A stretch of 64,000 bases of DNA, taken from contig NZ_WVEM01000003.1 of NCBI RefSeq assembly GCF_009847015.1, positions 186,001 through 250,000 on the forward strand, given 5' to 3'. Below, in pieces: positions 1-64,000 of this stretch (position 1 is its first letter; every line of letters starts with the position of its first letter). The DNA comes from Sunxiuqinia indica. Lineage in GTDB: Bacteria; Bacteroidota; Bacteroidia; Bacteroidales; Prolixibacteraceae. The position numbers were made by a program, and so were the translations under genes. The notes below the pieces were generated by a model. It had not been told where the DNA came from, did not search any database, and was given only the letters and a program-made list of their open reading frames with translations.

Positions 1-761
1 AAGCACAAAAGGCTGGAGGTATTGCTGCCATCATTGATGCCGAGCATGCATTTGATCCTTACTATGCGAAAAAATTAGGTGTTGATACCGATGAGTTATT
101 GATTTCTCAGCCTGATAATGGTGAGCAAGCACTGGAAATTGCTGACAACCTGATTCGCTCGGGAGCTGTGGATATCGTCGTTATTGACTCGGTCGCTGCC
201 TTAACTCCAAAAGCGGAAATTGAAGGTGAAATGGGCGACTCAAAAATGGGGCTTCAAGCTCGATTGATGTCGCAGGCGTTGCGTAAGCTAACGGCCAACA
301 TTAACCGCACAAAAACCTGTTGTATCTTTATCAACCAGTTGCGTGAGAAAATTGGCGTTATGTTTGGAAACCCGGAGACAACAACTGGTGGTAATGCCTT
401 GAAATTCTATGCTTCTGTTCGTTTAGACATTCGTCGTATTGGTCAAATTAAAGATGGTGAAGAGGTGATGGGTAACCATACTCGTGTTAAAGTGGTGAAA
501 AACAAAGTGGCTCCACCATTTCGTAAAGCTGAATTTGATATCATGTATGGTGAAGGAATTTCAAAGGTTGGTGAAATCATTGATTTGGGCGTAAATTATA
601 ACATCATTAAAAAAAGCGGTTCATGGTTTAGTTACGGTGAAACAAAACTGGGACAAGGACGTGAAGGCGTTAAAAATATATTGCGCGATAATCAGGAGTT
701 GGCGCATGAATTGGAAACAAAAATTATTGAAGCGGTGGCTATAGCAGCCACGGTTGAATAG
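1..761 (+). CDS. recA: RecA recombinase, 5'-truncated by window edge
   Basis: RecA is the ATP-dependent DNA strand-exchange protein of homologous recombination and the co-protease that triggers LexA cleavage. The frame is open from base 3, before any start codon, so the N-terminus with the Walker A motif lies outside the window. What remains begins just before the conserved [17 protein letters not shown] stretch, continues with the Walker B region ([20 protein letters not shown]), the L1/L2 DNA-binding loop region ([20 protein letters not shown]) and [17 protein letters not shown], and ends with a complete C-terminal domain. About 250 residues are present of roughly 340 expected. A TTG at 99 is an internal leucine codon, not a start. 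A strong hairpin terminator follows directly. Identity is certain from continuous similarity to the family. Confidence 0.97.
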
Positions 762-783
762 TCGAAATGATATTGCAGTAATG

Positions 784-823
784 TCTGGATGAGGCGCGAA
801 ACTGCTTCATCCAGATTTTTTTT
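784..823 (+). terminator. Rho-independent terminator of recA
   Basis: Arms TCTGGATGAG (784-793) and TTCATCCAGA (806-815) form a 10-bp stem with one G-T pair around a 12-base loop, followed by eight T residues. It lies 22 bases past the recA stop codon. Confidence 0.85.
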
Positions 824-957
824 GATAAGGAGTGGACAGCTGCTGCAACCGTCTTCAGGAAAGATTCCCCGCTTGTTATCTTTTAATTTTAAATAGTTGT
901 TTGAATTCGAACTGAGCTGGTATTATAGGTCAGGAATCGAGAATCTAATTATCAAGT

Positions 958-3387
958 ATGAAAGTGTTGAAATTTGGAGGTACTTCTGTTGGAAGTGCTG
1001 AAAACATCCGAAAGGTAAAGGAAATTGTGAAAGGTCAGCCAGGCGACGTGATTGTTGTCGTTTCTGCATTGGGCGGAATAACTGACAAGATATTAAATGC
1101 AGCAAAAATGGCTGTGTTAGCAACGGAATATTTCAATACGGAAATTACGGCAATTAAGGAGAGGCACGATGAAGTTGTTGACGCTTTGTTTGATGGCGAA
1201 CAAATGGAAAAGGTAAAAGCAGAAGTCAATCAATTGTTGGATGAACTGTCTAAAGTGATTCAGGGAGTTTCCATGATTGGAGAGTTAACACCAAAAACGC
1301 TGGATAAAATTGGTGGCTTTGGCGAACGTTTGTCTTCCTATATTATTAGCGAATTCATTGAAGGATCGCAATGGGCTGATGCTTCAAAAATGATAAAAAC
1401 CGATAGCGCTTTTGGCCGCGCCCTGGTCGATTTTAAACTGACGAATAAGAAGGTAAAAAAGGCATTTGAGAATTTCTCAGGTGTTTGTGTTGCTCCGGGC
1501 TTTGTTTCAAGCAACAGTGCCGGAGAGTATACAACTCTTGGACGCGGAGGTTCTGATTATACCGCAGCAATTCTGGCAGCCGCATTAAATGTTGAGGTGC
1601 TTGAGATCTGGACCGATGTCAATGGTTTTATGACTGCTGATCCTCGTATCATTAGTAAAGCTTACACCATTCAATCGCTGAGTTATTCCGAGGCGATGGA
1701 GCTTTCACATTTTGGAGCGAAAGTCATTTATCCACCAACTATTTTGCCGGTTTTTCAGAAGGGAATACCTGTGCAAATAAAAAATACGCTGGATCCTGAA
1801 CACGAAGGAACCTTGGTTCGTCCAAGTCAGCCGAATGGCAAAGACCGCCCAATTAAAGGGATTTCTTCCATTTCAAACATTAGCCTGATTACTGTTCAAG
1901 GCTTAGGAATGGTTGGAGTTACCGGCATATCGAGCCGTTTGTTTGGTGCATTGGCCAAGGAAAATATCAATGTGATTTTGATTTCACAAGCATCATCCGA
2001 AAACTCAATTTCGTTTGCCGTAGACACCCTTAAAGCTGAAACAGCCGAAGAAGCTATTCGGATTGAATTTGATCGTGAAATTGCAGCTCAACAAATCAAT
2101 AAAATTGAGATTGAAAGCGATTTGTCGATTGTAGCGATTGTTGGTGAAAACATGAAGCATACGACCGGAATAGCCGGCAAGCTGTTTAATACCATCGGGA
2201 AAAATGGTATTAATATTATCGCAATTGCACAGGGCGCTTCGGAGTTAAATATTTCCTGGGTTGTAAAGGACTCTGATTTGCGCAAAACCCTGAATGTGGT
2301 GCACGAATCATTCTTCCTTTCCGAGAATGTCGAAGTTAATGTCTTTATGCTTGGAATTGGTTTGGTTGGCGGTAATCTGTTAAGTCAAATTCAACAACAA
2401 CAGGAAAAACTGCTGAAAGACAAACATCTGAAGTTGAAAGTGGTTGGTGTGGCGAATTCGAAAAAAATGTTGTTCGATCGCGACGGAATTAACATTGATG
2501 GGTTTAAAGAACGCCTGGATACTGAAGGCGAAGCCTCCGGATTGGATGCCTATAAACAGGAAATTATAGATATGAACATATACAATTCCGTGTTTGTGGA
2601 TTGTACCGCTTCTGATGCAGCGGCTGAAGTATATGGGGACTTGTTGAATGCCAACGTTTCTATTGTAACGGCCAATAAGGTTGCGGCTTCTTCGGAATAT
2701 GAAAATTACCTGAAACTGAAGAAAATTGCCAAGCAAAAAGGGGTCAAATTCCTGTTTGAAACCAATGTTGGTGCCGGGCTTCCTATCATCAACACGTTGA
2801 ATGATCTGGTAAATGCCGGAGATGAAATATTGAAAATTGAAGCGGTTCTTTCAGGAACGCTGAACTTTATTTTCAATACAATTTCAGCTGATGTGCCGTT
2901 GAGTAAAACGATTCAAATGGCGAAGGAAGAAGGTTTTTCAGAGCCTGATCCAAGAGTTGACCTGAGCGGGATTGATGTGGTTCGTAAACTGCTGATTCTG
3001 GTTCGCGAGTCAGGCTATAAAATTGATAAAGAAGATGTGATCATCAATAAATTCGTGCCTGATGAGTTTTTCGATGGCAGCATGGAGGATTTCTGGAGTG
3101 GGATTTCTGGTCTGGATGCTGATTTTGAGAAACGACGAAAAGTATTGGAAGCCGAAAATAAGTGCTGGCGCTTTGTTGCCAAATACGAAGATGGCAAAGC
3201 TGAAGTGGGCTTGCAGGAAATAGAGCAGGGGCATCCATTTTTCGACTTGCAGGGAAGTAACAACCTGGTCATGTTTACATCTGAACGTTACAACGAGTTT
3301 CCAATGATTATCAAAGGATTCGGTGCAGGAGCAGAGGTAACCGCAGCCGGTGTATTTGCCGACATCATTCGGGTATCAAACATCTAG
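958..3387 (+). CDS. thrA: Bifunctional aspartokinase / homoserine dehydrogenase
   Basis: This cytosolic enzyme catalyses the first and third steps from aspartate to threonine and methionine: phosphorylation of aspartate, and NAD(P)H-dependent reduction of aspartate semialdehyde to homoserine. Residues 1-290 are the kinase (KFGGTSVGS at 5-13, later TTLGRGGSDYTAA). Residues about 315-455 are paired ACT-type regulatory domains, which in this family bind threonine. Residues about 465-805 are the dehydrogenase, with TANKVAASSEY and FETNVGAGLP as typical NAD and substrate motifs. The length of 809 residues is normal for the fused ThrA/MetL type. The ATG at 958 fits the N-terminal motif spacing. It is followed by a PGM-like gene and thrC in the same direction, so it is the first gene of a threonine operon. 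Feedback control by threonine is inferred from the family. Confidence 0.97.
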   Translation: MKVLKFGGTSVGSAENIRKVKEIVKGQPGDVIVVVSALGGITDKILNAAKMAVLATEYFNTEITAIKERHDEVVDALFDGEQMEKVKAEVNQLLDELSKVIQGVSMIGELTPKTLDKIGGFGERLSSYIISEFIEGSQWADASKMIKTDSAFGRALVDFKLTNKKVKKAFENFSGVCVAPGFVSSNSAGEYTTLGRGGSDYTAAILAAALNVEVLEIWTDVNGFMTADPRIISKAYTIQSLSYSEAMELSHFGAKVIYPPTILPVFQKGIPVQIKNTLDPEHEGTLVRPSQPNGKDRPIKGISSISNISLITVQGLGMVGVTGISSRLFGALAKENINVILISQASSENSISFAVDTLKAETAEEAIRIEFDREIAAQQINKIEIESDLSIVAIVGENMKHTTGIAGKLFNTIGKNGINIIAIAQGASELNISWVVKDSDLRKTLNVVHESFFLSENVEVNVFMLGIGLVGGNLLSQIQQQQEKLLKDKHLKLKVVGVANSKKMLFDRDGINIDGFKERLDTEGEASGLDAYKQEIIDMNIYNSVFVDCTASDAAAEVYGDLLNANVSIVTANKVAASSEYENYLKLKKIAKQKGVKFLFETNVGAGLPIINTLNDLVNAGDEILKIEAVLSGTLNFIFNTISADVPLSKTIQMAKEEGFSEPDPRVDLSGIDVVRKLLILVRESGYKIDKEDVIINKFVPDEFFDGSMEDFWSGISGLDADFEKRRKVLEAENKCWRFVAKYEDGKAEVGLQEIEQGHPFFDLQGSNNLVMFTSERYNEFPMIIKGFGAGAEVTAAGVFADIIRVSNI

Positions 3388-3777
3388 TTGAATGAGTTTC
3401 CGAAAACGGATATTTTTTTGTCTGTTTGTGGACTGGCAGCATCTCCGGATATCATCTCCATTCGTTGTCTGATGATAAAAAGGCGTGAGGTCAGTTATGT
3501 GATTTTCAACTAAAATCGGCCATGCTAAGACTGGATCGGATTCAAAAAATTGCAATGCACTTACCGGGTCCGGATGGTTTTCAGGGAAGCGAATCTAAGA
3601 CTGATCGAACGGAGCAGGCGAAAGAAGTTGAAGGAAAATAGGATACGAGAATTGCAGAGAGTTAAATTGAAAAAAAAGGAAGCACATGAAACGAGCATGT
3701 AAAGACCATCGCACACAGGAGAGTCATTATAAGCGAGTTCCATTGATTACCATTTTAAATATTAAAATTCTATTGAG
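3388..3777 (+). other. 390-base intergenic region inside the threonine cluster
   Basis: The region holds a weak hairpin after thrA (TCCG-aaaa-CGGA at 3399-3410, then T-rich sequence to 3419) and a 31-codon reading frame at 3686-3781 whose TGA overlaps the ATG of the next gene. No TAnnTTTG box and no larger gene were recognised. Whether transcription passes through it from thrA is not clear. Confidence 0.4.
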
Positions 3778-3781
3778 ATGA
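3686..3781 (+). CDS. Possible 31-residue leader peptide upstream of the PGM-like gene
   Basis: A short frame starts at ATG 3686, seven bases after an AAGGA sequence, and ends with a TGA that overlaps the start of the PGM-like gene as ATGA. The peptide is basic at first and its second half is rich in isoleucine and leucine (PLITILNIKILL). The overlap would allow translational coupling. Leader peptides rich in threonine and isoleucine control thr operons in enterobacteria, but no clear terminator/antiterminator pair was found here and a chance open frame of this length is common. Treat as speculative. Confidence 0.2.
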   Translation: MKRACKDHRTQESHYKRVPLITILNIKILLR

Positions 3782-4983
3782 AATATATCATTGTACTAGG
3801 GGACGGAATGGCTGATGAGCCCTTGAAGGATTACGGAGGAAAAACCCCTTTACAAATGGCGAACATCCCGGCGATTGACCGTCTCGCTAAACTTGGGCGG
3901 TGTGGACAATTGCAGACTGTTCCCGAAGGAATGCACCCGGGAAGCGAGATTGCCAACATGTCGGTTTTAGGCTACGATGTAGCTCATGTTTTTGAAGGAC
4001 GTGGAACACTGGAAGCTGCCAGCATGGGAGTGACCTTGGAAGAAGGTGACCTGGCATTGCGCTGTAACCTGATTTGCGTTGAAGGTGAAAATATTAAAAA
4101 CCATTCGGCAGGGCATATCTCTAATGAAGAGTCGCATGAGCTCATCGATTTTCTGAATGAGAAATTGGGGTCTGAAACGATCATCTTTCACAAGGGGGTT
4201 TCGTACCGTCATCTGTTGGTCATTAAAGGTGGTAAAAAGCAAATGGCCTGCACTCCTCCGCACGATGTGCCCGGAAAACCGTTTAAAGGATATCTTCCAA
4301 AAGCGAAGGAGGAAGAAGGGCAGGCAACAGCTGAATTGTTGAATGAGCTGATTTTGAAATCAATGGAGTTATTGTCGGACCATCCAATCAATCAAAAGCG
4401 GAAAGCTGCAGGAAAAGATATGGCTAATAGTATTTGGCCGTGGTCGCCGGGTTATAAACCGCAAATGCCAACGCTGAAGGAAATGTTTGGCGTTGAAAAG
4501 TCGGCTGTTATTTCTGCAGTTGACTTGATTCAGGGAATTGGTGTCTATGCGGGTATGGATGTTATCCACGTTGAAGGCGCCACCGGACTTTACGATACCA
4601 ATTACGAAGGCAAAGCAGAAGCCACCATGGAAGCATTGAAAGATCATGACTTGATTTACTTGCATATTGAGGCTAGCGATGAAGCCGGACACGAAGGCGA
4701 TGTGGAACTCAAAACCAAAACGATTGAGTACCTCGATTACCGTGTGGTGAAGTATTTGGTTGAAGAAACAGCCAAGATGGACGAGCCGGTTGCCATTGCT
4801 GTTTTACCCGATCATCCAACGCCATGTGAAACTACGGTTCACACCAGCGATCCGGTGCCATTCATCATTTATAAACCCGATGTTGAGGGTGATGCCGTTG
4901 AGGCTTATGACGAATTTACAGTTCAGAAAGGTGACTATGGTTTGTTGCACGGCGCTGAATTCATAAAAGCACTAATTAGTTAA
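3778..4983 (+). CDS. ApgM-type phosphoglycerate mutase family protein, probable homoserine kinase
   Basis: The protein belongs to the alkaline-phosphatase superfamily branch of cofactor-independent phosphoglycerate mutases (archaeal ApgM type). Its metal-binding and nucleophile motifs are visible: LGDGMADEP at the N-terminus, PGSEIANMSVLGYD with candidate phospho-serine S62, HIEASDEAGHEGD and VLPDHPTPCETTVHTSDPVP. The length of 401 residues is normal. It sits between thrA and thrC, where homoserine kinase (ThrB) is expected, and no GHMP-type thrB is present nearby. A TIGRFAM subfamily of this protein in Bacteroidetes, clostridia and deltaproteobacteria is described as a proposed homoserine kinase. 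That role is therefore likelier than glycolysis, but it rests on context and family description rather than on catalytic residues I can distinguish. Confidence 0.88.
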   Translation: MKYIIVLGDGMADEPLKDYGGKTPLQMANIPAIDRLAKLGRCGQLQTVPEGMHPGSEIANMSVLGYDVAHVFEGRGTLEAASMGVTLEEGDLALRCNLICVEGENIKNHSAGHISNEESHELIDFLNEKLGSETIIFHKGVSYRHLLVIKGGKKQMACTPPHDVPGKPFKGYLPKAKEEEGQATAELLNELILKSMELLSDHPINQKRKAAGKDMANSIWPWSPGYKPQMPTLKEMFGVEKSAVISAVDLIQGIGVYAGMDVIHVEGATGLYDTNYEGKAEATMEALKDHDLIYLHIEASDEAGHEGDVELKTKTIEYLDYRVVKYLVEETAKMDEPVAIAVLPDHPTPCETTVHTSDPVPFIIYKPDVEGDAVEAYDEFTVQKGDYGLLHGAEFIKALIS

Positions 4984-5035
4984 AAAAATAGAATACGGAG
5001 TTTTTCAGAAGGATCGTTTAGGCATGAACAGTCAA

Positions 5036-5070
5036 AAACTTGAAACTCAAAACTCACAACTCACAACTCG
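5036..5070 (+). repeat. Tandem heptamer repeat directly upstream of thrC
   Basis: Four consecutive 7-base units read AAACTCA (5043-5049), AAACTCA (5050-5056), CAACTCA (5057-5063) and CAACTCG (5064-5070), preceded by a degenerate unit AAACTTG (5036-5042). The array ends three bases before the thrC ATG, so it occupies the whole ribosome-loading region of that gene. Confidence 0.75.
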
Positions 5071-5073
5071 AAG

Positions 5074-6378
5074 ATGAAATATTACAGTACCAATAAATCG
5101 GTTTCAGAGGTGTCTCTAAAAGATGCGGTAATCAAAGGACTGGCAGATGACAAAGGCTTGTTTATGCCCGAGCGCATCGAAGCCTTGCCGCAATCATTTT
5201 TCGACAATATCCACAAGCTATCGTTTCAGGAAATCTCTTTTGAGGTGGCCAAAAAATTCTTCGGAGAAGATGTTCCAGAGGCCGATTTAAAAGAGCTGGT
5301 TTACGATACCCTTTGTTTTGATTGCCCGGTTGTGCATGTCAACGACACTATTTATTCGCTGGAACTTTGGCACGGACCTACGCTGGCATTTAAAGATGTT
5401 GGTGGCCGTTTCATGGCACGCTTGCTGAGTTATTTTCTGAAAGGAAATACCGAGCAGGTTAATGTATTGGTGGCTACTTCGGGCGATACCGGAAGTGCAG
5501 TTGCCAATGGTTTTTTAGGTGTTGATGGCATTCATGTTTATGTGCTGTATCCAAAAGGATTGGTCAGCGAAATTCAGGAAAAGCAATTTACCACCCTTGG
5601 GCAGAACATTACGGCCATTGAAGTTGATGGAACATTTGACGACTGCCAACGGTTAGTGAAAACAGCCTTTCTGGATCAGGAATTAAAAGCTGGTTTGACA
5701 TTGACTTCAGCCAACTCAATTAACGTGGCGCGTTTTCTGCCACAAGCATTTTATTATTTCAATGCCTATGCCCGTTTGCGCGAAAAAGGCATCACTGACG
5801 ATATCGTTATGTCGGTGCCGAGCGGTAACTTTGGTAACCTGACCGCCGGTTTGTTTGCCAAGAAAATGGGCTTGCCAATCAAACGGTTTATTGCAGCGAA
5901 CAACGAAAACGACATTGTTTACAAATACTTACAAAGTGGCAAGTATGAACCCCGGGCATCGGTTTCAACCATTGCCAATGCCATGGATGTTGGTGATCCC
6001 AGTAACTTTGCCCGTATTCTGGACTTGTTTGATCATTCGCACGAAGCTATCAAGGCTGAAATGAAAGGCTACCGCTATTCGGATGCTGAGATTCGCGAAG
6101 TGCTGAAAGCAGTGCACGACAACTACGATTATTTGCCCGATCCGCATGGGGCGACAGGCTATAAAGCTTTAGAAGAAGATTTACAAGATGGCGAGGTGGG
6201 GGTTTTCCTGGAAACGGCTCATCCGGCCAAATTCACCGAAACAGTTGAAAAGATTATCGGTGTTGGAAACGTTTCACTACCCGAAAAACTAGCTGAGTTT
6301 ATGAAAGGCGAAAAACTCTCCATTCCACTCAGCAAAGAGTTTGACGATTTCAGAGACTTCTTGTTAAAACAAGCATAA
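5074..6378 (+). CDS. thrC: Threonine synthase
   Basis: ThrC converts O-phospho-L-homoserine to L-threonine with pyridoxal phosphate, the last step of threonine synthesis, in the cytosol. The PLP lysine is K107 in HGPTLAFKDVGG, the phosphate-binding region is VATSGDTGSAVANGF, and the conserved VPSGNFGNLTAG and DPHGATGYKA segments follow. At 434 residues it is of the ThrC subgroup found in Bacteroidetes and enterobacteria. The N-terminal MKYYSTN start is typical. It closes the cluster begun by the fused thrA gene; a strong hairpin terminator follows. The 90-base gap before it carries a tandem heptamer repeat instead of a recognisable ribosome binding site. Confidence 0.97.
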   Translation: MKYYSTNKSVSEVSLKDAVIKGLADDKGLFMPERIEALPQSFFDNIHKLSFQEISFEVAKKFFGEDVPEADLKELVYDTLCFDCPVVHVNDTIYSLELWHGPTLAFKDVGGRFMARLLSYFLKGNTEQVNVLVATSGDTGSAVANGFLGVDGIHVYVLYPKGLVSEIQEKQFTTLGQNITAIEVDGTFDDCQRLVKTAFLDQELKAGLTLTSANSINVARFLPQAFYYFNAYARLREKGITDDIVMSVPSGNFGNLTAGLFAKKMGLPIKRFIAANNENDIVYKYLQSGKYEPRASVSTIANAMDVGDPSNFARILDLFDHSHEAIKAEMKGYRYSDAEIREVLKAVHDNYDYLPDPHGATGYKALEEDLQDGEVGVFLETAHPAKFTETVEKIIGVGNVSLPEKLAEFMKGEKLSIPLSKEFDDFRDFLLKQA

Positions 6379-6382
6379 AAAC

Positions 6383-6425
6383 AAGAGCGGCATTTATTGA
6401 AAAGTGCCGCTCTTATTATCTTTAG
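6383..6425. terminator. Bidirectional terminator between thrC and the convergent gene
   Basis: Perfect 10-bp stem AAGAGCGGCA (6383-6392) with TGCCGCTCTT (6405-6414) around a 12-base loop. T-rich sequence follows on the plus strand, and an A-rich run precedes it, giving a T tract on the minus strand. It can serve both thrC and the minus-strand gene ending at 6454. Confidence 0.8.
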
Positions 6426-6453
6426 CCAAGACTAAACAGTTTTGTAGTGTCGC

Positions 6454-7113
6454 CTAACTTTTAATTGGTTTTCCTAACGATTCCATTAGTTGTGGATGAT
6501 CGTCGAGCGCAATTTTTGCGACGGCGTAAAATTCACTCATCCAATCGTCCAGTTTGGCGAAAGCTGCATCTTTTTGTTTTGTTGCATCTTGCGATTCGCC
6601 TACCTCACGCAAGTATTCAGCTCTTGCTGTTTCCGTTTCTGTAATCAAACTCGCACCCTCATTTAATTCTTTGGGCGTTACTTTTAAACGTGCAAGCCTG
6701 CTTTGGAGCGCTTCATTATTGCGCGCAACGGCGTAAAAAGTCTTCACGGTATCCATCCATTTTACATGGGCATGTGGTATCCTTCCGGTTATGCCAAGCT
6801 GCTCCATAATTACAGGTTCATTTCTAAAAATAACCTTTGCTTTCTTTCGATGATTCGAATAAAGGTCGGCTAGTTTTTCTTTTTGATCCGTAAAAAATTT
6901 GTAAGCCGCCGAAGTTTCATCATCCTCTGTTCTATTGGCATCAAAAGTTTGTTGGGTTTCCAGGTATACGCCTTTGCCCTGAGCAATTACTTCCGGCGTA
7001 TAACCGAATTCAGACATGATGGTAGCAATGGTTGGTTGTTTCTCAACATTTTCGAGCGAAACCCGGTATTGCTCCAATACCGCAGCTTCTGAGTTTGGTC
7101 TTTTTGTGGACAT
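6454..7113 (-). CDS. Hypothetical helical protein with internal duplication
   Basis: I do not recognise a named family. The 219-residue protein is soluble, has no signal peptide and is predicted almost entirely helical from its composition. It seems to consist of two related halves: TPEVIAQGKGVY in the first matches TPKELNEGASLI in the second, and each half ends in a similar segment (FRNEPVIMEQLGI versus LDDHPQLMESLGK). This suggests a tandem duplication of a helical bundle of about 75-80 residues. The gene is convergent with thrC and shares its terminator. A broken or overlapping small coiled-coil frame lies directly upstream on the same strand and may have been co-transcribed. Function unknown. 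Confidence 0.8.
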   Translation of the reverse strand: MSTKRPNSEAAVLEQYRVSLENVEKQPTIATIMSEFGYTPEVIAQGKGVYLETQQTFDANRTEDDETSAAYKFFTDQKEKLADLYSNHRKKAKVIFRNEPVIMEQLGITGRIPHAHVKWMDTVKTFYAVARNNEALQSRLARLKVTPKELNEGASLITETETARAEYLREVGESQDATKQKDAAFAKLDDWMSEFYAVAKIALDDHPQLMESLGKPIKS

Positions 7114-7123
7114 TTTTCAGTGT

Positions 7124-7403
7124 TTAAGTTAAAAATTGGTATTTCATCGTGTCCTTAAGGTGCACGAGCTGTTCCTTAACGTACACAAGCTGTTCCTTAA
7201 CCTGTTTCTCGCGTTCCTTAACGTGAGTTGTCCACTCTTTAGCGCAATGCAATCACTCCTTCTTGTTGTTGTTCTGTTTTCGACTCTGGTTGGTGCTTTC
7301 CTTTGGCTGCTTCTTCTATTATTTTAGGTGCTGAGGCAGAGCCTTCATCTGTTTCGTATCGAAAATCGTAGTTCGAATATAAATGTTTTTGTTTAATTGT
7401 CAA
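7124..7403 (-). pseudogene. Possible frameshifted small coiled-coil gene
   Basis: Two minus-strand frames adjoin. The first can start at TTG 7403 and ends at a TAA at 7239-7241; it encodes a charged 54-residue peptide (KIIEEAAKGKHQ, ESKTEQQQEG). The second ends at TAA 7124-7126 and contains heptad repeats (VKEREKQ, VKEQLVY, VKEQLVH). Shifting by one base near 7242-7255 joins them into one hydrophilic protein of about 90 residues ending in a coiled coil. The alternatives are two separate TTG-started peptides or no gene at all. The plus-strand frame across this stretch is leucine-rich only because it is antisense to the heptads. Confidence 0.35.
7151..7233 (-). repeat. 21-bp degenerate tandem repeat, four units
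   Basis: Units of about 21 bases at 7151-7170, 7171-7191, 7192-7212 and 7213-7233 share the plus-strand core GTTCCTTAAC (first unit GTCCTTAAGG). On the minus strand each unit encodes a heptad of the type VKEQLVx, so the repeat is best read as a coiled-coil coding repeat. Confidence 0.7.
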
Positions 7404-7938
7404 ATAGATGAATAAAAAATGTTGGGTTTAGAATTCGGTCAATGATTGATGTAATTATCGGGTTTAAAATCATTTAACGTGGCAAGTGAGGTCTATGATG
7501 GGTTTGTTGGTTTGAGCTGCCTGGATGGAGAGCTTTTGGGGGTATCTGATATGTTGTTAAACTTAAATTTCGTGTGCCGTGTTGAGGCGGCGGTCGATTC
7601 GTTAAATTACAATTCGTTTATGGTTCTTTAATTGAAGTGTATGCTATGTTTCAAAGCGATTTCGGAATAGATGAATAAGCTATCAGCCAGATTTACAGTT
7701 GTTTTGTGGTGGTGTGTAAGTTGTGCCGCATGCGAGGCAGTGAAAAACTGCTCTTTATTTGGCTTCCTCTAAGATGAATTAGAACGACACAATACTAAAA
7801 GCTATTAGTGTATGGAAGATTATGCTATGTGGTATATTTTTATACATTTGATCTAACTGTAGGCTAGATAGATAAACGTAACACATATTTTAGACCAAAA
7901 GATCTCCTGCTATAATACAATATAAATGACTCACGATT
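7404..7938 (+). other. Intergenic region upstream of the hybrid kinase
   Basis: About 530 bases without a convincing gene on either strand. The only element noted is a -7-like box at 7843-7850. No repeats or strong hairpins were seen. Confidence 0.5.
7843..7850 (+). promoter_or_regulatory. Candidate -7 box for the hybrid histidine kinase
   Basis: TACATTTG matches the Bacteroidetes housekeeping -7 consensus TAnnTTTG and lies 89 bases before the start codon. No clear TTG -33 element is found at the usual distance, so support is limited. Confidence 0.35.
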
Positions 7939-10900
7939 ATGGTATTCAGTAATATTTTGGACAGTTTGGCTATTGGATATGTGCAAATTGATCGTACGCA
8001 CAAAATTGTATCCGCGAACCCGGTTTTCTGCAAGCTTATCGGCTATGAGTTACCTGAGTTAGTTGGTAAGCACTTGTCCGACATTAGTCATCCAGAGGAA
8101 TACGAGTCGAATGAGGAAACCTTACGGCAATTATTTTCCAGAAAGATAAACCAGTCCCGGCAGGTAAAGAGGTTTGTTGATAACAAGGGTGAGGCCATTT
8201 TCGGAGAGGTAGTTTGGACTATTGATCAGCCAGGAGATGACTCAGATACAATTGCTCTGGTTTTTAGAGAACAGGAACCTAAAAAGAGCGAAGCTACCAC
8301 GGAGAAAGCCAAAACGGCTAACTTGGAAAGTTTTGGGTACCTGTTCATGAACAATCCACAACCGATGCTCATCTATTCAACAGCAACGTTAAAGCTATTG
8401 AACGCCAACCATGCCGCTTGTGGTTTAACGGGTTATACCTCTGAAGATTTGGAAAATTTTGATCTTAGTAGGTTGTTTTCCGAGAAAACCTGGGCGAATT
8501 TGCTCGAGTTTATGCAGAATGATAAATCGGTATTGAGAAAGACCAAGGTGTGGACAATCAGGACGAAAACAGGGGAGAAGCGGGTTGTTGAAAGCACGTC
8601 TCACCTGATTCAATATCAGGATGAGGAAGCCAGGCATGTCATGATGAACGATATTACGGAGCGAAAAAAAGAGGAACGCGAGATGAAAGATCGGAAGGAT
8701 TTTATTTTGCAATCGCAGATATTGGGCAAAATGGGCAATTGGGAATTTGATGTTAAGCGGGATCGTACCCGTTGGTCAGATAACCTCTACGAGCTCTTGG
8801 GATTGGAAAAGACAGAAATAGAACCTTCTTTCGAGCATTTTATGGAGCTGGTACACCCTGATGATCGAATGGCAATAGGTGTTGCTCACGAAAAAATTAT
8901 GAAGGACCAGAAGGAGGTTGAAGTGGAGCACCGCATCGTATGTCCTGATGGAAGACAAATGTGGATTCAAAACAATATCAAACCAATATTCGAGAATGGG
9001 GAGCTGGTTCTGTTAAAAGGTGTAAACATAGACATTACCCTTCGCAAGGAAAGTGAACTTGAGGTATTGAAATATCAGGAATCGCTGGCTTATGCGCAAA
9101 CCATTGCGAATATGGGCAGTTGGGAGTATGATTTAGCTACTGAAGAATCCATTTGGTCTGGAAACTATTATCGGTTGTTAAAGGTGGAACCAGGGACGGT
9201 TAAACCTACTTATGAGTATTTTTTAAGCCTGGTACACCCGGAAGATCTCCATTTATTTGATCATATCCTGGAAAAATTGGTTGAAAGCCAACAACAGCTG
9301 AACCTGGAGTTTCGGCTATTGATGCCCGAGGATGAAATTATGTGGGTACAGCTTAGTATAGATCCGATTACAGAAAATGGGAAACTGCCGAAGTTGCGTG
9401 GTGTAACTATCGACGTCACGGAGCGCAAGGTCTATGAACTCCGACAAGAACGAAAACAACAACTTGAGCATATTTTATATAAAATTTCTCAGAACTTCCT
9501 GAATGGGAGAGCCACAACCACAGACCCGATTATCACTGAAGCTTTGGGCAAAATTGGCCAATTCATGCTGGTCGATCGGGTCTTTATATTTCAACTAGCT
9601 CAGGATGGCGCAATTATGAATAACACCCACGAGTGGTGTAACACTGATATTACTCCTGAAATTGACAATCTCCAGGAATTACCAACTGACGTGTTCCCCT
9701 GGTTGATAAAACGCATGCAACAGAGGCAGATTATTCAGTATCAAGACATCTCCGAGTTACCCGCCGAAGCGGAGCAGGAAAAGGAGATTCTTCAAGCACA
9801 GCAGATTATTTCGGTCTTAGTGCTTCCCCTGTTTTTTGAAAGTCAATTAAGAGGTTTTGTTGGCTTTAATTCAGTCAAGGCAAGTAAACAATGGGAAGAA
9901 GATGATATTAACAGTCTGAAATCGTTAACTGGCCTAATATCAAATGTTTTGGCTCATCGAACCCGGGAGGACGAATTGATTAGCTCGAAGGAAACAGCTG
10001 AGGAGTCGTCGCGGCTAAAGTCGGCTTTTCTGGCTACCATCAGTCATGAATTGCGTACTCCGCTGAATCCGATCATTGGCTTTAGTGGGATGCTGCCGGA
10101 ACTGACAGACGACCCGGGCGTGCAGGAGATTGCCACTACGATTCACCGTTCAGGAACTGAAATGATTCATTTACTGGAAGATTTGTTTGATCTTTCGTTG
10201 GCGCAAGGACATCAGGTTTTGGCAAAACCTAAGCGAGTGAATTGTGTCGATTTTTATACGATTGCATGGGCCATGCTGGAAGAAATTCTGGTTCAATCGG
10301 GAAAAAGCGACGACATCAGTCTTCGGTATTCTGATTCGACCTTGGGTATCTATCATGAAATGGAATTGGATCAGGCAAAATCGTTGCAGGTGCTCAATGT
10401 GTTGTTTAAAAATGCTGTTAAGTTCACCCGCCATGGTGAAATTGAGTTTGAGTTTCGGATTGTCCCGGGAGCAGAAAGCATTGAGCTCGTCGTTCGTGAC
10501 ACCGGAGTGGGTTTCGACAATGTAAAAAAGGCTATTCTATTTGAAGACTTCCGCCAGGGAGATGACGGTCTAAGCAGAACCTACGGAGGAATGGGTATTG
10601 GCCTGTCTATTGCAAAAAAGCTGACGGAAATTATAGGTGGTCGTATTTCTGCCGAGTCAGTTTTAAACAGCGGAAGTACATTTACCGTTACCTTACCAAC
10701 GGTGGTAACTGAAAGCCCCAACATTTATGAGTCTACCCATACAGAGGAAGCAGATCGAGACCTGCTACGCGGGAAAACGATTTTGGTGGTAGATGACAAC
10801 CGTTTTATTGCCGAGATTATAGCTGCGCAACTTCGGGTTTTCGAACTTGATGTTTTAAGAGCTTGCCATGGTCAGGAAGCGCTGGATCGAATCAATGAAA

Positions 10901-11133
10901 GAGAGCCAGATCTGATCCTGATGGACTTGTATATGCCAGTTATGGATGGCATTGAAACGAGCCAACAAATAAAAGCCAGTTACCCGGATTTACCAATTCT
11001 AGCGGTGACTGCGCATTCTTGGTCTAAGCAACGGGATCGGGCGTTTTATGCCGGATGTGAGGATGTAATAATAAAACCCATCTACCGAAAAATCTTGTTG
11101 CATAAGATTAGACAGCTACTGACGAAAGACTGA
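7939..11133 (+). CDS. Hybrid sensor histidine kinase (4x PAS, GAF, HisKA, HATPase, REC)
   Basis: A soluble multi-sensor kinase without membrane segments or signal peptide, so it should sense an intracellular signal. In order: PAS at about 5-110, PAS at about 130-245, two PAS/PAC units with the WEFDVKRDRTRWSDNLYELLG and WEYDLATEESIWS type starts at about 255-370 and 380-495, a GAF domain at about 505-665, the HisKA dimerisation domain with phosphorylated H703 in SHELRTPLNP, the ATPase domain with G1 box DTGVGF (D854) and G2 box GGMGIGLSIAKK, and a receiver domain at about 945-1062 with D996 in LMDLYMPVMDG and K in IIKPI. All catalytic residues are present. No response regulator or output gene is adjacent, so its partner is not known. 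Confidence 0.93.
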   Translation: MVFSNILDSLAIGYVQIDRTHKIVSANPVFCKLIGYELPELVGKHLSDISHPEEYESNEETLRQLFSRKINQSRQVKRFVDNKGEAIFGEVVWTIDQPGDDSDTIALVFREQEPKKSEATTEKAKTANLESFGYLFMNNPQPMLIYSTATLKLLNANHAACGLTGYTSEDLENFDLSRLFSEKTWANLLEFMQNDKSVLRKTKVWTIRTKTGEKRVVESTSHLIQYQDEEARHVMMNDITERKKEEREMKDRKDFILQSQILGKMGNWEFDVKRDRTRWSDNLYELLGLEKTEIEPSFEHFMELVHPDDRMAIGVAHEKIMKDQKEVEVEHRIVCPDGRQMWIQNNIKPIFENGELVLLKGVNIDITLRKESELEVLKYQESLAYAQTIANMGSWEYDLATEESIWSGNYYRLLKVEPGTVKPTYEYFLSLVHPEDLHLFDHILEKLVESQQQLNLEFRLLMPEDEIMWVQLSIDPITENGKLPKLRGVTIDVTERKVYELRQERKQQLEHILYKISQNFLNGRATTTDPIITEALGKIGQFMLVDRVFIFQLAQDGAIMNNTHEWCNTDITPEIDNLQELPTDVFPWLIKRMQQRQIIQYQDISELPAEAEQEKEILQAQQIISVLVLPLFFESQLRGFVGFNSVKASKQWEEDDINSLKSLTGLISNVLAHRTREDELISSKETAEESSRLKSAFLATISHELRTPLNPIIGFSGMLPELTDDPGVQEIATTIHRSGTEMIHLLEDLFDLSLAQGHQVLAKPKRVNCVDFYTIAWAMLEEILVQSGKSDDISLRYSDSTLGIYHEMELDQAKSLQVLNVLFKNAVKFTRHGEIEFEFRIVPGAESIELVVRDTGVGFDNVKKAILFEDFRQGDDGLSRTYGGMGIGLSIAKKLTEIIGGRISAESVLNSGSTFTVTLPTVVTESPNIYESTHTEEADRDLLRGKTILVVDDNRFIAEIIAAQLRVFELDVLRACHGQEALDRINEREPDLILMDLYMPVMDGIETSQQIKASYPDLPILAVTAHSWSKQRDRAFYAGCEDVIIKPIYRKILLHKIRQLLTKD

Positions 11134-11449
11134 TCGGAGTCATATAGGTGATTCTATTTATCACCTAATACTGAAGGTGGTTAATCTCTCATCCAGGCAA
11201 GGTGTAAAGCATTCCATTTTGAAGGTGGGCTTTCTTTTTGTGACATAATTAGGAACATCAACAGTAAATTTCGTCGAAATAAACCAATGAATTCATTTAC
11301 AACAATTGAGTCTTCCTGTTACGGCATAGCCAAGTCGGTATTTGAAACCTAAAATTGATTACTTTTGGCAAATAGCTCATTCGTTGATTTCTTGAAAAAT
11401 AGTAGAGCGAGCTTAAGAATCAATTATCAATCTAATAAGTTAAAAAAGT
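11134..11449 (+). other. Intergenic region with hairpin and -7-like box
   Basis: 316 bases without a gene. It holds an 8-bp perfect inverted repeat TAGGTGAT/ATCACCTA (11145-11152, 11160-11167) just after the kinase stop, which may end transcription although no T tract follows, and a TACTTTTG box at 11360-11367 that could drive the next gene. Confidence 0.4.
11360..11367 (+). promoter_or_regulatory. Candidate -7 box for the DUF1456 gene
   Basis: TACTTTTG fits TAnnTTTG, 82 bases upstream of the start codon. A TTTG at 11341-11344 lies upstream but the 15-base spacing is shorter than usual. Confidence 0.3.
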
Positions 11450-11713
11450 ATGCCTCTTACAAATAACGACATCCTTAAAAAATTACGTGTAGCGTTGAAA
11501 TTGCGCGATGATGATATTGTGGAGATCTTAAACCTGGTGGATTATAAAGTTACGAAGAGTGAATTAGGAGCTTTCTTTCGGAAGATCGATCATCCCAACT
11601 ATAAGCCACTTCAGGATCAGATTCTTCGGAACTTCCTGAATGGTTTGATTATTTATAAACGGGAACCCAAAGATCAGGTGCCCAAAAAAGATGCGGATAC
11701 GAAAGCGGAGTAA
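11450..11713 (+). CDS. DUF1456 family protein (YehS-like, single repeat)
   Basis: The sequence LTNNDILKKLRVALKLRDD followed by FFRKIDHPNY and FLNGLIIYKRE matches the DUF1456 repeat, a small helical domain of unknown function. E. coli YehS carries two such repeats in about 156 residues; here only one is present in 87, ending in a lysine- and aspartate-rich tail. No signal peptide or membrane segment. It is a single-gene unit closed by a strong terminator. The family is recognised with good confidence, its role is not known. Confidence 0.85.
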   Translation: MPLTNNDILKKLRVALKLRDDDIVEILNLVDYKVTKSELGAFFRKIDHPNYKPLQDQILRNFLNGLIIYKREPKDQVPKKDADTKAE

Positions 11714-11767
11714 TAGCTGGTTTTCCGTAGTAATTCTCGGTTAATTTAGACACTAATATTATAGATT

Positions 11768-11803
11768 AAAAAAGATCCAATTCGCATGAGTTGGATCTTT
11801 TTT
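11768..11803. terminator. Bidirectional terminator
   Basis: Perfect inverted repeat with arms AAAGATCCAA (11771-11780) and TTGGATCTTT (11791-11800), extended by A residues on the left and T residues on the right. It separates the DUF1456 gene from the convergent GH28 gene. Confidence 0.88.
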
Positions 11804-11837
11804 AATCTCGTTATTTCGGTCGTCGTCGTCTGTTGTA

Positions 11838-13406
11838 TTATTCGATTTTGATTACCGAATCATCGGCTTTTTCATCGCTTGAGTAGGCTTTCTCGAAATC
11901 GGCCTGGTTAGATCCTTTAAAGCGGATTGCCCTGTTGTTACCTGTTAGTTTCACCATCGCTTCGGTGTCAGCTTTAAATACTGAATTGGAGAATGTCAGA
12001 TTGATTCCGTCTTCAATTTGAACAGGCTCGCCTGATTCAGCACTTATTTGCAAGTCGGTGAAGGTACAATTTTCAAGGTCGTTAGCCACAATACCATATT
12101 TCCCGTCCATCTTCATGTTACTGAAGAACATACTATCAATTTTATGACCGTCGATGCCTTCCATGCGCACCGCATATTGTGAATTGGAAGAGCTGATTTT
12201 GTCAAAATAGAAATTCTTGAATGTCGGTACCGAGTCGGTTCTTGGAGCGATAGAGCTGGAACCATAGAACATATTAATCTTAATGGCTTCGCGTTGAATG
12301 CTGTCCATTTTAATATCTTCAAACCAAAGGTTTTCAACCAGACCGCCTCTTCCTTTCATCGATTTTACACGCAGTCCACGTTCGGTATGTCCAAAGTCGC
12401 AGTTGCGGGCATACACATGATTCACGCCACCCGACATTTCACTGCCGATAACTACGCCACCGTGCCCATGCTTGGTTTTACAGTCTTTAATAATGATCCG
12501 CTGGCTTGGTTTTCCAACACGCCATCCGTCTTCATTTAATCCGGATTTGATTACAATGCAATCGTCGCCGGTGGAGAAGAAGCAATTGTCGATTAATACT
12601 TTGGTGCTCGAATCCGGAATAATACCATCGTTGTTCATTCCAACGGTGATGACTTTCAAGTTTCGGGCAATTACATTTTCAGAATAAACGAAATGAACGG
12701 TCCACATGGGGCCGGAGCCAATTTCAAGTCCTTCAACCAAAACATTTTTACAGTTGACGGTTTGAATTAGTGAGGGGCGAAGATATGACATGGGCTCGTA
12801 GGCAAGGCAGTTTCTCTCCTCGGGGGCAACTCCGGCCTGCACCTGATCGTAAAGTATTGTGAGCGTTTCTTCTCTTTTTCCGCGAGCCATATCCCACCAT
12901 TTTTCGCCGTTGCCGTCAATTCGGCCTTTACCGGTGATGGCGATATTTTGTTCGTCGCGGGCATAAATCAGGGGGTGATAATTCATACACTCCAGGCCTT
13001 CCCATCGCGTGAAGGTTGGTACGGCATATAAATCAATATTATCGCTAAAAAACAACACGGCACCTTCTTCAATTAAAAGGTGAACATTCGATTTCAACTT
13101 TAGGTAGGACGTTTCCCACTGACCTGCCGGAATTTTAACTGTACCACCACCTTTTGCAGCGCACTTGTCGATGGTTGCCTGGATAGCTTCCTGGTTGTTG
13201 AATCCTTCAGTCGTTTGAGCTCCGAAATCGGTAATTGAAAACACTGCGTCGGGAAAGCTTGTTTGATCAAAGGTTTCGACTCCCCAGGGTGTTTCTTCCT
13301 GAATGGTTTCAACTGCTGCCGGTTTTGGCTGTTGGCACGATTGACTGATAAAAATTACAGCGATTAGTAAGAATAAATTGCAAGTGGTTTTTTTCATATG
13401 ATGCAT
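11838..13406 (-). CDS. GH28 polygalacturonase-like lipoprotein
   Basis: A glycoside hydrolase of family 28, which hydrolyses alpha-galacturonosyl links in pectin (homogalacturonan or rhamnogalacturonan). The lipobox ISQSC with C24 predicts a lipoprotein; the true start may be the fourth residue (MKKTTC). The right-handed beta-helix carries the full catalytic set: D260 in MNNDGI, D281 and D282 in GDDC, H315 in HGHGG and R346/K348 in GLRVKS. The length of 522 residues is usual for bacterial exo-acting members. It stands alone, with its own good promoter, some 27 kb from the pectin locus that starts near 39 kb. The exact substrate cannot be read from the sequence. Confidence 0.92.
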   Translation of the reverse strand: MHHMKKTTCNLFLLIAVIFISQSCQQPKPAAVETIQEETPWGVETFDQTSFPDAVFSITDFGAQTTEGFNNQEAIQATIDKCAAKGGGTVKIPAGQWETSYLKLKSNVHLLIEEGAVLFFSDNIDLYAVPTFTRWEGLECMNYHPLIYARDEQNIAITGKGRIDGNGEKWWDMARGKREETLTILYDQVQAGVAPEERNCLAYEPMSYLRPSLIQTVNCKNVLVEGLEIGSGPMWTVHFVYSENVIARNLKVITVGMNNDGIIPDSSTKVLIDNCFFSTGDDCIVIKSGLNEDGWRVGKPSQRIIIKDCKTKHGHGGVVIGSEMSGGVNHVYARNCDFGHTERGLRVKSMKGRGGLVENLWFEDIKMDSIQREAIKINMFYGSSSIAPRTDSVPTFKNFYFDKISSSNSQYAVRMEGIDGHKIDSMFFSNMKMDGKYGIVANDLENCTFTDLQISAESGEPVQIEDGINLTFSNSVFKADTEAMVKLTGNNRAIRFKGSNQADFEKAYSSDEKADDSVIKIE

Positions 13407-13444
13407 GATAAATGAGAATAATATTCAGACTTTTTTGATTTAGA

Positions 13445-13475
13445 CAAATTTAGCGATATAATCTTGATCTGTCAA
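13445..13475 (-). promoter_or_regulatory. Promoter of the GH28 gene
   Basis: On the minus strand TTG (13475-13473), 20 bases, then TAAATTTG (13452-13445). This fits the Bacteroidetes TTG / TAnnTTTG promoter with normal spacing. Transcription would start about 30 bases before the start codon. Confidence 0.65.
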
Positions 13476-13603
13476 TTCTGAAAAAGCGAAAACAAGCTAT
13501 TTTTCGGATGATGTAATTATCTGAATTTGCACTGCATGCTGAGTTGCTTGAGCCTTTACCGAAAAAAAATCCGCGGCAAAGTATTGGCAGTGGATCAACT
13601 AAT

Positions 13604-14605
13604 TTATGATGTCTTATTATCGAATTTAAATGTTTTATACAAGTATCCCATGTATGGAAAGATGATTAAAACCCCAACGATTAAAGCAATTAGCAACTGT
13701 AACTGCACTTGCTTTGGCGCGGCGGCACTTTGCATGGTAATATCAGTGCCGTCGTTAATTTTAACCAACACAGGAAACTGAATAGCAAACCAACCTATCA
13801 CGATCATCGAGGTTTGAAAAGCTGCAATAATCCGAACTCGGGTTCGTCTGTTTTGGTTGAGATATATCCAAAGGAATGGCAAGGCGATCGTGGCCAGGAT
13901 GAAACAGATCATGCTGGGAATTGAATGGTAAAATTCGTAGAAAAGCGGATGTCCTTCAATTTCGGCCGTAGCAAAAACCAAGGCTCCAGAGCCAACCAGA
14001 GCAATCAGCAGGTATTTTCCAATACGCGTGAAACGCTTGATGTGCTCCTCCTCCCTGGTTTCGCCAATGGTGTAAATGTTGGCCAGAAACGCAAACAGGA
14101 TAACCAAAAACACACCCATGCTAAACGAAAACAAATTGAGCCACGGATGCATGTAAATGGTGAAAAAGCCTTTGCTGTAATCTTGCGAAATCTCTCCTAA
14201 AATAATACCTCCGATGGTGACTCCAAGGAAGAAGGTCGTTATTAAACTGGAATACCGAAAGATGGATGAGTAGATGGCTTTCGGTCGTTCTTCCTCAATG
14301 TCGTAATGGCGAAAGGTGAAAGCCGATCCGCGCATAATAATGCCGAGGAGTACCAGCAGAACGGGAATGTGAAGCGCTGTTAACACCGTTGAATAAACCG
14401 TTGGAAATCCGACAAAAAGGATCACAACAACAAGAATTAGCCACACATGGTTGGCTTCCCAAACAGGGGCGATGGCACGCGCTACAATTCCCGAAGCTTT
14501 TCCTCGGGAGATCAATTCAAGAATTCCTCCTCCAAAGTCGGCTCCACCGAGCAGCACATATAATAAAAGGCAAATGCCAAGTATAATGATAATCGTTTCA
14601 GTCAT
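13604..14605 (-). CDS. cydB: Cytochrome bd ubiquinol/menaquinol oxidase subunit II
   Basis: Membrane subunit of the high-affinity terminal oxidase that reduces oxygen with quinol in the inner membrane. The N-terminal LLLYVLLGGADFGGGILEL and the WEANHVWLILVVVILF segment are family signatures; eight to nine hydrophobic segments span 333 residues. Its start codon overlaps the end of cydA by 8 bases, so the two are translationally coupled. No small CydX-like frame was recognised downstream. Oxidases of this type let anaerobic or microaerobic Bacteroidetes tolerate and use trace oxygen. Confidence 0.97.
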   Translation of the reverse strand: MTETIIIILGICLLLYVLLGGADFGGGILELISRGKASGIVARAIAPVWEANHVWLILVVVILFVGFPTVYSTVLTALHIPVLLVLLGIIMRGSAFTFRHYDIEEERPKAIYSSIFRYSSLITTFFLGVTIGGIILGEISQDYSKGFFTIYMHPWLNLFSFSMGVFLVILFAFLANIYTIGETREEEHIKRFTRIGKYLLIALVGSGALVFATAEIEGHPLFYEFYHSIPSMICFILATIALPFLWIYLNQNRRTRVRIIAAFQTSMIVIGWFAIQFPVLVKINDGTDITMQSAAAPKQVQLQLLIALIVGVLIIFPYMGYLYKTFKFDNKTS

Positions 14606-15908
14606 TGGATTGGTATTTGGATTGAAGCATTTTTATTTGTCGGCTCATAAGCCAGATAACAATAAAACTCAAAAGCAGGTAAACTACCGAGACGGTATAA
14701 AAGGTATACTGAATGCCGGGCATTGGCGTCAACGAATCTTTGGTTTTCATGATCCCGTAAATAATCCAGGGTTGTCGTCCAACTTCGGTAACAATCCAGC
14801 CTGCCTGTATGGCTATAAAGCCCAGTGGAGTGGCGATAAACAGCAAGGTCAGCCACCAGCGTTTTTCGAGCCAGTGTTTCCATTTCCAACTTCCCAGTAG
14901 AAAAATAATTCCCAATGCAGCCAGAAACATACCGATGGCAACCATCAACTGAAAGGAATAATGGGTGATTGGAACCGGTGGCCATTCATCTTCCGGAAAC
15001 TCTTCCAACCCTTTTACTTCAGCATTGAAATCGCCATGAGCCAGAAAACTTAAAAAGCCCGGGATTTTGATGGCATAGTTGACCTCGCGATTTTCAACAT
15101 CCGGAATACCACCAATAATCAGGGAAGCGCCTTTTCCCGTTTCGAAGTGCGATTCGAACGCAGCCAGCTTGGCCGGTTGTAATTCGGCAACAGTTTTAGC
15201 TGCATGGTCGCCACTGAGGGGTTGTAAAAGAGCAGCTACCGAAGCAAAGGCCAACGAAATGGCAATGGCTTTTGCATGAATCTCCAACTTGTTTTTTAAA
15301 TACAGAATCGCATGAATCCCGGCTACAGCAAATCCAGTGGCCGAAAAAGCGGCGATGATCATGTGGTGCGACTGTGCAAACCAGGCTTTGTTGAACATGG
15401 CAGCAACGGGATCAATATTTTCAGCTTGACCATTCACCCAATCAAATCCCGACGGAGCATTCATCCACGCGTTGGCCGAAATAACGAAGATACCCGAAAG
15501 GACTCCGGCAATACCAACCACCATTCCGGTGTATAGGTGAACTTTATCATTGAGGCGATTCCATCCATAAAGCCACAGCCCTAGCGCAATTGCTTCAACA
15601 AAAAAGGCTGTTCCTTCCCACGAAAACGGCATCCCGAAAATGGGGCCTGCGTGTTCCATAAAGGTGGGCCAAAGCATGCCCAGTTCAAACGAAAGCACCG
15701 TACCACTAACAGCTCCAACTGCAAAAAAAATAGCCACACCTTTTGCCCAGGCTTTGGCTAAATCGAGGTAAACCTCGTTTTTTGTTTTTAGCCATTTCCA
15801 TTCGGCTACAAACATAAACCAAGGCATCACCATTCCAATGCATGCAAAAATGATGTGAAACCCCAGCGAGACGCCCATCTGTAAACGAGCCGCCATAAAT
15901 TCATCCAT
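14598..15908 (-). CDS. cydA: Cytochrome bd oxidase subunit I, short Q-loop type
   Basis: Carries the three haems and the quinol site of cytochrome bd oxidase. Visible ligands and key residues: H18 in LGFHIIF for haem b595, H181/H182 in AQSHHMIIAAF for haem b558, and E98 and E105 in SWEGTAFFVEAIALG for the proton channel. GRQPWIIYG follows late in the chain. At 436 residues it lacks the long insertion of the E. coli enzyme, so it is the short Q-loop form. The donor in this phylum would be menaquinol (inference). First gene of the cydAB operon; no consensus promoter was spotted in its 5' region. Confidence 0.97.
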   Translation of the reverse strand: MDEFMAARLQMGVSLGFHIIFACIGMVMPWFMFVAEWKWLKTKNEVYLDLAKAWAKGVAIFFAVGAVSGTVLSFELGMLWPTFMEHAGPIFGMPFSWEGTAFFVEAIALGLWLYGWNRLNDKVHLYTGMVVGIAGVLSGIFVISANAWMNAPSGFDWVNGQAENIDPVAAMFNKAWFAQSHHMIIAAFSATGFAVAGIHAILYLKNKLEIHAKAIAISLAFASVAALLQPLSGDHAAKTVAELQPAKLAAFESHFETGKGASLIIGGIPDVENREVNYAIKIPGFLSFLAHGDFNAEVKGLEEFPEDEWPPVPITHYSFQLMVAIGMFLAALGIIFLLGSWKWKHWLEKRWWLTLLFIATPLGFIAIQAGWIVTEVGRQPWIIYGIMKTKDSLTPMPGIQYTFYTVSVVYLLLSFIVIWLMSRQIKMLQSKYQSND

Positions 15909-16107
15909 ATTTTTATCTTTTTATTTTTAAACCAATCTTTAACTGAATCAACACCCAAAATGCATTTAGGTTTGATGTAAAATGAAGGAATGTAGCTATT
16001 CGTTAGCTGATGAGGATATTGGTTCGGCAGGTTTTAAAAACAGATTCATTTTGAAAATGGTGGGGGCACAAAATCGTCCGTCAAGTCCGGAATAATTTCA
16101 GCAACAG

Positions 16108-16140
16108 ATTCATCGGATGACTTGGAGTCATCCGATGAAT
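16108..16140. repeat. 15-bp perfect inverted repeat
   Basis: ATTCATCGGATGACT (16108-16122), loop TGG, AGTCATCCGATGAAT (16126-16140). A further CCGGA/TCCGG pair lies outside (16087-16091, 16144-16148). No T tract follows, so it is not a standard terminator. It lies between two divergent genes. Confidence 0.8.
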
Positions 16141-16273
16141 AAATCCGGCTCATTGATGTTGATAAATAGACTGCCTGACTTTTGTTTTATATTTTGTAAA
16201 ATTGATTAACTTGTGGGGCGAAAAGAACTAATTGATAAAAGAGAAATTACAACACTCGAGTTGATATATGCTA

Positions 16274-16287
16274 GTTAACGGGAATTA
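16274..16287 (+). repeat. Boundary motif, copy 1
   Basis: GTTAACGGGAATTA, followed by an A-rich stretch and an ATG 14 bases later. It matches copy 2 at 17114 in 12 of 14 positions and stands at the start of the A+T-rich gene block. Confidence 0.5.
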
Positions 16288-16300
16288 AACGAAAACAACA

Positions 16301-17098
16301 ATGTTCAAAGAGGAGCTTAGAAAAGAAATTGAAGATACGCTTAAAACGGTATCTAAATTATACAAGTACATCGACTGTGCTGGTGGTAAGCAGCTTCTTT
16401 TCAATTCTAATCTCCTGATAAAAAATCCAGCAAAATTTGAAGATCCATATGATTGTTATCCTGGGCTCATTAGTCTAAAAAATATGCCTGAATCTTTCAT
16501 TCAAAATATTATAAATAAAACCAGTGATAATCTGGACAGAGTCCAAAAAAGAAAGAAAATAAGAGAATTAAAAAGAAGTCCTTCTGGGCTAATTGAATAT
16601 TTAACAAATCATTATTTGCCGGAACAAAGAAACTCAAAGGGTATAACTTGCTTTACCAAAGATTACACCAACTCAAAGATGTGGTCTGAATATGCTGATT
16701 CCGATAAAGGGTTTTGTATTGCATTTAACCTTAAGAAATTGTATCACAGCCTCAAGGACAAAAGTTCTTATGACGAAGTTGTATTATTGAATGTAAAATA
16801 CAATAAAGAGTTAATTCCAAATGATTATTTCACAGACGAATTGAAAGCTGTAATTGATTGGCTAAGGGTTAAATTGGACAAATGGAGTGATGAGCAAGAA
16901 ATAAGAATTTCATTTGGACCTATAGAATTTAAAGGCACAGATCATGAATTCGTTTCATTTGACAAAGATGTGATTGAGGAAATTTATCTTGGTAGTAAAA
17001 TGGATAAAAGTGAAGAAAAAGAGATAACACAAATTGTTGCCGACCACTATAAGCATGCAGTCATTTATAAAATGGAATCAAACTTTAAAACTGAATAG
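16301..17098 (+). CDS. DUF2971 domain protein
   Basis: Cytosolic 265-residue protein of the DUF2971 family: the LYKYID start, the NPAKFEDPYDCYP segment and the MWSEYADSDKGFCIAFNL motif are characteristic. Members are scattered, often in strain-variable islands, and their biochemical role is not established. The gene is visibly A+T-rich compared with flanking cydAB and with the esterase downstream, and it is the first of three such genes in a row. The 14-base motif before it recurs before the next gene. Horizontal acquisition is likely but no recombinase is present. Confidence 0.75.
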   Translation: MFKEELRKEIEDTLKTVSKLYKYIDCAGGKQLLFNSNLLIKNPAKFEDPYDCYPGLISLKNMPESFIQNIINKTSDNLDRVQKRKKIRELKRSPSGLIEYLTNHYLPEQRNSKGITCFTKDYTNSKMWSEYADSDKGFCIAFNLKKLYHSLKDKSSYDEVVLLNVKYNKELIPNDYFTDELKAVIDWLRVKLDKWSDEQEIRISFGPIEFKGTDHEFVSFDKDVIEEIYLGSKMDKSEEKEITQIVADHYKHAVIYKMESNFKTE

Positions 17099-17113
17099 AA
17101 ACAAATAAAAGCC

Positions 17114-17127
17114 GTTAACGCCAATTA
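17114..17127 (+). repeat. Boundary motif, copy 2
   Basis: GTTAACGCCAATTA, preceded by GCC, in the 46-base gap between the DUF2971 gene and the membrane-protein gene. An inverted match GGCGTTAG occurs at 18369-18376, just after the stop of the latter gene, so that gene is flanked by TTAACGCC and GGCGTTA. Confidence 0.5.
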
Positions 17128-17144
17128 TAAAACCAAGATAACTA

Positions 17145-18362
17145 ATGCTTAAAAAAGGATTTTTAAAACCAGACTTGACAATTAACAAAATTGGGAAAAA
17201 ACAATTTTGGTTTGGATTGGTTTTTGGACTTTTTTCTGCCTTCATAATAAATCTCCTTTTTCTTTATTCAAGAGAAGCGTTGCGCCTGACAACTTTCACA
17301 GGAGATGCTTATATTTTACCATATAGAGAATTTAAATTATATGATTTATTTTTTGCTGCCCTTTCTTCAAGTCTAGGATTTGGCTTTACAGTCGTTTGTT
17401 GGTTTTATGTGTCAAACAAAAAAAAGGGAAAAAAGTACCTGACTACATTTGTTGCTTCAACTTCCTTTTTCATAACATTTCTGGCATTAGCTATCGTTAC
17501 CAGATTTGGTTCAATCCTTTCATTGATAGTGTACAATTTGTATGGATACGATAATCATTTAGATATTTTGAAAGGCTTTTGGTTGTTGCTAGTCCTTATA
17601 CCAATTTACATCCTTTTTGCAAATTGGAATTCTGTCCGACTCGTGTTTAAAACAAAAAATTGGGTGTTGGGTTCCATCATAGCATTTCTATTAAATACAA
17701 TGTTCCTGTTTAAAACAACATATATTGACAGAGACAAAATAAATCAAATCCATTATTCAAGAAACAAAGACCGATTCGAATTTATCGACAATGAAATAAA
17801 TAAAGCCAAACAAATAGGGATTAACATTTCCGACTCGACAAAACTTATTTTACAAAAACGATATGCGGAAAGAACTACGAATCTTGTTTCTCAACTAAAA
17901 GAAGCCTTTAAAACAAAAGGAAGTGTCGACTTGAAAACATTAATTCTTGAAAAAATAGTAATTCATAATCGTAACGAGCAAGCAATGAGTTGGCACAGAC
18001 CTATTGACAGCACAGAACAAAACTGGTCTTACGCAATGCCCGAAGAGATTTATTTTCAGATTTTAAAACATGACGTAAAAAGTCATGAAACCAAACTCCT
18101 ATTTGAAATCTTATCTGAGCAAATTTCGATCTTCACAACAAAAGACATTGACCGGATGGAATCTGAAAGATATTCAAATTTGCAGAAGGAAAAGTATTAT
18201 TTTAAGAGAAGCATTTTAAGGAAAACAGAGACTATCCAAAGTAGACTAAAACAGGTTGTTGAAATACTAAATTCCAATGACAAATATAAAGACTATCAAT
18301 ATCTCATTCCAGACTTTGAGTTTAATGCGACAAGAGGACAAAAAAATATGAAATACAAATAA
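17145..18362 (+). CDS. Hypothetical membrane protein
   Basis: No family recognised. Five hydrophobic segments lie in the N-terminal half (about residues 21-44, 65-90, 100-135, 140-160 and 170-190). The rest, from about residue 195 to 405, is a hydrophilic and probably helical soluble domain rich in Lys, Glu and Ile. The layout of a membrane anchor with a large cytosolic or periplasmic domain is compatible with a sensor or a defence-type effector, but nothing in the sequence decides this. Strongly A+T-rich and with codon use unlike the housekeeping genes nearby. It lies 46 bases after the DUF2971 gene. Confidence 0.6.
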   Translation: MLKKGFLKPDLTINKIGKKQFWFGLVFGLFSAFIINLLFLYSREALRLTTFTGDAYILPYREFKLYDLFFAALSSSLGFGFTVVCWFYVSNKKKGKKYLTTFVASTSFFITFLALAIVTRFGSILSLIVYNLYGYDNHLDILKGFWLLLVLIPIYILFANWNSVRLVFKTKNWVLGSIIAFLLNTMFLFKTTYIDRDKINQIHYSRNKDRFEFIDNEINKAKQIGINISDSTKLILQKRYAERTTNLVSQLKEAFKTKGSVDLKTLILEKIVIHNRNEQAMSWHRPIDSTEQNWSYAMPEEIYFQILKHDVKSHETKLLFEILSEQISIFTTKDIDRMESERYSNLQKEKYYFKRSILRKTETIQSRLKQVVEILNSNDKYKDYQYLIPDFEFNATRGQKNMKYK

Positions 18363-18572
18363 ATAACAGGCGTTAGAAAAGAAGATATTTCAGACTCCCG
18401 TTATAAGCTTTTTAAAAAATCCGAGAAACAGATATGAGTTCTTGTTGAAACACTAATAACATGGAACAGTTTAAATGAAAAGAAATTTCTAAATTTTCAA
18501 CTAATATTTGACTTTTGAATTAAATTAAAATCAGTTGTGGTTATTTATTAACTGATTGAAAAACAATGAAAA

Positions 18573-19001
18573 ATGACTAAAAAACCTTTTAACCAATTGC
18601 TAATTCTAATTTCTATTTTAATATTTACATCATGCTTATTTTTCAATGGTTCCGACAATTCAGACACTGACATTAAAGAAGTTTTGGGCTCCTGGAGAAT
18701 AACGAAAAAATCATTAAAAAAGATGAAGAACGATGACCAAAAGACTGATCATAAAATCATTACCTCTTTTAAATTAAATTCAGATTCCACTGCAACAGTT
18801 TTTTTTGGTGTGTTTGAGAAAAAAATAATGAACGGAACTTGGATTTGGCAAGCTGAGAAAAAATTAGGAAACGAGAATTTTGGTCTTTCTATAAAAAGTG
18901 ACGTTGTTATCCGTGTGAACGGATTATACACATTAGGATTACAACTAAGAGAAGATAATAATCTGTTCACTAGAGATTATACATTTGAAAAACAAAAATA
19001 A
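18573..19001 (+). CDS. Small lipocalin-like lipoprotein
   Basis: A 142-residue protein with a lipoprotein signal (LILIFTSC, C21) and a mature part that begins with IKEVLGSWRITKK, followed by alternating beta-type segments (KIITSFKLNSDSTATVFF, NGTWIWQ). This resembles the lipocalin-like domain of small Bacteroidetes lipoproteins. It would be membrane-anchored in the periplasm or at the surface. It is the third gene of the A+T-rich block. The function is unknown and the fold assignment is tentative. Confidence 0.6.
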   Translation: MTKKPFNQLLILISILIFTSCLFFNGSDNSDTDIKEVLGSWRITKKSLKKMKNDDQKTDHKIITSFKLNSDSTATVFFGVFEKKIMNGTWIWQAEKKLGNENFGLSIKSDVVIRVNGLYTLGLQLREDNNLFTRDYTFEKQK

Positions 19002-19169
19002 AAACGGCTTATAATTGTAAATTGCATTGCGAGGTTCGTGCGGTGCTTTGTCTCTGCTCCTTTTCTTGACGGTCAGGTCCTGCCGGCTGCTGACGCTCAT
19101 CGAAATTCAACCCGACAAAAAGTGCGACCCCTTGAAGCTGAATTTCTGGTTGCCACAATCACGCCACGG
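19002..19169. other. G+C-richer junction sequence after the A+T-rich block
   Basis: The base composition changes sharply here. It contains an 8-bp inverted repeat GAAATTCA/TGAATTTC (19102-19109, 19139-19146) and a GTCAG/CTGAC pair near 19070-19095. It may mark the right end of the acquired block. No gene is supported; a short plus-strand open frame beginning in it runs antisense into the esterase gene. Confidence 0.35.
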
Positions 19170-20795
19170 TTATTTCTTAAAATAGTCCATCACCGGTTGG
19201 TTTTGGAGGTTGCTATCGTCCCAACCAGCCTGGATCATTGATTTTGCAACTAAGCGTTGTCCTGAGACTTTCAGATGGATTCCGTCGATCGTTAGTTCGC
19301 TCCAAATTGGCAGCAAGGTATGATACACATCAATAAAAGTGCAGCCTTCTTCCTCCGCTACTTTTTTAAAGCGTGGAAACAGCCAGGCAATGTCTTCTGA
19401 GCCACCTTTGTACTTTGGGATTAGCTCATCGTCGCTGGCATAGGGTGGGGGCGACACCACATAAATATTGGGCTGGTATTTTTTATAGGCCGGATGCGTT
19501 TTAATTTTTTCAATCAACGTTTTCATATTTTGAGGAACGAGCTTCAGGCTGTCGTCAAAAACAGCTTTGCAGTCGTTGGTTCCCAGCATGATCATGATTT
19601 TATCCATGCCGTGCAGTGTCTTTGCCGCCGAGCTCATGTAATTGTCGATGTTGCGAAGCGTGTTCAGCTCAGCGCGGTTGAGGTTGTCAAAACCGATTGT
19701 ATTTCCTGAAATGCAGGTGTTGTGAATGAAATCGTTGAATTGAATCTGTTTGAGCTGAGTCACCCAACCATGGGGAATGGCACCGTTCGAATCGCCAATG
19801 GCCAGTACTTTTTGCGCTTTGAGTGGAAACAAGGCCTGGTCGATTAGCATTTCATGCCCCCCTTCGAAAATATTGATCTGTACTTTATCTTTGTATTGAC
19901 GACGGAACAGGATATCGCCGTGCCGCGTGCCCTCGGGATTGAGAAAATCGGTGTTTCTGCGCTCAACCAGTCGTAGCATTTCTTCGGTTGAAATAGGGGT
20001 TTCCTGATCATTGGGATCAAAATCGCGCACTACTTTGTTGAAAAACCGCAGGCTTTGGGTGATGGGCACCGAACCTGTGTAACCATCGTGAATACCGGTG
20101 GAGATATACAGTTTGCTATTTTCGCGCTGCGCTACGGGTGTATTCATAAAAATGGGCGAGCGTTTGCGCGCTTCGGCTGCATTGAATTTGTAGTGGTCGC
20201 CTTCAAAATGCTGGCCGGTCGTAACTTGGGCAATGTGGCGGGCATACTTTCGCTTTCGACCAACCGACTCGTAATACCAGTCTTCCAGGTTTGAAATGGA
20301 AGCCCAGGCTGAGAACGACTGGATGTGATGTTTGGTTTTCATGTAGCATAGCAGGGTTGCGTATCCACCACCGCTGACACCAATAACGTGCATGTTGCTT
20401 GTGTCCACATTGCCATGCTGAATGGCGTAGTCGATGGCATCGTCAATATCTTGAATGACAAGTTCACTTCCACAGGCTTCAGGCTTGTCGTTTACCCCCC
20501 TGAAGTTTGGGTGGATATAATTGTAATCACCTTTCACACATATCCACGATAGCGTATCTTCTTGGTTAAAATCACCGCTCCATGTGTGTAAGCTGATAAT
20601 CAGCGGACGCGGGCTGTCAGCTTTCGATTGAAAAAAATAGGCTGGCTGTGGCGATTTGTCGATTGTTGAAATAACGTCTACTTTTTGGCAGTCGGCTGGC
20701 CAGTCTTTCGAATGGGTGTCATCCCATTTGGGGTCGTTTTGCGCCATGGCAATATTCATAATTAGCAAGCAAATGAGTAGTGTGACAATTTTCAT
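19170..20795 (-). CDS. Secreted alpha/beta-hydrolase fused to SGNH esterase
   Basis: A signal peptide (residues 1-18, cleavage after AMA) leads into two hydrolase domains. Residues about 30-325 form an alpha/beta hydrolase with nucleophile S141 in GVSGGGY and plausible D237 and H314 (GGHE). Residues about 327-541 form an SGNH/GDSL esterase with all blocks: GDSN (S336), SGN (G364), GTND (N407) and DGIH (D504, H507). Both catalytic sets look intact. Such enzymes remove acetyl or methyl esters from plant polysaccharides, so a role in pectin de-esterification is plausible given the locus near 39-62 kb. Substrates are not evident from sequence. The gene stands alone, convergent with the lipoprotein gene. 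Confidence 0.85.
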   Translation of the reverse strand: MKIVTLLICLLIMNIAMAQNDPKWDDTHSKDWPADCQKVDVISTIDKSPQPAYFFQSKADSPRPLIISLHTWSGDFNQEDTLSWICVKGDYNYIHPNFRGVNDKPEACGSELVIQDIDDAIDYAIQHGNVDTSNMHVIGVSGGGYATLLCYMKTKHHIQSFSAWASISNLEDWYYESVGRKRKYARHIAQVTTGQHFEGDHYKFNAAEARKRSPIFMNTPVAQRENSKLYISTGIHDGYTGSVPITQSLRFFNKVVRDFDPNDQETPISTEEMLRLVERRNTDFLNPEGTRHGDILFRRQYKDKVQINIFEGGHEMLIDQALFPLKAQKVLAIGDSNGAIPHGWVTQLKQIQFNDFIHNTCISGNTIGFDNLNRAELNTLRNIDNYMSSAAKTLHGMDKIMIMLGTNDCKAVFDDSLKLVPQNMKTLIEKIKTHPAYKKYQPNIYVVSPPPYASDDELIPKYKGGSEDIAWLFPRFKKVAEEEGCTFIDVYHTLLPIWSELTIDGIHLKVSGQRLVAKSMIQAGWDDSNLQNQPVMDYFKK

Positions 20796-20879
20796 CTTTA
20801 ATTATTTTTGATTCACGGAGAATGTTCGTCCTTGAATAATTTCAAAATGCGATTCGTCTTTTTTTGAACATTTAAAGTG

Positions 20880-20893
20880 AGCTAAATTTAGCT
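20880..20893. promoter_or_regulatory. 14-bp palindrome upstream of the double esterase gene
   Basis: AGCTAAATTTAGCT is a perfect palindrome 85 bases before the esterase start and 101 bases before the divergent gene. It could be an operator; no regulator is adjacent. Confidence 0.3.
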
Positions 20894-20993
20894 TTTTGTT
20901 GGTCTATTCCCAAACAGGAGTTTCGATTGTTCCGTATTTTCCATTGATTTTTTTGTTGAAATTAGGTATCTTATAAATACTAACTAAAAAGAT

Positions 20994-21467
20994 ATGACTA
21001 TGATAAGGAGAGGAAGAAAGAAAAAATTTTATGGTTGGGTTGTTATTCCTGTTTTAATTATTCTTCCACTTGTTATTGTTATCCTTCTCCCAAAGGAATG
21101 TCGTGTAAATATTTTTAATAGGAAATTTGATGAGTTGAATTTTTTAGCTGTTGTCATTGCATTGGCAACATACATTTCTGCCGTTAGGTTAGGCCTGTTG
21201 ACACGATTATGGACTAGGAATGACTCTGTAATTCGCTCAAAGTCCGATAAGCCAAAATGTGTCATCTTGTCTTTGATTCCCATTGATTTTAACCTTGTTT
21301 TATGCGGGGTAGGGATTGCTACGATTTATTTTTTCCCTGGCCTTTTAGACGAGAGTTATACGAAATCAGGAATTAGTATAATTTTCATAATTACGATCAT
21401 TTACCTGATTGTTGAACACGTTATTGCGTGGATCGATAGTTACATTAAATTTTTTTCAAAAAAGTAG
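20994..21467 (+). CDS. Hypothetical membrane protein
   Basis: Unrecognised 157-residue protein with a basic N-terminus (MIRRGRKKK) and four hydrophobic segments at about residues 14-33, 49-68, 88-115 and 125-147, so an inner-membrane protein. No conserved motif was identified. It is convergent with the 5-oxoprolinase gene and only 25 bases separate their ends, without a terminator hairpin that I can see. The gene is A+T-rich. Confidence 0.6.
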   Translation: MTMIRRGRKKKFYGWVVIPVLIILPLVIVILLPKECRVNIFNRKFDELNFLAVVIALATYISAVRLGLLTRLWTRNDSVIRSKSDKPKCVILSLIPIDFNLVLCGVGIATIYFFPGLLDESYTKSGISIIFIITIIYLIVEHVIAWIDSYIKFFSKK

Positions 21468-21492
21468 TTGCCTTTTCTGATTGTCGATACAA

Positions 21493-24400
21493 CTAATCCG
21501 TTTTTCCATAGCCACCCCCGCCGGGCGTTTCAATCACAAACTGGTCGCCATCCTGTAAATCCATATTCTGGATGGATTGAAGTTGGACGACTTCACCATT
21601 CTTTCGGATGACCTTTTGCTTTCCGGCTTGCCCATTTTGTCCGCCTTTCAAACCATACGGGCCGGAGTTGCGCCGCTGGGTGAGTACCGATAAATTGACC
21701 GGTTCCAAAAAAGTCAATTTACGAATGATGCCATCGCCTCCGTTCCATTTTCCGGCTCCTCCCGAGTTTTGTCGAATGGAAAATTCATCCAGCCGAACCG
21801 GGTAGCGCAGTTCCATGATTTCAGGATCAGTAATGCGGGTATTGGTCATGTGATGATGCACGGCACTTGCTCCGTTGAACCCATTGCCAGCTCCGCAACC
21901 ACCGCAAATCGTTTCGTAGTAGCCAAAGTTTTCATTTCCAAACAGGGTGTTATTCATGGTTCCCTGACTGGCAGCTATCACGCCAAAGGCTTTTAGTAAG
22001 GTGTCGGTCAGGCGCATGCTGATTTCAACATTGCCACCAACCACGGCCGGGCACTTGGTCGGATCATCATCAAAAACAGGATTTAACAAACCGTTGGACA
22101 GATGAATAGAAACTGGTTGCAATAATCCATCGTTTAATGGGATCGACTCTTTTAAGAGCAGACGCAAAACATAAATGGTTACACTTTGTACAATGGCTTC
22201 GGTAGCATTCATATTGCCGGTGTGAACCTCCGCACTTCCTGTAAAATCGATTTTGCACTCACCATCTTTTAAATCAACTTTTACTTTCAGCAAGGAGCCA
22301 TCATCCAATCTTTCCTCGGCGTCATAAATACCATCCGAAAATTTCGACAAGGTTTCGCGCATTTTATCTGCGGCGTGTTTTTTCAATAAACTGAAGTAAT
22401 TGCTTACTGTTTCTGCCCCATGTTGTTCTATGAGGTTTAGCAGCGCATCTTGTCCGTTTTTATTTGCCGCAATTGCTGCATTCAAATCTGCCAGGTTTTC
22501 TTCAACCGAGCGGGTAGGAAAGGGGCCTTTCAAGAGGATGTCGCGCATGCCGTCCCAATCCACCTGATTTCCTTTTACAAGGTGAAAAGGGGAAATAACC
22601 ACGCCTTCTTCGGCCAGATTTTTGGCGTTCGGTGGCATGGAGCCCGGACTGATTCCGCCAATCTCGCTATGATGCGCCCGGTTCACGACAAAGGCAACTC
22701 GTTTCCTCTCATGAAAAACAGCAGTCACCAAGGTTACGTCAGGAAGATGAGAACCACCGTACTTGGGATGATTGGTCACAATGGTGTCGCCTTCTTCAAT
22801 CTGAATATGTTTTAACAAGCTTTTTACACACACGCCCAATCCGCCAAGGTGAACAGGAATGTGAGGCGCATTGGCTACCAGCCCTCCGTCAGCATCTAAA
22901 AGGGCACATGAAAAATCAAGTCGCTCTTTAATGTTAACCGACAAAGCTGTTCGTTGCAACAAGGCGCCCATGTTTTCGGCAATCGACATAAACCGATTCG
23001 CAAACAGTTCCAATTCGGTTTCCTGGGTCTGCTCTTTGATGTCGGCGTTTACTTCAGTTTTCGATAGCACAGCTGTTCCATGCGAATAGAGTTGTAGCTG
23101 CCAGCCTTTTTTTAGATAGGTTGTGGCGTAATTGTCCAGAAAAAGAGCTGGGCCCGTAATTTCTGCTCCGGGGTTCAAGTCGTCGCGCACAAATACGGGA
23201 ATCTGTTCACTTCGAATACGGTAACCTGGCTCGGGGATATAAGATTCGGCTTGTGCGGTTGGGGGGGCTTCTTCTTTCGACTTTACTGAAGCGATGGTGC
23301 GAATGGCCTCCAACTCAATGGGGCGGTTTTTAACCTGATGTCCGTATAGTTTTTTGTATTGTTTGTGAAACTTCCTGATGGCATCTTCTTCTTTTTTGTA
23401 TTGAATTTCCAGGCTGCTGTCTTGTCCTTGGAAACGAAGAAATAGCATGCGTTGCCGGATTTCAATCTGATCGGATTGGAAGCCTTCGTCTTCTAATAGT
23501 CTCACGGCATTGTTTTCAATCTCTTCAAATTGATTGGCTAATGAAGACTCTGCTTCATCCCAATACGCCAGGATTTGTTTTTCGGCAAAGCGTTCGATAC
23601 GTGCGTGTCCAATTCCATATGCACTCAGCAATCCGGCATCTTGTGGAAGAAGAACGGTTTTGATTGTCAGCATGTCGGCAATGTCACAAGCGTGAAGTCC
23701 TCCGGCACCTCCAAACGCAACTAAGGAAAAGTCCTTCGGATTATAGCCTTGCGAAATTGATATTTTCCGAATCGCTCCGGCCATAATCTCATTGGCAATG
23801 TCAATAAATCCATCCAATATTTTTTGTGCCGACTGCTTTTTGCCCGATTTTTCTTCTACCTGAAGGATTAATTCATTCAACCGCTCCTGAGCCGCTTCAG
23901 GAAAAACAGGGATAGAAAACCGGGAGGTGTCCAACCTGCCGAGTAACAAGTTGACATCAGTTATTGTTAGCGGACCACCTGCACCATAGCAAGCCGGGCC
24001 GGGAAAAGCGCTGGCACTCTCCGGACCAACAAAAAGTTTATAGCCGTCGAACCCACAAATTGATCCACCTCCTGCAGCTACGGTTTCAATAGCGATCGCT
24101 GAACTGTTGATAATCGAATCGCCCACTTCCAGCTCATAGCGATAATCAAAAGCACCGCTGTAGCGCGAAACATCGGTGCTGGTGCCGCCCATATCGAAGG
24201 TAATCAGGTTTTGCCGCCCACAATTTTTTCCGATTAGCGATGCGCCAACAACTCCTCCGGCGGGGCCGCTCAATAAACTGTCTTTGGGTTGAAAATTGTC
24301 GGCTGCCACCAAGCTTCCGGCACTGGTCATTATCTGGAAAGCGTGTTTGCCGACTCGTTCAACGATGTTATTCACGTAGTTATGAATGATGGGAGAGAGG

Positions 24401-25257
24401 TAGGCATTGACAACAGTCGTTTCAGCCCGCGGGACGATTTTTACAAGCGGTGTTAATTCGGCTGACGCAGAGATCGATTGAAAACCAAGTTCTTCGAGAA
24501 TCTTTTTTGTTTCTTCTTCGTGAATTGGGTTCTTATACGCATTCACGAATGCAATGGCAACAGATTCAAATTTTTGATTTCGGAGCTCCTGCAATTGTTG
24601 CCGAAGCTTGTCTTTATCCAGTGCCAGCAAAATGTTTCCTTGTGCATCAATTCGTTCATCAACCTCTAAAACTGAGTTTGCGATTTGCTGTCGTTTTTCA
24701 ACGTTCATTGCAAAAATGTCGGGACGCGCCTGGTTGCCAATCTTTAGCAGGTCTTTAAATCCTTTGGTGACCAGAATAAGTGTTTTTGCACCCTTTCTCT
24801 CTAGTAATGCATTTGTTCCTTTAGTTGAGCCTAATTTGAGTTGTAAGTTTGGAAAAGTTTCAGTCAATGCTGTTTGTGTAATCAGTCGTGCTCCCAAAAC
24901 CGGCGCTTCTTCATGCGAGGTGATTTCAAAATTGGCTCCTTCTTTCAAATTTTCAGAGGAGAATGGCTGGTTGATTTCCATCCGTTTTTGTTGGATGTCA
25001 AAGGAGACAATCTTAAAATTTGTATACTCTTCGCCCAATAAACGAAAAGAAAAACCTTGAATAATATCGCGTTCCAACTCCCAAGCTTCGTGAATAATTA
25101 ATGAAGTGGCTGATTCTATTTTTTTGATGCTTCCCCGAAGGCTGCTGTTGCTTAAAACTTTGCGTCGGTATTCGGTTCCATTCTGATCAATACCAATACA
25201 ATCGGTAAATGTTCCGCCTGTGTCAACAAACAGCTGAAAATGTCTTTTATTTTCCAT
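21493..25257 (-). CDS. 5-oxoprolinase, fused HyuA-HyuB type
   Basis: ATP-dependent cleavage of 5-oxo-L-proline to glutamate is the reaction of full-length members; hydantoinases and acetone carboxylases are relatives. Residues 1-690 are the HyuA-type ATPase part: the phosphate loop FVDTGGTFTDCIG at 9-21, GSTKGTNALLERKGA, the second nucleotide motif TFDMGGTSTDVSR and AFGGAGGLHACDIA. Residues about 710-1254 are the HyuB-type part, with AENMGALLQRTALSVNIKER and DEFSIRQNSGGAGKWNGGDG. The length of 1254 residues equals the eukaryotic-style fused enzyme, while many bacteria have two genes. Cytosolic. It stands alone and is divergent from the ATP-grasp/transglutaminase operon. Confidence 0.93.
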   Translation of the reverse strand: MENKRHFQLFVDTGGTFTDCIGIDQNGTEYRRKVLSNSSLRGSIKKIESATSLIIHEAWELERDIIQGFSFRLLGEEYTNFKIVSFDIQQKRMEINQPFSSENLKEGANFEITSHEEAPVLGARLITQTALTETFPNLQLKLGSTKGTNALLERKGAKTLILVTKGFKDLLKIGNQARPDIFAMNVEKRQQIANSVLEVDERIDAQGNILLALDKDKLRQQLQELRNQKFESVAIAFVNAYKNPIHEEETKKILEELGFQSISASAELTPLVKIVPRAETTVVNAYLSPIIHNYVNNIVERVGKHAFQIMTSAGSLVAADNFQPKDSLLSGPAGGVVGASLIGKNCGRQNLITFDMGGTSTDVSRYSGAFDYRYELEVGDSIINSSAIAIETVAAGGGSICGFDGYKLFVGPESASAFPGPACYGAGGPLTITDVNLLLGRLDTSRFSIPVFPEAAQERLNELILQVEEKSGKKQSAQKILDGFIDIANEIMAGAIRKISISQGYNPKDFSLVAFGGAGGLHACDIADMLTIKTVLLPQDAGLLSAYGIGHARIERFAEKQILAYWDEAESSLANQFEEIENNAVRLLEDEGFQSDQIEIRQRMLFLRFQGQDSSLEIQYKKEEDAIRKFHKQYKKLYGHQVKNRPIELEAIRTIASVKSKEEAPPTAQAESYIPEPGYRIRSEQIPVFVRDDLNPGAEITGPALFLDNYATTYLKKGWQLQLYSHGTAVLSKTEVNADIKEQTQETELELFANRFMSIAENMGALLQRTALSVNIKERLDFSCALLDADGGLVANAPHIPVHLGGLGVCVKSLLKHIQIEEGDTIVTNHPKYGGSHLPDVTLVTAVFHERKRVAFVVNRAHHSEIGGISPGSMPPNAKNLAEEGVVISPFHLVKGNQVDWDGMRDILLKGPFPTRSVEENLADLNAAIAANKNGQDALLNLIEQHGAETVSNYFSLLKKHAADKMRETLSKFSDGIYDAEERLDDGSLLKVKVDLKDGECKIDFTGSAEVHTGNMNATEAIVQSVTIYVLRLLLKESIPLNDGLLQPVSIHLSNGLLNPVFDDDPTKCPAVVGGNVEISMRLTDTLLKAFGVIAASQGTMNNTLFGNENFGYYETICGGCGAGNGFNGASAVHHHMTNTRITDPEIMELRYPVRLDEFSIRQNSGGAGKWNGGDGIIRKLTFLEPVNLSVLTQRRNSGPYGLKGGQNGQAGKQKVIRKNGEVVQLQSIQNMDLQDGDQFVIETPGGGGYGKTD

Positions 25258-25619
25258 ATTATTATTCCTGAATCCTCACGAAAATACAACAAAATGACAA
25301 ATTTGGTAATTCACAGAGCAGTTCATAAATGCATCTTGTAATAGGTGTTAATTATGCAATGGTTTGATCATTAGTTAATTTCCAGTGATTTTTTTGTGTT
25401 CAGATGTTCGATTGACATTTTTCAACAGTTTGATGGAAGAGTTTCTGTCCTGTTTATTGTCGTTTAGAAACTAGAAGACCCTATTTCGTATCAATATCGG
25501 CAATTATGATCGTTCATTCGTCAATTTGATTATATTTGATTGATTTGCGAGTCAAATTGAAAACAGTTAAACTTATTGTTTTAATAAATTGTTATTGATA
25601 TAAACTTCATGGTTACAAT
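25258..25619. other. Divergent intergenic region upstream of the ATP-grasp operon
   Basis: 362 bases without a gene. The right part holds a candidate -7 box flanked by a 9-bp inverted repeat (25521-25560). The left part has no recognisable promoter for the 5-oxoprolinase gene. Confidence 0.5.
25521..25560 (+). promoter_or_regulatory. Candidate promoter and operator of the ATP-grasp/transglutaminase operon
   Basis: TATATTTG (25531-25538) fits the -7 consensus. It lies between the arms of a perfect inverted repeat, TCAATTTGA (25521-25529) and TCAAATTGA (25552-25560). A repressor site over the promoter, or a hairpin at the 5' end of the transcript, would both fit. No TTG -33 box at the standard distance was found. 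Confidence 0.4.
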
Positions 25620-27059
25620 ATGCCAAAAATAGATTTTCAAAGTTACGAGACTGAAGGTTTTTTTGATGAAACTTTCGAAAACGATAAAATAGTAAAGCCG
25701 CATTATGCCCTGTTTATTGATTGGCTGCAAAAAATGGGGTTGAAAAAACTCAATATGCTGCAGCATTCTACGGACAGAGTGCAATTGTCTATGGGGATGA
25801 CTTTTAATGTTTACAGTGATAATCAAGGGGTTGAGCGCATTCTTCATTTAGATATTATCCCTAGGATTATTAGTGGTCAGGATTGGGATTTGCTTGAGCG
25901 TGGGTTGAAGCAACGGATTTACGCGATGAATTTATTCATCGATGACATTTATAATGATCAGAAAATATTAAAAGATAAAATTATTCCGAAAGAACTGATT
26001 TTATCGAGTTCGTCATACTTGAAACAGTGTGTTGGACTGAAACCGCCCAAAGGTGTATGGGTTCACATTACCGGAACCGATATTATCCGGGGTGCTGATG
26101 GCAGTTACTATGTGCTTGAAGACAACCTGCGATGTCCGTCAGGAGTTTCGTATATGCTGGAAAATCGGGAAATTCTGAAGCGAACTTTCCCCGAAGTCTT
26201 TGAGAAACTAAATGTTCGGCCGGTTTATAATTATAGCCACTACCTGCGCGATATGCTCGAGTCGCTTTCTCCGGTATTTCCCGCCTCAATCGCGGTGTTG
26301 ACTCCGGGGACTTATAATTCAGCCTATTTCGAACATGCTTATCTTGCTCAGCAAATGGGCGCCGAGCTGGTTGAGGGGCGTGACCTTGTCGTTCAAGATG
26401 ACTTCGTATATAAAATTACGACCAAAGGACTGAAGCGGATTGATGTGATTTACCGAAGGGTAGATGACGATTTTATCGATCCGGAGGTTTTTAGAGCTGA
26501 TTCGATGCTGGGAACACCGGGACTATTTAGAGCTTACCTTAAAGGTAATGTAGTATTGATAAATGCACCCGGCACAGGAGTGGCTGACGACAAAGCTGTT
26601 TATGCTTATGTTCCCGACATCATCAAATACTACTTGGGCGAAGAGATGTTGCTTCCCAATATCGAAACGTTCCTTTGTGATCGTGAAAAGGAACGAGATT
26701 ATGTCATCGACAATATTTCGAAATTGGTTATCAAACAGACGGATGCTTCTGGTGGATATGGCATGTTAATTGGCCCAAAATCAACCAAGGAAGAGCAAGC
26801 CGAATTTATTCAGAAAATCAAAAAAAGTCCCAGAAATTATATTGCACAACCGACCATAAATTTGTCGAGGGTACCTACATTATCCGATCAGGGGATTGAA
26901 GGTCGTCATGTCGACTTAAGGCCTTATGTGCTCTATGGAAGCGACATTAATATTATTCCAGGTGCTTTGACCCGGGTTGCGTTGAAAAAGGGATCTCTTG
27001 TAGTAAACTCCTCTCAGGGGGGTGGAAGTAAGGACACTTGGGTTGTTGACAATTTTTAA
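25620..27059 (+). CDS. Circularly permuted ATP-grasp protein (type 2, DUF404/407)
   Basis: Cytosolic 479-residue member of the circularly permuted ATP-grasp type 2 family. ATP-grasp enzymes activate a carboxylate as acyl phosphate and join it to an amine or thiol. Typical segments are MGMTFNVYSD at about 60, HLDIIPRIIS, DIIRGADGSYYVLEDNLRCPSGVSYMLENR, VLTPGTYNSAYFEHAYLAQQMGAELVEGRDL, VDVIYRRVDDDFIDP, QTDASGGYGM and the C-terminal VNSSQGGGSKDTWV. The family has been predicted to form amide bonds in peptide-like products. It is the first gene of a five-gene operon; the next gene starts 11 bases on. The substrate is not known. A TTG-free ATG start at 25620 agrees with the candidate promoter. Confidence 0.92.
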   Translation: MPKIDFQSYETEGFFDETFENDKIVKPHYALFIDWLQKMGLKKLNMLQHSTDRVQLSMGMTFNVYSDNQGVERILHLDIIPRIISGQDWDLLERGLKQRIYAMNLFIDDIYNDQKILKDKIIPKELILSSSSYLKQCVGLKPPKGVWVHITGTDIIRGADGSYYVLEDNLRCPSGVSYMLENREILKRTFPEVFEKLNVRPVYNYSHYLRDMLESLSPVFPASIAVLTPGTYNSAYFEHAYLAQQMGAELVEGRDLVVQDDFVYKITTKGLKRIDVIYRRVDDDFIDPEVFRADSMLGTPGLFRAYLKGNVVLINAPGTGVADDKAVYAYVPDIIKYYLGEEMLLPNIETFLCDREKERDYVIDNISKLVIKQTDASGGYGMLIGPKSTKEEQAEFIQKIKKSPRNYIAQPTINLSRVPTLSDQGIEGRHVDLRPYVLYGSDINIIPGALTRVALKKGSLVVNSSQGGGSKDTWVVDNF

Positions 27060-27070
27060 AACCAAAGAAC

Positions 27071-28033
27071 ATGCTTAGTAGAGTAGCAGATGCGATGTAC
27101 TGGATGAACCGGTACATGGAAAGGGCTGAAAATTATGCCCGTTTTATGGATGTTAGTTTTAATCTTTCGCTGGAATTGCCCCCTCATGTGTCAGAACAAT
27201 GGCAGCCTTTGGTTGTAACTACCGGAGATTGGGAATTGTACAGTGAAAAGCACGAAAGCATTAACAAGGAAAATGTAATCTACTTTTTAGGATTTGATCC
27301 TAAAAATCCGAATTCGATTTATAATTGCATCGTCAATGCCAGGGAGAATGCCCGGGCTATCCGCCCTGAGATAACGAAGGAACTTTGGGCACAAATTAAC
27401 TACTTGTACTATTTTGTTAAGAATGGTCTTGAAAAGAAAATTTGGGTAAAAAAAGATCCGAGGATATATTTTGACGAAATAAAAAAAGGATGTCAGCTGT
27501 TTTGGGGAATTGTCGATGCAACCATCTCAAGAACAGAGGGCTGGCATTTTGGTCGTATTGGGAAAATGCTGGAGCGGGCAGATAAAACGTCACGAATATT
27601 GGATGTAAAATACCATATTTTATTGCCGACAGCACAGGATATTGGGGGCTCTATAGACATTATTCAGTGGGCAGCACTTTTAAAATCAGTTAGTGCTTAC
27701 GACATGTATCGAAAGCTTTACGGAAAGCTGACTTCTGTAGGTATCGCCAAGTTTTTGATTCTTGATAATGAATTTCCACGATCCATGTTATTATGTCTCG
27801 AACATACCGCAATTTCTTTAAGAATGATTTCAGGCAACACCAATGGTTACTCCAATCAGGCTGAAAAGGAAGTTGGAATGCTGACTTCTCAGTTAGTGTT
27901 TGCCGACATTAATGATATTATTAGTTCAGGCATGCATGAATACCTGGACAAGTTCCAAATTGATTTACTTAAGGTTGCGGAGGCAATCTCAGATTCCTTC
28001 TTTTCAGTCGAAAAGAATATTGCAAAAGCGTAA
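27071..28033 (+). CDS. Alpha-E domain protein (DUF403)
   Basis: A helical protein whose start MLSRVADAMYWMNRYMERAEN is the hallmark of the alpha-E family; PRSMLLCLEH near residue 240 is also typical. No enzyme motif or signal peptide is present. Alpha-E proteins nearly always accompany the permuted ATP-grasp proteins and often are fused to them, as happens later in this same operon, so they are likely a structural or substrate-carrying partner. The length of 320 residues is normal. It lies 11 bases after the ATP-grasp gene and 21 before the transglutaminase gene. Confidence 0.92.
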   Translation: MLSRVADAMYWMNRYMERAENYARFMDVSFNLSLELPPHVSEQWQPLVVTTGDWELYSEKHESINKENVIYFLGFDPKNPNSIYNCIVNARENARAIRPEITKELWAQINYLYYFVKNGLEKKIWVKKDPRIYFDEIKKGCQLFWGIVDATISRTEGWHFGRIGKMLERADKTSRILDVKYHILLPTAQDIGGSIDIIQWAALLKSVSAYDMYRKLYGKLTSVGIAKFLILDNEFPRSMLLCLEHTAISLRMISGNTNGYSNQAEKEVGMLTSQLVFADINDIISSGMHEYLDKFQIDLLKVAEAISDSFFSVEKNIAKA

Positions 28034-28054
28034 TTAATAATTTATAATCCGCAC

Positions 28055-31000
28055 ATGGCTCTTAAAGTTGTCATTTCCCATAAAACGACGTACAAGTATG
28101 ATCGAATGGTAAACCTGTCCCCTCATATCTTTCGTTTGCGTCCTGCCCCTCATAGTCGAACACCTATTGAGGCTTATTCAATCAAAATAAAGCCGGAGAA
28201 CCATTTTTTTAATTGGCAACAAGATCCTTTTGGCAACTACCAGGCAAGGCTTGTTTTTCCTGAAAAGACCAAGGAATTATCAGTTGATGTTGAAATTATT
28301 GCCGATCTGAAGACCATCAATCCGTTTGATTTTTTTGTGGAGGAATCTGCGGAGAAGTTTCCATTTACTTACAGTGAAATCACGAAGAAAGAGTTAATCC
28401 CCTATTTAGAAATTAATGAAAGCGGAGCTTTATTGAATGAGTGGTTGAAAACCGTTGATCGCTCCGAGCGAAAAACAATTGATTTTTTAATCGAATTGAA
28501 TCAGAAGCTCAATCAGCACCTGAATTATACGATTCGAATGGAGCCTGGTGTTCAGACTTGCGAAGATACCTTGCAACGAAAAACCGGATCCTGCCGCGAT
28601 TTTGCGTGGGTATTGGTTCAGGCACTTCGTCATTTTGGAATCGGAGCCCGTTTTGTTTCAGGCTATTTGGTGCAATTAACCGCCGACGAAAAATCACTGG
28701 ACGGTCCTTCGGGCCCTGAATCGGATTTTACCGATCTGCATGCTTGGGCTGAAGCCTATATTCCCGGAGCCGGCTGGATCGGATTCGACGCCACTTCTGG
28801 CTTATTGGCTGGCGAAGGTCACATTCCACTGGCGTGTACTCCTTCCTTCGAAAGTGCCGCCCCAGTATCTGGATTGACCGATGTTTGCGAAACCGAATTC
28901 TTTCACAGCAATACGGTTACTCGTATTTTCGAGTCGCCCCGGGTTACAAAACCTTATACCGATGATCAATGGCAATCGATTTACAATCTGGGTTTTGAAG
29001 TTGAAAAAGAATTGGAGGACGGCGATGTTCGCTTGACGATGGGTGGTGAACCGACTTTTGTTTCTATAGACGATATGGAGTCGAAAGAATGGAACACCGC
29101 AGCCGATGGGGAGCATAAACGTAAACTGGCATCCAATTTATCGACTCGCTTGCTGGAGCGGTTTGGAAAAGGAGGTCTCTTGCATCATGCTCAGGGGAAG
29201 TGGTATCCCGGCGAACCTCTTCCACGTTGGCTGGTTGGTATTCATTGGCGAAAAGATGGTGAACCGGTTTGGAAAAATCCGGATCTTTTAGCTTCGTTCA
29301 CAAAGGAATATAAGGTGGATGATTCTGCCCCGGAGCTTTTTCTGAAAACTTTAACGAAATATTTGGGCATTGGCACTGAAACCATTCTTCCGGCCTACGA
29401 AGATATTTTCTATTTCTTGTGGGAAGAAGGCCGTTTACCGGTTGATGCAGATCCTCTTAAAAGTAATTTGAAAGATCCGTTGGAACGTCAGAAATTAAGC
29501 GAGTTGTTGAATAAGGGATTGAATGCACCCGCAGGTTATGTTATGCCGCTTAATAGCTATCAAAAACGATGGGTTAGCAGTCAGTGGGAATTTCGCCAAA
29601 AACATTTGTATCTCACCCCCGGAAATTCGCCGGTTGGCTTGCGACTTCCATTAGAGTCGTTGCTCGAAAGCCCGACAAAAGAAAGCGACCCTATTTTTGA
29701 ACCTGATTTATATGCTGAAACCGAACCACTTGGAGAATATCAAGAAGTGGTTCAGAAACGAAAAAAGGCTGGAGTCCAGGCTCAATCTGAACCAATGCCT
29801 TTTATCCGAACGGCTATTTGTGCCGAAGTACGCGAAAACAGGCTATACCTGTTTTTGCCGCCGCTCGAAAGTGCCGAAGAATTTCTTGATTTGGCAGCTG
29901 CCTTGGAAGCTTCTGCCGAAGAGCTTAAGATTCCGATTATTATTGAGGGGTATGAACCGCCTCGCGACAATCGCATGGAAGTGCTGAAAGTAACTCCTGA
30001 TCCCGGTGTAATTGAAGTTAATATTCATCCGGCAAAAAACTGGAAAGAGTTGACCGATAATACACTGGCTTTATATGAAGAAGCAAAACAAGCACGATTG
30101 GGTACAGAGAAATTTATGCTCGACGGTAAACACACCGGAACCGGAGGAGGTAATCACGTTACGCTGGGTGGAGCAAAACCAACCGACAGTCCTCTGTTGC
30201 GGCGACCCGATTTATTACGCAGTCTGCTTACATTCTGGCAACATCATCCCGGACTTTCTTATCTGTTCTCCGGATCTTTTATCGGGCCGACAAGCCAGGC
30301 TCCAAGGGTTGACGAAGGACGCTACGAGAATCTTTACGAACTGGAAATTGCTTTTGAGCAAGTTCCTGAAGGTGAAGAAGTACCTTATTGGCTAACCGAC
30401 AGATTGTTTCGCCATATGCTGACCGACATTACCGGCAATACGCACCGGGCTGAATTTTGCATCGATAAATTGTATTCCCCCGATTCCTCATCGGGTCGCT
30501 TGGGTATATTGGAACTTCGGGCTTTTGATATGCCGCCACATGCACAAATGAGTTTGACGCAAATGTTACTGGTTCGTACGCTGGTTGCGTGGTTCTGGCG
30601 TAAACCGTACAAACACAAATTAGTACGTTGGGGTACTGAGTTACATGATCGATTCCTCATGGAGCATTACGTGAAAGAAGATATAAAAGACATTGTGGAA
30701 CAGCTGAACGAGGCGGGTTATCCGTTTCAGTTAGATTGGTTTGATCCATTCTTTGAATTCCGTTTCCCCTTGTATGGCATGGTCAATATTAAAGGAATTG
30801 ATATTGATTTACGCATGGCCATTGAACCGTGGAATGTTTTGGGTGAAGAAATGTCGGATCGGGGAACTGCTCGCTATGTCGACTCGTCGGTTGAACGTAT
30901 TCAGGTGAAGCTGAATAATTTTGTAGACAACCGTTATATTCTAACTTGCAATGGAGTGAAAGTTCCGCTAATTGCAACTGGAAAGAAGGGCGAATTTGTC

Positions 31001-31396
31001 TCCGGAGTTCGGTACAAAGCTTGGCAGCCATGGTCATCGCTTCATCCAACAATTGGTGTTGATACACCGCTGGTATTTGACATTGTAGATACCTGGAACA
31101 AAAGGTCAATTGGTGGATGTACCTATTTTGTCGCACATCCGGGAGGTCTCTCGTACGATACCTATCCGGTGAACAGTTATGAAGCGGAATCGCGCAGAAT
31201 TAACCGTTTTTGGGATCTAGGGCACACACAGGGCGAAATTGCTGCACCCGAGAGCCAGGCGGTTGACCAAATGCCTGATCGGTCGATTCAGGTACATTCT
31301 GATGTGAAAAAGTTTGATTATAGAGAAATTCCCGTAAGTTTGGAGTTCCCTCATACATTGGATTTGCGACACAATAGAAAAAATAAAAAGAGCTGA
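28055..31396 (+). CDS. Transglutaminase-like protease fused to DUF2126 (predicted amidoligase)
   Basis: A 1113-residue cytosolic protein. Residues 1-85 are the bacterial transglutaminase-like N-terminal beta domain. Residues about 130-265 are the papain-fold transglutaminase core with a complete triad: C180 in KTGSCRDFAW, H229 in DLHAWAEAY and D245 in GFDATSG. From about 320 to 1080 runs DUF2126 (MGGEPTFVSIDDME, HAQGKWYPGEPLPRW, DGKHTGTGGGNHVTLGG, HRAEFCIDKLYSPDSSSGRLGILELRAFDMPPH), which has been predicted to be an amidoligase with a glutamine-synthetase-like fold. One protein could thus both cut or transfer and form amide bonds. Its TGA overlaps the ATG of the next gene by one base (TGATG), implying coupled translation. 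Confidence 0.92.
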   Translation: MALKVVISHKTTYKYDRMVNLSPHIFRLRPAPHSRTPIEAYSIKIKPENHFFNWQQDPFGNYQARLVFPEKTKELSVDVEIIADLKTINPFDFFVEESAEKFPFTYSEITKKELIPYLEINESGALLNEWLKTVDRSERKTIDFLIELNQKLNQHLNYTIRMEPGVQTCEDTLQRKTGSCRDFAWVLVQALRHFGIGARFVSGYLVQLTADEKSLDGPSGPESDFTDLHAWAEAYIPGAGWIGFDATSGLLAGEGHIPLACTPSFESAAPVSGLTDVCETEFFHSNTVTRIFESPRVTKPYTDDQWQSIYNLGFEVEKELEDGDVRLTMGGEPTFVSIDDMESKEWNTAADGEHKRKLASNLSTRLLERFGKGGLLHHAQGKWYPGEPLPRWLVGIHWRKDGEPVWKNPDLLASFTKEYKVDDSAPELFLKTLTKYLGIGTETILPAYEDIFYFLWEEGRLPVDADPLKSNLKDPLERQKLSELLNKGLNAPAGYVMPLNSYQKRWVSSQWEFRQKHLYLTPGNSPVGLRLPLESLLESPTKESDPIFEPDLYAETEPLGEYQEVVQKRKKAGVQAQSEPMPFIRTAICAEVRENRLYLFLPPLESAEEFLDLAAALEASAEELKIPIIIEGYEPPRDNRMEVLKVTPDPGVIEVNIHPAKNWKELTDNTLALYEEAKQARLGTEKFMLDGKHTGTGGGNHVTLGGAKPTDSPLLRRPDLLRSLLTFWQHHPGLSYLFSGSFIGPTSQAPRVDEGRYENLYELEIAFEQVPEGEEVPYWLTDRLFRHMLTDITGNTHRAEFCIDKLYSPDSSSGRLGILELRAFDMPPHAQMSLTQMLLVRTLVAWFWRKPYKHKLVRWGTELHDRFLMEHYVKEDIKDIVEQLNEAGYPFQLDWFDPFFEFRFPLYGMVNIKGIDIDLRMAIEPWNVLGEEMSDRGTARYVDSSVERIQVKLNNFVDNRYILTCNGVKVPLIATGKKGEFVSGVRYKAWQPWSSLHPTIGVDTPLVFDIVDTWNKRSIGGCTYFVAHPGGLSYDTYPVNSYEAESRRINRFWDLGHTQGEIAAPESQAVDQMPDRSIQVHSDVKKFDYREIPVSLEFPHTLDLRHNRKNKKS

Positions 31397-33939
31397 TGCC
31401 TGAAATTAATGATATACCGTGCAACGAGTACCTGAAGGAATGTGAGAATGATGAAGTGGTAGGTGCAAACAATTCCATTAATCCGCATTGGGACATTCTT
31501 TTTAAAAATGTCCAGAACATTGGCTATGCTGCTTTAGATTCCAGACAGTCGGATTTGAATTGGTATCTCTCAGAGAATGGGGTTACTTACAATGTTTATA
31601 ACGATCCTAATGGGCTTAATCGACCATGGAATCTGAATGCGATTCCATCCATTGTTGAAGCCAGGGAATGGGAAACGATTGAAAAAGGGATTCAGCAGCG
31701 TGCCGAATTATTCAACCTTATTCTGAAGGACTTGTATGGGAAACGCGAACTAATTAAAAAAGGAATTGTTCCGCAGGAAGTCATATACAGTCATCGGGGG
31801 TTTATTCGGCAATGCGATCAGATCGAATATACAACAGCCAAGCAATTGCAGATTTACGCGGCCGACATAGCCAGGGGGCCAGACGGAAGAATGTGGATAT
31901 ACAGCGACCGGACTCAAGCACCATCCGGAATGGGTTATGCACTCGAGAACAGACTAACGATTGGTCGGGTTTTGCCGGAACTTTCAAACGGCATAGAAGT
32001 TAGTCGGTTATCTAGCTTTTTTCAGCATTTTGACAACTTGCTGATTGACGCATCACCACGTAAAATTGATTCACCAACAATCGTGGTACTAACCCCGGGG
32101 CCACTCAACGAAACTTATTTTGAACATGCCTATCTGGCATCGCACATGGGATATCCGTTGGTGCAGGGGAACGATTTAGTGGCACGTGACGGTTATCTGT
32201 GGATGAAATCATTAAAGGGATTAAAGCAGGTCGATGTCGTTTTACGAAGGGTTGATGATTTGTATACAGATCCACTCGAATTGCGCGAAGATTCGCAATT
32301 GGGCGTGCCCGGGCTGTTGGAGGTTGTCAGACAAAAGCATGTTAGCATTTTAAATCCAATTGGATCACGGGTGTTGGAAAATCCCGGATTAATTCCTTTC
32401 ATACCGGGCATTGCAAAATATTTTTTAAATGAAAAGCTAATTCTTCCACAAGTGGCTTCGTGGTGGTGTGGACAGGAAAAGGAGCGAAAATATGTGCTTG
32501 ATCATCTTTCCGAGTTAATCGTTCGGTTGATCGATCGCCCTTTTAATGACAGTGTATTTTATGGCTATGAGATGAACCCGCAGGATTTGCAACTTTTACG
32601 AGCGCAAATTCTTGAACGCCCCTATCGATTTGTCGCACAGGAACGCATTGGTTTTTCAACCACACCAACATTTATAAACCAAAAACTTGAGCCACGTAAT
32701 ATGGCTGTCCGTACCTTTGGGATAGCCACTAAGAATGGCTATGAGATTATGCCGGGAGGCCTGGCTCGAGTAGCTCCGGGCATCGGAAATTCGATTGTTA
32801 CCAATCAAACCGGAGGATTGAGTAAAGATTTCTGGGTGGTAGGAAAAGAACCGGATGATCACAAAGCTCGTTTTTCGTTGGCAAGACCAACAAACACGAT
32901 TGAGGCAAGTTTGGATGATTTACCTAGTTTAACTGCGGAGAATCTTTTTTGGGCAGGACGGTACGTTGGACGTGCGCTGTCAACATCGCGTTTTTTGCGC
33001 ATGGTTCTTAAGCAAATGAGTTTCACCAATTTTAACGAGCGAAAACCCACCGAAAAAAGCTTAGATGTTTTGTTTCGGGCGGTAACTAATATGACCTGTA
33101 CTTTCCCCGGTTTTGTTGGCGATGAACCCATTGAAAATCCGGTGAAGGAAATCTATTCGGTAATTTTGGATGCTGATCGTGATGGCAGTTTGGCACACAC
33201 GATGAACATGTTTTTTAATGCCTATTTCTCAATTCGAAATTTATGGTCTTCGGATATGTGGCGGGTGTTTGGCCGGATTAATACAATTTGGAGCGAAATT
33301 GAGAGTGAAGGAAATGTGACCACACGTCGGTTAATACAAGTGTTAGATCAGTTAATTACACGGCTAATCGCTTTTATGGGTTTGGTGGAGGAAAGCATCT
33401 TGATTGATCAGGGATTGTTACTCTATTTTGTTGGTTTGCAGCTTGAACTTAGCAACTTGAATATTTCGAAGTGCCGAAGTTTGTTGGTCGTAAAATATGA
33501 TGGACAGGTTGAATATGAAATTTTGGAATCGTTGCTAAACAGCCACGAAAGTTTGACGATTTACCGCCATAGTTATCGCTCTTACATTAAGATCGAGAAT
33601 GTGATTGACCTGATTTTACTCGATCAAAAATACCCACGTTCGGTTGCGTATCGTTTCAATCGTTTGAATAAGGATTTAGCAGTTTTGCCACAATCGAGTG
33701 CATCACATGAATTAACCAACTACGAGAAGTCTATTTTTAGTGGATTTTCAAAACTAAGACTTGCAACACGAGATGAGTTGAGTCGCGCGGAAGAGGAAAC
33801 TTCGATACGAGAAAATCTTGACCAGTTGCTTTCAGAATTGAGTGATTTGCTTTTTAAAGCCTCCATGTCAATAACGACAACCTATTTTAGTCATAGCTAT
33901 CAGCAGAACCAGTTAGTCAATCAAAGTTTCGACGAATAA
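31396..33939 (+). CDS. Fused circularly permuted ATP-grasp and alpha-E protein
   Basis: Residues about 60-480 are a second permuted ATP-grasp type 2 domain (NGVTYNVYND, DIARGPDGRMWIYSDRTQAPSGMGYALENRL, VLTPGPLNETYFEHAYLASHMG, VVLRRVDDLYTDP, TNQTGGLSKDFWV). Residues about 505-820 are a second alpha-E domain (SLTAENLFWAGRYVGRALSTSRFL, DQKYPRSVAYRFNRL). The protein is therefore the two first genes of the operon in fused form, but clearly diverged from them. Notably its ATP-grasp half has SDRTQAPSGMGYALENR where the first copy has EDNLRCPSGVSYMLENR, so the two enzymes may differ in substrate. It overlaps the upstream gene by one base and ends two bases before the next. Confidence 0.92.
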   Translation: MPEINDIPCNEYLKECENDEVVGANNSINPHWDILFKNVQNIGYAALDSRQSDLNWYLSENGVTYNVYNDPNGLNRPWNLNAIPSIVEAREWETIEKGIQQRAELFNLILKDLYGKRELIKKGIVPQEVIYSHRGFIRQCDQIEYTTAKQLQIYAADIARGPDGRMWIYSDRTQAPSGMGYALENRLTIGRVLPELSNGIEVSRLSSFFQHFDNLLIDASPRKIDSPTIVVLTPGPLNETYFEHAYLASHMGYPLVQGNDLVARDGYLWMKSLKGLKQVDVVLRRVDDLYTDPLELREDSQLGVPGLLEVVRQKHVSILNPIGSRVLENPGLIPFIPGIAKYFLNEKLILPQVASWWCGQEKERKYVLDHLSELIVRLIDRPFNDSVFYGYEMNPQDLQLLRAQILERPYRFVAQERIGFSTTPTFINQKLEPRNMAVRTFGIATKNGYEIMPGGLARVAPGIGNSIVTNQTGGLSKDFWVVGKEPDDHKARFSLARPTNTIEASLDDLPSLTAENLFWAGRYVGRALSTSRFLRMVLKQMSFTNFNERKPTEKSLDVLFRAVTNMTCTFPGFVGDEPIENPVKEIYSVILDADRDGSLAHTMNMFFNAYFSIRNLWSSDMWRVFGRINTIWSEIESEGNVTTRRLIQVLDQLITRLIAFMGLVEESILIDQGLLLYFVGLQLELSNLNISKCRSLLVVKYDGQVEYEILESLLNSHESLTIYRHSYRSYIKIENVIDLILLDQKYPRSVAYRFNRLNKDLAVLPQSSASHELTNYEKSIFSGFSKLRLATRDELSRAEEETSIRENLDQLLSELSDLLFKASMSITTTYFSHSYQQNQLVNQSFDE

Positions 33940-33941
33940 GT

Positions 33942-34859
33942 ATGATTTTCCAGGTAATTCATAAAACAACTTATAAATATGACAACTTTGTCAGCTATTG
34001 TCATAATATGGCTACACTTAGACCGCGCGATCTAAGCGGTCAGAAATTATTGGATTTTAAGCTGGACATTGAACCTTCTCCTTCTGAAATTAACGAGCGG
34101 ACTGATTTCTTTGGAAATTATTTAACTCGATTTTCTATTCAGGAGCCGCACAATGAGTTGATTGTTAGTTCGAAAAGTATTATTGAGCGAGATTTTAACT
34201 CTATAGTTGCGAGCTACAATTCGAGTAACTGTCGGATGGTTACAATGAGTAGTGCCATTGATCAATTAAAAACACAGCTCACTGCCGACTGTTTGAATGC
34301 CCGTCAGTATCTATTGGAATCGCCACTTATTCGTAAAGTTTCACCTGTCATAAAAAATTATGGCACCGAATCTTTTCAACCCAATCGGTCGGTTTTTGAT
34401 GCAGCAAAGGAGTTGATGCAACGAATCTTCACCGACTTTAAATTTGTGCCTGGGTTCTCTGATGTGGCGACTCCGCTGCATGAGGTTTTTGAGGAACGAA
34501 AAGGGGTTTGTCAGGATTTCGCCCAAATTGCAATCGCATGCATTCGATTAGTCGGATTACCCGCTCGCTACATGAGTGGATATATTGAGACTATTCCGCC
34601 TGCCGGACAGGAAAAACTGATTGGTGCCGATGCTTCGCATGCTTGGTTTTCAATTTTTATACCAGGTTTTGGATGGGTCGATTTTGACCCGACAAATAAT
34701 TTGATTCCAGAAAATCAACATCTGGTTGTTGCTTGGGGGCGCGATTATTACGATGTTCCACCGCTCAAAGGAGTGATTTACAGTAATGGCAAAAATGAAA
34801 TGAATGTTTCTGTAGACATTCGCGAAATAGAGTATGACACTCAACCTCAAACGAAATAA
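33942..34859 (+). CDS. Transglutaminase-like cysteine peptidase family protein
   Basis: A 305-residue cytosolic protein with the transglutaminase-like N-terminal beta domain (FQVIHKTTYKYDNFVSYCHN at the start) and a core with C190 in ERKGVCQDFA, H233 in DASHAWFSIF and D249 in VDFDPTNN, so the catalytic triad is complete. It resembles the N-terminal part of the 1113-residue protein in the same operon but lacks DUF2126. Family members can act as peptidases or acyl transferases; in this setting cleavage or transfer of the product made by the ATP-grasp enzymes is an attractive inference. Last gene of the operon, followed by a strong terminator. Confidence 0.92.
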   Translation: MIFQVIHKTTYKYDNFVSYCHNMATLRPRDLSGQKLLDFKLDIEPSPSEINERTDFFGNYLTRFSIQEPHNELIVSSKSIIERDFNSIVASYNSSNCRMVTMSSAIDQLKTQLTADCLNARQYLLESPLIRKVSPVIKNYGTESFQPNRSVFDAAKELMQRIFTDFKFVPGFSDVATPLHEVFEERKGVCQDFAQIAIACIRLVGLPARYMSGYIETIPPAGQEKLIGADASHAWFSIFIPGFGWVDFDPTNNLIPENQHLVVAWGRDYYDVPPLKGVIYSNGKNEMNVSVDIREIEYDTQPQTK

Positions 34860-34860
34860 T

Positions 34861-34892
34861 AAAAAAGCCTTTCAGTAACGAAAGGCTTTTTT
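34861..34892. terminator. Bidirectional terminator between the transglutaminase operon and speA
   Basis: Perfect 13-bp arms AAAAAAGCCTTTC (34861-34873) and GAAAGGCTTTTTT (34880-34892) around AGTAAC. T tracts result on both strands, serving the convergent operon and speA. Confidence 0.92.
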
Positions 34893-34911
34893 ATTATTCT
34901 ACTCGAAATTT

Positions 34912-36804
34912 TTATTCTAAATAAGTGTATCCGTACAATCCTGAACGGTAGTTGGATAAGAATTCCTTGCCTTCGGCTGCTGAAATTTTTCCTGCTTTAA
35001 CCGAAGACGTTACCCAGGTTTCGACGGTACGAACCATTTTCTTCGGATTGTATTGTACGTAATCCAATACTTCTGCAACGGTTTCTCCGTCAATTATTTG
35101 GTCTATCGAGTAACCGTCTTTGTCAACGGAAACATGAACGGCATTCGTGTCGCCGAATAAATTGTGCAGGTCGCCCAAAATTTCCTGATAGGCACCTACT
35201 AAAAATACACCGATATAGTATGGTTCTTTTGCCTTTAGTTTATGCACAGGAAGATAATGTGAAAGGTTTCGTGTGGCAATGAAATTGTCGATTTTACCAT
35301 CCGAATCGCAGGTAATATCCTGCAAGGTCGCTGATTGGTCAGGTTTTTCATCCAGCCGATGTATTGGCATAATGGGGAATATCTGGTCGATAGCCCATGA
35401 GTCAGGTAAAGACTGAAACAATGAAAAGTTGCAGAAGTATTTGTCAGCCAGCAGTTTTTCTAACTGGTTTAATTCGTGAGGTACGTGCCTTATTTTTCCA
35501 ATCATCTCGTGAATTTCGCGTGCGATTGACCAAAACAGGCGTTCTACCTGGGCACGGGTTTTTAAGTCGAGCATTCCGAGGCTGAAACGGTCAAGCGCTT
35601 CTTCCCTAATTTGCTGGGCATCGTGCCAAATCTCCAGCATCCGAGGTTGATTAATCGCATCCCAGAGCGTGTAAAGCTCTTTGACCAACTCATGATCTTC
35701 CGGATGTAGTTCCTCTTCTTCATCCCATTCAGGAAGCGAGGCTGATTCCAACACCTCAAATATCAAAATAGAATGATGTGCTGTTAATGAACGGCCTGAT
35801 TCAGTGATGATGTTGGGGTGTGGAATATTATTTTTTTCGCTGACGTCGACCATGGTAGAGATCGCATCGTTAACGTACTCCTGGATGCTGTAGTTTACGC
35901 TGCTTTCGTTATTCGCTGATCGGGTTCCATCGTAATCTACACCAAGGCCACCACCGATATCTACAAATTCGATATTGAAACCACTCAGGCACATTTGAGC
36001 ATAAAACTGTGAAGCTTCGCGCAAGGCAATTTTTATACGACGTATTTTATTCACCTGACTACCAATATGAAAGTGAACCAGCTTGAGACAGTCGGTTAAT
36101 TTTTGCTTACTCAAATAGTCCATTGCTTCCAAAAGTTCGCTCGATGTTAATCCAAATTTACTAACATCGCCGCCTGAGTTTTCCCATTTCCCACTTCCAG
36201 AACTGGCCAGCTTTACCCGAATTCCGAGGTTGGGTTTCACTTTCAGTCGTTTCGCAATTTGGGCAATTAGTTTTAGCTCATTCAATTTTTCAACAACAAT
36301 GTAAATCCGTCGTCCCATTTTTTGGGCTAACAGAGCCAGTTCAATGTAATCTTCGTCTTTGTAACCATTGCAAATAATAAGCGAGTCATTGTTTGTATTG
36401 GTTGCAATTACAGCATGTAATTCTGGTTTTGAGCCAGCTTCGAGTCCAATGTTGAATTTTTTTCCGTGACTGACAATCTCTTCAACAACTGGTCGCATTT
36501 GATTGACCTTGATTGGGTAGATGATAAAGTTTTGCGCTTTATAGTTGTATTCTTCCGAAGCAATTTTAAAACAACTAGACATTTTTTCAATACGGCTATC
36601 AAGAATGTCGGGAAAACGAAGCAGCATTGGAGCAGCAACATCTCTTACTTGTAGTTCGTCAACTAATTCTTTGAGGTCAATTTCAACTCCATCTTTTTTA
36701 GGAGTAACAACCACATTCCCTTTATCGTTAATCGAAAAAAAATTGATTCCCCAACCATTAATATTATAAAGTTCTTCTGTGTCTTCAATGCGCCATTTTC
36801 TCAT
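34912..36804 (-). CDS. speA: Biosynthetic arginine decarboxylase
   Basis: Converts arginine to agmatine, the first step of polyamine synthesis by the agmatine route. It is a PLP enzyme of the alanine-racemase-like fold III family. The PLP lysine is K99 in IIYPIKVNQMR. Other signatures are GLEAGSKPEL, FVDIGGGLGVDYDGT and ESGRSLTAHHSILIFEV. The length of 630 residues is normal for SpeA. No signal peptide, so cytosolic. The N-terminal WRIEDTEELYNINGWG is typical and supports the start. It is transcribed alone from a candidate promoter at 36852-36884; the gene for agmatine processing is not in the window. Confidence 0.95.
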   Translation of the reverse strand: MRKWRIEDTEELYNINGWGINFFSINDKGNVVVTPKKDGVEIDLKELVDELQVRDVAAPMLLRFPDILDSRIEKMSSCFKIASEEYNYKAQNFIIYPIKVNQMRPVVEEIVSHGKKFNIGLEAGSKPELHAVIATNTNNDSLIICNGYKDEDYIELALLAQKMGRRIYIVVEKLNELKLIAQIAKRLKVKPNLGIRVKLASSGSGKWENSGGDVSKFGLTSSELLEAMDYLSKQKLTDCLKLVHFHIGSQVNKIRRIKIALREASQFYAQMCLSGFNIEFVDIGGGLGVDYDGTRSANNESSVNYSIQEYVNDAISTMVDVSEKNNIPHPNIITESGRSLTAHHSILIFEVLESASLPEWDEEEELHPEDHELVKELYTLWDAINQPRMLEIWHDAQQIREEALDRFSLGMLDLKTRAQVERLFWSIAREIHEMIGKIRHVPHELNQLEKLLADKYFCNFSLFQSLPDSWAIDQIFPIMPIHRLDEKPDQSATLQDITCDSDGKIDNFIATRNLSHYLPVHKLKAKEPYYIGVFLVGAYQEILGDLHNLFGDTNAVHVSVDKDGYSIDQIIDGETVAEVLDYVQYNPKKMVRTVETWVTSSVKAGKISAAEGKEFLSNYRSGLYGYTYLE

Positions 36805-36851
36805 GCTAAACTGTCGTATTTTATGTTTTTCGTTAGTCTTTTTTTTCGTTC

Positions 36852-36884
36852 CAAATATAGTTTTTCAAACAATACAATAAGCAA
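36852..36884 (-). promoter_or_regulatory. Candidate speA promoter
   Basis: On the minus strand a TATATTTG box (36859-36852) fits the -7 consensus; TTG at 36884-36882 lies 22 bases upstream, slightly wide for a -33 element. The transcript would have a leader of about 40 bases. Confidence 0.4.
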
Positions 36885-36921
36885 TATTAAAACACAAATA
36901 AGAAGGCAGCAATTTTTTCCT

Positions 36922-36954
36922 AAAAAAAAACTGTTGGTCGAGCCATACCAACAG
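36922..36954 (-). terminator. Terminator of the arsenic operon
   Basis: Read on the minus strand, CTGTTGGT pairs with ACCAACAG (36954-36947 and 36938-36931) around an 8-base loop, followed by nine T residues (the A run at 36922-36930). It lies 29 bases past the stop of the arsenite transporter gene. Confidence 0.85.
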
Positions 36955-36982
36955 CTTTTTATTTTCATTTTTGGTGCAAGTA

Positions 36983-38041
36983 TTATCCGTTTTGAATGGA
37001 AAGATTTGCAAAGTATTTTCGCTTGAACCACAGTGCAACACTCACCAGTGCAATTAATACGGGAACTTCTACTAATGGACCAATCACGGCAGCAAAAGCT
37101 TCACCGGAGTTAATGCCAAATACGGCAACGGCAACGGCAATGGCCAGTTCGAAATTATTCGATGCTGCTGTAAACGAGATGGATGTTGTTTTAGAATAGT
37201 CAGCGCCCGAACGTTTACCCATCAGAAAGGAAACTAAGAACATGATAACGAAATAGATTACCAGCGGTATGGCAATGCGAACCACGTCGAGTGGAATTTT
37301 TACGATGTATTCGCCTTTTAACGAAAACATGACGAAAATGGTAAAAAGCAATGCAACTAAGGTGATTGGACTGATTTTAGGTAAAAACTTTGTTTTGTAC
37401 CATTCTTCGCTTTTTATTCGAATTAAGCTGAAGCGGGTTAAAAAGCCCGCAGCAAAAGGAATTCCAAGGTAAATTAAAACGGACTCGGCGATTTGTCCGA
37501 TGGTAATAGTGACTTCGAGATTTTGTAAACCCAACCAACCGGGCAAAATACCAAGAAATACCCAGGCGTAAACTGAAAAGAACAAAATCTGAAAGATGGA
37601 GTTGAATGCGACCAGACCAGCGGCGTATTCGCGATTTCCTTCCGCCAAATCGTTCCAAACAATTACCATGGCAATACATCGTGCCAGCCCAATTAGAATG
37701 ACTCCCGCCATGTAGTGCGGGTAATCATGCAGAAACAGAATGGCCAAAGCAAACATCAGGAAAGGGCCGATCAGCCAGTTTTGGATCAGTGAAATCCCCA
37801 ACAGTTTGACATCTTTGAAAACCAATCCCAGCTCTTCGTAGCGAACTTTTGCCAGTGGGGGATACATCATTAAAATTAACCCAATAGCAAGTGGAATATT
37901 TGTTGTTCCTGCCTGAAAACCGTTCCAGAAGTTACCGACTTCTGGTTTCAGGTACCCAATAAAAACACCGGTAGCCATTGCCAGTAGAATCCAAATTGTC
38001 AGGTAGCGGTCTAAAAATGACAAGCGCTTCTTCTTCGCCAT
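36983..38041 (-). CDS. acr3: Arsenite efflux transporter, ACR3 family
   Basis: Inner-membrane secondary transporter that expels As(III) using the proton motive force. Ten hydrophobic segments lie in 352 residues, and the motif [16 protein letters not shown] contains the conserved cysteine needed for arsenite transport in this family. [18 protein letters not shown] is also typical. It is the last gene of the arsR-arsC-acr3 operon, 2 bases after arsC, and a terminator follows. The alternative family name ArsB is used for an unrelated transporter type; this is the ACR3 (BASS-fold) type. Confidence 0.95.
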
Positions 38042-38043
38042 GG

Positions 38044-38469
38044 TTATTTTATATTTTGCAGGTAGAATTCATGAAAACGGGCTTTAATTTCGTCGCGAAC
38101 CCGGTAAAACTCACTCATAATAAATTCGTCGGTTCCCACGGCATGCGACGGGTCGTCGAACCCAATGTGCAAGCGTTTTTTTACTTTACCGATAAAAGCC
38201 GGACAACTTTCGTTAGCTCCTCCGCAAACTGTTATTACGTAGTCCCATTCATCATTCAGGTACTTACCAACCGGATCAGAAGTGTGTTGGCTGATGTCGA
38301 TGCCAATTTCCGACATGACCTGAACCGCTTTTTTATTCAACTTGCCGGATGCCTCGGTGCCTGCGGAACATACTGTTATTGACGGATCGAAGGATTGCAA
38401 GAATCCATGAGCCATTTGGCTGCGGCAACTATTGCCGGTGCAGAGTATTAATACTTTCATATTTGTCAA
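38044..38469 (-). CDS. arsC: Arsenate reductase, thioredoxin-coupled type
   Basis: Reduces As(V) to As(III), which the neighbouring ACR3 protein exports. The fold is that of low-molecular-weight protein tyrosine phosphatases: the P loop is CTGNSCRS with nucleophile C10, and a second cysteine pair is in the [15 protein letters not shown] segment, as in the thioredoxin-dependent enzymes of the S. aureus type. At 141 residues the length is normal. A start at M4 instead of M1 is possible (MTNMKVLIL). It lies 25 bases after arsR and 2 before acr3. Confidence 0.95.
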
Positions 38470-38494
38470 AATTTGATTTTGTATCTATTTAAAA

Positions 38495-38833
38495 TTAACT
38501 TTTACAGGAGAAATCTTCGGGTAATTGCACGCTATCTGTAAATCTGTTCAACACTTGTTTCATCTCTTCAATTTTAGCTTTATTCAAGCAGTAATTAGTT
38601 TTCGATCCGTTTATTGTTCCCTGGATTAAACCAATTTCTTTCAACTCTTTTAAGTGTTGATTTACCGTTGTTCTGCTTAAAGGCAGCTCGTTTGAAATAT
38701 CGCCTGAAATGCAGACTCTTGATTCAGTGAGGTATTTCAGGATTGCTAAACGGGCGGGGTGCGAAAGGGCTTTGAAATAGCCTGCCGCTACCTGCAAGTC
38801 TTGGTCAAAAAGTTCTACCTTGGCGTACGTCAT
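38495..38833 (-). CDS. arsR: ArsR family transcriptional repressor
   Basis: A winged-helix repressor of about 112 residues that should release operator DNA on binding As(III). The core FKALSHPARLAILKYL and the recognition helix region LPLSRTTVNQHLKELKEIGLI are clear. The classical ELCVCDL metal site is not present; single cysteines occur in SRVCISGD and near the C-terminus (DFSCKS), so metal binding is somewhat unusual. The frame extends back to an ATG at 38866, but that start would lie upstream of a TATATTTG -7 box (38860-38853), which overlaps the operator repeat, so I prefer the second ATG at 38833 (MTYAKVELFDQ). First gene of the arsenic operon. Confidence 0.92.
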   Translation of the reverse strand: MTYAKVELFDQDLQVAAGYFKALSHPARLAILKYLTESRVCISGDISNELPLSRTTVNQHLKELKEIGLIQGTINGSKTNYCLNKAKIEEMKQVLNRFTDSVQLPEDFSCKS

Positions 38834-38850
38834 TATTTTCAATTTATTGA

Positions 38851-38896
38851 CGCAAATATACGTCATAAATTAAAATTGTGGCGTATGTATACGTTA
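38851..38896 (-). promoter_or_regulatory. Arsenic operon promoter and candidate ArsR operator pair
   Basis: Two 15-base direct repeats, CGCAAATATACGTCA (38851-38865) and CGTATGTATACGTTA (38882-38896), match in 11 of 15 positions and are 31 bases apart, about three helical turns, so bound dimers would face the same side. Both contain TATACGT. The first overlaps a minus-strand TATATTTG box (38860-38853) and forms a TGACG/CGTCA dyad with adjacent bases. No consensus -33 box is visible. Confidence 0.6.
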
Positions 38897-38936
38897 AGTA
38901 AATGTAAATATTTCACGATGTTAAAAAATAGGTTTA

Positions 38937-38973
38937 AAGAGTAAAAAATACTCTTATTGATTTGCTACTTTTG
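38937..38973 (+). promoter_or_regulatory. Candidate promoter and dyad upstream of the GH51 gene
   Basis: TACTTTTG (38966-38973) fits the -7 consensus. Just upstream lies a perfect 7-bp inverted repeat AAGAGTA/TACTCTT (38937-38943, 38949-38955), where a -33 element would be expected, so an activator or repressor site is possible. No TTG -33 box is present at the normal distance. Confidence 0.45.
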
Positions 38974-39020
38974 TAATCGGTGTCAAAAGTTAAAAAAACA
39001 CAACTACTAAAAGATTAATC

Positions 39021-40958
39021 ATGACAACAAAGAATCTATTCATTCTGATGTTTTTAGTTGCTTTTTCTATTCAATTAAAAGCGCAAGACAAGGTGTATGA
39101 AATTGAAATTACGAAACCTAAAAAGGAAATTCCCATTCAACCCAATATGTATGGTGTTTTCTTCGAGGATATTAATTTTGCAGCCGATGGTGGATTGTAT
39201 GCGGAGTTGATTAAAAACCGCTCGTTTGAATTTTTGAACTCGCCGACAATGGGCTGGCTAACTTATGGGAAAGTGGATGTGCGGACGGAGGATGCTCCCT
39301 TTGAGCGTAACCCACATTATTTGAGGTTGAATAATACGGGCTTGTTAACCGGAACCGGAATTATTAACGAAGGGTTTCGTGGAATTGGGCTCAAGAAGGA
39401 TGAAAGTTACAATCTCAGCTTCTATGCCAGAAATATTGATTTAAAAGAAGGAAAGCTCAGAGTTGAACTGATTTCATCAGGGATGGACATTTTAGCGAAA
39501 GACGACATTGCGGTTGACTCGGATGAATGGCAAAAATATACATTGACATTAACACCTTCGCAAACCGATACTCACTCAAAGCTGCGTATTGATTTGCGAT
39601 CGTTTGGAGCGGTCGATATTGAACATGTCTCGTTGTTTCCTGAAAAAACATTTAAAGGTCGCGAAAATGGCATGCGTCAGGATTTAGCTCAGGCTTTGGC
39701 TGATCTGGAACCAGGTATTTTTCGCTTTCCCGGAGGATGTATTATTGAAGGAAATTCACTGGCTACTCGTTACCAGTGGAAAAATTCAGTTGGTGCTGTT
39801 GAAAATCGCCCGATAAACGAGAACCGTTGGAATTATGAATTCCAACATCGGTTTACTCCCGATTATTTTCAATCGTACGGATTGGGTTTCTTTGAGTATT
39901 TTCAGTTGTGTGAAGATTTAGGAGCTGACGCTTTGCCCGTTGTAAACTGCGGAATTGCGTGCCAATATGCTACTGAAGAGGTAGCCGAAGATCTGACTCC
40001 GTATATTCAGGATGCCTTGGATTTAATTGAATTTGCCAATGGCCCGGTCGATTCGAAATGGGGAAAAGTTCGTGCTGAAATGGGGCACCCGGAATCCTTT
40101 AATCTGAAAATGATTGGAATTGGAAACGAGCAATGGGGCGAAGATTTTCCGGAGCATTTAAAGCAGTTTATTGATGCCATAAATGCCAGATATCCTGACA
40201 TGCTTGTTATCGGTTCTTCTGGTCCGAGTGCCGATGGAGAACGGTTTGACTACCTCTGGAGTAAGATGAAGGAGCTGGATGCTGACTTGGTCGATGAACA
40301 CTATTATAAAGATCCGGATTGGTTTTTAAGTAATGCCGGGCGCTATGATAATTATAGCCGGAAAGGCCCCAAAGTGTTCGCCGGAGAATATGCTTGCCAC
40401 GATTATCCGGAGAAGAAAAACTCCTTTTACTCGGCGCTTTGTGAGGCTGCTTTTATGACAGGCCTGGAACGCAATGCTGATGTTGTTCATCTGGCGACTT
40501 ATGCGCCTTTGTTTGCTCACGTTGATGCCTGGCAATGGAAGCCTGATATGATTTGGTTTGACAATTTACGGTCGGTAAAATCAGCCAATTACTATGTGCA
40601 ACAATTGTACAGCTTAAACAAAGGAACCGAAGCGTTACAAGTAAAACTGAATAAGAAAAACGTGATCGGCCAAAACGGATTGTATGCAAGTGCCGTAATT
40701 GATGAAAATAAAAATCAGCTGATAATTAAAGTTGCAAATACTTCGAAAGAGCCCAGAACTGTTGACTTTGATTTTAGTAAGTTGAAACAGGAAGTTAAAA
40801 GTGGAGAGCAAGTTATTTTGAAGGCTGACTTAGAGGTTGAAAACACGTTGGAGAACCCGAATTTAATTGTGCCTAAAAAACAATCGATTGAAAGTTCACA
40901 GAATAAATTAAACGTAGTATTGAAACCAGAATCTTTTTCTGTGTTCATTTTAAACTAG
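39021..40958 (+). CDS. Alpha-L-arabinofuranosidase, GH51
   Basis: Releases terminal arabinofuranosyl residues from arabinan or arabinoxylan side chains. A signal peptide (residues 1-21, cleavage after LKA) sends it to the periplasm or beyond. The catalytic (beta/alpha)8 barrel starts with PNMYGVFFEDINFAADGGLYAE and is interrupted at about 80-210 by a carbohydrate-binding beta domain of the CBM4/9 type. Acid/base E370 lies in GIGNEQWG and nucleophile E456 in FAGEYA. The C-terminal beta-sandwich ends the 645-residue chain, a normal length. In the setting of the rhamnogalacturonan locus it probably trims arabinan side chains of pectin. It is the first gene of the locus, convergent with the sigma factor gene. 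Confidence 0.93.
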   Translation: MTTKNLFILMFLVAFSIQLKAQDKVYEIEITKPKKEIPIQPNMYGVFFEDINFAADGGLYAELIKNRSFEFLNSPTMGWLTYGKVDVRTEDAPFERNPHYLRLNNTGLLTGTGIINEGFRGIGLKKDESYNLSFYARNIDLKEGKLRVELISSGMDILAKDDIAVDSDEWQKYTLTLTPSQTDTHSKLRIDLRSFGAVDIEHVSLFPEKTFKGRENGMRQDLAQALADLEPGIFRFPGGCIIEGNSLATRYQWKNSVGAVENRPINENRWNYEFQHRFTPDYFQSYGLGFFEYFQLCEDLGADALPVVNCGIACQYATEEVAEDLTPYIQDALDLIEFANGPVDSKWGKVRAEMGHPESFNLKMIGIGNEQWGEDFPEHLKQFIDAINARYPDMLVIGSSGPSADGERFDYLWSKMKELDADLVDEHYYKDPDWFLSNAGRYDNYSRKGPKVFAGEYACHDYPEKKNSFYSALCEAAFMTGLERNADVVHLATYAPLFAHVDAWQWKPDMIWFDNLRSVKSANYYVQQLYSLNKGTEALQVKLNKKNVIGQNGLYASAVIDENKNQLIIKVANTSKEPRTVDFDFSKLKQEVKSGEQVILKADLEVENTLENPNLIVPKKQSIESSQNKLNVVLKPESFSVFILN

Positions 40959-41073
40959 TGAATGTTGCGAGAGCTTTTTAGATTTCAATTTTATCGGAAA
41001 TCATCCTGTTACGTGAAAAATTGATTTTTCTTCTATTTGAATCGTTTTACCCAGCGGGTTCAAAATTAGTTCC

Positions 41074-41646
41074 TTACCAGATATATATATTAAGAAAGAG
41101 TATGGCCACAAAGCCGTACTCTTTTAAATTGTCCTGTAAATATCGGCGGGCTTTAGTGATGTGATCTTCAACGGTTTTGATAGATATGTTTAATTCGTTG
41201 GCTATGGCTTTGTTGGTGTATCCTTTTTCTGCACTCAATGTGTAAATGCGCTTTCGTTGCTCGGGTAGTTTGTCTACATAAAACTGTACTTTTTCTGACA
41301 ATAAGTTGTAATCTACCTGTTTCTCAGTTTCGCTCGAATTCTTAACAGCCTTTTGTTTTACGTACTCGAAATATTCTTTTTCAGAAAGCTTTTTTCTGAA
41401 GGTTGAAATAATGGTGTTTTTTGCAATCGTAAAAAGATAAGACTCGAAGCTGGTGTCTTCTCTTAAGGAATTCCGATTATTCCAGATTTTAATGAATATT
41501 TCCTGAATCAAATCAAGGGTATCTTCTTCAGTTTTCAAATAACCAAAAATAAATCGGTATAGCCGATCACTATATTTGCTATAGAGTTGATTGACCGAGT
41601 TCTTGTTATTACTTTTCAGTTCCTTAATTAGATCTGCATCTTTCAT
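41074..41646 (-). CDS. ECF RNA polymerase sigma factor
   Basis: Sigma-70 family factor of the extracytoplasmic type found next to Bacteroidetes nutrient-uptake loci. Region 2 is FGYLKTEEDTLDLIQEIFIKIW and the following FESYLFTIAKN; region 4 is LPEQRKRIYTLSAEKGYTNKAIANELNISIKTVEDHITKA. The 190-residue chain ends in a hydrophobic tail (FVAILFLNIYIW) that is often seen in this subgroup. It is divergent from its FecR anti-sigma gene, and would activate the adjacent susCD genes when the substrate is sensed (known principle for such pairs, inferred here). A 12-bp hairpin overlaps the last codons. Confidence 0.93.
   Translation of the reverse strand: MKDADLIKELKSNNKNSVNQLYSKYSDRLYRFIFGYLKTEEDTLDLIQEIFIKIWNNRNSLREDTSFESYLFTIAKNTIISTFRKKLSEKEYFEYVKQKAVKNSSETEKQVDYNLLSEKVQFYVDKLPEQRKRIYTLSAEKGYTNKAIANELNISIKTVEDHITKARRYLQDNLKEYGFVAILFLNIYIW
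41095..41124 (-). terminator. Hairpin inside the 3' end of the sigma factor gene
   Basis: Arms AAAGAGTATGGC (41095-41106) and GCCGTACTCTTT (41113-41124) pair over 12 bp with one G-T pair around a 6-base loop. On the minus strand it is followed by a short T-rich stretch and lies within the last 17 codons. It may act as an intragenic terminator or protect the 3' end. Confidence 0.4.
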
Positions 41647-41670
41647 AGAGCACGTCTCGTTTTTGAAAAT

Positions 41671-41680
41671 GTAAATTTAC
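41671..41680. promoter_or_regulatory. Short palindrome between the sigma and anti-sigma genes
   Basis: GTAAATTTAC, flanked on both sides by GAAAAT sequences, lies 25 bases before the sigma factor start codon in the 168-base divergent region. A regulatory role is possible. No TAnnTTTG box was seen in this region. Confidence 0.25.
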
Positions 41681-41814
41681 GAAAATGTTCTTTTGAAAAT
41701 AATAATAGACACGCAACCTAATCTTTTTTCCATAGAAAGAAAAAAAAAGAAGAAGTTATAGCAGGGGTACTTCTACCTATAGACGTATACCATGTAAGAA
41801 AGCAAAAAAGAAGG

Positions 41815-42780
41815 ATGAAATCATATTTCAGGAAATATTTGAGCGATAGTTGTAGTACGGAGGATTTCGAGTCCTTTATTGAACTTGCGACCGACAAAAA
41901 AAATCAAAAAGTGTTCGAAGAGAATATGAGTGAAGATTGGAAAGACAATGATCGGACGATTGAAACTCCAGACTTATCTCCCACATTACATCGAATTCAT
42001 TACGAATTGAATAAAACAGAACTTGGAGATTCAAAGACCAGAAAATTATTGTTTTATGTGTCTCGAATTGCGGCTGTTTTATTTGTTCCGTTGTTGATCG
42101 CGTACTTTATTCAATGGCAGAGTCGATCTTCAGGTATTGAACAAACCATTGTGACACCGCTGGCATCACAAACCTCATTCGAGCTGTCTGATGGTACTTT
42201 AGTATGGTTAAATGCGGGTTCGTCAATTCGTTTTCCTAGTAAGTTTACACGTAATAAGAGAATCGTAAAACTTACAGGTGAAGCTTATTTTGATGTAAAA
42301 AAGGGAAGTAAACCATTTATAGTTGAAACTAAGCATGTCGATATCGAAGTGCTTGGAACTGCCTTCAATGTCTTGGCATATGATAATGAATTGCCAGCAA
42401 TCACATTGGAGCGAGGAAAAGTGTCCCTGAGGACTGAGTCAAATCAGAAGCGATTTCTTTTGCCCGGACATCAGGCGACTGTTGATACTTCGGAGTACAA
42501 CATTACGCTGAAAACAGTGGATACCCATTTGTACTCTGCATGGAAGGATCATCAGTTGATATTTAAAAATGATCCGTTAAGCACTGTAGCTGAGAAATTG
42601 GAACGATGGTATAATGTCGAGATTGAAATTGTTGATCCATCACTATTAAACAGTAAAGTAACTGCGAAAATTGAGTTTGAAGCATTTCGGGAAGTGTTGG
42701 ATTTAATGCAGCTTACAATGCCAGTCGACTATCAATACGATAAGGATCTTCGGAAACTTATTATTACAAGAAAATATTAA
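41815..42780 (+). CDS. FecR family anti-sigma factor
   Basis: A single-pass inner-membrane protein of 321 residues. The cytosolic N-terminal part (about 1-80) should hold the ECF sigma factor; a membrane segment follows at about 82-103 (LLFYVSRIAAVLFVPLLIAYF). The periplasmic part has the FecR domain (TSFELSDGTLVWLNAGSSI, RIVKLTGEAYFDVKKGSKPF, VEVLGTAFNVLAY) and a C-terminal DUF4974-type domain (FKNDPLSTVAEKLERWYNVEI). The latter is thought to contact the STN domain of the TonB-dependent SusC-like receptor, and the SusC protein encoded next does carry an STN domain, so the signalling chain is complete. Confidence 0.93.
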   Translation: MKSYFRKYLSDSCSTEDFESFIELATDKKNQKVFEENMSEDWKDNDRTIETPDLSPTLHRIHYELNKTELGDSKTRKLLFYVSRIAAVLFVPLLIAYFIQWQSRSSGIEQTIVTPLASQTSFELSDGTLVWLNAGSSIRFPSKFTRNKRIVKLTGEAYFDVKKGSKPFIVETKHVDIEVLGTAFNVLAYDNELPAITLERGKVSLRTESNQKRFLLPGHQATVDTSEYNITLKTVDTHLYSAWKDHQLIFKNDPLSTVAEKLERWYNVEIEIVDPSLLNSKVTAKIEFEAFREVLDLMQLTMPVDYQYDKDLRKLIITRKY

Positions 42781-42838
42781 TTATTTGGAATAAACAGCAT
42801 GCCTATGTAACACAAGTCTAACTAAACAAAAGCTAAAA

Positions 42839-42893
42839 AGGTGGGAAAGCCGCGAACTTCCCCACCTGTAGTGAATAATTTTTGCAAATTATT
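42839..42893 (+). promoter_or_regulatory. Two consecutive hairpins in the susC leader
   Basis: Hairpin 1: AGGTGGGAAAG (42839-42849) with CTTCCCCACCT (42857-42867), 10 of 11 pairs, loop of 7. Hairpin 2: AATAATTT (42874-42881) with AAATTATT (42886-42893), perfect 8 bp, loop TTGC. Both lie between the FecR stop and the ATG of the SusC gene at 42913. They may attenuate, stabilise or cap the susCD transcript. Confidence 0.55.
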
Positions 42894-42912
42894 AATCTTA
42901 CAATTCAAACTT

Positions 42913-45900
42913 ATGAAAAAAAATGGATTGAAGGAAGCTGGTATAAGTGTTTTCTTCTTTAAACTACTAATTGTTATGAAGCTAAGTATCTTTATTTTAT
43001 GCTTAACGATCTTTACAGCGGTCGCTTCAGGAACCTATTCTCAAACGACAAAACTGTCGGTGGTTGCAAAAAACAAAACGATTGAAGATGTTTTAAAAAC
43101 AATTGAGGATCAAAGTCAGTATCGTTTCTTTTATTCTGGTGTTATTAATACCACCAAAAAGGTTTCGATTAATAGTCAGGACAAAAATCTGGAAACAATT
43201 CTTCAACAAGTGCTGGATCAAACAGAAATTGGATATCGAATTGTAGGCCGGCAAGTTGCTCTTTTCAATACCAACGAAAAAGAGAATTCCAACATGCTTC
43301 AACAGGAATTAAATGTTGAAGGTACTGTTACCGGAGTTGGAGGAGAAGCTCTTCCGGGTGTAACGGTAGTTATTAAAGGAACTACAAATGGAACAATTAC
43401 CGATTTCGATGGTAGGTACATGTTGTCTGCAGTTCCTTCTGATGCAGTGTTGGTTTTCTCCTTTGTAGGGATGAAAAGTCAAGAAGTACCGGTAGCCGGT
43501 AAAAGTAAATTAAATGTTATTTTAGAGGATGAAACTATTGGTCTTGAAGAAGTTGTTGCCATTGGATATGGTACGGTAAGAAGAGAAGATGTTACGGGCT
43601 CTATTTCTTCTATTAATGCTAAAGATTTTAATCTAGGAATAACAGTTGCGCCAGAGCAACTCATGCAAGGTAAGGTTGCAGGGGTAAATATTATCCAAAA
43701 TAGTGGACAATCAGGGGCAGCTTCCACTGTTCGTGTTCGAGGATCAAGTTCTGTATCCGCAGGAAATGATCCTTTGTATGTAGTTGATGGAGTGCCATTG
43801 CAATTCAGCTCGGCTAATAAGTATGTTAATGTTGCCGGTGAATCAAGTACTTCACCATTCTCATCTGAAGGTACTAACCCGTTGAATGCAATCAATCCTT
43901 CTGATATTGAATCAATTGAAATATTGAAAGATGCATCTGCAACAGCGATCTATGGATCAAGGGGGGCAAATGGAGTTATCATCATTACAACTAAAAGTAA
44001 AAATTTGGGAGAATCAGTTTCTTACGATACTTATGTTGGAGTATCCTCAGTGCGTAAAAGTTTAGAAGTACTGTCAGCAGATGAATACCGTAACTATGCG
44101 CAAAGTAATAACCTTGCATTTCCTGATGAAGGAGCAAATACTGATTGGCAGGATGCTATTTACAGAACAGCACTCAGTCAGAATCATAATTTGTCGTTTG
44201 GTGGAGGTTCAGCTTCCAGTAATTACCGTGCATCTTTTGGGTATAATGCTCAAGATGGTATCATTGAGTCGTCGGGAATTGAAAAATACACGGCGCGTTT
44301 AAATGCCAATCAAACAGGAATGGATGGAAAATTAAAGATTGGAATCAATTTGACTTATGGTAAGATTTTAGATGATATTGCACCTGTTTCTTCCAATGTG
44401 GGGAATGAAGGTGGTAATATGTTAAAAGATGCGATTCGTTGGGCTCCTACGCTTCCTGTTTATAACGAAGATGGTAGCTTTTATCAAATTGGTGAGTTAC
44501 GGGTTAATCCGGTTTCGTGGGGAGAACAGATTGAAGATGAGCGAAATACAAGCCTATTCTTAGGGAATGCCAATATTGAATACAATATCCTCGACGAACT
44601 TAAAGTGAGTGTTAACGTTGGGCACAATGATGAGGCAGTGAATCGTTATACTGCTGTTCCTGCATCCCATCCGATTGGACAGGCTGAAAATGGTCGTGCC
44701 TCAATTAGTAAAATACAAAACTCAAGTTCGTTGATTGAAACAAACCTAACGTATAACGAAGAATTTGAAAACAGCAGTTCATTAACAGTTCTGGCAGGAT
44801 ATTCTTTTCAACGATTTGTGACCGAAAATACGTTTACCGCTGCCAACCAGTTTGTTGCATCTTCAGTTAAATGGAATTTGATGCAATCAGGAAGCCTGGT
44901 TTCTAATACTTCATACAAGTCTGCTAATCGTTTAGCCTCAATGTATGCCCGCGCAAATTATAAACTACTGGATCGTTACATATTTACTGCGACATTACGT
45001 CGAGATGGTTCCAGTCGCTTTGGGGGCAACAACCAGTATGGACTTTTCCCGTCAGGTGCATTTGCCTGGAAATTGTCTGATGAGCCATTTTTCAACAGCT
45101 CAAAAATCAGTAATATGAAAGTTCGCGTGGGTTATGGTGTGACTGGTAATCAGGAAATTCCGAATGATCTGTTTCGTGAGCAGTTATCCATTTCAGGTTC
45201 TAATGTTTACGTTTTAGGTGGAACCGCTATTCCAAGTGTGCTACCAAGTAACTACCCAAATCCGGATTTGAAGTGGGAAACAACCAGCCAAACCAATATT
45301 GGAATCGACTTTGGATTGTGGGATCAGCGCTTAGCTGGTACGTTAGACTTTTATAAGAAACATACTACTGATCTACTATTGGAGTTCTCAACTGCATCTC
45401 CATCCGTGGTTACTAGTCAGTGGGCCAATGTTGGTGAAGTTGACAATACCGGTTTCGAATTGTCGCTGGATGGTAAGATTATACGCAAAAATGAATTCCA
45501 ATGGAATGCGAATTTCAACTTCTCTACCAATAAAAATGAAGTTATTACGCTCTCGAATGAGAATTTTTCGAGAGATGAAATCCTAACGAATGCAACTTCA
45601 GGAGTTGTTAGTAACGGAAGTTCAACACAAATTATAAAACCCGGGTATGAGTTGGGTACTTTTTATGGGCGGCAATTTACCGGTTTGGACGCTGACGGCA
45701 TGGAAACTTATCTTGATGAAGATGGAGTGGATGGAGCTGACATGGTCGTTTTGGGATCTGCTAATCCTGATTTCACATTTGGATTTAGCAATAGCTTTTT
45801 CTGGAAGAACTTCGATATGTCTATTTCTTTCAGGGGTGTTTCCGGAAATAAAATATATAACAACACAGCAGCTGAGTTTTCATACGTAAATGCTGCTCCT

Positions 45901-46230
45901 GGTGTTAATATTCTTAAATCAGCACTTGACCTCGGAATGAGTCGTGATCAGATTTCTCAGTTCTCTTCTCAGTGGTTGGAAGATGGCAGTTACCTGCGTT
46001 TAGATAACATGAGTATCGGGTATACCTTTGACACCAGTCGTTTGACCTTTTTATCAAAAGCACGACTTTATCTGACTGGGCAAAACTTATTTGTAATTAC
46101 CAATTACTCTGGCTTTGATCCTGAAGTGAGAACGAATACAAACCGTGGAGGTGTAGCGCCGATTGGTATTGACTACTTATCTTATCCAAGACCTCGTGTT
46201 TTCATGCTTGGAGCAAGTTTGTCTTTTTAA
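42913..46230 (+). CDS. susC: SusC-like TonB-dependent receptor with STN domain
   Basis: Outer-membrane barrel that imports oligosaccharides together with SusD, powered by TonB. After a signal peptide (KLSIFILCLTIFTAVASGTYS), the STN domain follows (SVVAKNKTIEDVLKTIEDQS), which signals to FecR. Next are a carboxypeptidase-regulatory-like beta domain (VEGTVTGVGGEALPGVTVVI), the plug with the VRGSSSVSAGNDPLYVVDGV segment, and the barrel to the C-terminal aromatic residue (LGASLSF). A GTG at 42841 extends the frame, but it lies in a leader hairpin; ATG 42913 gives a normal signal peptide and 1105 residues. Its substrate is inferred to be rhamnogalacturonan oligosaccharides from the genes downstream. 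Confidence 0.93.
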   Translation: MKKNGLKEAGISVFFFKLLIVMKLSIFILCLTIFTAVASGTYSQTTKLSVVAKNKTIEDVLKTIEDQSQYRFFYSGVINTTKKVSINSQDKNLETILQQVLDQTEIGYRIVGRQVALFNTNEKENSNMLQQELNVEGTVTGVGGEALPGVTVVIKGTTNGTITDFDGRYMLSAVPSDAVLVFSFVGMKSQEVPVAGKSKLNVILEDETIGLEEVVAIGYGTVRREDVTGSISSINAKDFNLGITVAPEQLMQGKVAGVNIIQNSGQSGAASTVRVRGSSSVSAGNDPLYVVDGVPLQFSSANKYVNVAGESSTSPFSSEGTNPLNAINPSDIESIEILKDASATAIYGSRGANGVIIITTKSKNLGESVSYDTYVGVSSVRKSLEVLSADEYRNYAQSNNLAFPDEGANTDWQDAIYRTALSQNHNLSFGGGSASSNYRASFGYNAQDGIIESSGIEKYTARLNANQTGMDGKLKIGINLTYGKILDDIAPVSSNVGNEGGNMLKDAIRWAPTLPVYNEDGSFYQIGELRVNPVSWGEQIEDERNTSLFLGNANIEYNILDELKVSVNVGHNDEAVNRYTAVPASHPIGQAENGRASISKIQNSSSLIETNLTYNEEFENSSSLTVLAGYSFQRFVTENTFTAANQFVASSVKWNLMQSGSLVSNTSYKSANRLASMYARANYKLLDRYIFTATLRRDGSSRFGGNNQYGLFPSGAFAWKLSDEPFFNSSKISNMKVRVGYGVTGNQEIPNDLFREQLSISGSNVYVLGGTAIPSVLPSNYPNPDLKWETTSQTNIGIDFGLWDQRLAGTLDFYKKHTTDLLLEFSTASPSVVTSQWANVGEVDNTGFELSLDGKIIRKNEFQWNANFNFSTNKNEVITLSNENFSRDEILTNATSGVVSNGSSTQIIKPGYELGTFYGRQFTGLDADGMETYLDEDGVDGADMVVLGSANPDFTFGFSNSFFWKNFDMSISFRGVSGNKIYNNTAAEFSYVNAAPGVNILKSALDLGMSRDQISQFSSQWLEDGSYLRLDNMSIGYTFDTSRLTFLSKARLYLTGQNLFVITNYSGFDPEVRTNTNRGGVAPIGIDYLSYPRPRVFMLGASLSF

Positions 46231-46264
46231 ACAGAAGGGTGAATAACTATTAAAATTTAAGATT

Positions 46265-47839
46265 ATGAAATTTTTCAAATTACTTATAAATAAGCAATTT
46301 ATTGTTTGTCTCTCCTTCTTGCTTATCATGTTTTCGAGTTGTGAGCTTGAAGAAGACGTTTATTCAATCTATACTCCTGACAACTTTTACGCGAACGATG
46401 CGCAGGTCCTTTCATCATTATCTGGAGCCTACAGAAATTTTGCGGGAATCCCAACTTTTGGTGCTCCATATCGAGTGCTGGAGTGTTGCACTGATCAAGT
46501 AGTCGTACATGGTAAAATTCAAGGCTGGTGGGCCAATAGTAGTTTTGAGCAATTGGCCGAACATCAGTGGGATGCAGATCATGGTTATCTTTGGAGCATG
46601 TGGAACACCTTGTTCCTGACCGTTGGCCAGGCCAACGCCCTGATTGCTTCACTTGACGCTGCCGGGTTGGATAATGTTGCAGGAGCAAAAGCTGAATTGA
46701 GAGCTTTAAGAGCTTACGCCTATTTCTATTTGATGGATCTGTTTGGTAGCGTTCCAATTTTTACTGAACCTAAAGTTGATCCCAATAACTTGCCGGATCA
46801 AAATTCGAGACAACAAGTTTTCGATTTTGTGATTTCGGAGCTTGGTGAAGCTGTTGTTGAATTGCCTTCACAAAACGATGTTGGAAGTGAGTACTATGGA
46901 AGATTAACCAAAGAAGCCGTTTACAGTCTATTGGCTATGGTTTATTTAAATGCCGAAGTTTATACAGGAACAGCGCAGTGGGATAAAGTAATTACAAATG
47001 CTGATCTGGTTATTAACTCTGGTGCTTTTAGATTATTGGATGACTATTTCGATAACTTCGTATACAACAATGAGGAAAACGAAGAAATGATTTGGGCAGG
47101 TGTGTATACACCTGATATTACCGGCGGAATTGGACACCCAATTGTACAAAAAGTACTTCCTGGAATTGGAGGCGGTTTGTTTGGGCTACCTTATACTCCT
47201 CAAAATGGTTTTGGAACCAGACCATCAGTTGCTGCTTTGTATGAAGAGCAAGATGATCGAAAGGGATTGTTCCTAATGCCTGGCGAATTAAAGGATCCTC
47301 GTAATGGTGAAACAGTCATGGTTGAAGAAATTGTCCCGGATGGAAACTCTTTCTTGTATGAAGAAGGTGTGTCAACTAAAGGTCCCGTTCCTTATGTGAT
47401 TATTGAAGCAACTGGAATTAGAAATCAGCCAATGAATGCTGGAATCAAATGGATCAAGTGGGGACTTGACCCAAATACAAATGGCGGAAATGCAGGAAAC
47501 GATATTGCCTGGTTTCGTTTAGCTGATATTATTCTCATGAAAGCTGAAGCATTGGCTCGTCAAAATAAATTTGGTGAGGCTTTACCTTTGGTCAATCAAG
47601 TTCGGGAACGAAGCCATGCGAGTAAATTAACTTCAGTTACGTTAAACGATATTTTTGAGGAACGCGGTCGTGAACTGGCTTTTGAAATGAAGCGCAGAAA
47701 TGACTTGATTCGTTTTGGTAAATTTAACGATGCGTGGGAGTTTAAGGCCGCCGCATCTGACGATCACTGGAACCTGTTTCCAATACCTAAAAGAGCCATT
47801 GATGCAAATAATAAATTGCAACAAAATCCTGGCTATTAA
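46265..47839 (+). CDS. susD: SusD/RagB-like surface glycan-binding lipoprotein
   Basis: The outer-leaflet lipoprotein that closes over the SusC barrel and captures glycan. The lipobox is IMFSSC with C26, followed by an acidic EEDVY stretch as in the surface export signal of Bacteroidetes lipoproteins. The TPR-type helical core is seen in ALRAYAYFYLMDLFGSVPIFTEP and the C-terminal part in DIAWFRLADIILMKAEALAR, VNQVRERSHAS and FEERGRELAFEMKRRNDLIRFGKF. The length of 524 residues is normal. It lies 34 bases after susC; a terminator follows, so susCD may be expressed at a different level from the enzymes downstream. Confidence 0.94.
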   Translation: MKFFKLLINKQFIVCLSFLLIMFSSCELEEDVYSIYTPDNFYANDAQVLSSLSGAYRNFAGIPTFGAPYRVLECCTDQVVVHGKIQGWWANSSFEQLAEHQWDADHGYLWSMWNTLFLTVGQANALIASLDAAGLDNVAGAKAELRALRAYAYFYLMDLFGSVPIFTEPKVDPNNLPDQNSRQQVFDFVISELGEAVVELPSQNDVGSEYYGRLTKEAVYSLLAMVYLNAEVYTGTAQWDKVITNADLVINSGAFRLLDDYFDNFVYNNEENEEMIWAGVYTPDITGGIGHPIVQKVLPGIGGGLFGLPYTPQNGFGTRPSVAALYEEQDDRKGLFLMPGELKDPRNGETVMVEEIVPDGNSFLYEEGVSTKGPVPYVIIEATGIRNQPMNAGIKWIKWGLDPNTNGGNAGNDIAWFRLADIILMKAEALARQNKFGEALPLVNQVRERSHASKLTSVTLNDIFEERGRELAFEMKRRNDLIRFGKFNDAWEFKAAASDDHWNLFPIPKRAIDANNKLQQNPGY

Positions 47840-47856
47840 TCTTAATCTTATTAAAA

Positions 47857-47888
47857 AAAACAGCTCGGAATTTATTCCGGGCTGTTTT
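47857..47888 (+). terminator. Terminator after susD
   Basis: AAAACAGCTCGGAA (47857-47870) pairs with TTCCGGGCTGTTTT (47875-47888), 13 Watson-Crick pairs plus one T-G pair, around TTTA. It ends in T residues, 17 bases past the susD stop. Confidence 0.85.
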
Positions 47889-48006
47889 AGCTTCTTTAGT
47901 TCCTGCTATCTATATATCCTTAAATATCCAAAATAATATTTTGGGTGGTGTTGCCGATACACCGGAATAGAACGTTCATGTTTGTATCTTACTTAAACCT
48001 AACCAA

Positions 48007-49314
48007 ATGAAGAATTATTGCATTACTCCAGCCTATCAAGTCAGAACCCTGGCAAATCTTTCGTTTAGGAAAATACTTTTGATTAGTTGTTTTATGTTCA
48101 TTGCAGTAGCAAGCCGAAGCCAGACGGTAAATGGTGTTGATTGCTCTCATCTATCGGGAGTTTATCACACATTTGATATGGCTGGTGATGATGTTTTTGG
48201 ACAACGTTTCCCTTCCGAAAATTTTACCTATGTTGATGACGTGACTGGAACAACAGTTAACGCCTTGACCACTTCACGCCACAACAACTCCAAAATGTAC
48301 CAAACTCATCCACAATGGACTGCTGATGGGAAATATGTGGTGATCACATCAAACCGAACTTCCTCGCGTGAAAAAAGAGATCGGCAGGCCTATGCTATTT
48401 CGATGGATAACTTTGAGATAGTACAAATTACAACAGGCGACAGAGGAAGCGACTTGCACTTAGGGTGGCATAAAAACTCAGCTTATTTATTCCGGGGAAA
48501 TCAGTTGATTGAACTTCAGCTTGAAAAGCTATTGGAAGATAGCAAGCAGGATAATGTAGGTGCCCCCGAGGAATACGAAGTGGTTTTAGCAACTGTTCCC
48601 GACTCGATTCGCCCTTCCGGCTTAGGATTGGACGCCAAAGAAAATCGAGTATTTTTCTCTTCGAGAATCAATCCACAAACTTCGGCTATTTATAGTGTCG
48701 GGTTTGATTCAGGTATAACACAAAAAGTTTTAGAGGTTCCCTTCCGAATCGGTCATTTGCAATCTAATCCGTTTGTCACAGGTGAAGTGATGTATTGCTG
48801 GGAAACGGGAGGTGATTCTCCGCAACGCATGTGGTACATGACCGTCGATGATGATGGGAACGTAACCAATAATCCCATTTACAATGAAGACGACAACGAT
48901 TGGGTAACACATGAAGTTTTTATGGGGCCCAACCATATTTTGTTTCACCTCATGGGACATCTTGATCGTCTGCAAACCAATCAAACGGGACTTTATTCTT
49001 TGAATATTCGGACTAATGAACCAGCTTTTCATGGACAGACCGGTATGGGAGGGTATTGGCATTGTAACGCAACACCCGATCGAAAGTGGATTGTTGCCGA
49101 CACCTTTGATGGAAAACTCTATCGAATTAACGCAGAAGATAATAACGATGTGGTGTTACTCACCCAAGGACATCGAAAAAATAGCATCAGCCCGTTTACA
49201 GATGAAGCACATCTTCATCCATCAGTCAGTCCAGATGGTAAATGGGTGTTGATTAATTCCAGTTTGTTTACTGATAGCGATGTTTTGCTTTTGCCATTAT
49301 TCCCCGAAAAATAG
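48007..49314 (+). CDS. PL22-like oligogalacturonate lyase family protein
   Basis: A secreted beta-propeller protein of 435 residues; the signal peptide is long and ends near VASRSQ (residue 39). Repeated blade motifs of the type HPQWTADGKYVVITSNR, and later HPSVSPDGKWVLINSS, indicate a seven-bladed propeller. IGHLQSNPFVTGEVMYCWE, THEVF, YWHCNATPD and HLHPSVSPDG resemble the metal-site region of PL22 oligogalacturonate lyases, with candidate metal ligands H302, H352, H402 and H404. PL22 cleaves the alpha-1,4 link of short oligogalacturonides by beta-elimination with a metal ion. The sequence is divergent, so a related uronide such as an RG-I oligosaccharide is possible. First gene after the susD terminator. 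Confidence 0.65.
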   Translation: MKNYCITPAYQVRTLANLSFRKILLISCFMFIAVASRSQTVNGVDCSHLSGVYHTFDMAGDDVFGQRFPSENFTYVDDVTGTTVNALTTSRHNNSKMYQTHPQWTADGKYVVITSNRTSSREKRDRQAYAISMDNFEIVQITTGDRGSDLHLGWHKNSAYLFRGNQLIELQLEKLLEDSKQDNVGAPEEYEVVLATVPDSIRPSGLGLDAKENRVFFSSRINPQTSAIYSVGFDSGITQKVLEVPFRIGHLQSNPFVTGEVMYCWETGGDSPQRMWYMTVDDDGNVTNNPIYNEDDNDWVTHEVFMGPNHILFHLMGHLDRLQTNQTGLYSLNIRTNEPAFHGQTGMGGYWHCNATPDRKWIVADTFDGKLYRINAEDNNDVVLLTQGHRKNSISPFTDEAHLHPSVSPDGKWVLINSSLFTDSDVLLLPLFPEK

Positions 49315-49356
49315 GAGCAAACAGCTACACGCCCGAATAATTTAAAATAATGAGAA

Positions 49357-51402
49357 ATGGACAAAAGGACGCTTCTTTTAATCGCAATATGTTTGATTTC
49401 CCGGTTGGCCTGCTTAGCAGACAAGTTTGAAAATCCTCTCGATGACCAGAATTTTGTTTATTCAGAAGAAAACGTTCAGGAATACATACAAAAGGCTCAT
49501 GATACGAAACCAATTCGTATTCAGCAGGCATTTGAGCGAGCTGCTTTAAAAATCGGCGATAATCGGAGAATACCTTACAGTTCTTATTTCGCATCGTTGT
49601 GGCTTGGCAGAGAACTTGATCAGGTGAATGACGCCTTGTTTGCCATCTTTACGAGCGAGGACTCTCAGATAAATGGGCTGAGCGACTACTGGAATCTATC
49701 TCTAAATCAATGGCTTTATCATTTATATTACGCTTTTGGAGCCAAGGGGACTATTTCGCCCGGACGGTTATATCCTAAAACAGAAAAAGCACTTTTAGAA
49801 ATGCTTTGGCAGCGGATGGAGTATAAAGATGATATCCTTTTAGCTCGATGGAGTACATGGTGGATGGAAGGCAGCGAAAATCATGATATTGTTGCTAAGG
49901 TTAGTAGTTTAGTTACTTCTCAAATTTTCATGAATGAGGCGGAATTTAAGGATCGCATTTATCCTGATTTAGGCAATGGCGGTGGTTATAAGTTCTGGTT
50001 TCATCGTATGTATGGCGGTGGAACTGATGACGGTCCGAAACCGCGTGGAAACTATAAAGATGGGGAAAAGTACACTGCGGCTGATCATTATAAGGAATGG
50101 GTTTCCTATTTTAACAAGTATTTTCTGGAAAGGGCGAAGAAAGGATTTTTTCTTGAAGTAGCCTCTCCCCATTATATGGCGGTGAGCGTTCCTTATCTGA
50201 CGGATATATTTGATCTTTGTGGCGACAGTGTGCTGGTTCAAAAGGCAGGGAAATTTCTCGATGCAGTATGGGCAGACTGGGCGCTGGATCAACTGAATGG
50301 TGTGCGAGGAGGTGCCAAAACGCGGGTTAAGGATGGAAATAAGTGGGACGGAGCAATGTATAATCAAAGCCGTTTCTATTTTGGTGGTGAAGGTAGCGCC
50401 AGCGATCATTATTTTACACAGTTAATAAGCAAGTACCAGTTGAATCCAATTATTTGGAAGATTGCCCTGGATCGCCAAGGGCTTGGCGAATTTGCCTATC
50501 TGTCGCGTAAACCAGGTGAAGAGGAAAATAAATGGCCAAGGCCTTTAGGAACCGAACGCACCATGTTGTGCGATACGGAGGCTCGTTTTGTGCGATATAG
50601 TTGGATCACACCTGATTATATTTTGGGTTGTCAAATGGATCATCCGGCTGCTGTTCATAGTCATTTAAGTGTTCAAGCCCGATGGTTGGGCATTATTTTT
50701 AAAGGAGAAAATAGTCCCAGGGTTTATCCAACTGATGTTTCAGTGAATACACGAGGCTGGACAAATGAACATGCATTGTGCAGGGCCGTGCAAACTGAAC
50801 GTGTGATGCTAGTTCAACAGACCCGACGTTTTTTTCAAGTTAATCCAGACTGGTATCCTTCTAAAACAATGATAGGCAACGATTATGGTATTTATTTTGG
50901 ACAGAACCATGATCGTTTGGTAGAAAAGGATGGCTGGATATTCGTAGAAAATGGAGATGCATTTTTAGCCGTGCGGGTTGTCATTGGCGATGACAGTGTT
51001 CCGGGAGTACATAGTGAATTGGTTGAGAACAGCTATGTTTGGAGCCCAAATAGAAATATGATCTATCTCAAAGACAAATATGCAGGGATGATATTTGAAG
51101 CATCACGACGTGTTCTTCATCAAACATTGGAAGCATTTATGGAGGATGTTTTGAATAACCCATTAGTGCTGGATAAAACCGTGGTGGCTGGGTTTAATAT
51201 TTTGCATTATCTAGGGTGTGGCAAAGATGCCAGCGAGTTATATTTCAATCTGGCAAACAATGAAATATCGATGATTGATGGCGAGAGGATTGATTATTCG
51301 CCGGAAATGCTATTTGATAGTCCCTTTATCAAATCAAAATACGGAAGCGGTATTATTAAAATCAATAAAGATGATCAGGAAATCATTCTTGATTTTAACT
51401 AG
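49357..51402 (+). CDS. Secreted (alpha/alpha)-toroid-like protein of unknown function
   Basis: I do not recognise an established CAZy family. A signal peptide of about 21 residues (LLLIAICLISRLACLA) is followed by a helical region of about 400 residues with repeated helix pairs and the motifs WSTWWMEGSENHDIVAK, GGGTDDGPKPRGN and FYFGGEGSASDHYFTQL. The C-terminal 250 residues look beta-rich (VRYSWITPDYILGCQMDHPAAVHSHLS-type segments). A helical toroid plus a beta-sandwich is the layout of many polysaccharide lyases (such as PL8, PL12, PL15, PL21), and His, Glu, Asn and Asp in GSENHD are plausible catalytic residues. Given its place between a PL22-like lyase and a PL26-like lyase, a lyase or hydrolase for pectin is the best guess. 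Confidence 0.6.
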   Translation: MDKRTLLLIAICLISRLACLADKFENPLDDQNFVYSEENVQEYIQKAHDTKPIRIQQAFERAALKIGDNRRIPYSSYFASLWLGRELDQVNDALFAIFTSEDSQINGLSDYWNLSLNQWLYHLYYAFGAKGTISPGRLYPKTEKALLEMLWQRMEYKDDILLARWSTWWMEGSENHDIVAKVSSLVTSQIFMNEAEFKDRIYPDLGNGGGYKFWFHRMYGGGTDDGPKPRGNYKDGEKYTAADHYKEWVSYFNKYFLERAKKGFFLEVASPHYMAVSVPYLTDIFDLCGDSVLVQKAGKFLDAVWADWALDQLNGVRGGAKTRVKDGNKWDGAMYNQSRFYFGGEGSASDHYFTQLISKYQLNPIIWKIALDRQGLGEFAYLSRKPGEEENKWPRPLGTERTMLCDTEARFVRYSWITPDYILGCQMDHPAAVHSHLSVQARWLGIIFKGENSPRVYPTDVSVNTRGWTNEHALCRAVQTERVMLVQQTRRFFQVNPDWYPSKTMIGNDYGIYFGQNHDRLVEKDGWIFVENGDAFLAVRVVIGDDSVPGVHSELVENSYVWSPNRNMIYLKDKYAGMIFEASRRVLHQTLEAFMEDVLNNPLVLDKTVVAGFNILHYLGCGKDASELYFNLANNEISMIDGERIDYSPEMLFDSPFIKSKYGSGIIKINKDDQEIILDFN

Positions 51403-51453
51403 CACTAATTAAATGACCTTAGTTCATTTTAAATTGATATAAATTAACTAGAA

Positions 51454-54153
51454 ATGGGTAAAATTTGGAAGATAATATTCGCATTGATTCTTTTGGTTCT
51501 AGGTTCTGGACATATCGTGGTTATGTCTCAGGAGGCGTCGGTTGTTAAACTAAAATGGCTTGGAGATCATCCTCCTAAATTATCAACCGGAGTTAGCTGG
51601 GGAGTTCCATTTTCTGAAGGAGCAATTAAGAAATCCGATCAGTTCGTTTTAACAAACACACAAGATCAACAATTGCCGGTACAATCCTGGCCCCTGGCTT
51701 ATTGGCCTGATGGCAGTATCAAATGGATTGGGTTAAGTACAGTAGCATCAAAAGGTGGCGGTTCAACTTTCAACCTTCAATCGAATGATGCAGAAGCTTC
51801 TTCTTCGGAAGAACCGATAGTTCTGAATAATCCGAATGAATTGCAAATCAATAACGGTTTGATTCAATGCGTCATTCCAAAAGAAGGATCGAAAATCATT
51901 CAGTCATTGTCAGTTAATCATCAGGAAGCCGCCTCCGCTGGTCAACTAATCTGTTTCGCACAGGAAGGACCAGGCGTTGAGTTGGGAAATCAACCTACAA
52001 TTAATCAGTTTATAGGAAAGATTGAGAAAGTAGAACTGGAGCAAAATGGTCCTGTGAGAGCAGTGGTAAAGATTGAAGGTAAACATGTGGCTAAAAACGG
52101 AACAAAACAGTGGTTGCCTTTTATCGTTCGACTTTATTTTTACCAAGGGCAACAAGCTGTTCGCATGGTACATACCATCATTTATGATGGTGATCAGCAC
52201 GAGGATTTTATCCGGGGATTGGGTGTCTTTTTTGATGTGCCGCTAAACGAAACATGGTATAACCGTCATGTTCGATTTTCAGGTGAAGATGGTAGATTAT
52301 GGGATGAGCCGGTTCAGCCATTAAAAGGACGACGTCCGTTTATTCATAACCAGGAGAATTTGTATGAAAAGCAGTTGAGGGGAGAGCGAATCCCTGAAAT
52401 AGATGCGCTTGACAAGGGCAACCAGTTTTTGGTGAAACACTGGGCTTCGTGGAACGATTTTCAGTTGGTTCAGCATAACGCCGAGGGTTTTCGAGTGAAA
52501 AAGCGTACGAACGACCAAAGTGCCTGGATTGATGCAGGGGCTGGAGGAAGATCCAACGGGTTAGCTTTCGTTGGTGATGTTTCTGGCGGATTGGCGATTT
52601 GTATGCGCGATTTCTGGCAATCGTTTCCTTCGTCTTTGGAAGTGAGAGATGCCACTACCGATCAGGCCGAGTTGCGAGCCTGGCTTTGGTCTCCTGAAGC
52701 TGAAGCAATGGACATGCGCCACTATGATACTTTGCAGTGGGGGCACAACCTCAACGCCAGTTATGAAGATGTTCAGCCTGGGCATAGTACGCCAACGGGA
52801 GTCGGTCGAACGACTGAACTTGTGCTATTTGCATCATCGGATGTTCCATCGTATGAGACCTTGAGTGATTTGGCTGAACAAGTCAACAATCCACCTTTAT
52901 TAACGGCTACTCCCGAGTATATTCATCAAACTTCTGTTTTTGGTGTTTGGAGTTTGCCTGATAGAAGTACAAAAGGTAAACTTTGGATTGAAAATCAGTT
53001 AGATAATGCTTTTGAATATTATCAATTGGAAGTTGAACAACGCCATTGGTATGGATTCTGGGACTATGGTGATGTCATGCATGCTTATGACTCAGATCGC
53101 CATGTATGGATGTACGATATCGGAGGTTTTGCTTGGGATAACACGGAACTCATGCCCAACATGTGGCTTTGGTACAGTTATTTGCGATCTGGCAGAGAAG
53201 ATATTTTTAGAACGGCTGAAGCGATGACCCGCCATACCGGAGAGGTGGATGTCTATCATTTGGGTGAATTTGAAGGTTTGGGATCCCGGCATAATGTGCG
53301 TCATTGGGGATGTGGTGCGAAAGAAGTCCGAATTGCTCAGGCTGCCCTTGGCCGCTTTTATTATTACCTGACTACCGATGAACGAACCGGAGATTTGATG
53401 CAGGCATCGGTTGAAGCTTCAAACCGGGCCATCGGAAATCTTGATCCCTTACGTCTGATTCTGGATAAAAGTGAATATCCCACTCATGCACGTTTTGGCC
53501 CCGACTGGTTGGCGTTAGTCGGCAACTGGATGACTGCCTGGGAACGCACCGGTAATGATCAATACAAAGAAAGAATTTTGACCGGAGTGAAAAGTTTGGA
53601 TAAAATGCCTTATGGTTTTTTCTCCGGAAAAGGTGCTGCAATGGGATATGATCCGGAAACCTACAAGCTATACCAGTTGCATCCCCAGGATATCGGGTAT
53701 AGCCATTTATCCGTGTTGATGGGAGGCCCGGAGATCGCATTTGAATTAACAAATTTGATTGATAATTCGACATGGGACAAACGCTGGATGCAGTTTTGCA
53801 AGTTGTATGCTCAGCCTGTTGATTCAGTAGAGAAAGCGTTTGGAGTCGAGGTGAAACTTGGAGATCCTGCTCCCTGGTATTCGAGGTTGCCGGCCTATTA
53901 TGCAAAAAGAACAGGAAACCAGGATTATGCAAAAATGGCTTGGGAAATGTTTTTCAATGCTGATTCGAAGTGGGGAGTTACAAGCTTTAAAATGGAAAAG
54001 TTTACTGGTATACAAAGTCTGGAGCCAATCTATGAAGTTAAAGGGGTATCAACCAACAATACCGCACAGTGGTGTTTGAATGCTATTGAATTGTTGGAAT
54101 TAATTGGCGATCAACTTCCGGAAGATAACCCGAGAGTACAGGATGCAAAATAG
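51454..54153 (+). CDS. Exo-rhamnogalacturonan lyase-like protein (PcRGLX/YetA-like, PL26)
   Basis: A secreted 899-residue protein with signal peptide (cleavage near VVMSQ, residue 26). The N-terminal beta domain contains STGVSWGVPFSEGAIKKS and SWPLAYWPDGSIKWIGLS, the hallmark of the PcRGLX/YetA-like family. A beta-rich middle part is followed by a large helical domain (HWYGFWDYGDVMHAYDSD, GFAWDNTELMPNMWLWYSYL, RHWGCGAKEVRIAQAALGRFYYYLT). PL26 enzymes release the unsaturated GalA-Rha disaccharide from the ends of the RG-I backbone. This gene is the strongest indication that the locus serves rhamnogalacturonan I. Co-directional with its neighbours, with gaps of about 50 and 80 bases. Confidence 0.8.
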   Translation: MGKIWKIIFALILLVLGSGHIVVMSQEASVVKLKWLGDHPPKLSTGVSWGVPFSEGAIKKSDQFVLTNTQDQQLPVQSWPLAYWPDGSIKWIGLSTVASKGGGSTFNLQSNDAEASSSEEPIVLNNPNELQINNGLIQCVIPKEGSKIIQSLSVNHQEAASAGQLICFAQEGPGVELGNQPTINQFIGKIEKVELEQNGPVRAVVKIEGKHVAKNGTKQWLPFIVRLYFYQGQQAVRMVHTIIYDGDQHEDFIRGLGVFFDVPLNETWYNRHVRFSGEDGRLWDEPVQPLKGRRPFIHNQENLYEKQLRGERIPEIDALDKGNQFLVKHWASWNDFQLVQHNAEGFRVKKRTNDQSAWIDAGAGGRSNGLAFVGDVSGGLAICMRDFWQSFPSSLEVRDATTDQAELRAWLWSPEAEAMDMRHYDTLQWGHNLNASYEDVQPGHSTPTGVGRTTELVLFASSDVPSYETLSDLAEQVNNPPLLTATPEYIHQTSVFGVWSLPDRSTKGKLWIENQLDNAFEYYQLEVEQRHWYGFWDYGDVMHAYDSDRHVWMYDIGGFAWDNTELMPNMWLWYSYLRSGREDIFRTAEAMTRHTGEVDVYHLGEFEGLGSRHNVRHWGCGAKEVRIAQAALGRFYYYLTTDERTGDLMQASVEASNRAIGNLDPLRLILDKSEYPTHARFGPDWLALVGNWMTAWERTGNDQYKERILTGVKSLDKMPYGFFSGKGAAMGYDPETYKLYQLHPQDIGYSHLSVLMGGPEIAFELTNLIDNSTWDKRWMQFCKLYAQPVDSVEKAFGVEVKLGDPAPWYSRLPAYYAKRTGNQDYAKMAWEMFFNADSKWGVTSFKMEKFTGIQSLEPIYEVKGVSTNNTAQWCLNAIELLELIGDQLPEDNPRVQDAK

Positions 54154-54187
54154 GTTTGATCGATTAACTTTGTTTATTGTTCTTTTT

Positions 54188-54206
54188 TTTGAGTCGAATA
54201 CTCAAA
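54188..54206 (+). repeat. Small hairpin in the enzyme operon
   Basis: TTTGAGT (54188-54194), loop CGAAT, ACTCAAA (54200-54206), between the PL26-like and GH65-like genes. A T run precedes it, so on the minus strand it is not a terminator either; perhaps an RNA-processing or stabilising element. Confidence 0.35.
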
Positions 54207-54236
54207 CGTAGTTAACTTGCTTAAAGGCTAACACCA

Positions 54237-56381
54237 ATGAAACAACTAATACAGTCATCCCTTTATTTGCTCCTACTTTTCTTGTGGAGTTGTAATAATG
54301 GAAGTTCATTAAAATCCGACTCCATTGACCGATTTGCTTTAGTTACCCGCCATAACGTGCATTTGCAGGAAATCGATCCGTTGGCACCATTAACTTTGGG
54401 AAATGGCGACTTTGCGTATACGTTGGATGTAACCGGGCTCCAATCCTTTGAGAATTATTATTACGAAAATGGAGTGCCTTTGGAAACGAGAACAACCTGG
54501 ACATGGCATGCTTTCCCAAACACGAATAATCTGACGCTCGAGGATGCCATGAAGGAGTCGGATTTTCATGGGCGGAAAATAAAGTATGCCAGTAATCAGA
54601 ACAGCCCTGCGGGTGATTATTTTCGAATCAATCCGCACCCGGTGCCCATGGGAAAAATAGGGTTGGTCGATGAAAATAATCAATCGCTTGAGCGAAGCTC
54701 GATCAAGCAAATTGACCAGGTGCTTGATTTATGGCAGGGACTTGCCAATAGTCAATATCAGGTTGACGGGCAGCCTGTTTCTGTAGAAACTGTATGTCAC
54801 CCCACCAAAAGTATTATCGCATTCAGGATTGAGTCTTCGTTAATCGAATCCGGCAAATTAAGACCCTCGTTCCACTTCCCTTATTCATATGATTTTTCGC
54901 TAAAAAACAAACCGGCTTTTGACTGGAAGAGCACGAATAAGCATCTAACTGAGGTGGCTGAGAAGTCAGACAATCATGTCTTATTGAAACGCGCGATCGA
55001 TAGCACTTCCTATTGGATTGACATTCGTTGGGAGAATTCCGGGGAATGGAATAAAGTGGGCTCCCATGAGTTTACCATTGATGCGAAAGGCTCAGATCAC
55101 TTGGTATTGGTCTGCGAATTTTTACCAACGAAAGCTGGCGCTCAGCATCTTTCATTTGATGATATCAAACAGATGAGCGCTGATTCCTGGCAAACGTTCT
55201 GGACAGAAGGAGCCGCGGTTGACTTGAGTGAAAGTACAGATCCACGAGCTGATGAGCTGGAACGCCGGATTGTGCTGTCTCAATATTTGATGAAGGTCAA
55301 TTATTCCGGGAGTTTTCCTCCTCAGGAGTCCGGACTGTCAAACATCAGTTGGTACGGAAAGCATAACTCCGAAGTTTATTGGATACATGCCGCCCAGTTT
55401 TACCAGTGGAATCATACAGAGTTGCTGGAAAAGGGACTTTCGTGGTATGGAAAAATCCTTCCGGCAGCTCAGGCTGATGCACAAAGCAAAGGATTCGAAG
55501 GAGCTCGCTGGCCTAAAATGTCAGGGATTGACGGGCGTGTAAGCCCCGGTACAATCAATCCGTTTATTATCTGGAATCATCCAAACCCAATCTATCTTTC
55601 TGAGTTGGTCTACCGGGCACATAAAGATTCGGTAACGCTTCATCGTTACAAGGATATCGTTTTTGAATCGGCTAAATTTCTGGCTTCCTATGCTTATTAC
55701 GACCCCGAGACTGACCGTTATATTTTAGGACCGCCAATCAAAAGTGTGAACGAAAGTACCGAAGAAAATACAACCATGAACCCAACCTTTGAATTAACGC
55801 AATGGTATCATGGATTGTCCATAGCCCAGCAGTGGAGGGAACGATTGAATATGGAAAGGGACTCGTTGTGGGATGACATTTTGGATAAATTGGCTCGCCC
55901 AACCATGCAGAATGGGAAATATGTGGAGTTAGAATCCGATCCTTCAATGTATGACCGGGATGGGAATTACTCATCAGCCATGTTGATGGCACTCGGCTAT
56001 TTGCCAAAAACACCCATGATTGATGAGCAAATTATGCGAAATACCTTTGAGGCTATATATGAACGAAACGGCTTGGAGAGTTTTGTGAGCTGGAGCCAGG
56101 GAAAAGGAGCGCTGACTGCTGCCCGCCTCGGCGATACCAAAAAGGCGATCGACATTGTTTGTAATGATGTGCCAAAAGCGAAATTTAATAAAAGCGGCTA
56201 TGTGTGCCGCCCAAAAGAGGGGATTAAAAATCCGGCTTACCTGCCTGTCAATGGTTCTTTTCTTGCTGCCATCGGGTTAATGGCAGGTGGATGGGATGGA
56301 GCTCCGGATGTTCATGCTCCTGGTTTTCCTAAAGATGGGACTTGGAAAGTAAAGACAGAGAACCTTCAGAAACTACCTTGA
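54237..56381 (+). CDS. GH65-like (alpha/alpha)6 lipoprotein
   Basis: A lipoprotein by its signal (LLLLFLWSC, C19) of 714 residues. The N-terminal half is a beta-sandwich (ALVTRHNVHLQEIDPLAPLTLGNGDFAYTLD). The C-terminal half is an (alpha/alpha)6 barrel of the GH65/GH95 clan: SWYGKHNSEVYWIHAAQFYQWN, then GLSWYGKILPAAQADAQSKGFEGARWPKM, then NPTFELTQWYHGLSIAQQW. Members act on alpha-linked sugars by hydrolysis or phosphorolysis. The usual GH65 phosphate-binding loop is not evident, so a hydrolase is likelier. The substrate could be a sugar on RG-I side chains or the backbone, but this is inference. Confidence 0.55.
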   Translation: MKQLIQSSLYLLLLFLWSCNNGSSLKSDSIDRFALVTRHNVHLQEIDPLAPLTLGNGDFAYTLDVTGLQSFENYYYENGVPLETRTTWTWHAFPNTNNLTLEDAMKESDFHGRKIKYASNQNSPAGDYFRINPHPVPMGKIGLVDENNQSLERSSIKQIDQVLDLWQGLANSQYQVDGQPVSVETVCHPTKSIIAFRIESSLIESGKLRPSFHFPYSYDFSLKNKPAFDWKSTNKHLTEVAEKSDNHVLLKRAIDSTSYWIDIRWENSGEWNKVGSHEFTIDAKGSDHLVLVCEFLPTKAGAQHLSFDDIKQMSADSWQTFWTEGAAVDLSESTDPRADELERRIVLSQYLMKVNYSGSFPPQESGLSNISWYGKHNSEVYWIHAAQFYQWNHTELLEKGLSWYGKILPAAQADAQSKGFEGARWPKMSGIDGRVSPGTINPFIIWNHPNPIYLSELVYRAHKDSVTLHRYKDIVFESAKFLASYAYYDPETDRYILGPPIKSVNESTEENTTMNPTFELTQWYHGLSIAQQWRERLNMERDSLWDDILDKLARPTMQNGKYVELESDPSMYDRDGNYSSAMLMALGYLPKTPMIDEQIMRNTFEAIYERNGLESFVSWSQGKGALTAARLGDTKKAIDIVCNDVPKAKFNKSGYVCRPKEGIKNPAYLPVNGSFLAAIGLMAGGWDGAPDVHAPGFPKDGTWKVKTENLQKLP

Positions 56382-56466
56382 CAATTGTTGAGTAGATAAG
56401 GGAAGGTGAAAGAGAAGATAATTCTGTTTATTTTGAAGATTAGAAAAACAAATAAATACCAATGAA

Positions 56467-57756
56467 ATGAAACGATACACCTTATTTGCTTCCGCAGGAG
56501 CAGCATTTTTAACACTTCTTTTTAGTCAATGCCAAACGGCAACAAAAGAGACTAAGATTGCATTAACGAATACTACCACCATCGATTTGACTGATAAAGC
56601 CATTTCTATTGATCGGTCACAGATTTCGGATCTTCCCGAAGGTGATGTTTTTCCCTTGATTATTTCTGTAGAAGGAGACACAATCCCATCGCAATTGAAT
56701 GATCTGAATAATGACAAGAAGTGGGATGAACTGTTCTTTGTCGTTAACCTGCCTTCAACAGCATCGGAAAGCTATACTTTGCAGTGGGTAAATGAGAAGC
56801 CTCAATATGTCGTGCGTACAAGCGCCCGTTTTGGCAAACGTAGTTCGGCTGACACTCCTGTTGAACCCGCGACGACCGAAATATTGTATGCCAACGAACT
56901 CCCAAAGAGCCTTGGTTTTCAGCGGTATCAAACAGATGGCCCTTCATGGGAAAACGACAAAGTGGGCTTCCGTGATTATTTGGATGGCCGCAATGCCAAA
57001 GATCTTTTCGGCAAAACAGCATCGTTCATGTCGCCTGAAAATGTTGGGATTAATGATGAAGGTGCGGTGGAAGACACTTATCATGTTATGGCTGACTGGG
57101 GACGCGATATTTTATCGGTTGGCAATTCGGTTGGCATAGGAGGTTATGCCTTGCAGGTTGATGACCAGTTAATGCGCTTGGGTGTGACGGTGGATGATTC
57201 TGTCAATAATGTCGAAAAAACAACTTTTCAGATCATGGCTGAAGGGCCGGTGAAGTCGGTGTTGAGCTATCATTATGAAAACTGGCATCCGAACAACCGG
57301 AATTACAACGTGGAGGAAACCACCAGTATTTGGCCCGGTATGTATGCTTACCAAAATTCGGTGAAGTTTTCAGGTCTGCAAGGGGATGAAACTCTAGTGA
57401 TCGGCTTGGTCAATATCAATAACCAGAACCCTTTGGAGGAAATTGAAATGAATGATGAGTGGGTGGTTTTGTCAACCCACGATATGCAAACATACGACCG
57501 ACAGTGGTGGCTTGGTCTGGCACTAATTGTTCCACGTGATTTGTATGAGGGATATGGCGAAGCACCTGAAACAGGACAGTTGTCGAAATCTTTTTTAGCA
57601 AAATTGAAAGTGGAAAATGGAAAGCCGGTAACTTATTATGCGGTAGCAGGATGGGAAATGAGCGACGAACTTTTTAAAGATCCGGCTTATTTCAAAAGTT
57701 ATTTGGAGAATTTAGTGAGTCAGCTTTCGGCAACAGTTGAAGTGACTATTAAATAG
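56467..57756 (+). CDS. DUF4861 family lipoprotein
   Basis: A 429-residue protein with a signal ending in LLFSQC (C22), likely a lipoprotein. The segment GPSWENDKVGFRDYLDGRNAKDLFGK, then YHVMADWGRDILSVGNSVGIGGYAL and WPGMYAYQNSVKFSG, match the DUF4861 family, a predicted beta-sandwich found mostly inside pectin and rhamnogalacturonan loci of Bacteroidetes. The conserved Asp, Glu, Arg and Trp residues and the aldose-epimerase-like look of the fold suggest an enzyme, perhaps a hydrolase or lyase for RG-I fragments. This function is inference. It lies 85 bases after the GH65-like gene. Confidence 0.75.
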   Translation: MKRYTLFASAGAAFLTLLFSQCQTATKETKIALTNTTTIDLTDKAISIDRSQISDLPEGDVFPLIISVEGDTIPSQLNDLNNDKKWDELFFVVNLPSTASESYTLQWVNEKPQYVVRTSARFGKRSSADTPVEPATTEILYANELPKSLGFQRYQTDGPSWENDKVGFRDYLDGRNAKDLFGKTASFMSPENVGINDEGAVEDTYHVMADWGRDILSVGNSVGIGGYALQVDDQLMRLGVTVDDSVNNVEKTTFQIMAEGPVKSVLSYHYENWHPNNRNYNVEETTSIWPGMYAYQNSVKFSGLQGDETLVIGLVNINNQNPLEEIEMNDEWVVLSTHDMQTYDRQWWLGLALIVPRDLYEGYGEAPETGQLSKSFLAKLKVENGKPVTYYAVAGWEMSDELFKDPAYFKSYLENLVSQLSATVEVTIK

Positions 57757-57770
57757 CGCAGTCGTTTATA

Positions 57771-57813
57771 GTCATTTCGGTGTGTCCAAAATCAATCAAT
57801 GGCACCGAATGAC
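57771..57813 (+). repeat. REP-like hairpin in the enzyme operon
   Basis: GTCATTTCGGTG (57771-57782) pairs with CACCGAATGAC (57803-57813) over 11 bp with one bulged T, loop of 20 bases. GTCATTTCG-type palindromes are common dispersed intergenic repeats in Bacteroidetes genomes, so this may be one copy of such an element; in the transcript it would protect the upstream mRNA. Confidence 0.55.
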
Positions 57814-57858
57814 AATCGAATAGTAGGTATTAAAATGAATTAACAAAATCATTCTCAC

Positions 57859-58581
57859 ATGCGACACATCATTTGTATTCTGGCAGTTAGTTTTTTGCTC
57901 CTGTCCGGAATTCAAAACGCTGCAACGGCACAGTCTAAAACGGGCCAAGCTTGCGTTGAACAATATCAAAAAGGTCGGCTTCTTTATCAGGATAGTTTTG
58001 ATCAGGGCCTGAGAAACTGGATTGCAGAAGTCGAGTCAACTCCAGATAGCCGGGCTTTTATTGAGGATGAAAAACTGGTCATTGATGTTGGAGGCGGTGC
58101 CACAGTTTGGCTGAATAAAAAGCTTTCCGGCAACATTCTCATTGAATACAAACGGACGGTTATCATGAATGATGGCCCAAACGATCGGTTATCAGATTTA
58201 AATCAGTTTTGGATGGCTACTGATCCTGAAAATGAAAACCTGTTCACCCGCGACGGTGTTTTTGCTTCTTATCATCCACTGAGTCTTTATTATGCAGGCA
58301 TTGGAGGTAATTACAACTCAACCACTCGTTTCCGGAAATATGATGGAACGGGCGAGCGCATTTTGCTTCAGGAGAAAAACGACAAGCATCACTTGTTGAA
58401 ACCAAATCACACATACCACATCCAGATATTGGTGAATGATGGCACAACCAAATTATTTGTAGATGGCGATTTGTATTTTTCATACACTGATCCAAGCCCC
58501 TTGAAGGAAGGTTATTTTGGATTTAGAACGGTCAAGTCGCATCAGGAAATAGATGATTTAAAGATTTACCAGTTGAAATAA
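57859..58581 (+). CDS. DUF6250 family secreted beta-sandwich protein
   Basis: A secreted 240-residue protein (signal peptide cleavage near ATAQ, residue 25). The LYQDSFDQGLRNWIAEVES start, LVIDVGGGATVWLNKKLSG, NDLNQFWMA-like segment (LSDLNQFWMATDPE) and GIGGNYNSTTRFRKYDGTGER are typical of DUF6250, a concanavalin-type beta-sandwich found in rhamnogalacturonan and rhamnose loci. A carbohydrate-binding or lyase role is possible. The C-terminal FGFRTVKSHQEIDDLKIYQL closes the sandwich. Length normal. It follows the DUF4861 gene by about 100 bases and precedes a GH28 gene by 33. Confidence 0.7.
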   Translation: MRHIICILAVSFLLLSGIQNAATAQSKTGQACVEQYQKGRLLYQDSFDQGLRNWIAEVESTPDSRAFIEDEKLVIDVGGGATVWLNKKLSGNILIEYKRTVIMNDGPNDRLSDLNQFWMATDPENENLFTRDGVFASYHPLSLYYAGIGGNYNSTTRFRKYDGTGERILLQEKNDKHHLLKPNHTYHIQILVNDGTTKLFVDGDLYFSYTDPSPLKEGYFGFRTVKSHQEIDDLKIYQLK

Positions 58582-58614
58582 TTGCATTGACAAACCAAAC
58601 TAAAAAATAAAACG

Positions 58615-60030
58615 ATGAAAAAAACTGTCTTCTTAAGCTCATTCCTACTTGCGTTGGTTTTGGTTCAGGGGCAATTGGCTGCAAGTGTTGCCAAACAGGA
58701 TGCAACTGTTTTCAACGTGCTGGATTATGGTGCGGTTGGAGATGGAAACGTGTTGGATACTGACGCAATTCAAAAAGCAATTGACGAAGCAGAGAAAGTT
58801 GGAAATGGAGCAAAGGTGTTGGTCCCCAAAGGCCACCAGTTTTTGATTGGAACTTTAGTGTTGAAAAGCGACATCAATTTTCATTTAGAAGGTGATGCTC
58901 AGTTAATCGTTAGCGATCAAAAGGAAGATTATTCCGGAGAAGCAGCAATTATAGCCAATGGAGCTAATCAATTGACTATTTCAGGAACCGGAAGTGTGCA
59001 GGGCCGTGCTTTGGAATTTATGTCACACTACGAAGAAGAAAATGAATGGTGGATCCCGAAGGAATGGCGTCCGAAGTTATTTATCCTGACAGAATGTAAG
59101 GATCTACACATTCAGGATATCACCATCGAAAAGGCACCTCATTGGACATTACATATGCTTGGTTGCGAAGATGTATTAATCGAGGGAATCAAGATCAACA
59201 ATAACCTCGATGTTCCGAACTGTGATGGCATTGATCCGGATCATTGCCGCAATGTCGAAATTAGAAATTGCCAAATCTCTTGTGGCGACGATGCCATTGT
59301 CGTTAAAGCAACCCGGCAAGAGAAAGATTATGGACCGTCAGCAAATATTTGGGTGCATGACTGTGTATTGGAAACACAAGACTCCGGAGTCAAAATTGGA
59401 ACTGAAACAACTCAGGATATTTTTGATATCGTTTTTGAGCGTTGCAAAATAACAACCAGTTGTCGGGGATTAACCATTCAGCTGCGCGACGAAGGGAGTG
59501 TCTACAACATCTTATTTAAAGATATCGATTTTGTTTCGCGTTATCATTCAGCGCCTTGGTGGGGAAGAGGTGAAGCAATCTCATTTACAGCAATTCCCAG
59601 AAATCCGGGCAGTGAAATCGGTACGATTCATAATGTGATAGTTAAAAATGTTACCGGAAAATCAGAGAATAGCGTGCGTATCAACGGAACAAAGGAAAGC
59701 CGTATCAGCAACATCCGTTTGGAAGATGTACATATCACGATGGATCGCTGGACTGATTATCCCGGCAACCTGATGGATAACCGCCCGACAAAATCCTATC
59801 CGGCTATTGAATACCGTGATAACCCCGGCTATTACATCCGATTTGCCGATAATGTTGAGTTACTTAATTGCAGCATGCAATGGGGTGAGAATATTCCCGA
59901 TAATTTTACTCATGCCATAGAGGCTCATGATGTTTCCAACATCCAATTAAAAGGGTTTAAAGGAACTGCTGCTCATCCCGAACGTGATAAGGCAATTAAA
60001 ATTGAAGAACACGAAAATAAAGACAACTAA
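58615..60030 (+). CDS. Divergent GH28 family protein lacking usual His, Arg and Lys
   Basis: A secreted right-handed beta-helix protein of 471 residues (signal peptide about residues 1-24). It has the general GH28 layout, FNVLDYGAVGDGNVLDTDAIQ, and three catalytic aspartates: D204 in NCDGID, D225 and D226 in CGDDAIVV. The GHG histidine motif is replaced by QDSGVKIG (255-262), and the RxK pair is replaced by TIQ (287-289) in RGLTIQL. These residues bind galacturonate in classical polygalacturonases, so the enzyme probably acts on another sugar or at a different subsite, for example in RG-I. It precedes the GH105 gene by 18 bases. Confidence 0.85.
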   Translation: MKKTVFLSSFLLALVLVQGQLAASVAKQDATVFNVLDYGAVGDGNVLDTDAIQKAIDEAEKVGNGAKVLVPKGHQFLIGTLVLKSDINFHLEGDAQLIVSDQKEDYSGEAAIIANGANQLTISGTGSVQGRALEFMSHYEEENEWWIPKEWRPKLFILTECKDLHIQDITIEKAPHWTLHMLGCEDVLIEGIKINNNLDVPNCDGIDPDHCRNVEIRNCQISCGDDAIVVKATRQEKDYGPSANIWVHDCVLETQDSGVKIGTETTQDIFDIVFERCKITTSCRGLTIQLRDEGSVYNILFKDIDFVSRYHSAPWWGRGEAISFTAIPRNPGSEIGTIHNVIVKNVTGKSENSVRINGTKESRISNIRLEDVHITMDRWTDYPGNLMDNRPTKSYPAIEYRDNPGYYIRFADNVELLNCSMQWGENIPDNFTHAIEAHDVSNIQLKGFKGTAAHPERDKAIKIEEHENKDN

Positions 60031-60048
60031 CGAATAAATAAATTTGAC

Positions 60049-61425
60049 ATGAAAAAAATGGATCGATTGACTTTAATGGCGAGCTTCGTCTTGCCTTTTT
60101 TACTGGGTGCTTGCACCAATCAAACAGAACAAACACAAAAAACGGAGCCGGCAACTGATACAACAACACCGTTGCATTTACTTCAGCCCGATTACCCTAC
60201 ACCCTATGGTGCACCGACGATTGATGAAGTAACCAAAGTAATTGATCGCGTTTATACTTATTTGGATGAATCAACACCAGCAAAAGTGATTGATGGCGAG
60301 ACCAAAGAAGAAGTGAGCGATTTTACTTCGCTACCGGAAGAGGCTGTTTTTGTTCAGGGAGATTTTCGCCTGACAAGTTATGAATGGGGAGTAACTTACG
60401 CCGGAATGTTGCTGGCTACTGAAATGACTGGAGATTCACGTTACGCCGATTATACCAAAGAGCGCTTGGGCTTAATTAACAAACTGGCTAATTACTATTG
60501 GAGCCTCGGAGATGTTGATGCAGAGACCCATTCGTTGATTCATTCGGTATTGCATCCGGGAGCTTTGGATGATGCCGGAGCAATTTGCGCTGCAATGATT
60601 AAAACAGAGCGGTTGGAAACGATGGAAAGTTTGCGTCCGATGATTGATAATTTTGCAGAATACATTCATAATAAGCAGTTTCGTTTACCCGACGGAACAC
60701 TGGCTCGTAATCGTCCGCAACCAAACACCTTGTGGCTGGATGATTTGTTTATGAGTGTACCAGCTTTGGCACAAATGGGAAAATTGACTGGCGATTCAAA
60801 GTACTACGATGACGCTGTAAAGCAAGTCCTTCAATTCTCCGAGCGCATGTTTAATGCTGAAAAAGGATTATACATGCACGGGTGGGTACAGCACATGGAC
60901 ATTCATCCACAATTTCATTGGGCGCGTGCGAATGGTTGGGCGGTCATGACCTTGGTTGAATTGTTGGATGTACTGCCTGAAAACCATGAGGGCTTTGACG
61001 CTGTGTTGGAACAGTTGCAAGCCCATATTAAAGGATTGTCTAAATACCAGCATGGAACTGGTTTCTGGCATCAGCTAATTGATCGTAATGACACGTATTT
61101 AGAAACTTCTGCAACAGCAATTTATACCTATTCCATTGCTAAGGCAATCAATCGGGGTTGGATTGACAAGTACGCTTATGCACCGGTTGCTATGCTCGGT
61201 TGGAATGCTGTTACAACGATGGTAAACGACAAAGGGCAGGTTGAAGGTACATGTGTAGGAACCGGCATGGGATTCGATCCTGCTTTCTACTACTACCGAC
61301 CGATCAATGTGTATGCAGCACATGGGTATGGTCCGGTTTTACTTGCGGGCGCCGAAGTCATCAATCTACTGAAAAGTCATGCGTTTGAAATTAATGACAG
61401 TTCATTGCAGATGATAAAAGAATAG
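60049..61425 (+). CDS. Unsaturated rhamnogalacturonyl hydrolase, GH105, lipoprotein
   Basis: GH105 enzymes (YteR/YesR type) remove the 4,5-unsaturated galacturonate that pectin lyases leave at the non-reducing end. The lipobox FLLGAC with C22 predicts a lipoprotein, probably periplasmic. The (alpha/alpha)6 barrel motifs are WLDDLFMSVPALAQMG with the candidate catalytic aspartate, FHWARANGWAVMTLVELLDVLP, TGFWHQLIDRNDTYLETSATAIYTYSIAKAINRG and AAHGYGPVLLAGAE. The length of 458 residues is a little more than usual, owing to a Thr- and Glu-rich linker after the lipobox. It completes the pathway from lyase product to free sugars in this locus. Confidence 0.9.
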   Translation: MKKMDRLTLMASFVLPFLLGACTNQTEQTQKTEPATDTTTPLHLLQPDYPTPYGAPTIDEVTKVIDRVYTYLDESTPAKVIDGETKEEVSDFTSLPEEAVFVQGDFRLTSYEWGVTYAGMLLATEMTGDSRYADYTKERLGLINKLANYYWSLGDVDAETHSLIHSVLHPGALDDAGAICAAMIKTERLETMESLRPMIDNFAEYIHNKQFRLPDGTLARNRPQPNTLWLDDLFMSVPALAQMGKLTGDSKYYDDAVKQVLQFSERMFNAEKGLYMHGWVQHMDIHPQFHWARANGWAVMTLVELLDVLPENHEGFDAVLEQLQAHIKGLSKYQHGTGFWHQLIDRNDTYLETSATAIYTYSIAKAINRGWIDKYAYAPVAMLGWNAVTTMVNDKGQVEGTCVGTGMGFDPAFYYYRPINVYAAHGYGPVLLAGAEVINLLKSHAFEINDSSLQMIKE

Positions 61426-61441
61426 CGAAAAAAATTGATGG

Positions 61442-62512
61442 ATGAAACATTCAATCATTACCTTCTTTCTCTTGTTTGCAGGAGCTTTTAGTTGCTGGTC
61501 GCAGGATAACAGGGAGTTTAAAATATTTCAGTTTCCCAAAGACCAAATCCCGGTCATCAACGGTCTGGTTGATGACTGGGATCTGGTTCCCGATAGCTAT
61601 ACTGTTGGGATGGATCAAGTGTGGGATGACAGCCAAAAACATGAAAAGGCTGACCCAGGAAACCTGACCTTTAGCGTAAAGGTGGGATGGGTGAAAGGGC
61701 TCAACCGGCTTTATTTTTTGTATGAAGCTTACGACAACTACTGGGATTTTTCTCGTCCCGGACTGCACAATGACACCTTTGAGCTGATCGTGGATGCCGA
61801 TCAATCCGGCGGGCCGTTCATCGATCGTTTTCACCCCAATAAGTCAATGGATCCAATGGATGCTTACTTTTCATTTCACGGGGTGCATGCTCAGAATTAC
61901 CATATTTTTACTCCGGCCGAAGGGAAGGATTGGACACTGGTTTGGGGAAGTCAGCCCTGGATTAAGGAATTGCCTTATGCGAATGCAGCCTATCAATATG
62001 ATTTTGAACCGGGTGAATCGGGGAACTTAGTGCTGGAATTTTGGATTACTCCTTTTGACTATGCCGGGAATGATCCATCCAGGGCAGTGAAGTCAATCCT
62101 CAATGAAAATAAATTGGTCAATCTGTGTTGGGCAGTAATAGACTATGATGACGTAAACAAGGAAAGTAACAATGGCTTTTGGAATTTGTCGAAAGAACAC
62201 ACCATGTATGGCAATGCTTCCTATGCTTTGCCTTTCAAATTGATGCCTATAGAGGAGTCGTTTAAAGAGCCTGTTGAAGCCAGTTGGGATTTTCAAGTGA
62301 TTGATATGGATCGAAGGTTGGTCGCTTTTCAAGACGAGTCAGAGGGTGACATCCAATCCTGGAAATGGGATTTCGGTGACGGAAAAACTTCGACCGAACA
62401 AAACCCTGTTCACCAGTATGAAGAAGCCGGTAAATATGTTGTCGTACTTTGGATCGAAGGTCCGCAAGGAAAATCCCGTTTGGCAAAAGTTTGGGATGTG
62501 GTCGTAAAATAA
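61442..62512 (+). CDS. CBM9/DOMON-like plus PKD domain secreted protein
   Basis: A 356-residue secreted protein; the signal ends near CWSQ (residue 21), and an alternative lipidation at the Cys in AFSC is not well supported. Residues about 25-265 resemble CBM9-type sugar-binding beta domains (IPVINGLVDDWDLVPDSYTVG, RLYFLYEAYDNYWDFSRPG, LHNDTFELIVDADQSGGPF). Residues about 270-355 are a PKD domain (SWKWDFGDGKTSTEQNPVHQYEEAGKYVV). No catalytic motif is visible. A binding protein at the cell surface for the target glycan is the likeliest role. Last gene of the locus, 16 bases after the GH105 gene. Confidence 0.7.
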   Translation: MKHSIITFFLLFAGAFSCWSQDNREFKIFQFPKDQIPVINGLVDDWDLVPDSYTVGMDQVWDDSQKHEKADPGNLTFSVKVGWVKGLNRLYFLYEAYDNYWDFSRPGLHNDTFELIVDADQSGGPFIDRFHPNKSMDPMDAYFSFHGVHAQNYHIFTPAEGKDWTLVWGSQPWIKELPYANAAYQYDFEPGESGNLVLEFWITPFDYAGNDPSRAVKSILNENKLVNLCWAVIDYDDVNKESNNGFWNLSKEHTMYGNASYALPFKLMPIEESFKEPVEASWDFQVIDMDRRLVAFQDESEGDIQSWKWDFGDGKTSTEQNPVHQYEEAGKYVVVLWIEGPQGKSRLAKVWDVVVK

Positions 62513-62561
62513 TGGGGAAGGAAATCGTTTTTCAAAGTTGCCGATAAGCAAACCGAAAACT

Positions 62562-63659
62562 TTAGATATCTACCAAATCATTCTTCAGGGCGTAAATGAT
62601 AACCTCCACAATATTTTTTGCGCCTGTTTTTTCCATGAGGTTTGCACGATGTTTTTCAACTGTTCGATCCGAAATGTTTAGTTGATCGGCAATCATTTTA
62701 ATGGGAAGACCTTTGCACGAAAGTGTAAGAACTTCCTGTTCCCGTTTTGAAAAAATATTTTTACCAACCAATACGTCTGATTGATCTTGGTGATATTTCA
62801 ATTGCGATGGTGTAAAGGCTTTGTGAAGCTTATGGGCAAGATCTCCCGAAATCGTAATTTTTTCTTCTTCCAGAATATTAACTAGTTTTTTATATTCTAC
62901 AGGAGGAGCTGTTGATTCAGTTTTGTGTTCGAGAGGGGATAGTAACCCAATCAGCAAAGTGAACCCACTATATTTTTGGCTGGGGGTTACATGCAACCTA
63001 AATTTCTCGGTGTCGCCATCAGCGTTTTTTATTTTTATGTCTTCCTGAAAATTATCACTCAACCCATTTATACACTTTAAAATCGGACCTTCAATCTTGT
63101 TATATTGCTTTGGCGTTAAGAGATCTTCGAATGTAGTATCTTTAATCTCAGCGTCCGACAAACCTGTAACTTCCAGAAAAGCTTTGTTTGTTTCATAAAT
63201 CGTTTCTCCATCAAAAACAAAGACACCGTATGGCGAAAGATTGAGTAAAGCTTTGTAATTATTTTTTCCAATATTTACCAGCTTTTCATATTTATCGAGC
63301 CTGACTTTAATCGATTTCAGTAAATCTTCGTTCTCAAAAGGTTTGACAATATAGTCATCAACTCCTAACTCAAGCCCCATCCGAATATCGTTTAATTCCG
63401 ATCTTCCGGTAATGAAGATGAAAGGTATCCTACTGGTCAGTATGCTGTCTTTAAGAATGTTGAAAACCTGATATCCGTCTATTGGTTTCATGTTTATATC
63501 ACACAAAATCAAATCAGGGCAATATTCATAAGCTTTTTGAATACCTTCCGCTCCGGAGCTAGCAATATCAGCTTGATAATTATTCAGCATCAATACATTT
63601 CTCAATGTCTTGCCCAATGCTAAATCATCTTCAATAATCAATATCTTTTTATCACTCAT
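62562..63659 (-). CDS. Response regulator with REC, PAS and LuxR-type HTH
   Basis: A DNA-binding response regulator of 365 residues. Receiver domain 1-125 with D54 in ILCDINMKPIDG, acidic pair E10/D11 and K in IVKPF; PAS domain at about 130-245 (LLNLSPYGVFVFDGETIYETNKAFLEVTG); LuxR/GerE helix-turn-helix at about 295-360 (FSKREQEVLTLSCKGLPIKMIADQLNISDRTVEKHRANLMEKTG). The internal PAS between receiver and HTH is uncommon for NarL-type regulators and suggests an extra signal input or dimer contact. Its start overlaps the end of the histidine kinase gene by 8 bases, so they form a two-component pair. Whether it controls the pectin locus, with which it is convergent, cannot be told. Confidence 0.92.
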   Translation of the reverse strand: MSDKKILIIEDDLALGKTLRNVLMLNNYQADIASSGAEGIQKAYEYCPDLILCDINMKPIDGYQVFNILKDSILTSRIPFIFITGRSELNDIRMGLELGVDDYIVKPFENEDLLKSIKVRLDKYEKLVNIGKNNYKALLNLSPYGVFVFDGETIYETNKAFLEVTGLSDAEIKDTTFEDLLTPKQYNKIEGPILKCINGLSDNFQEDIKIKNADGDTEKFRLHVTPSQKYSGFTLLIGLLSPLEHKTESTAPPVEYKKLVNILEEEKITISGDLAHKLHKAFTPSQLKYHQDQSDVLVGKNIFSKREQEVLTLSCKGLPIKMIADQLNISDRTVEKHRANLMEKTGAKNIVEVIIYALKNDLVDI

Positions 63660-64000
63660 TTACCGGTACTTTTATTTCTACTTTTGTTCCTTTTGAGAGG
63701 GAACTTTTAATCTCAGTTGTTCCATTCAGGCGTTCAATCGCTTTTTGTGCGATGGGTAATCCCAGACCAATGCCGCTAATCATCTTCACTTCTTCACAAC
63801 GATAAAACGGGAGGAAAATAGATTCGAGCTTGTCCTCTGGAATTCCGACGCCACTATCTTCAATCGTTACATTTACAAATTCGTCATCAGTAAAAATAGT
63901 AAGTATGACATCTTTTGCTGAGAATTTATAGGCATTATCTAATAATTGTGTGACAGCCATGATAAGCAAATGTTCGTCGGAGTTGAATGTGGTATGGGGC
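63652..64000 (-). CDS. Sensor histidine kinase, C-terminal part only
   Basis: The minus-strand frame is open up to the window edge, so only the C-terminal ~116 residues are present. They form the ATPase domain: N box TQLLDNAYKFSAKD, G1 box DSGVGIPEDK, F box FLPFYR and G2 box GIGLGLPIAQKAIERL. The sensor and the HisKA domain lie outside. The gene overlaps the response regulator gene, and thus is its cognate kinase. A TTG codon at 63969 is internal. Confidence 0.92.
   Translation of the reverse strand, partial: PHTTFNSDEHLLIMAVTQLLDNAYKFSAKDVILTIFTDDEFVNVTIEDSGVGIPEDKLESIFLPFYRCEEVKMISGIGLGLPIAQKAIERLNGTTEIKSSLSKGTKVEIKVPVNE

Follow-up and report, generated by a model that had tools for sequence, protein, structure and literature searches.

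A five-gene operon of Sunxiuqinia indica, located in the window (the whole stretch of 64,000 nucleotides that was analyzed), is best explained as an ATP-driven system for amide bonds in the cytoplasm, of a kind that Iyer et al. predicted in 2009, in which one of two ATP-grasp proteins, the product of gene 4, would be a pseudo-ligase (rough probability 0.55). The predicted amidoligase system reportedly combines a permuted ATP-grasp, an Alpha-E protein, a transglutaminase-like protein, a permuted glutamine synthetase (GS)-like ligase and Anbu, a small protein resembling the proteasome. Domain content and motifs support the membership of the operon in this amide-bond-making or tagging system, as an earlier note had proposed from the DNA letters alone. 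Gene content, motif state, co-occurrence and mixed kinship are direct observations: genes 1 and 2 group with Anbu operons, and genes 4 and 5 with a separate DUF2126 module.

Operon layout and domain content

The five open reading frames on the plus strand were confirmed as genes, with exact coordinates, strand and order. Gene 1 (25620–27059; its family is termed CP1) encodes a circularly permuted ATP-grasp ligase (PF14403, CP_ATPgrasp_2; 550 bits), and gene 2 (27071–28033) a stand-alone Alpha-E helical protein (PF04168, 324 bits). In gene 3 (28055–31396), an N-terminal transglutaminase-fold domain (Bact_transglu_N and Transglut_core, 28055–28879) precedes a DUF2126 domain (28880–31369; PF09899, 1301 bits), a putative GS-like amidoligase. 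Gene 4 (31396–33939; CP2) fuses a second CP_ATPgrasp_2 domain (31645–32775, 484 bits) to an Alpha-E domain (32920–33888, 174 bits), and gene 5 (33942–34859) encodes a stand-alone transglutaminase-fold protein with Bact_transglu_N and Transglut_core. All Pfam scores are far above chance, and they bear out the domain list of the earlier note (two CP_ATPgrasp_2, two Alpha-E, one DUF2126).

The tight packing described previously is also confirmed. The intergenic gaps are 11, 21, −1 and 2 bases, with a TGATG overlap at the junction of genes 3 and 4. Directly 3' of gene 5, RNA folding reveals a plus-strand hairpin with a U tract (34857–34896; −20.4 kcal/mol, z −8.14, equaled by 0 of 200 shuffles), which probably acts as a terminator and separates gene 5 from the convergent speA; the hairpin is absent from the list of a consensus terminator scan. 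Spacing and hairpin support the reading of the five genes as one transcription unit. GC3 lies between 0.36 and 0.42 along the operon, with no sign of a recent join.

Ligase and transglutaminase domains

Judged by its residues, gene 1 looks like a catalytic ATP-grasp. Its ATP-grasp motifs are present (E167-D-N169, K372, GGYG378–381, D432 and N463). In the CP1 alignment, which includes the window copy, E167, N169 and K372 are found in all 40 rows and D432 and N463 in 39 of 40; the motif patterns recur in 25/25 further CP1 proteins from Bacteroidota. We take E167 and N169 to be metal ligands because their motif resembles that of glutathione and glutathionylspermidine synthetases. No significant match to glutathionylspermidine synthetases emerged from a profile comparison, and the roles of the catalytic residues thus remain motif-based. 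PDB 3n6x aligns to residues 15–476 of gene 1, nearly its full length (545 bits), while gene 2 has no solved-structure relative by sequence at E 0.1. In quick trees with SH-aLRT support only, gene 1 groups with CP1 of Bacteroidota Anbu operons and gene 2 with Alpha-E proteins of Anbu operons. We do not claim that gene 1 is foreign, since a single clade of all Bacteroidota CP1 survives a topology test that took in 12 of the 25 extra Bacteroidota rows (p-AU 0.123).

The Pfam label of DUF2126, 'Putative amidoligase enzyme', makes this domain a third ligase candidate in the operon. Its motif residues are invariant in 48 aligned rows, and it is, putatively, the second ligase candidate beside gene 1. 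A Foldseek search with the gene 3 model (pLDDT 74.8) retrieved 3isr (E 7e-14). Among the 50 rows listed, 12 are glutamine or gamma-glutamylmethylamide synthetases, weak matches (E 0.013–0.056) in a table that gives no indication of which part of the model they cover; the remaining rows read as transglutaminase-fold or cysteine-protease entries. Both transglutaminase triads, noted earlier as intact, are invariant in aligned relatives (C180/H229/D245 of gene 3 in 48/48 rows; C190/H233/D249 of gene 5 in 50/50). Gene 3 is 73% and 71% identical to its counterparts in loci L056 and L046, respectively, a kinship read from identity rather than from a tree. Gene 5 groups, in a quick transglutaminase tree that carries a long-branch warning, with proteins encoded 3' of CP2 genes in Flavobacteriaceae.

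Co-occurrence with Anbu and the nature of the product

The earlier note had observed that no Anbu adjoins the operon. This holds beyond the neighborhood too: in the genome as a whole (99.7% complete), a PF00227 search and an 11-row Anbu profile both gave 0 matches. Among the best 80 of at least 588 DUF2126 stretches, the gene set is present across many bacterial phyla, and the same five-gene order occurs in 10 loci, all from non-Bacteroidota phyla. A rough test found ample flanks in 62 of these 80, so that absence from a locus partly reflects contig ends.

In whole genomes, CP1 and CP2 were separated by open-frame length, with no residue check (CP1 about 460–580 aa, CP2 813–998 aa; two longer frames, in G406 and G478, were assigned to CP1 by score). 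On this basis, every genome with CP2 also has CP1 (33/33 among 38, 17/17 among 219, plus the genome of the window; 50 distinct genomes, as one is common to two count sets). CP2 occurs without DUF2126 in two genomes (G335 and G428). All DUF2126 genomes have a CP_ATPgrasp match (38/38 in each of two sets), and 75 of 76 DUF2126 genomes hold Anbu, CP2 or both, G371 being the one with neither. Seventeen hold both, and thus the two can coexist. The Fisher tests on co-occurrence ignore kinship; of the five CP2-less genomes in the first set, three represent one family and two are Lewinella. In a Bacteroidota sample, 91 of 118 genomes with Alpha-E lack both Anbu and DUF2126, so that the core can do without either. 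Synechococcus elongatus has matches to the CP_ATPgrasp, proteasome, DUF2126 and Alpha-E families.

One possible role of the system, to which we give clearly less than even odds, is a cycle of tagging and untagging, where proteins receive an amino acid or a short peptide from the ligases, and the tag or the tagged protein is then removed by the transglutaminase-fold enzymes or by Anbu. The near-constant presence of Anbu or CP2 in DUF2126 genomes favors it, while the 91 Bacteroidota genomes with neither Anbu nor DUF2126 argue against it. We know of no tag gene or target for such a system. The published tagging prediction of Iyer et al. speaks for this reading and is restated in PMC6376114 and PMC5666114, but the former also reports that Anbu did not act as a peptidase on any substrate tried. 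For the Anbu-operon proteins of Yersinia bercovieri, the same paper describes no detected mutual interaction and a release of phosphate from ATP by the ATP-grasp.

Similarly tentative is a small-molecule pathway, in which DUF2126 (resembling GS or gamma-glutamylmethylamide synthetase, GmaS) and the glutathione synthetase-like gene 1 would make a glutathione-like or gamma-glutamyl-amine conjugate for nitrogen storage or scavenging, to be cleaved by transglutaminase-fold amidases. The GS-type fold matches of gene 3 are in line with this, as are the fold relatives of gene 4 found by Foldseek, among them glutathione synthetases, YgiC and Cp1B, an amide ligase from a fungus (PMC12568646). The genomic context provides less: oxoprolinase-like and speA-like neighbors recur in 0/80 loci (best 80 of at least 588), and a link to the gamma-glutamyl cycle or polyamines from neighboring genes was therefore dropped. 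Sites agreeing at 10/12 or better with what we presume to be the sigma-54 consensus precede 15/105 system units versus 10/433 controls (p 5e-6, units not independent), but the contrast is small at 11/12 (4/105 versus 6/433). The best site upstream of the operon in the window reaches only 6/12; sigma-54 control is therefore not claimed for this operon nor, given also the small contrast at 11/12, nitrogen control for its lineage. In Proteobacteria, the system does appear to be under nitrogen control, according to passages of PMC8050072 and PMC5491218. In Pseudomonas putida, PP_2685 ('bacterial proteasome, beta subunit', taken as Anbu) and PP_2688 (a CP ATP-grasp) are higher on nitrate than on ammonium (PMC8050072), and I35_5080-83 of Burkholderia cenocepacia are lower in an ntrC mutant (PMC5491218). 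Against this, a passage of the review PMC5666114 states that, in published data, expression of the Anbu operon was unchanged under various other conditions.

Gene 4 as a probable pseudo-ligase, and relation to known systems

The ATP-grasp domain of gene 4 lacks most catalytic motifs: the presumed Glu/Asn/Asp metal ligands and most of the glycine-rich loop are lost. Throughout the CP2 alignment (n = 49), N169, D432 and G378 occur in no row, and E167 and N463 in one each. This loss is not general decay, because 72 of 110 CP1-conserved columns retain their residue in 50% or more of the CP2 rows. CP2 forms a single clade in a quick tree (SH-aLRT 100). The AlphaFold2 model of gene 4 (pLDDT 85.4, pTM 0.82) retrieved 3n6x (E 7e-32), with no clear Alpha-E match among the best 50 of 270 Foldseek rows. 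By sequence, gene 4 thus seems to carry, in its ATP-grasp half, a conserved pseudo-ligase whose active site was lost across the family. Since most presumed metal-ligand and glycine-loop residues are gone, gene 4, with its fused Alpha-E, is probably a binding or regulatory partner rather than a second ATP-grasp catalyst. The phrase 'both ligases' in the earlier note thus holds for the first ATP-grasp copy, which looks catalytic, and not for the second; the note had named catalytic-site loss in homologues as grounds for refutation, and such loss is seen for gene 4, while the motifs of gene 1 and DUF2126 are conserved. The make-and-release or tag-and-untag cycle that the note drew from these enzymes is hypothetical.

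We consider it improbable that gene 4 is a working ligase whose active site was rebuilt with other residues. K372 (41/49) and D154 (43/49) are mostly kept, so that nucleotide binding stays possible, and together with the Arg that replaces Asn169 in 44/49 rows they indicate a pocket still under constraint. Yet the clade as a whole has lost Glu167, Asn169 and Asp432 along with most of the glycine loop, and CP2 is never without CP1 in the 50 genomes. ATP-grasp ligases act on ribosomal precursor peptides in other clusters, but a RiPP-like cluster with its precursor encoded nearby is very improbable here: neither an exporter nor a precursor gene lies within the operon, the gaps (21 bases at most) have no space for a precursor gene, the 362 bases 5' of gene 1 hold only plus-strand frames of 20–33 aa and an 88-aa antisense frame overlapping the gene 1 start, and the directly flanking genes are non-transporters.

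For the preferred amide-bond system, we infer the reactions and their order, the acid and amine, the kind of target (protein or metabolite) and the role of gene 4. Gene 1, with its Alpha-E partner gene 2, would convert a carboxylate to an acyl phosphate and then, with an amine, to an amide; the putative GS-like domain of gene 3 may form a second ATP-dependent amide bond along one substrate line with gene 1. These bonds would be cleaved or transferred, via a cysteine thioester, by gene 5 and by the transglutaminase-fold domain of gene 3. Gene 4, its fold and many family residues kept but most presumed catalytic residues lost, would serve as a binding or regulatory partner.

In the lineage of S. 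indica, gene 1 and its Alpha-E partner are followed by the DUF2126-CP2-transglutaminase module; their nearest relatives precede Anbu, which is missing here, and the module may replace it. Such a replacement, with both acting on the CP1-Alpha-E product, which the pseudo-ATP-grasp recognizes and hands to cysteine hydrolases (a 'reader' derived from a dead 'writer'), is a doubtful reading, and Anbu is also present in 17 of the 48 genomes that carry DUF2126 together with CP2. Should a single ATP-grasp copy be catalytic, with DUF2126 as the second ligase and with Anbu and the module interchangeable, a CP1 knockout would offer a route to the product and a swap of Anbu for the module a route to its handling step. 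We found no paper naming what this gene set makes.

The operon shares with the system of Iyer et al. every domain except Anbu, plus the operon context: a permuted ATP-grasp with presumed catalytic motifs (gene 1), Alpha-E (genes 2 and 4), transglutaminase-like domains with intact Cys-His-Asp (genes 3 and 5) and DUF2126, a candidate for the GS-like ligase whose GS-type fold matches are weak. It differs in that no Anbu was found in its genome and in an ATP-grasp copy that looks like a pseudo-ligase. In comparison with the Anbu operon (ATP-grasp, Alpha-E, Anbu, transglutaminase), the first two genes cluster with their Bacteroidota counterparts, but the DUF2126-CP2-transglutaminase module follows Alpha-E in place of Anbu. 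Glutathione and glutathionylspermidine synthetases have the ATP-grasp fold (Foldseek) and an E-x-N motif of like shape in common with it, but show no significant profile match and differ in domains and context. The Methylobacillus flagellatus 'putative glutathionylspermidine synthase' (3n6x), named by likeness only, represents CP1 (545 bits) more than CP2 (284 bits). The three-gene CP1-Alpha-E-transglutaminase sets (L140, L143 and L144), without an adjoining Anbu or the DUF2126 module, share the common core with the operon.

Organization and genomic context of the operon

The operon comprises five genes on the + strand (25620–34859), separated, from gene 1 to gene 5, by 11, 21, −1 and 2 bases. 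Pfam assigns CP_ATPgrasp_2 to gene 1, Alpha-E to gene 2, transglutaminase and DUF2126 to gene 3, CP_ATPgrasp_2 and Alpha-E to gene 4, and transglutaminase to gene 5; at E 0.01, none of these proteins matched an NCBIfam family. Coordinates, strand and domain content from the gene calls and Pfam all match the operon described in the earlier note. Genes 1 (CP1) and 4 (CP2-Alpha-E) are the only CP_ATPgrasp_2 genes in the genome. The proteasome-like protein Anbu, said to be missing next to the operon, is indeed not there, and searches with PF00227 and an 11-row Anbu profile did not find it elsewhere in the genome either. A hairpin with a U tract, starting at the gene 5 stop codon (−20.4 kcal/mol, z −8.14), sits between the operon and speA, a convergent gene that NCBIfam assigns to biosynthetic arginine decarboxylase; a consensus terminator scan did not pick up this hairpin.

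A divergent gene beside the operon (21493–25257, − strand) encodes a 1254-aa fusion of hydantoinase/oxoprolinase A and B, matched by five NCBIfam models, all far under cut-off. By eye, two membrane proteins at 13604–15908 (− strand) resemble cytochrome bd oxidase subunits, and 42841–47839 encodes a large TonB-linked outer-membrane protein and then a SusD-like lipoprotein, followed by many secreted enzymes; together these look like a polysaccharide utilisation locus.

Several reports touch on nitrogen control. P. putida PP_2685 and PP_2688 are described as higher on nitrate than on ammonium (PMC8050072), I35_5080-83 as lowered in a B. cenocepacia ntrC mutant (PMC5491218), and Anbu as induced under nitrogen limitation and unchanged in various other conditions (PMC5666114). 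Marine abundances have been used to tie urea metabolism to these domains (PMC3597751), and a paper on RpoN tables a Bradyrhizobium CP_ATPgrasp gene with a sigma-54-shaped upstream motif (PMC13207237). We scanned upstream of 105 system units and 433 controls with a 12-position sigma-54 consensus. Sites matching at least 10 positions were found at 15/105 units versus 10/433 controls; with the threshold set at 9/12 the counts were 29 versus 42, at 11/12 they were 4 versus 6, and at 12/12 they were 1 versus 1. The same scan detected no such site upstream of the window operon.

Anbu and DUF2126 modules across genomes

Among 296 Bacteroidota genomes, including that of S. indica, DUF2126 is present in 12 and Anbu in 21. 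Alpha-E occurs in 118, among them every one of the 21 with Anbu, and 91 of the 118 lack both Anbu and DUF2126. A first set of 38 DUF2126 genomes combined the 11 others from this sample with 27 hand-picked from 80 fetched loci (the best 80 of at least 588 DUF2126 stretches); with CP1 and CP2 separated by open-frame length, CP1 occurs in 38/38 and CP2-Alpha-E in 33/38. When the window genome is added, Anbu is found in 12/39, namely 5/5 without CP2 and 7/34 with it. The second set, 219 genomes from the class of a Marinomonas locus (L069), contains a CP_ATPgrasp match in 61, Anbu in 53, and CP2 in 17, always alongside CP1 (17/17). DUF2126 occurs in 38 of them, each with a CP_ATPgrasp match (in two pieces in genome G355), and here Anbu accompanies 22/23 without CP2 and 10/15 with it. 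Fisher tests of Anbu against CP2, which ignore relatedness, gave p = 0.0014 (first set plus window) and 0.027 (second set). Over both sets, which share genome G303, 75 of 76 DUF2126 genomes hold Anbu, CP2 or both (the exception is G371), and 17 of the 48 with CP2 also hold Anbu. Thus, the two modules are partly complementary, not exclusive.

An Anbu-like gene lies near the system in 11 of the best 80 loci. Two genomes (G335, G428) carry CP1 and CP2 with no DUF2126 match, unlike the usual set. DUF2126 and CP2 genes also occur in a record titled as a Helicobacter pylori MAG (L051), although the label may be wrong and the DNA that of a different bacterium. Six loci (L058, L062, L066, L100, L116, L088) have an extra, shorter transglutaminase-like gene (262–275 aa) nearby, and a protein of 406–436 aa recurs close to the system in four of these best 80 (L059, L079, L088, L108); the one copy tested, from L079, had no Pfam match.

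Genes 1, 2, 4 and 5 show mixed kinship in quick trees. Gene 1 clusters with five Bacteroidota CP1 proteins (L020, L022, L023, L024, L044; SH-aLRT 99), whose genomes all have the order CP1-Alpha-E-Anbu-transglutaminase (L126–L130). Gene 2 falls in a set of ten rows (SH-aLRT 97), eight being Alpha-E proteins of Anbu loci and the remaining one, as judged by path distance, that of genome G226. Gene 4 forms a group with CP2 proteins of Flavobacteriaceae (5 rows, SH-aLRT 99), and gene 5 with transglutaminases downstream of CP2 in Flavobacteriaceae and G226 (SH-aLRT 95). In G226, where a search found no Anbu, an inverted CP1-Alpha-E-transglutaminase set lies opposite a DUF2126-CP2-transglutaminase module, which looks like a half-way arrangement. 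Most simply, this mixture would reflect an Anbu operon that lost Anbu and gained the DUF2126 module; the trees are unrooted and do not give direction. The arrangement of the operon is not unique, since the identical five-gene order occurs in 10 of the best 80 loci, including Marinomonas, Marinobacterium, Halioglobus, Desulforhopalus and a planctomycete.

Ligase domains and candidate active sites

The solved protein 3n6x aligns to gene 1 residues 15–476. Proteins of the window and the best 80 loci were aligned, giving 40 rows for CP1 and 49 for CP2, and we counted candidate active-site positions (gene 1 numbering). E167, N169 and K372 are present in 40/40 CP1 rows, and D432 and N463 in 39/40 each (L111 lacks D432). 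In the CP2 rows, N169, D432 and G378 never occur, and E167 and N463 occur once each. Other positions argue against full degeneration of CP2: D154 is retained in 43/49 rows, K372 in 41/49 (Arg in the window gene 4) and G379 in roughly one row in three. Of 110 columns conserved in CP1, 72 persist in half or more of these rows. The CP2 proteins form a single clade (SH-aLRT 100). The gene 4 structure model (pLDDT 85.4) has 3n6x as its best listed Foldseek match, followed by glutathione synthetases from eukaryotes, YgiC of E. coli and Cp1B, a fungal ligase. The motif loss and fold matches together indicate that gene 4 is predicted to retain the ligase fold with most of the active site gone. Both permuted ATP-grasp domains proposed earlier are present, with motifs intact in gene 1 and mostly lost in gene 4.

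The second ligase of the operon is a candidate role for DUF2126, which Pfam labels a putative amidoligase. For the gene 3 model (pLDDT 74.8), 12 of the 50 Foldseek matches listed are glutamine or gamma-glutamylmethylamide synthetases (E 0.013–0.056, probability 0.77–0.96). The others, as read, are transglutaminase-fold or cysteine-protease entries, fitting the N-terminal domain. The synthetase matches may fall on DUF2126, a weak but consistent assignment, as the table carries no matched range. Twelve gene 3 residues (E332, K382, E387, R391, E654, H693, H701, H797, R798, E800, E820 and R822) are identical in 48/48 rows, and some of them may be metal or substrate ligands of the glutamine synthetase type.

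The operon observation is confirmed and the family was already known. A partial literature search on DUF2126, Alpha-E/DUF403 and Anbu, outside Iyer et al. 2009, found nothing on the product or on an inactive ATP-grasp copy. The additions are a probable conserved pseudo-ligase (gene 4), DUF2126 as a second ligase candidate and the genome-wide lack of Anbu. Partial evidence suggests that the Anbu and DUF2126 modules may be interchangeable on one ligase core.

A profile comparison with glutathionylspermidine synthetases gave no significant matches. The E-x-N of CP1 is presumably a metal site, judging by glutathione and glutathionylspermidine synthetases, and 12 of the latter proteins display a D...E-x-N pattern resembling that of CP1.
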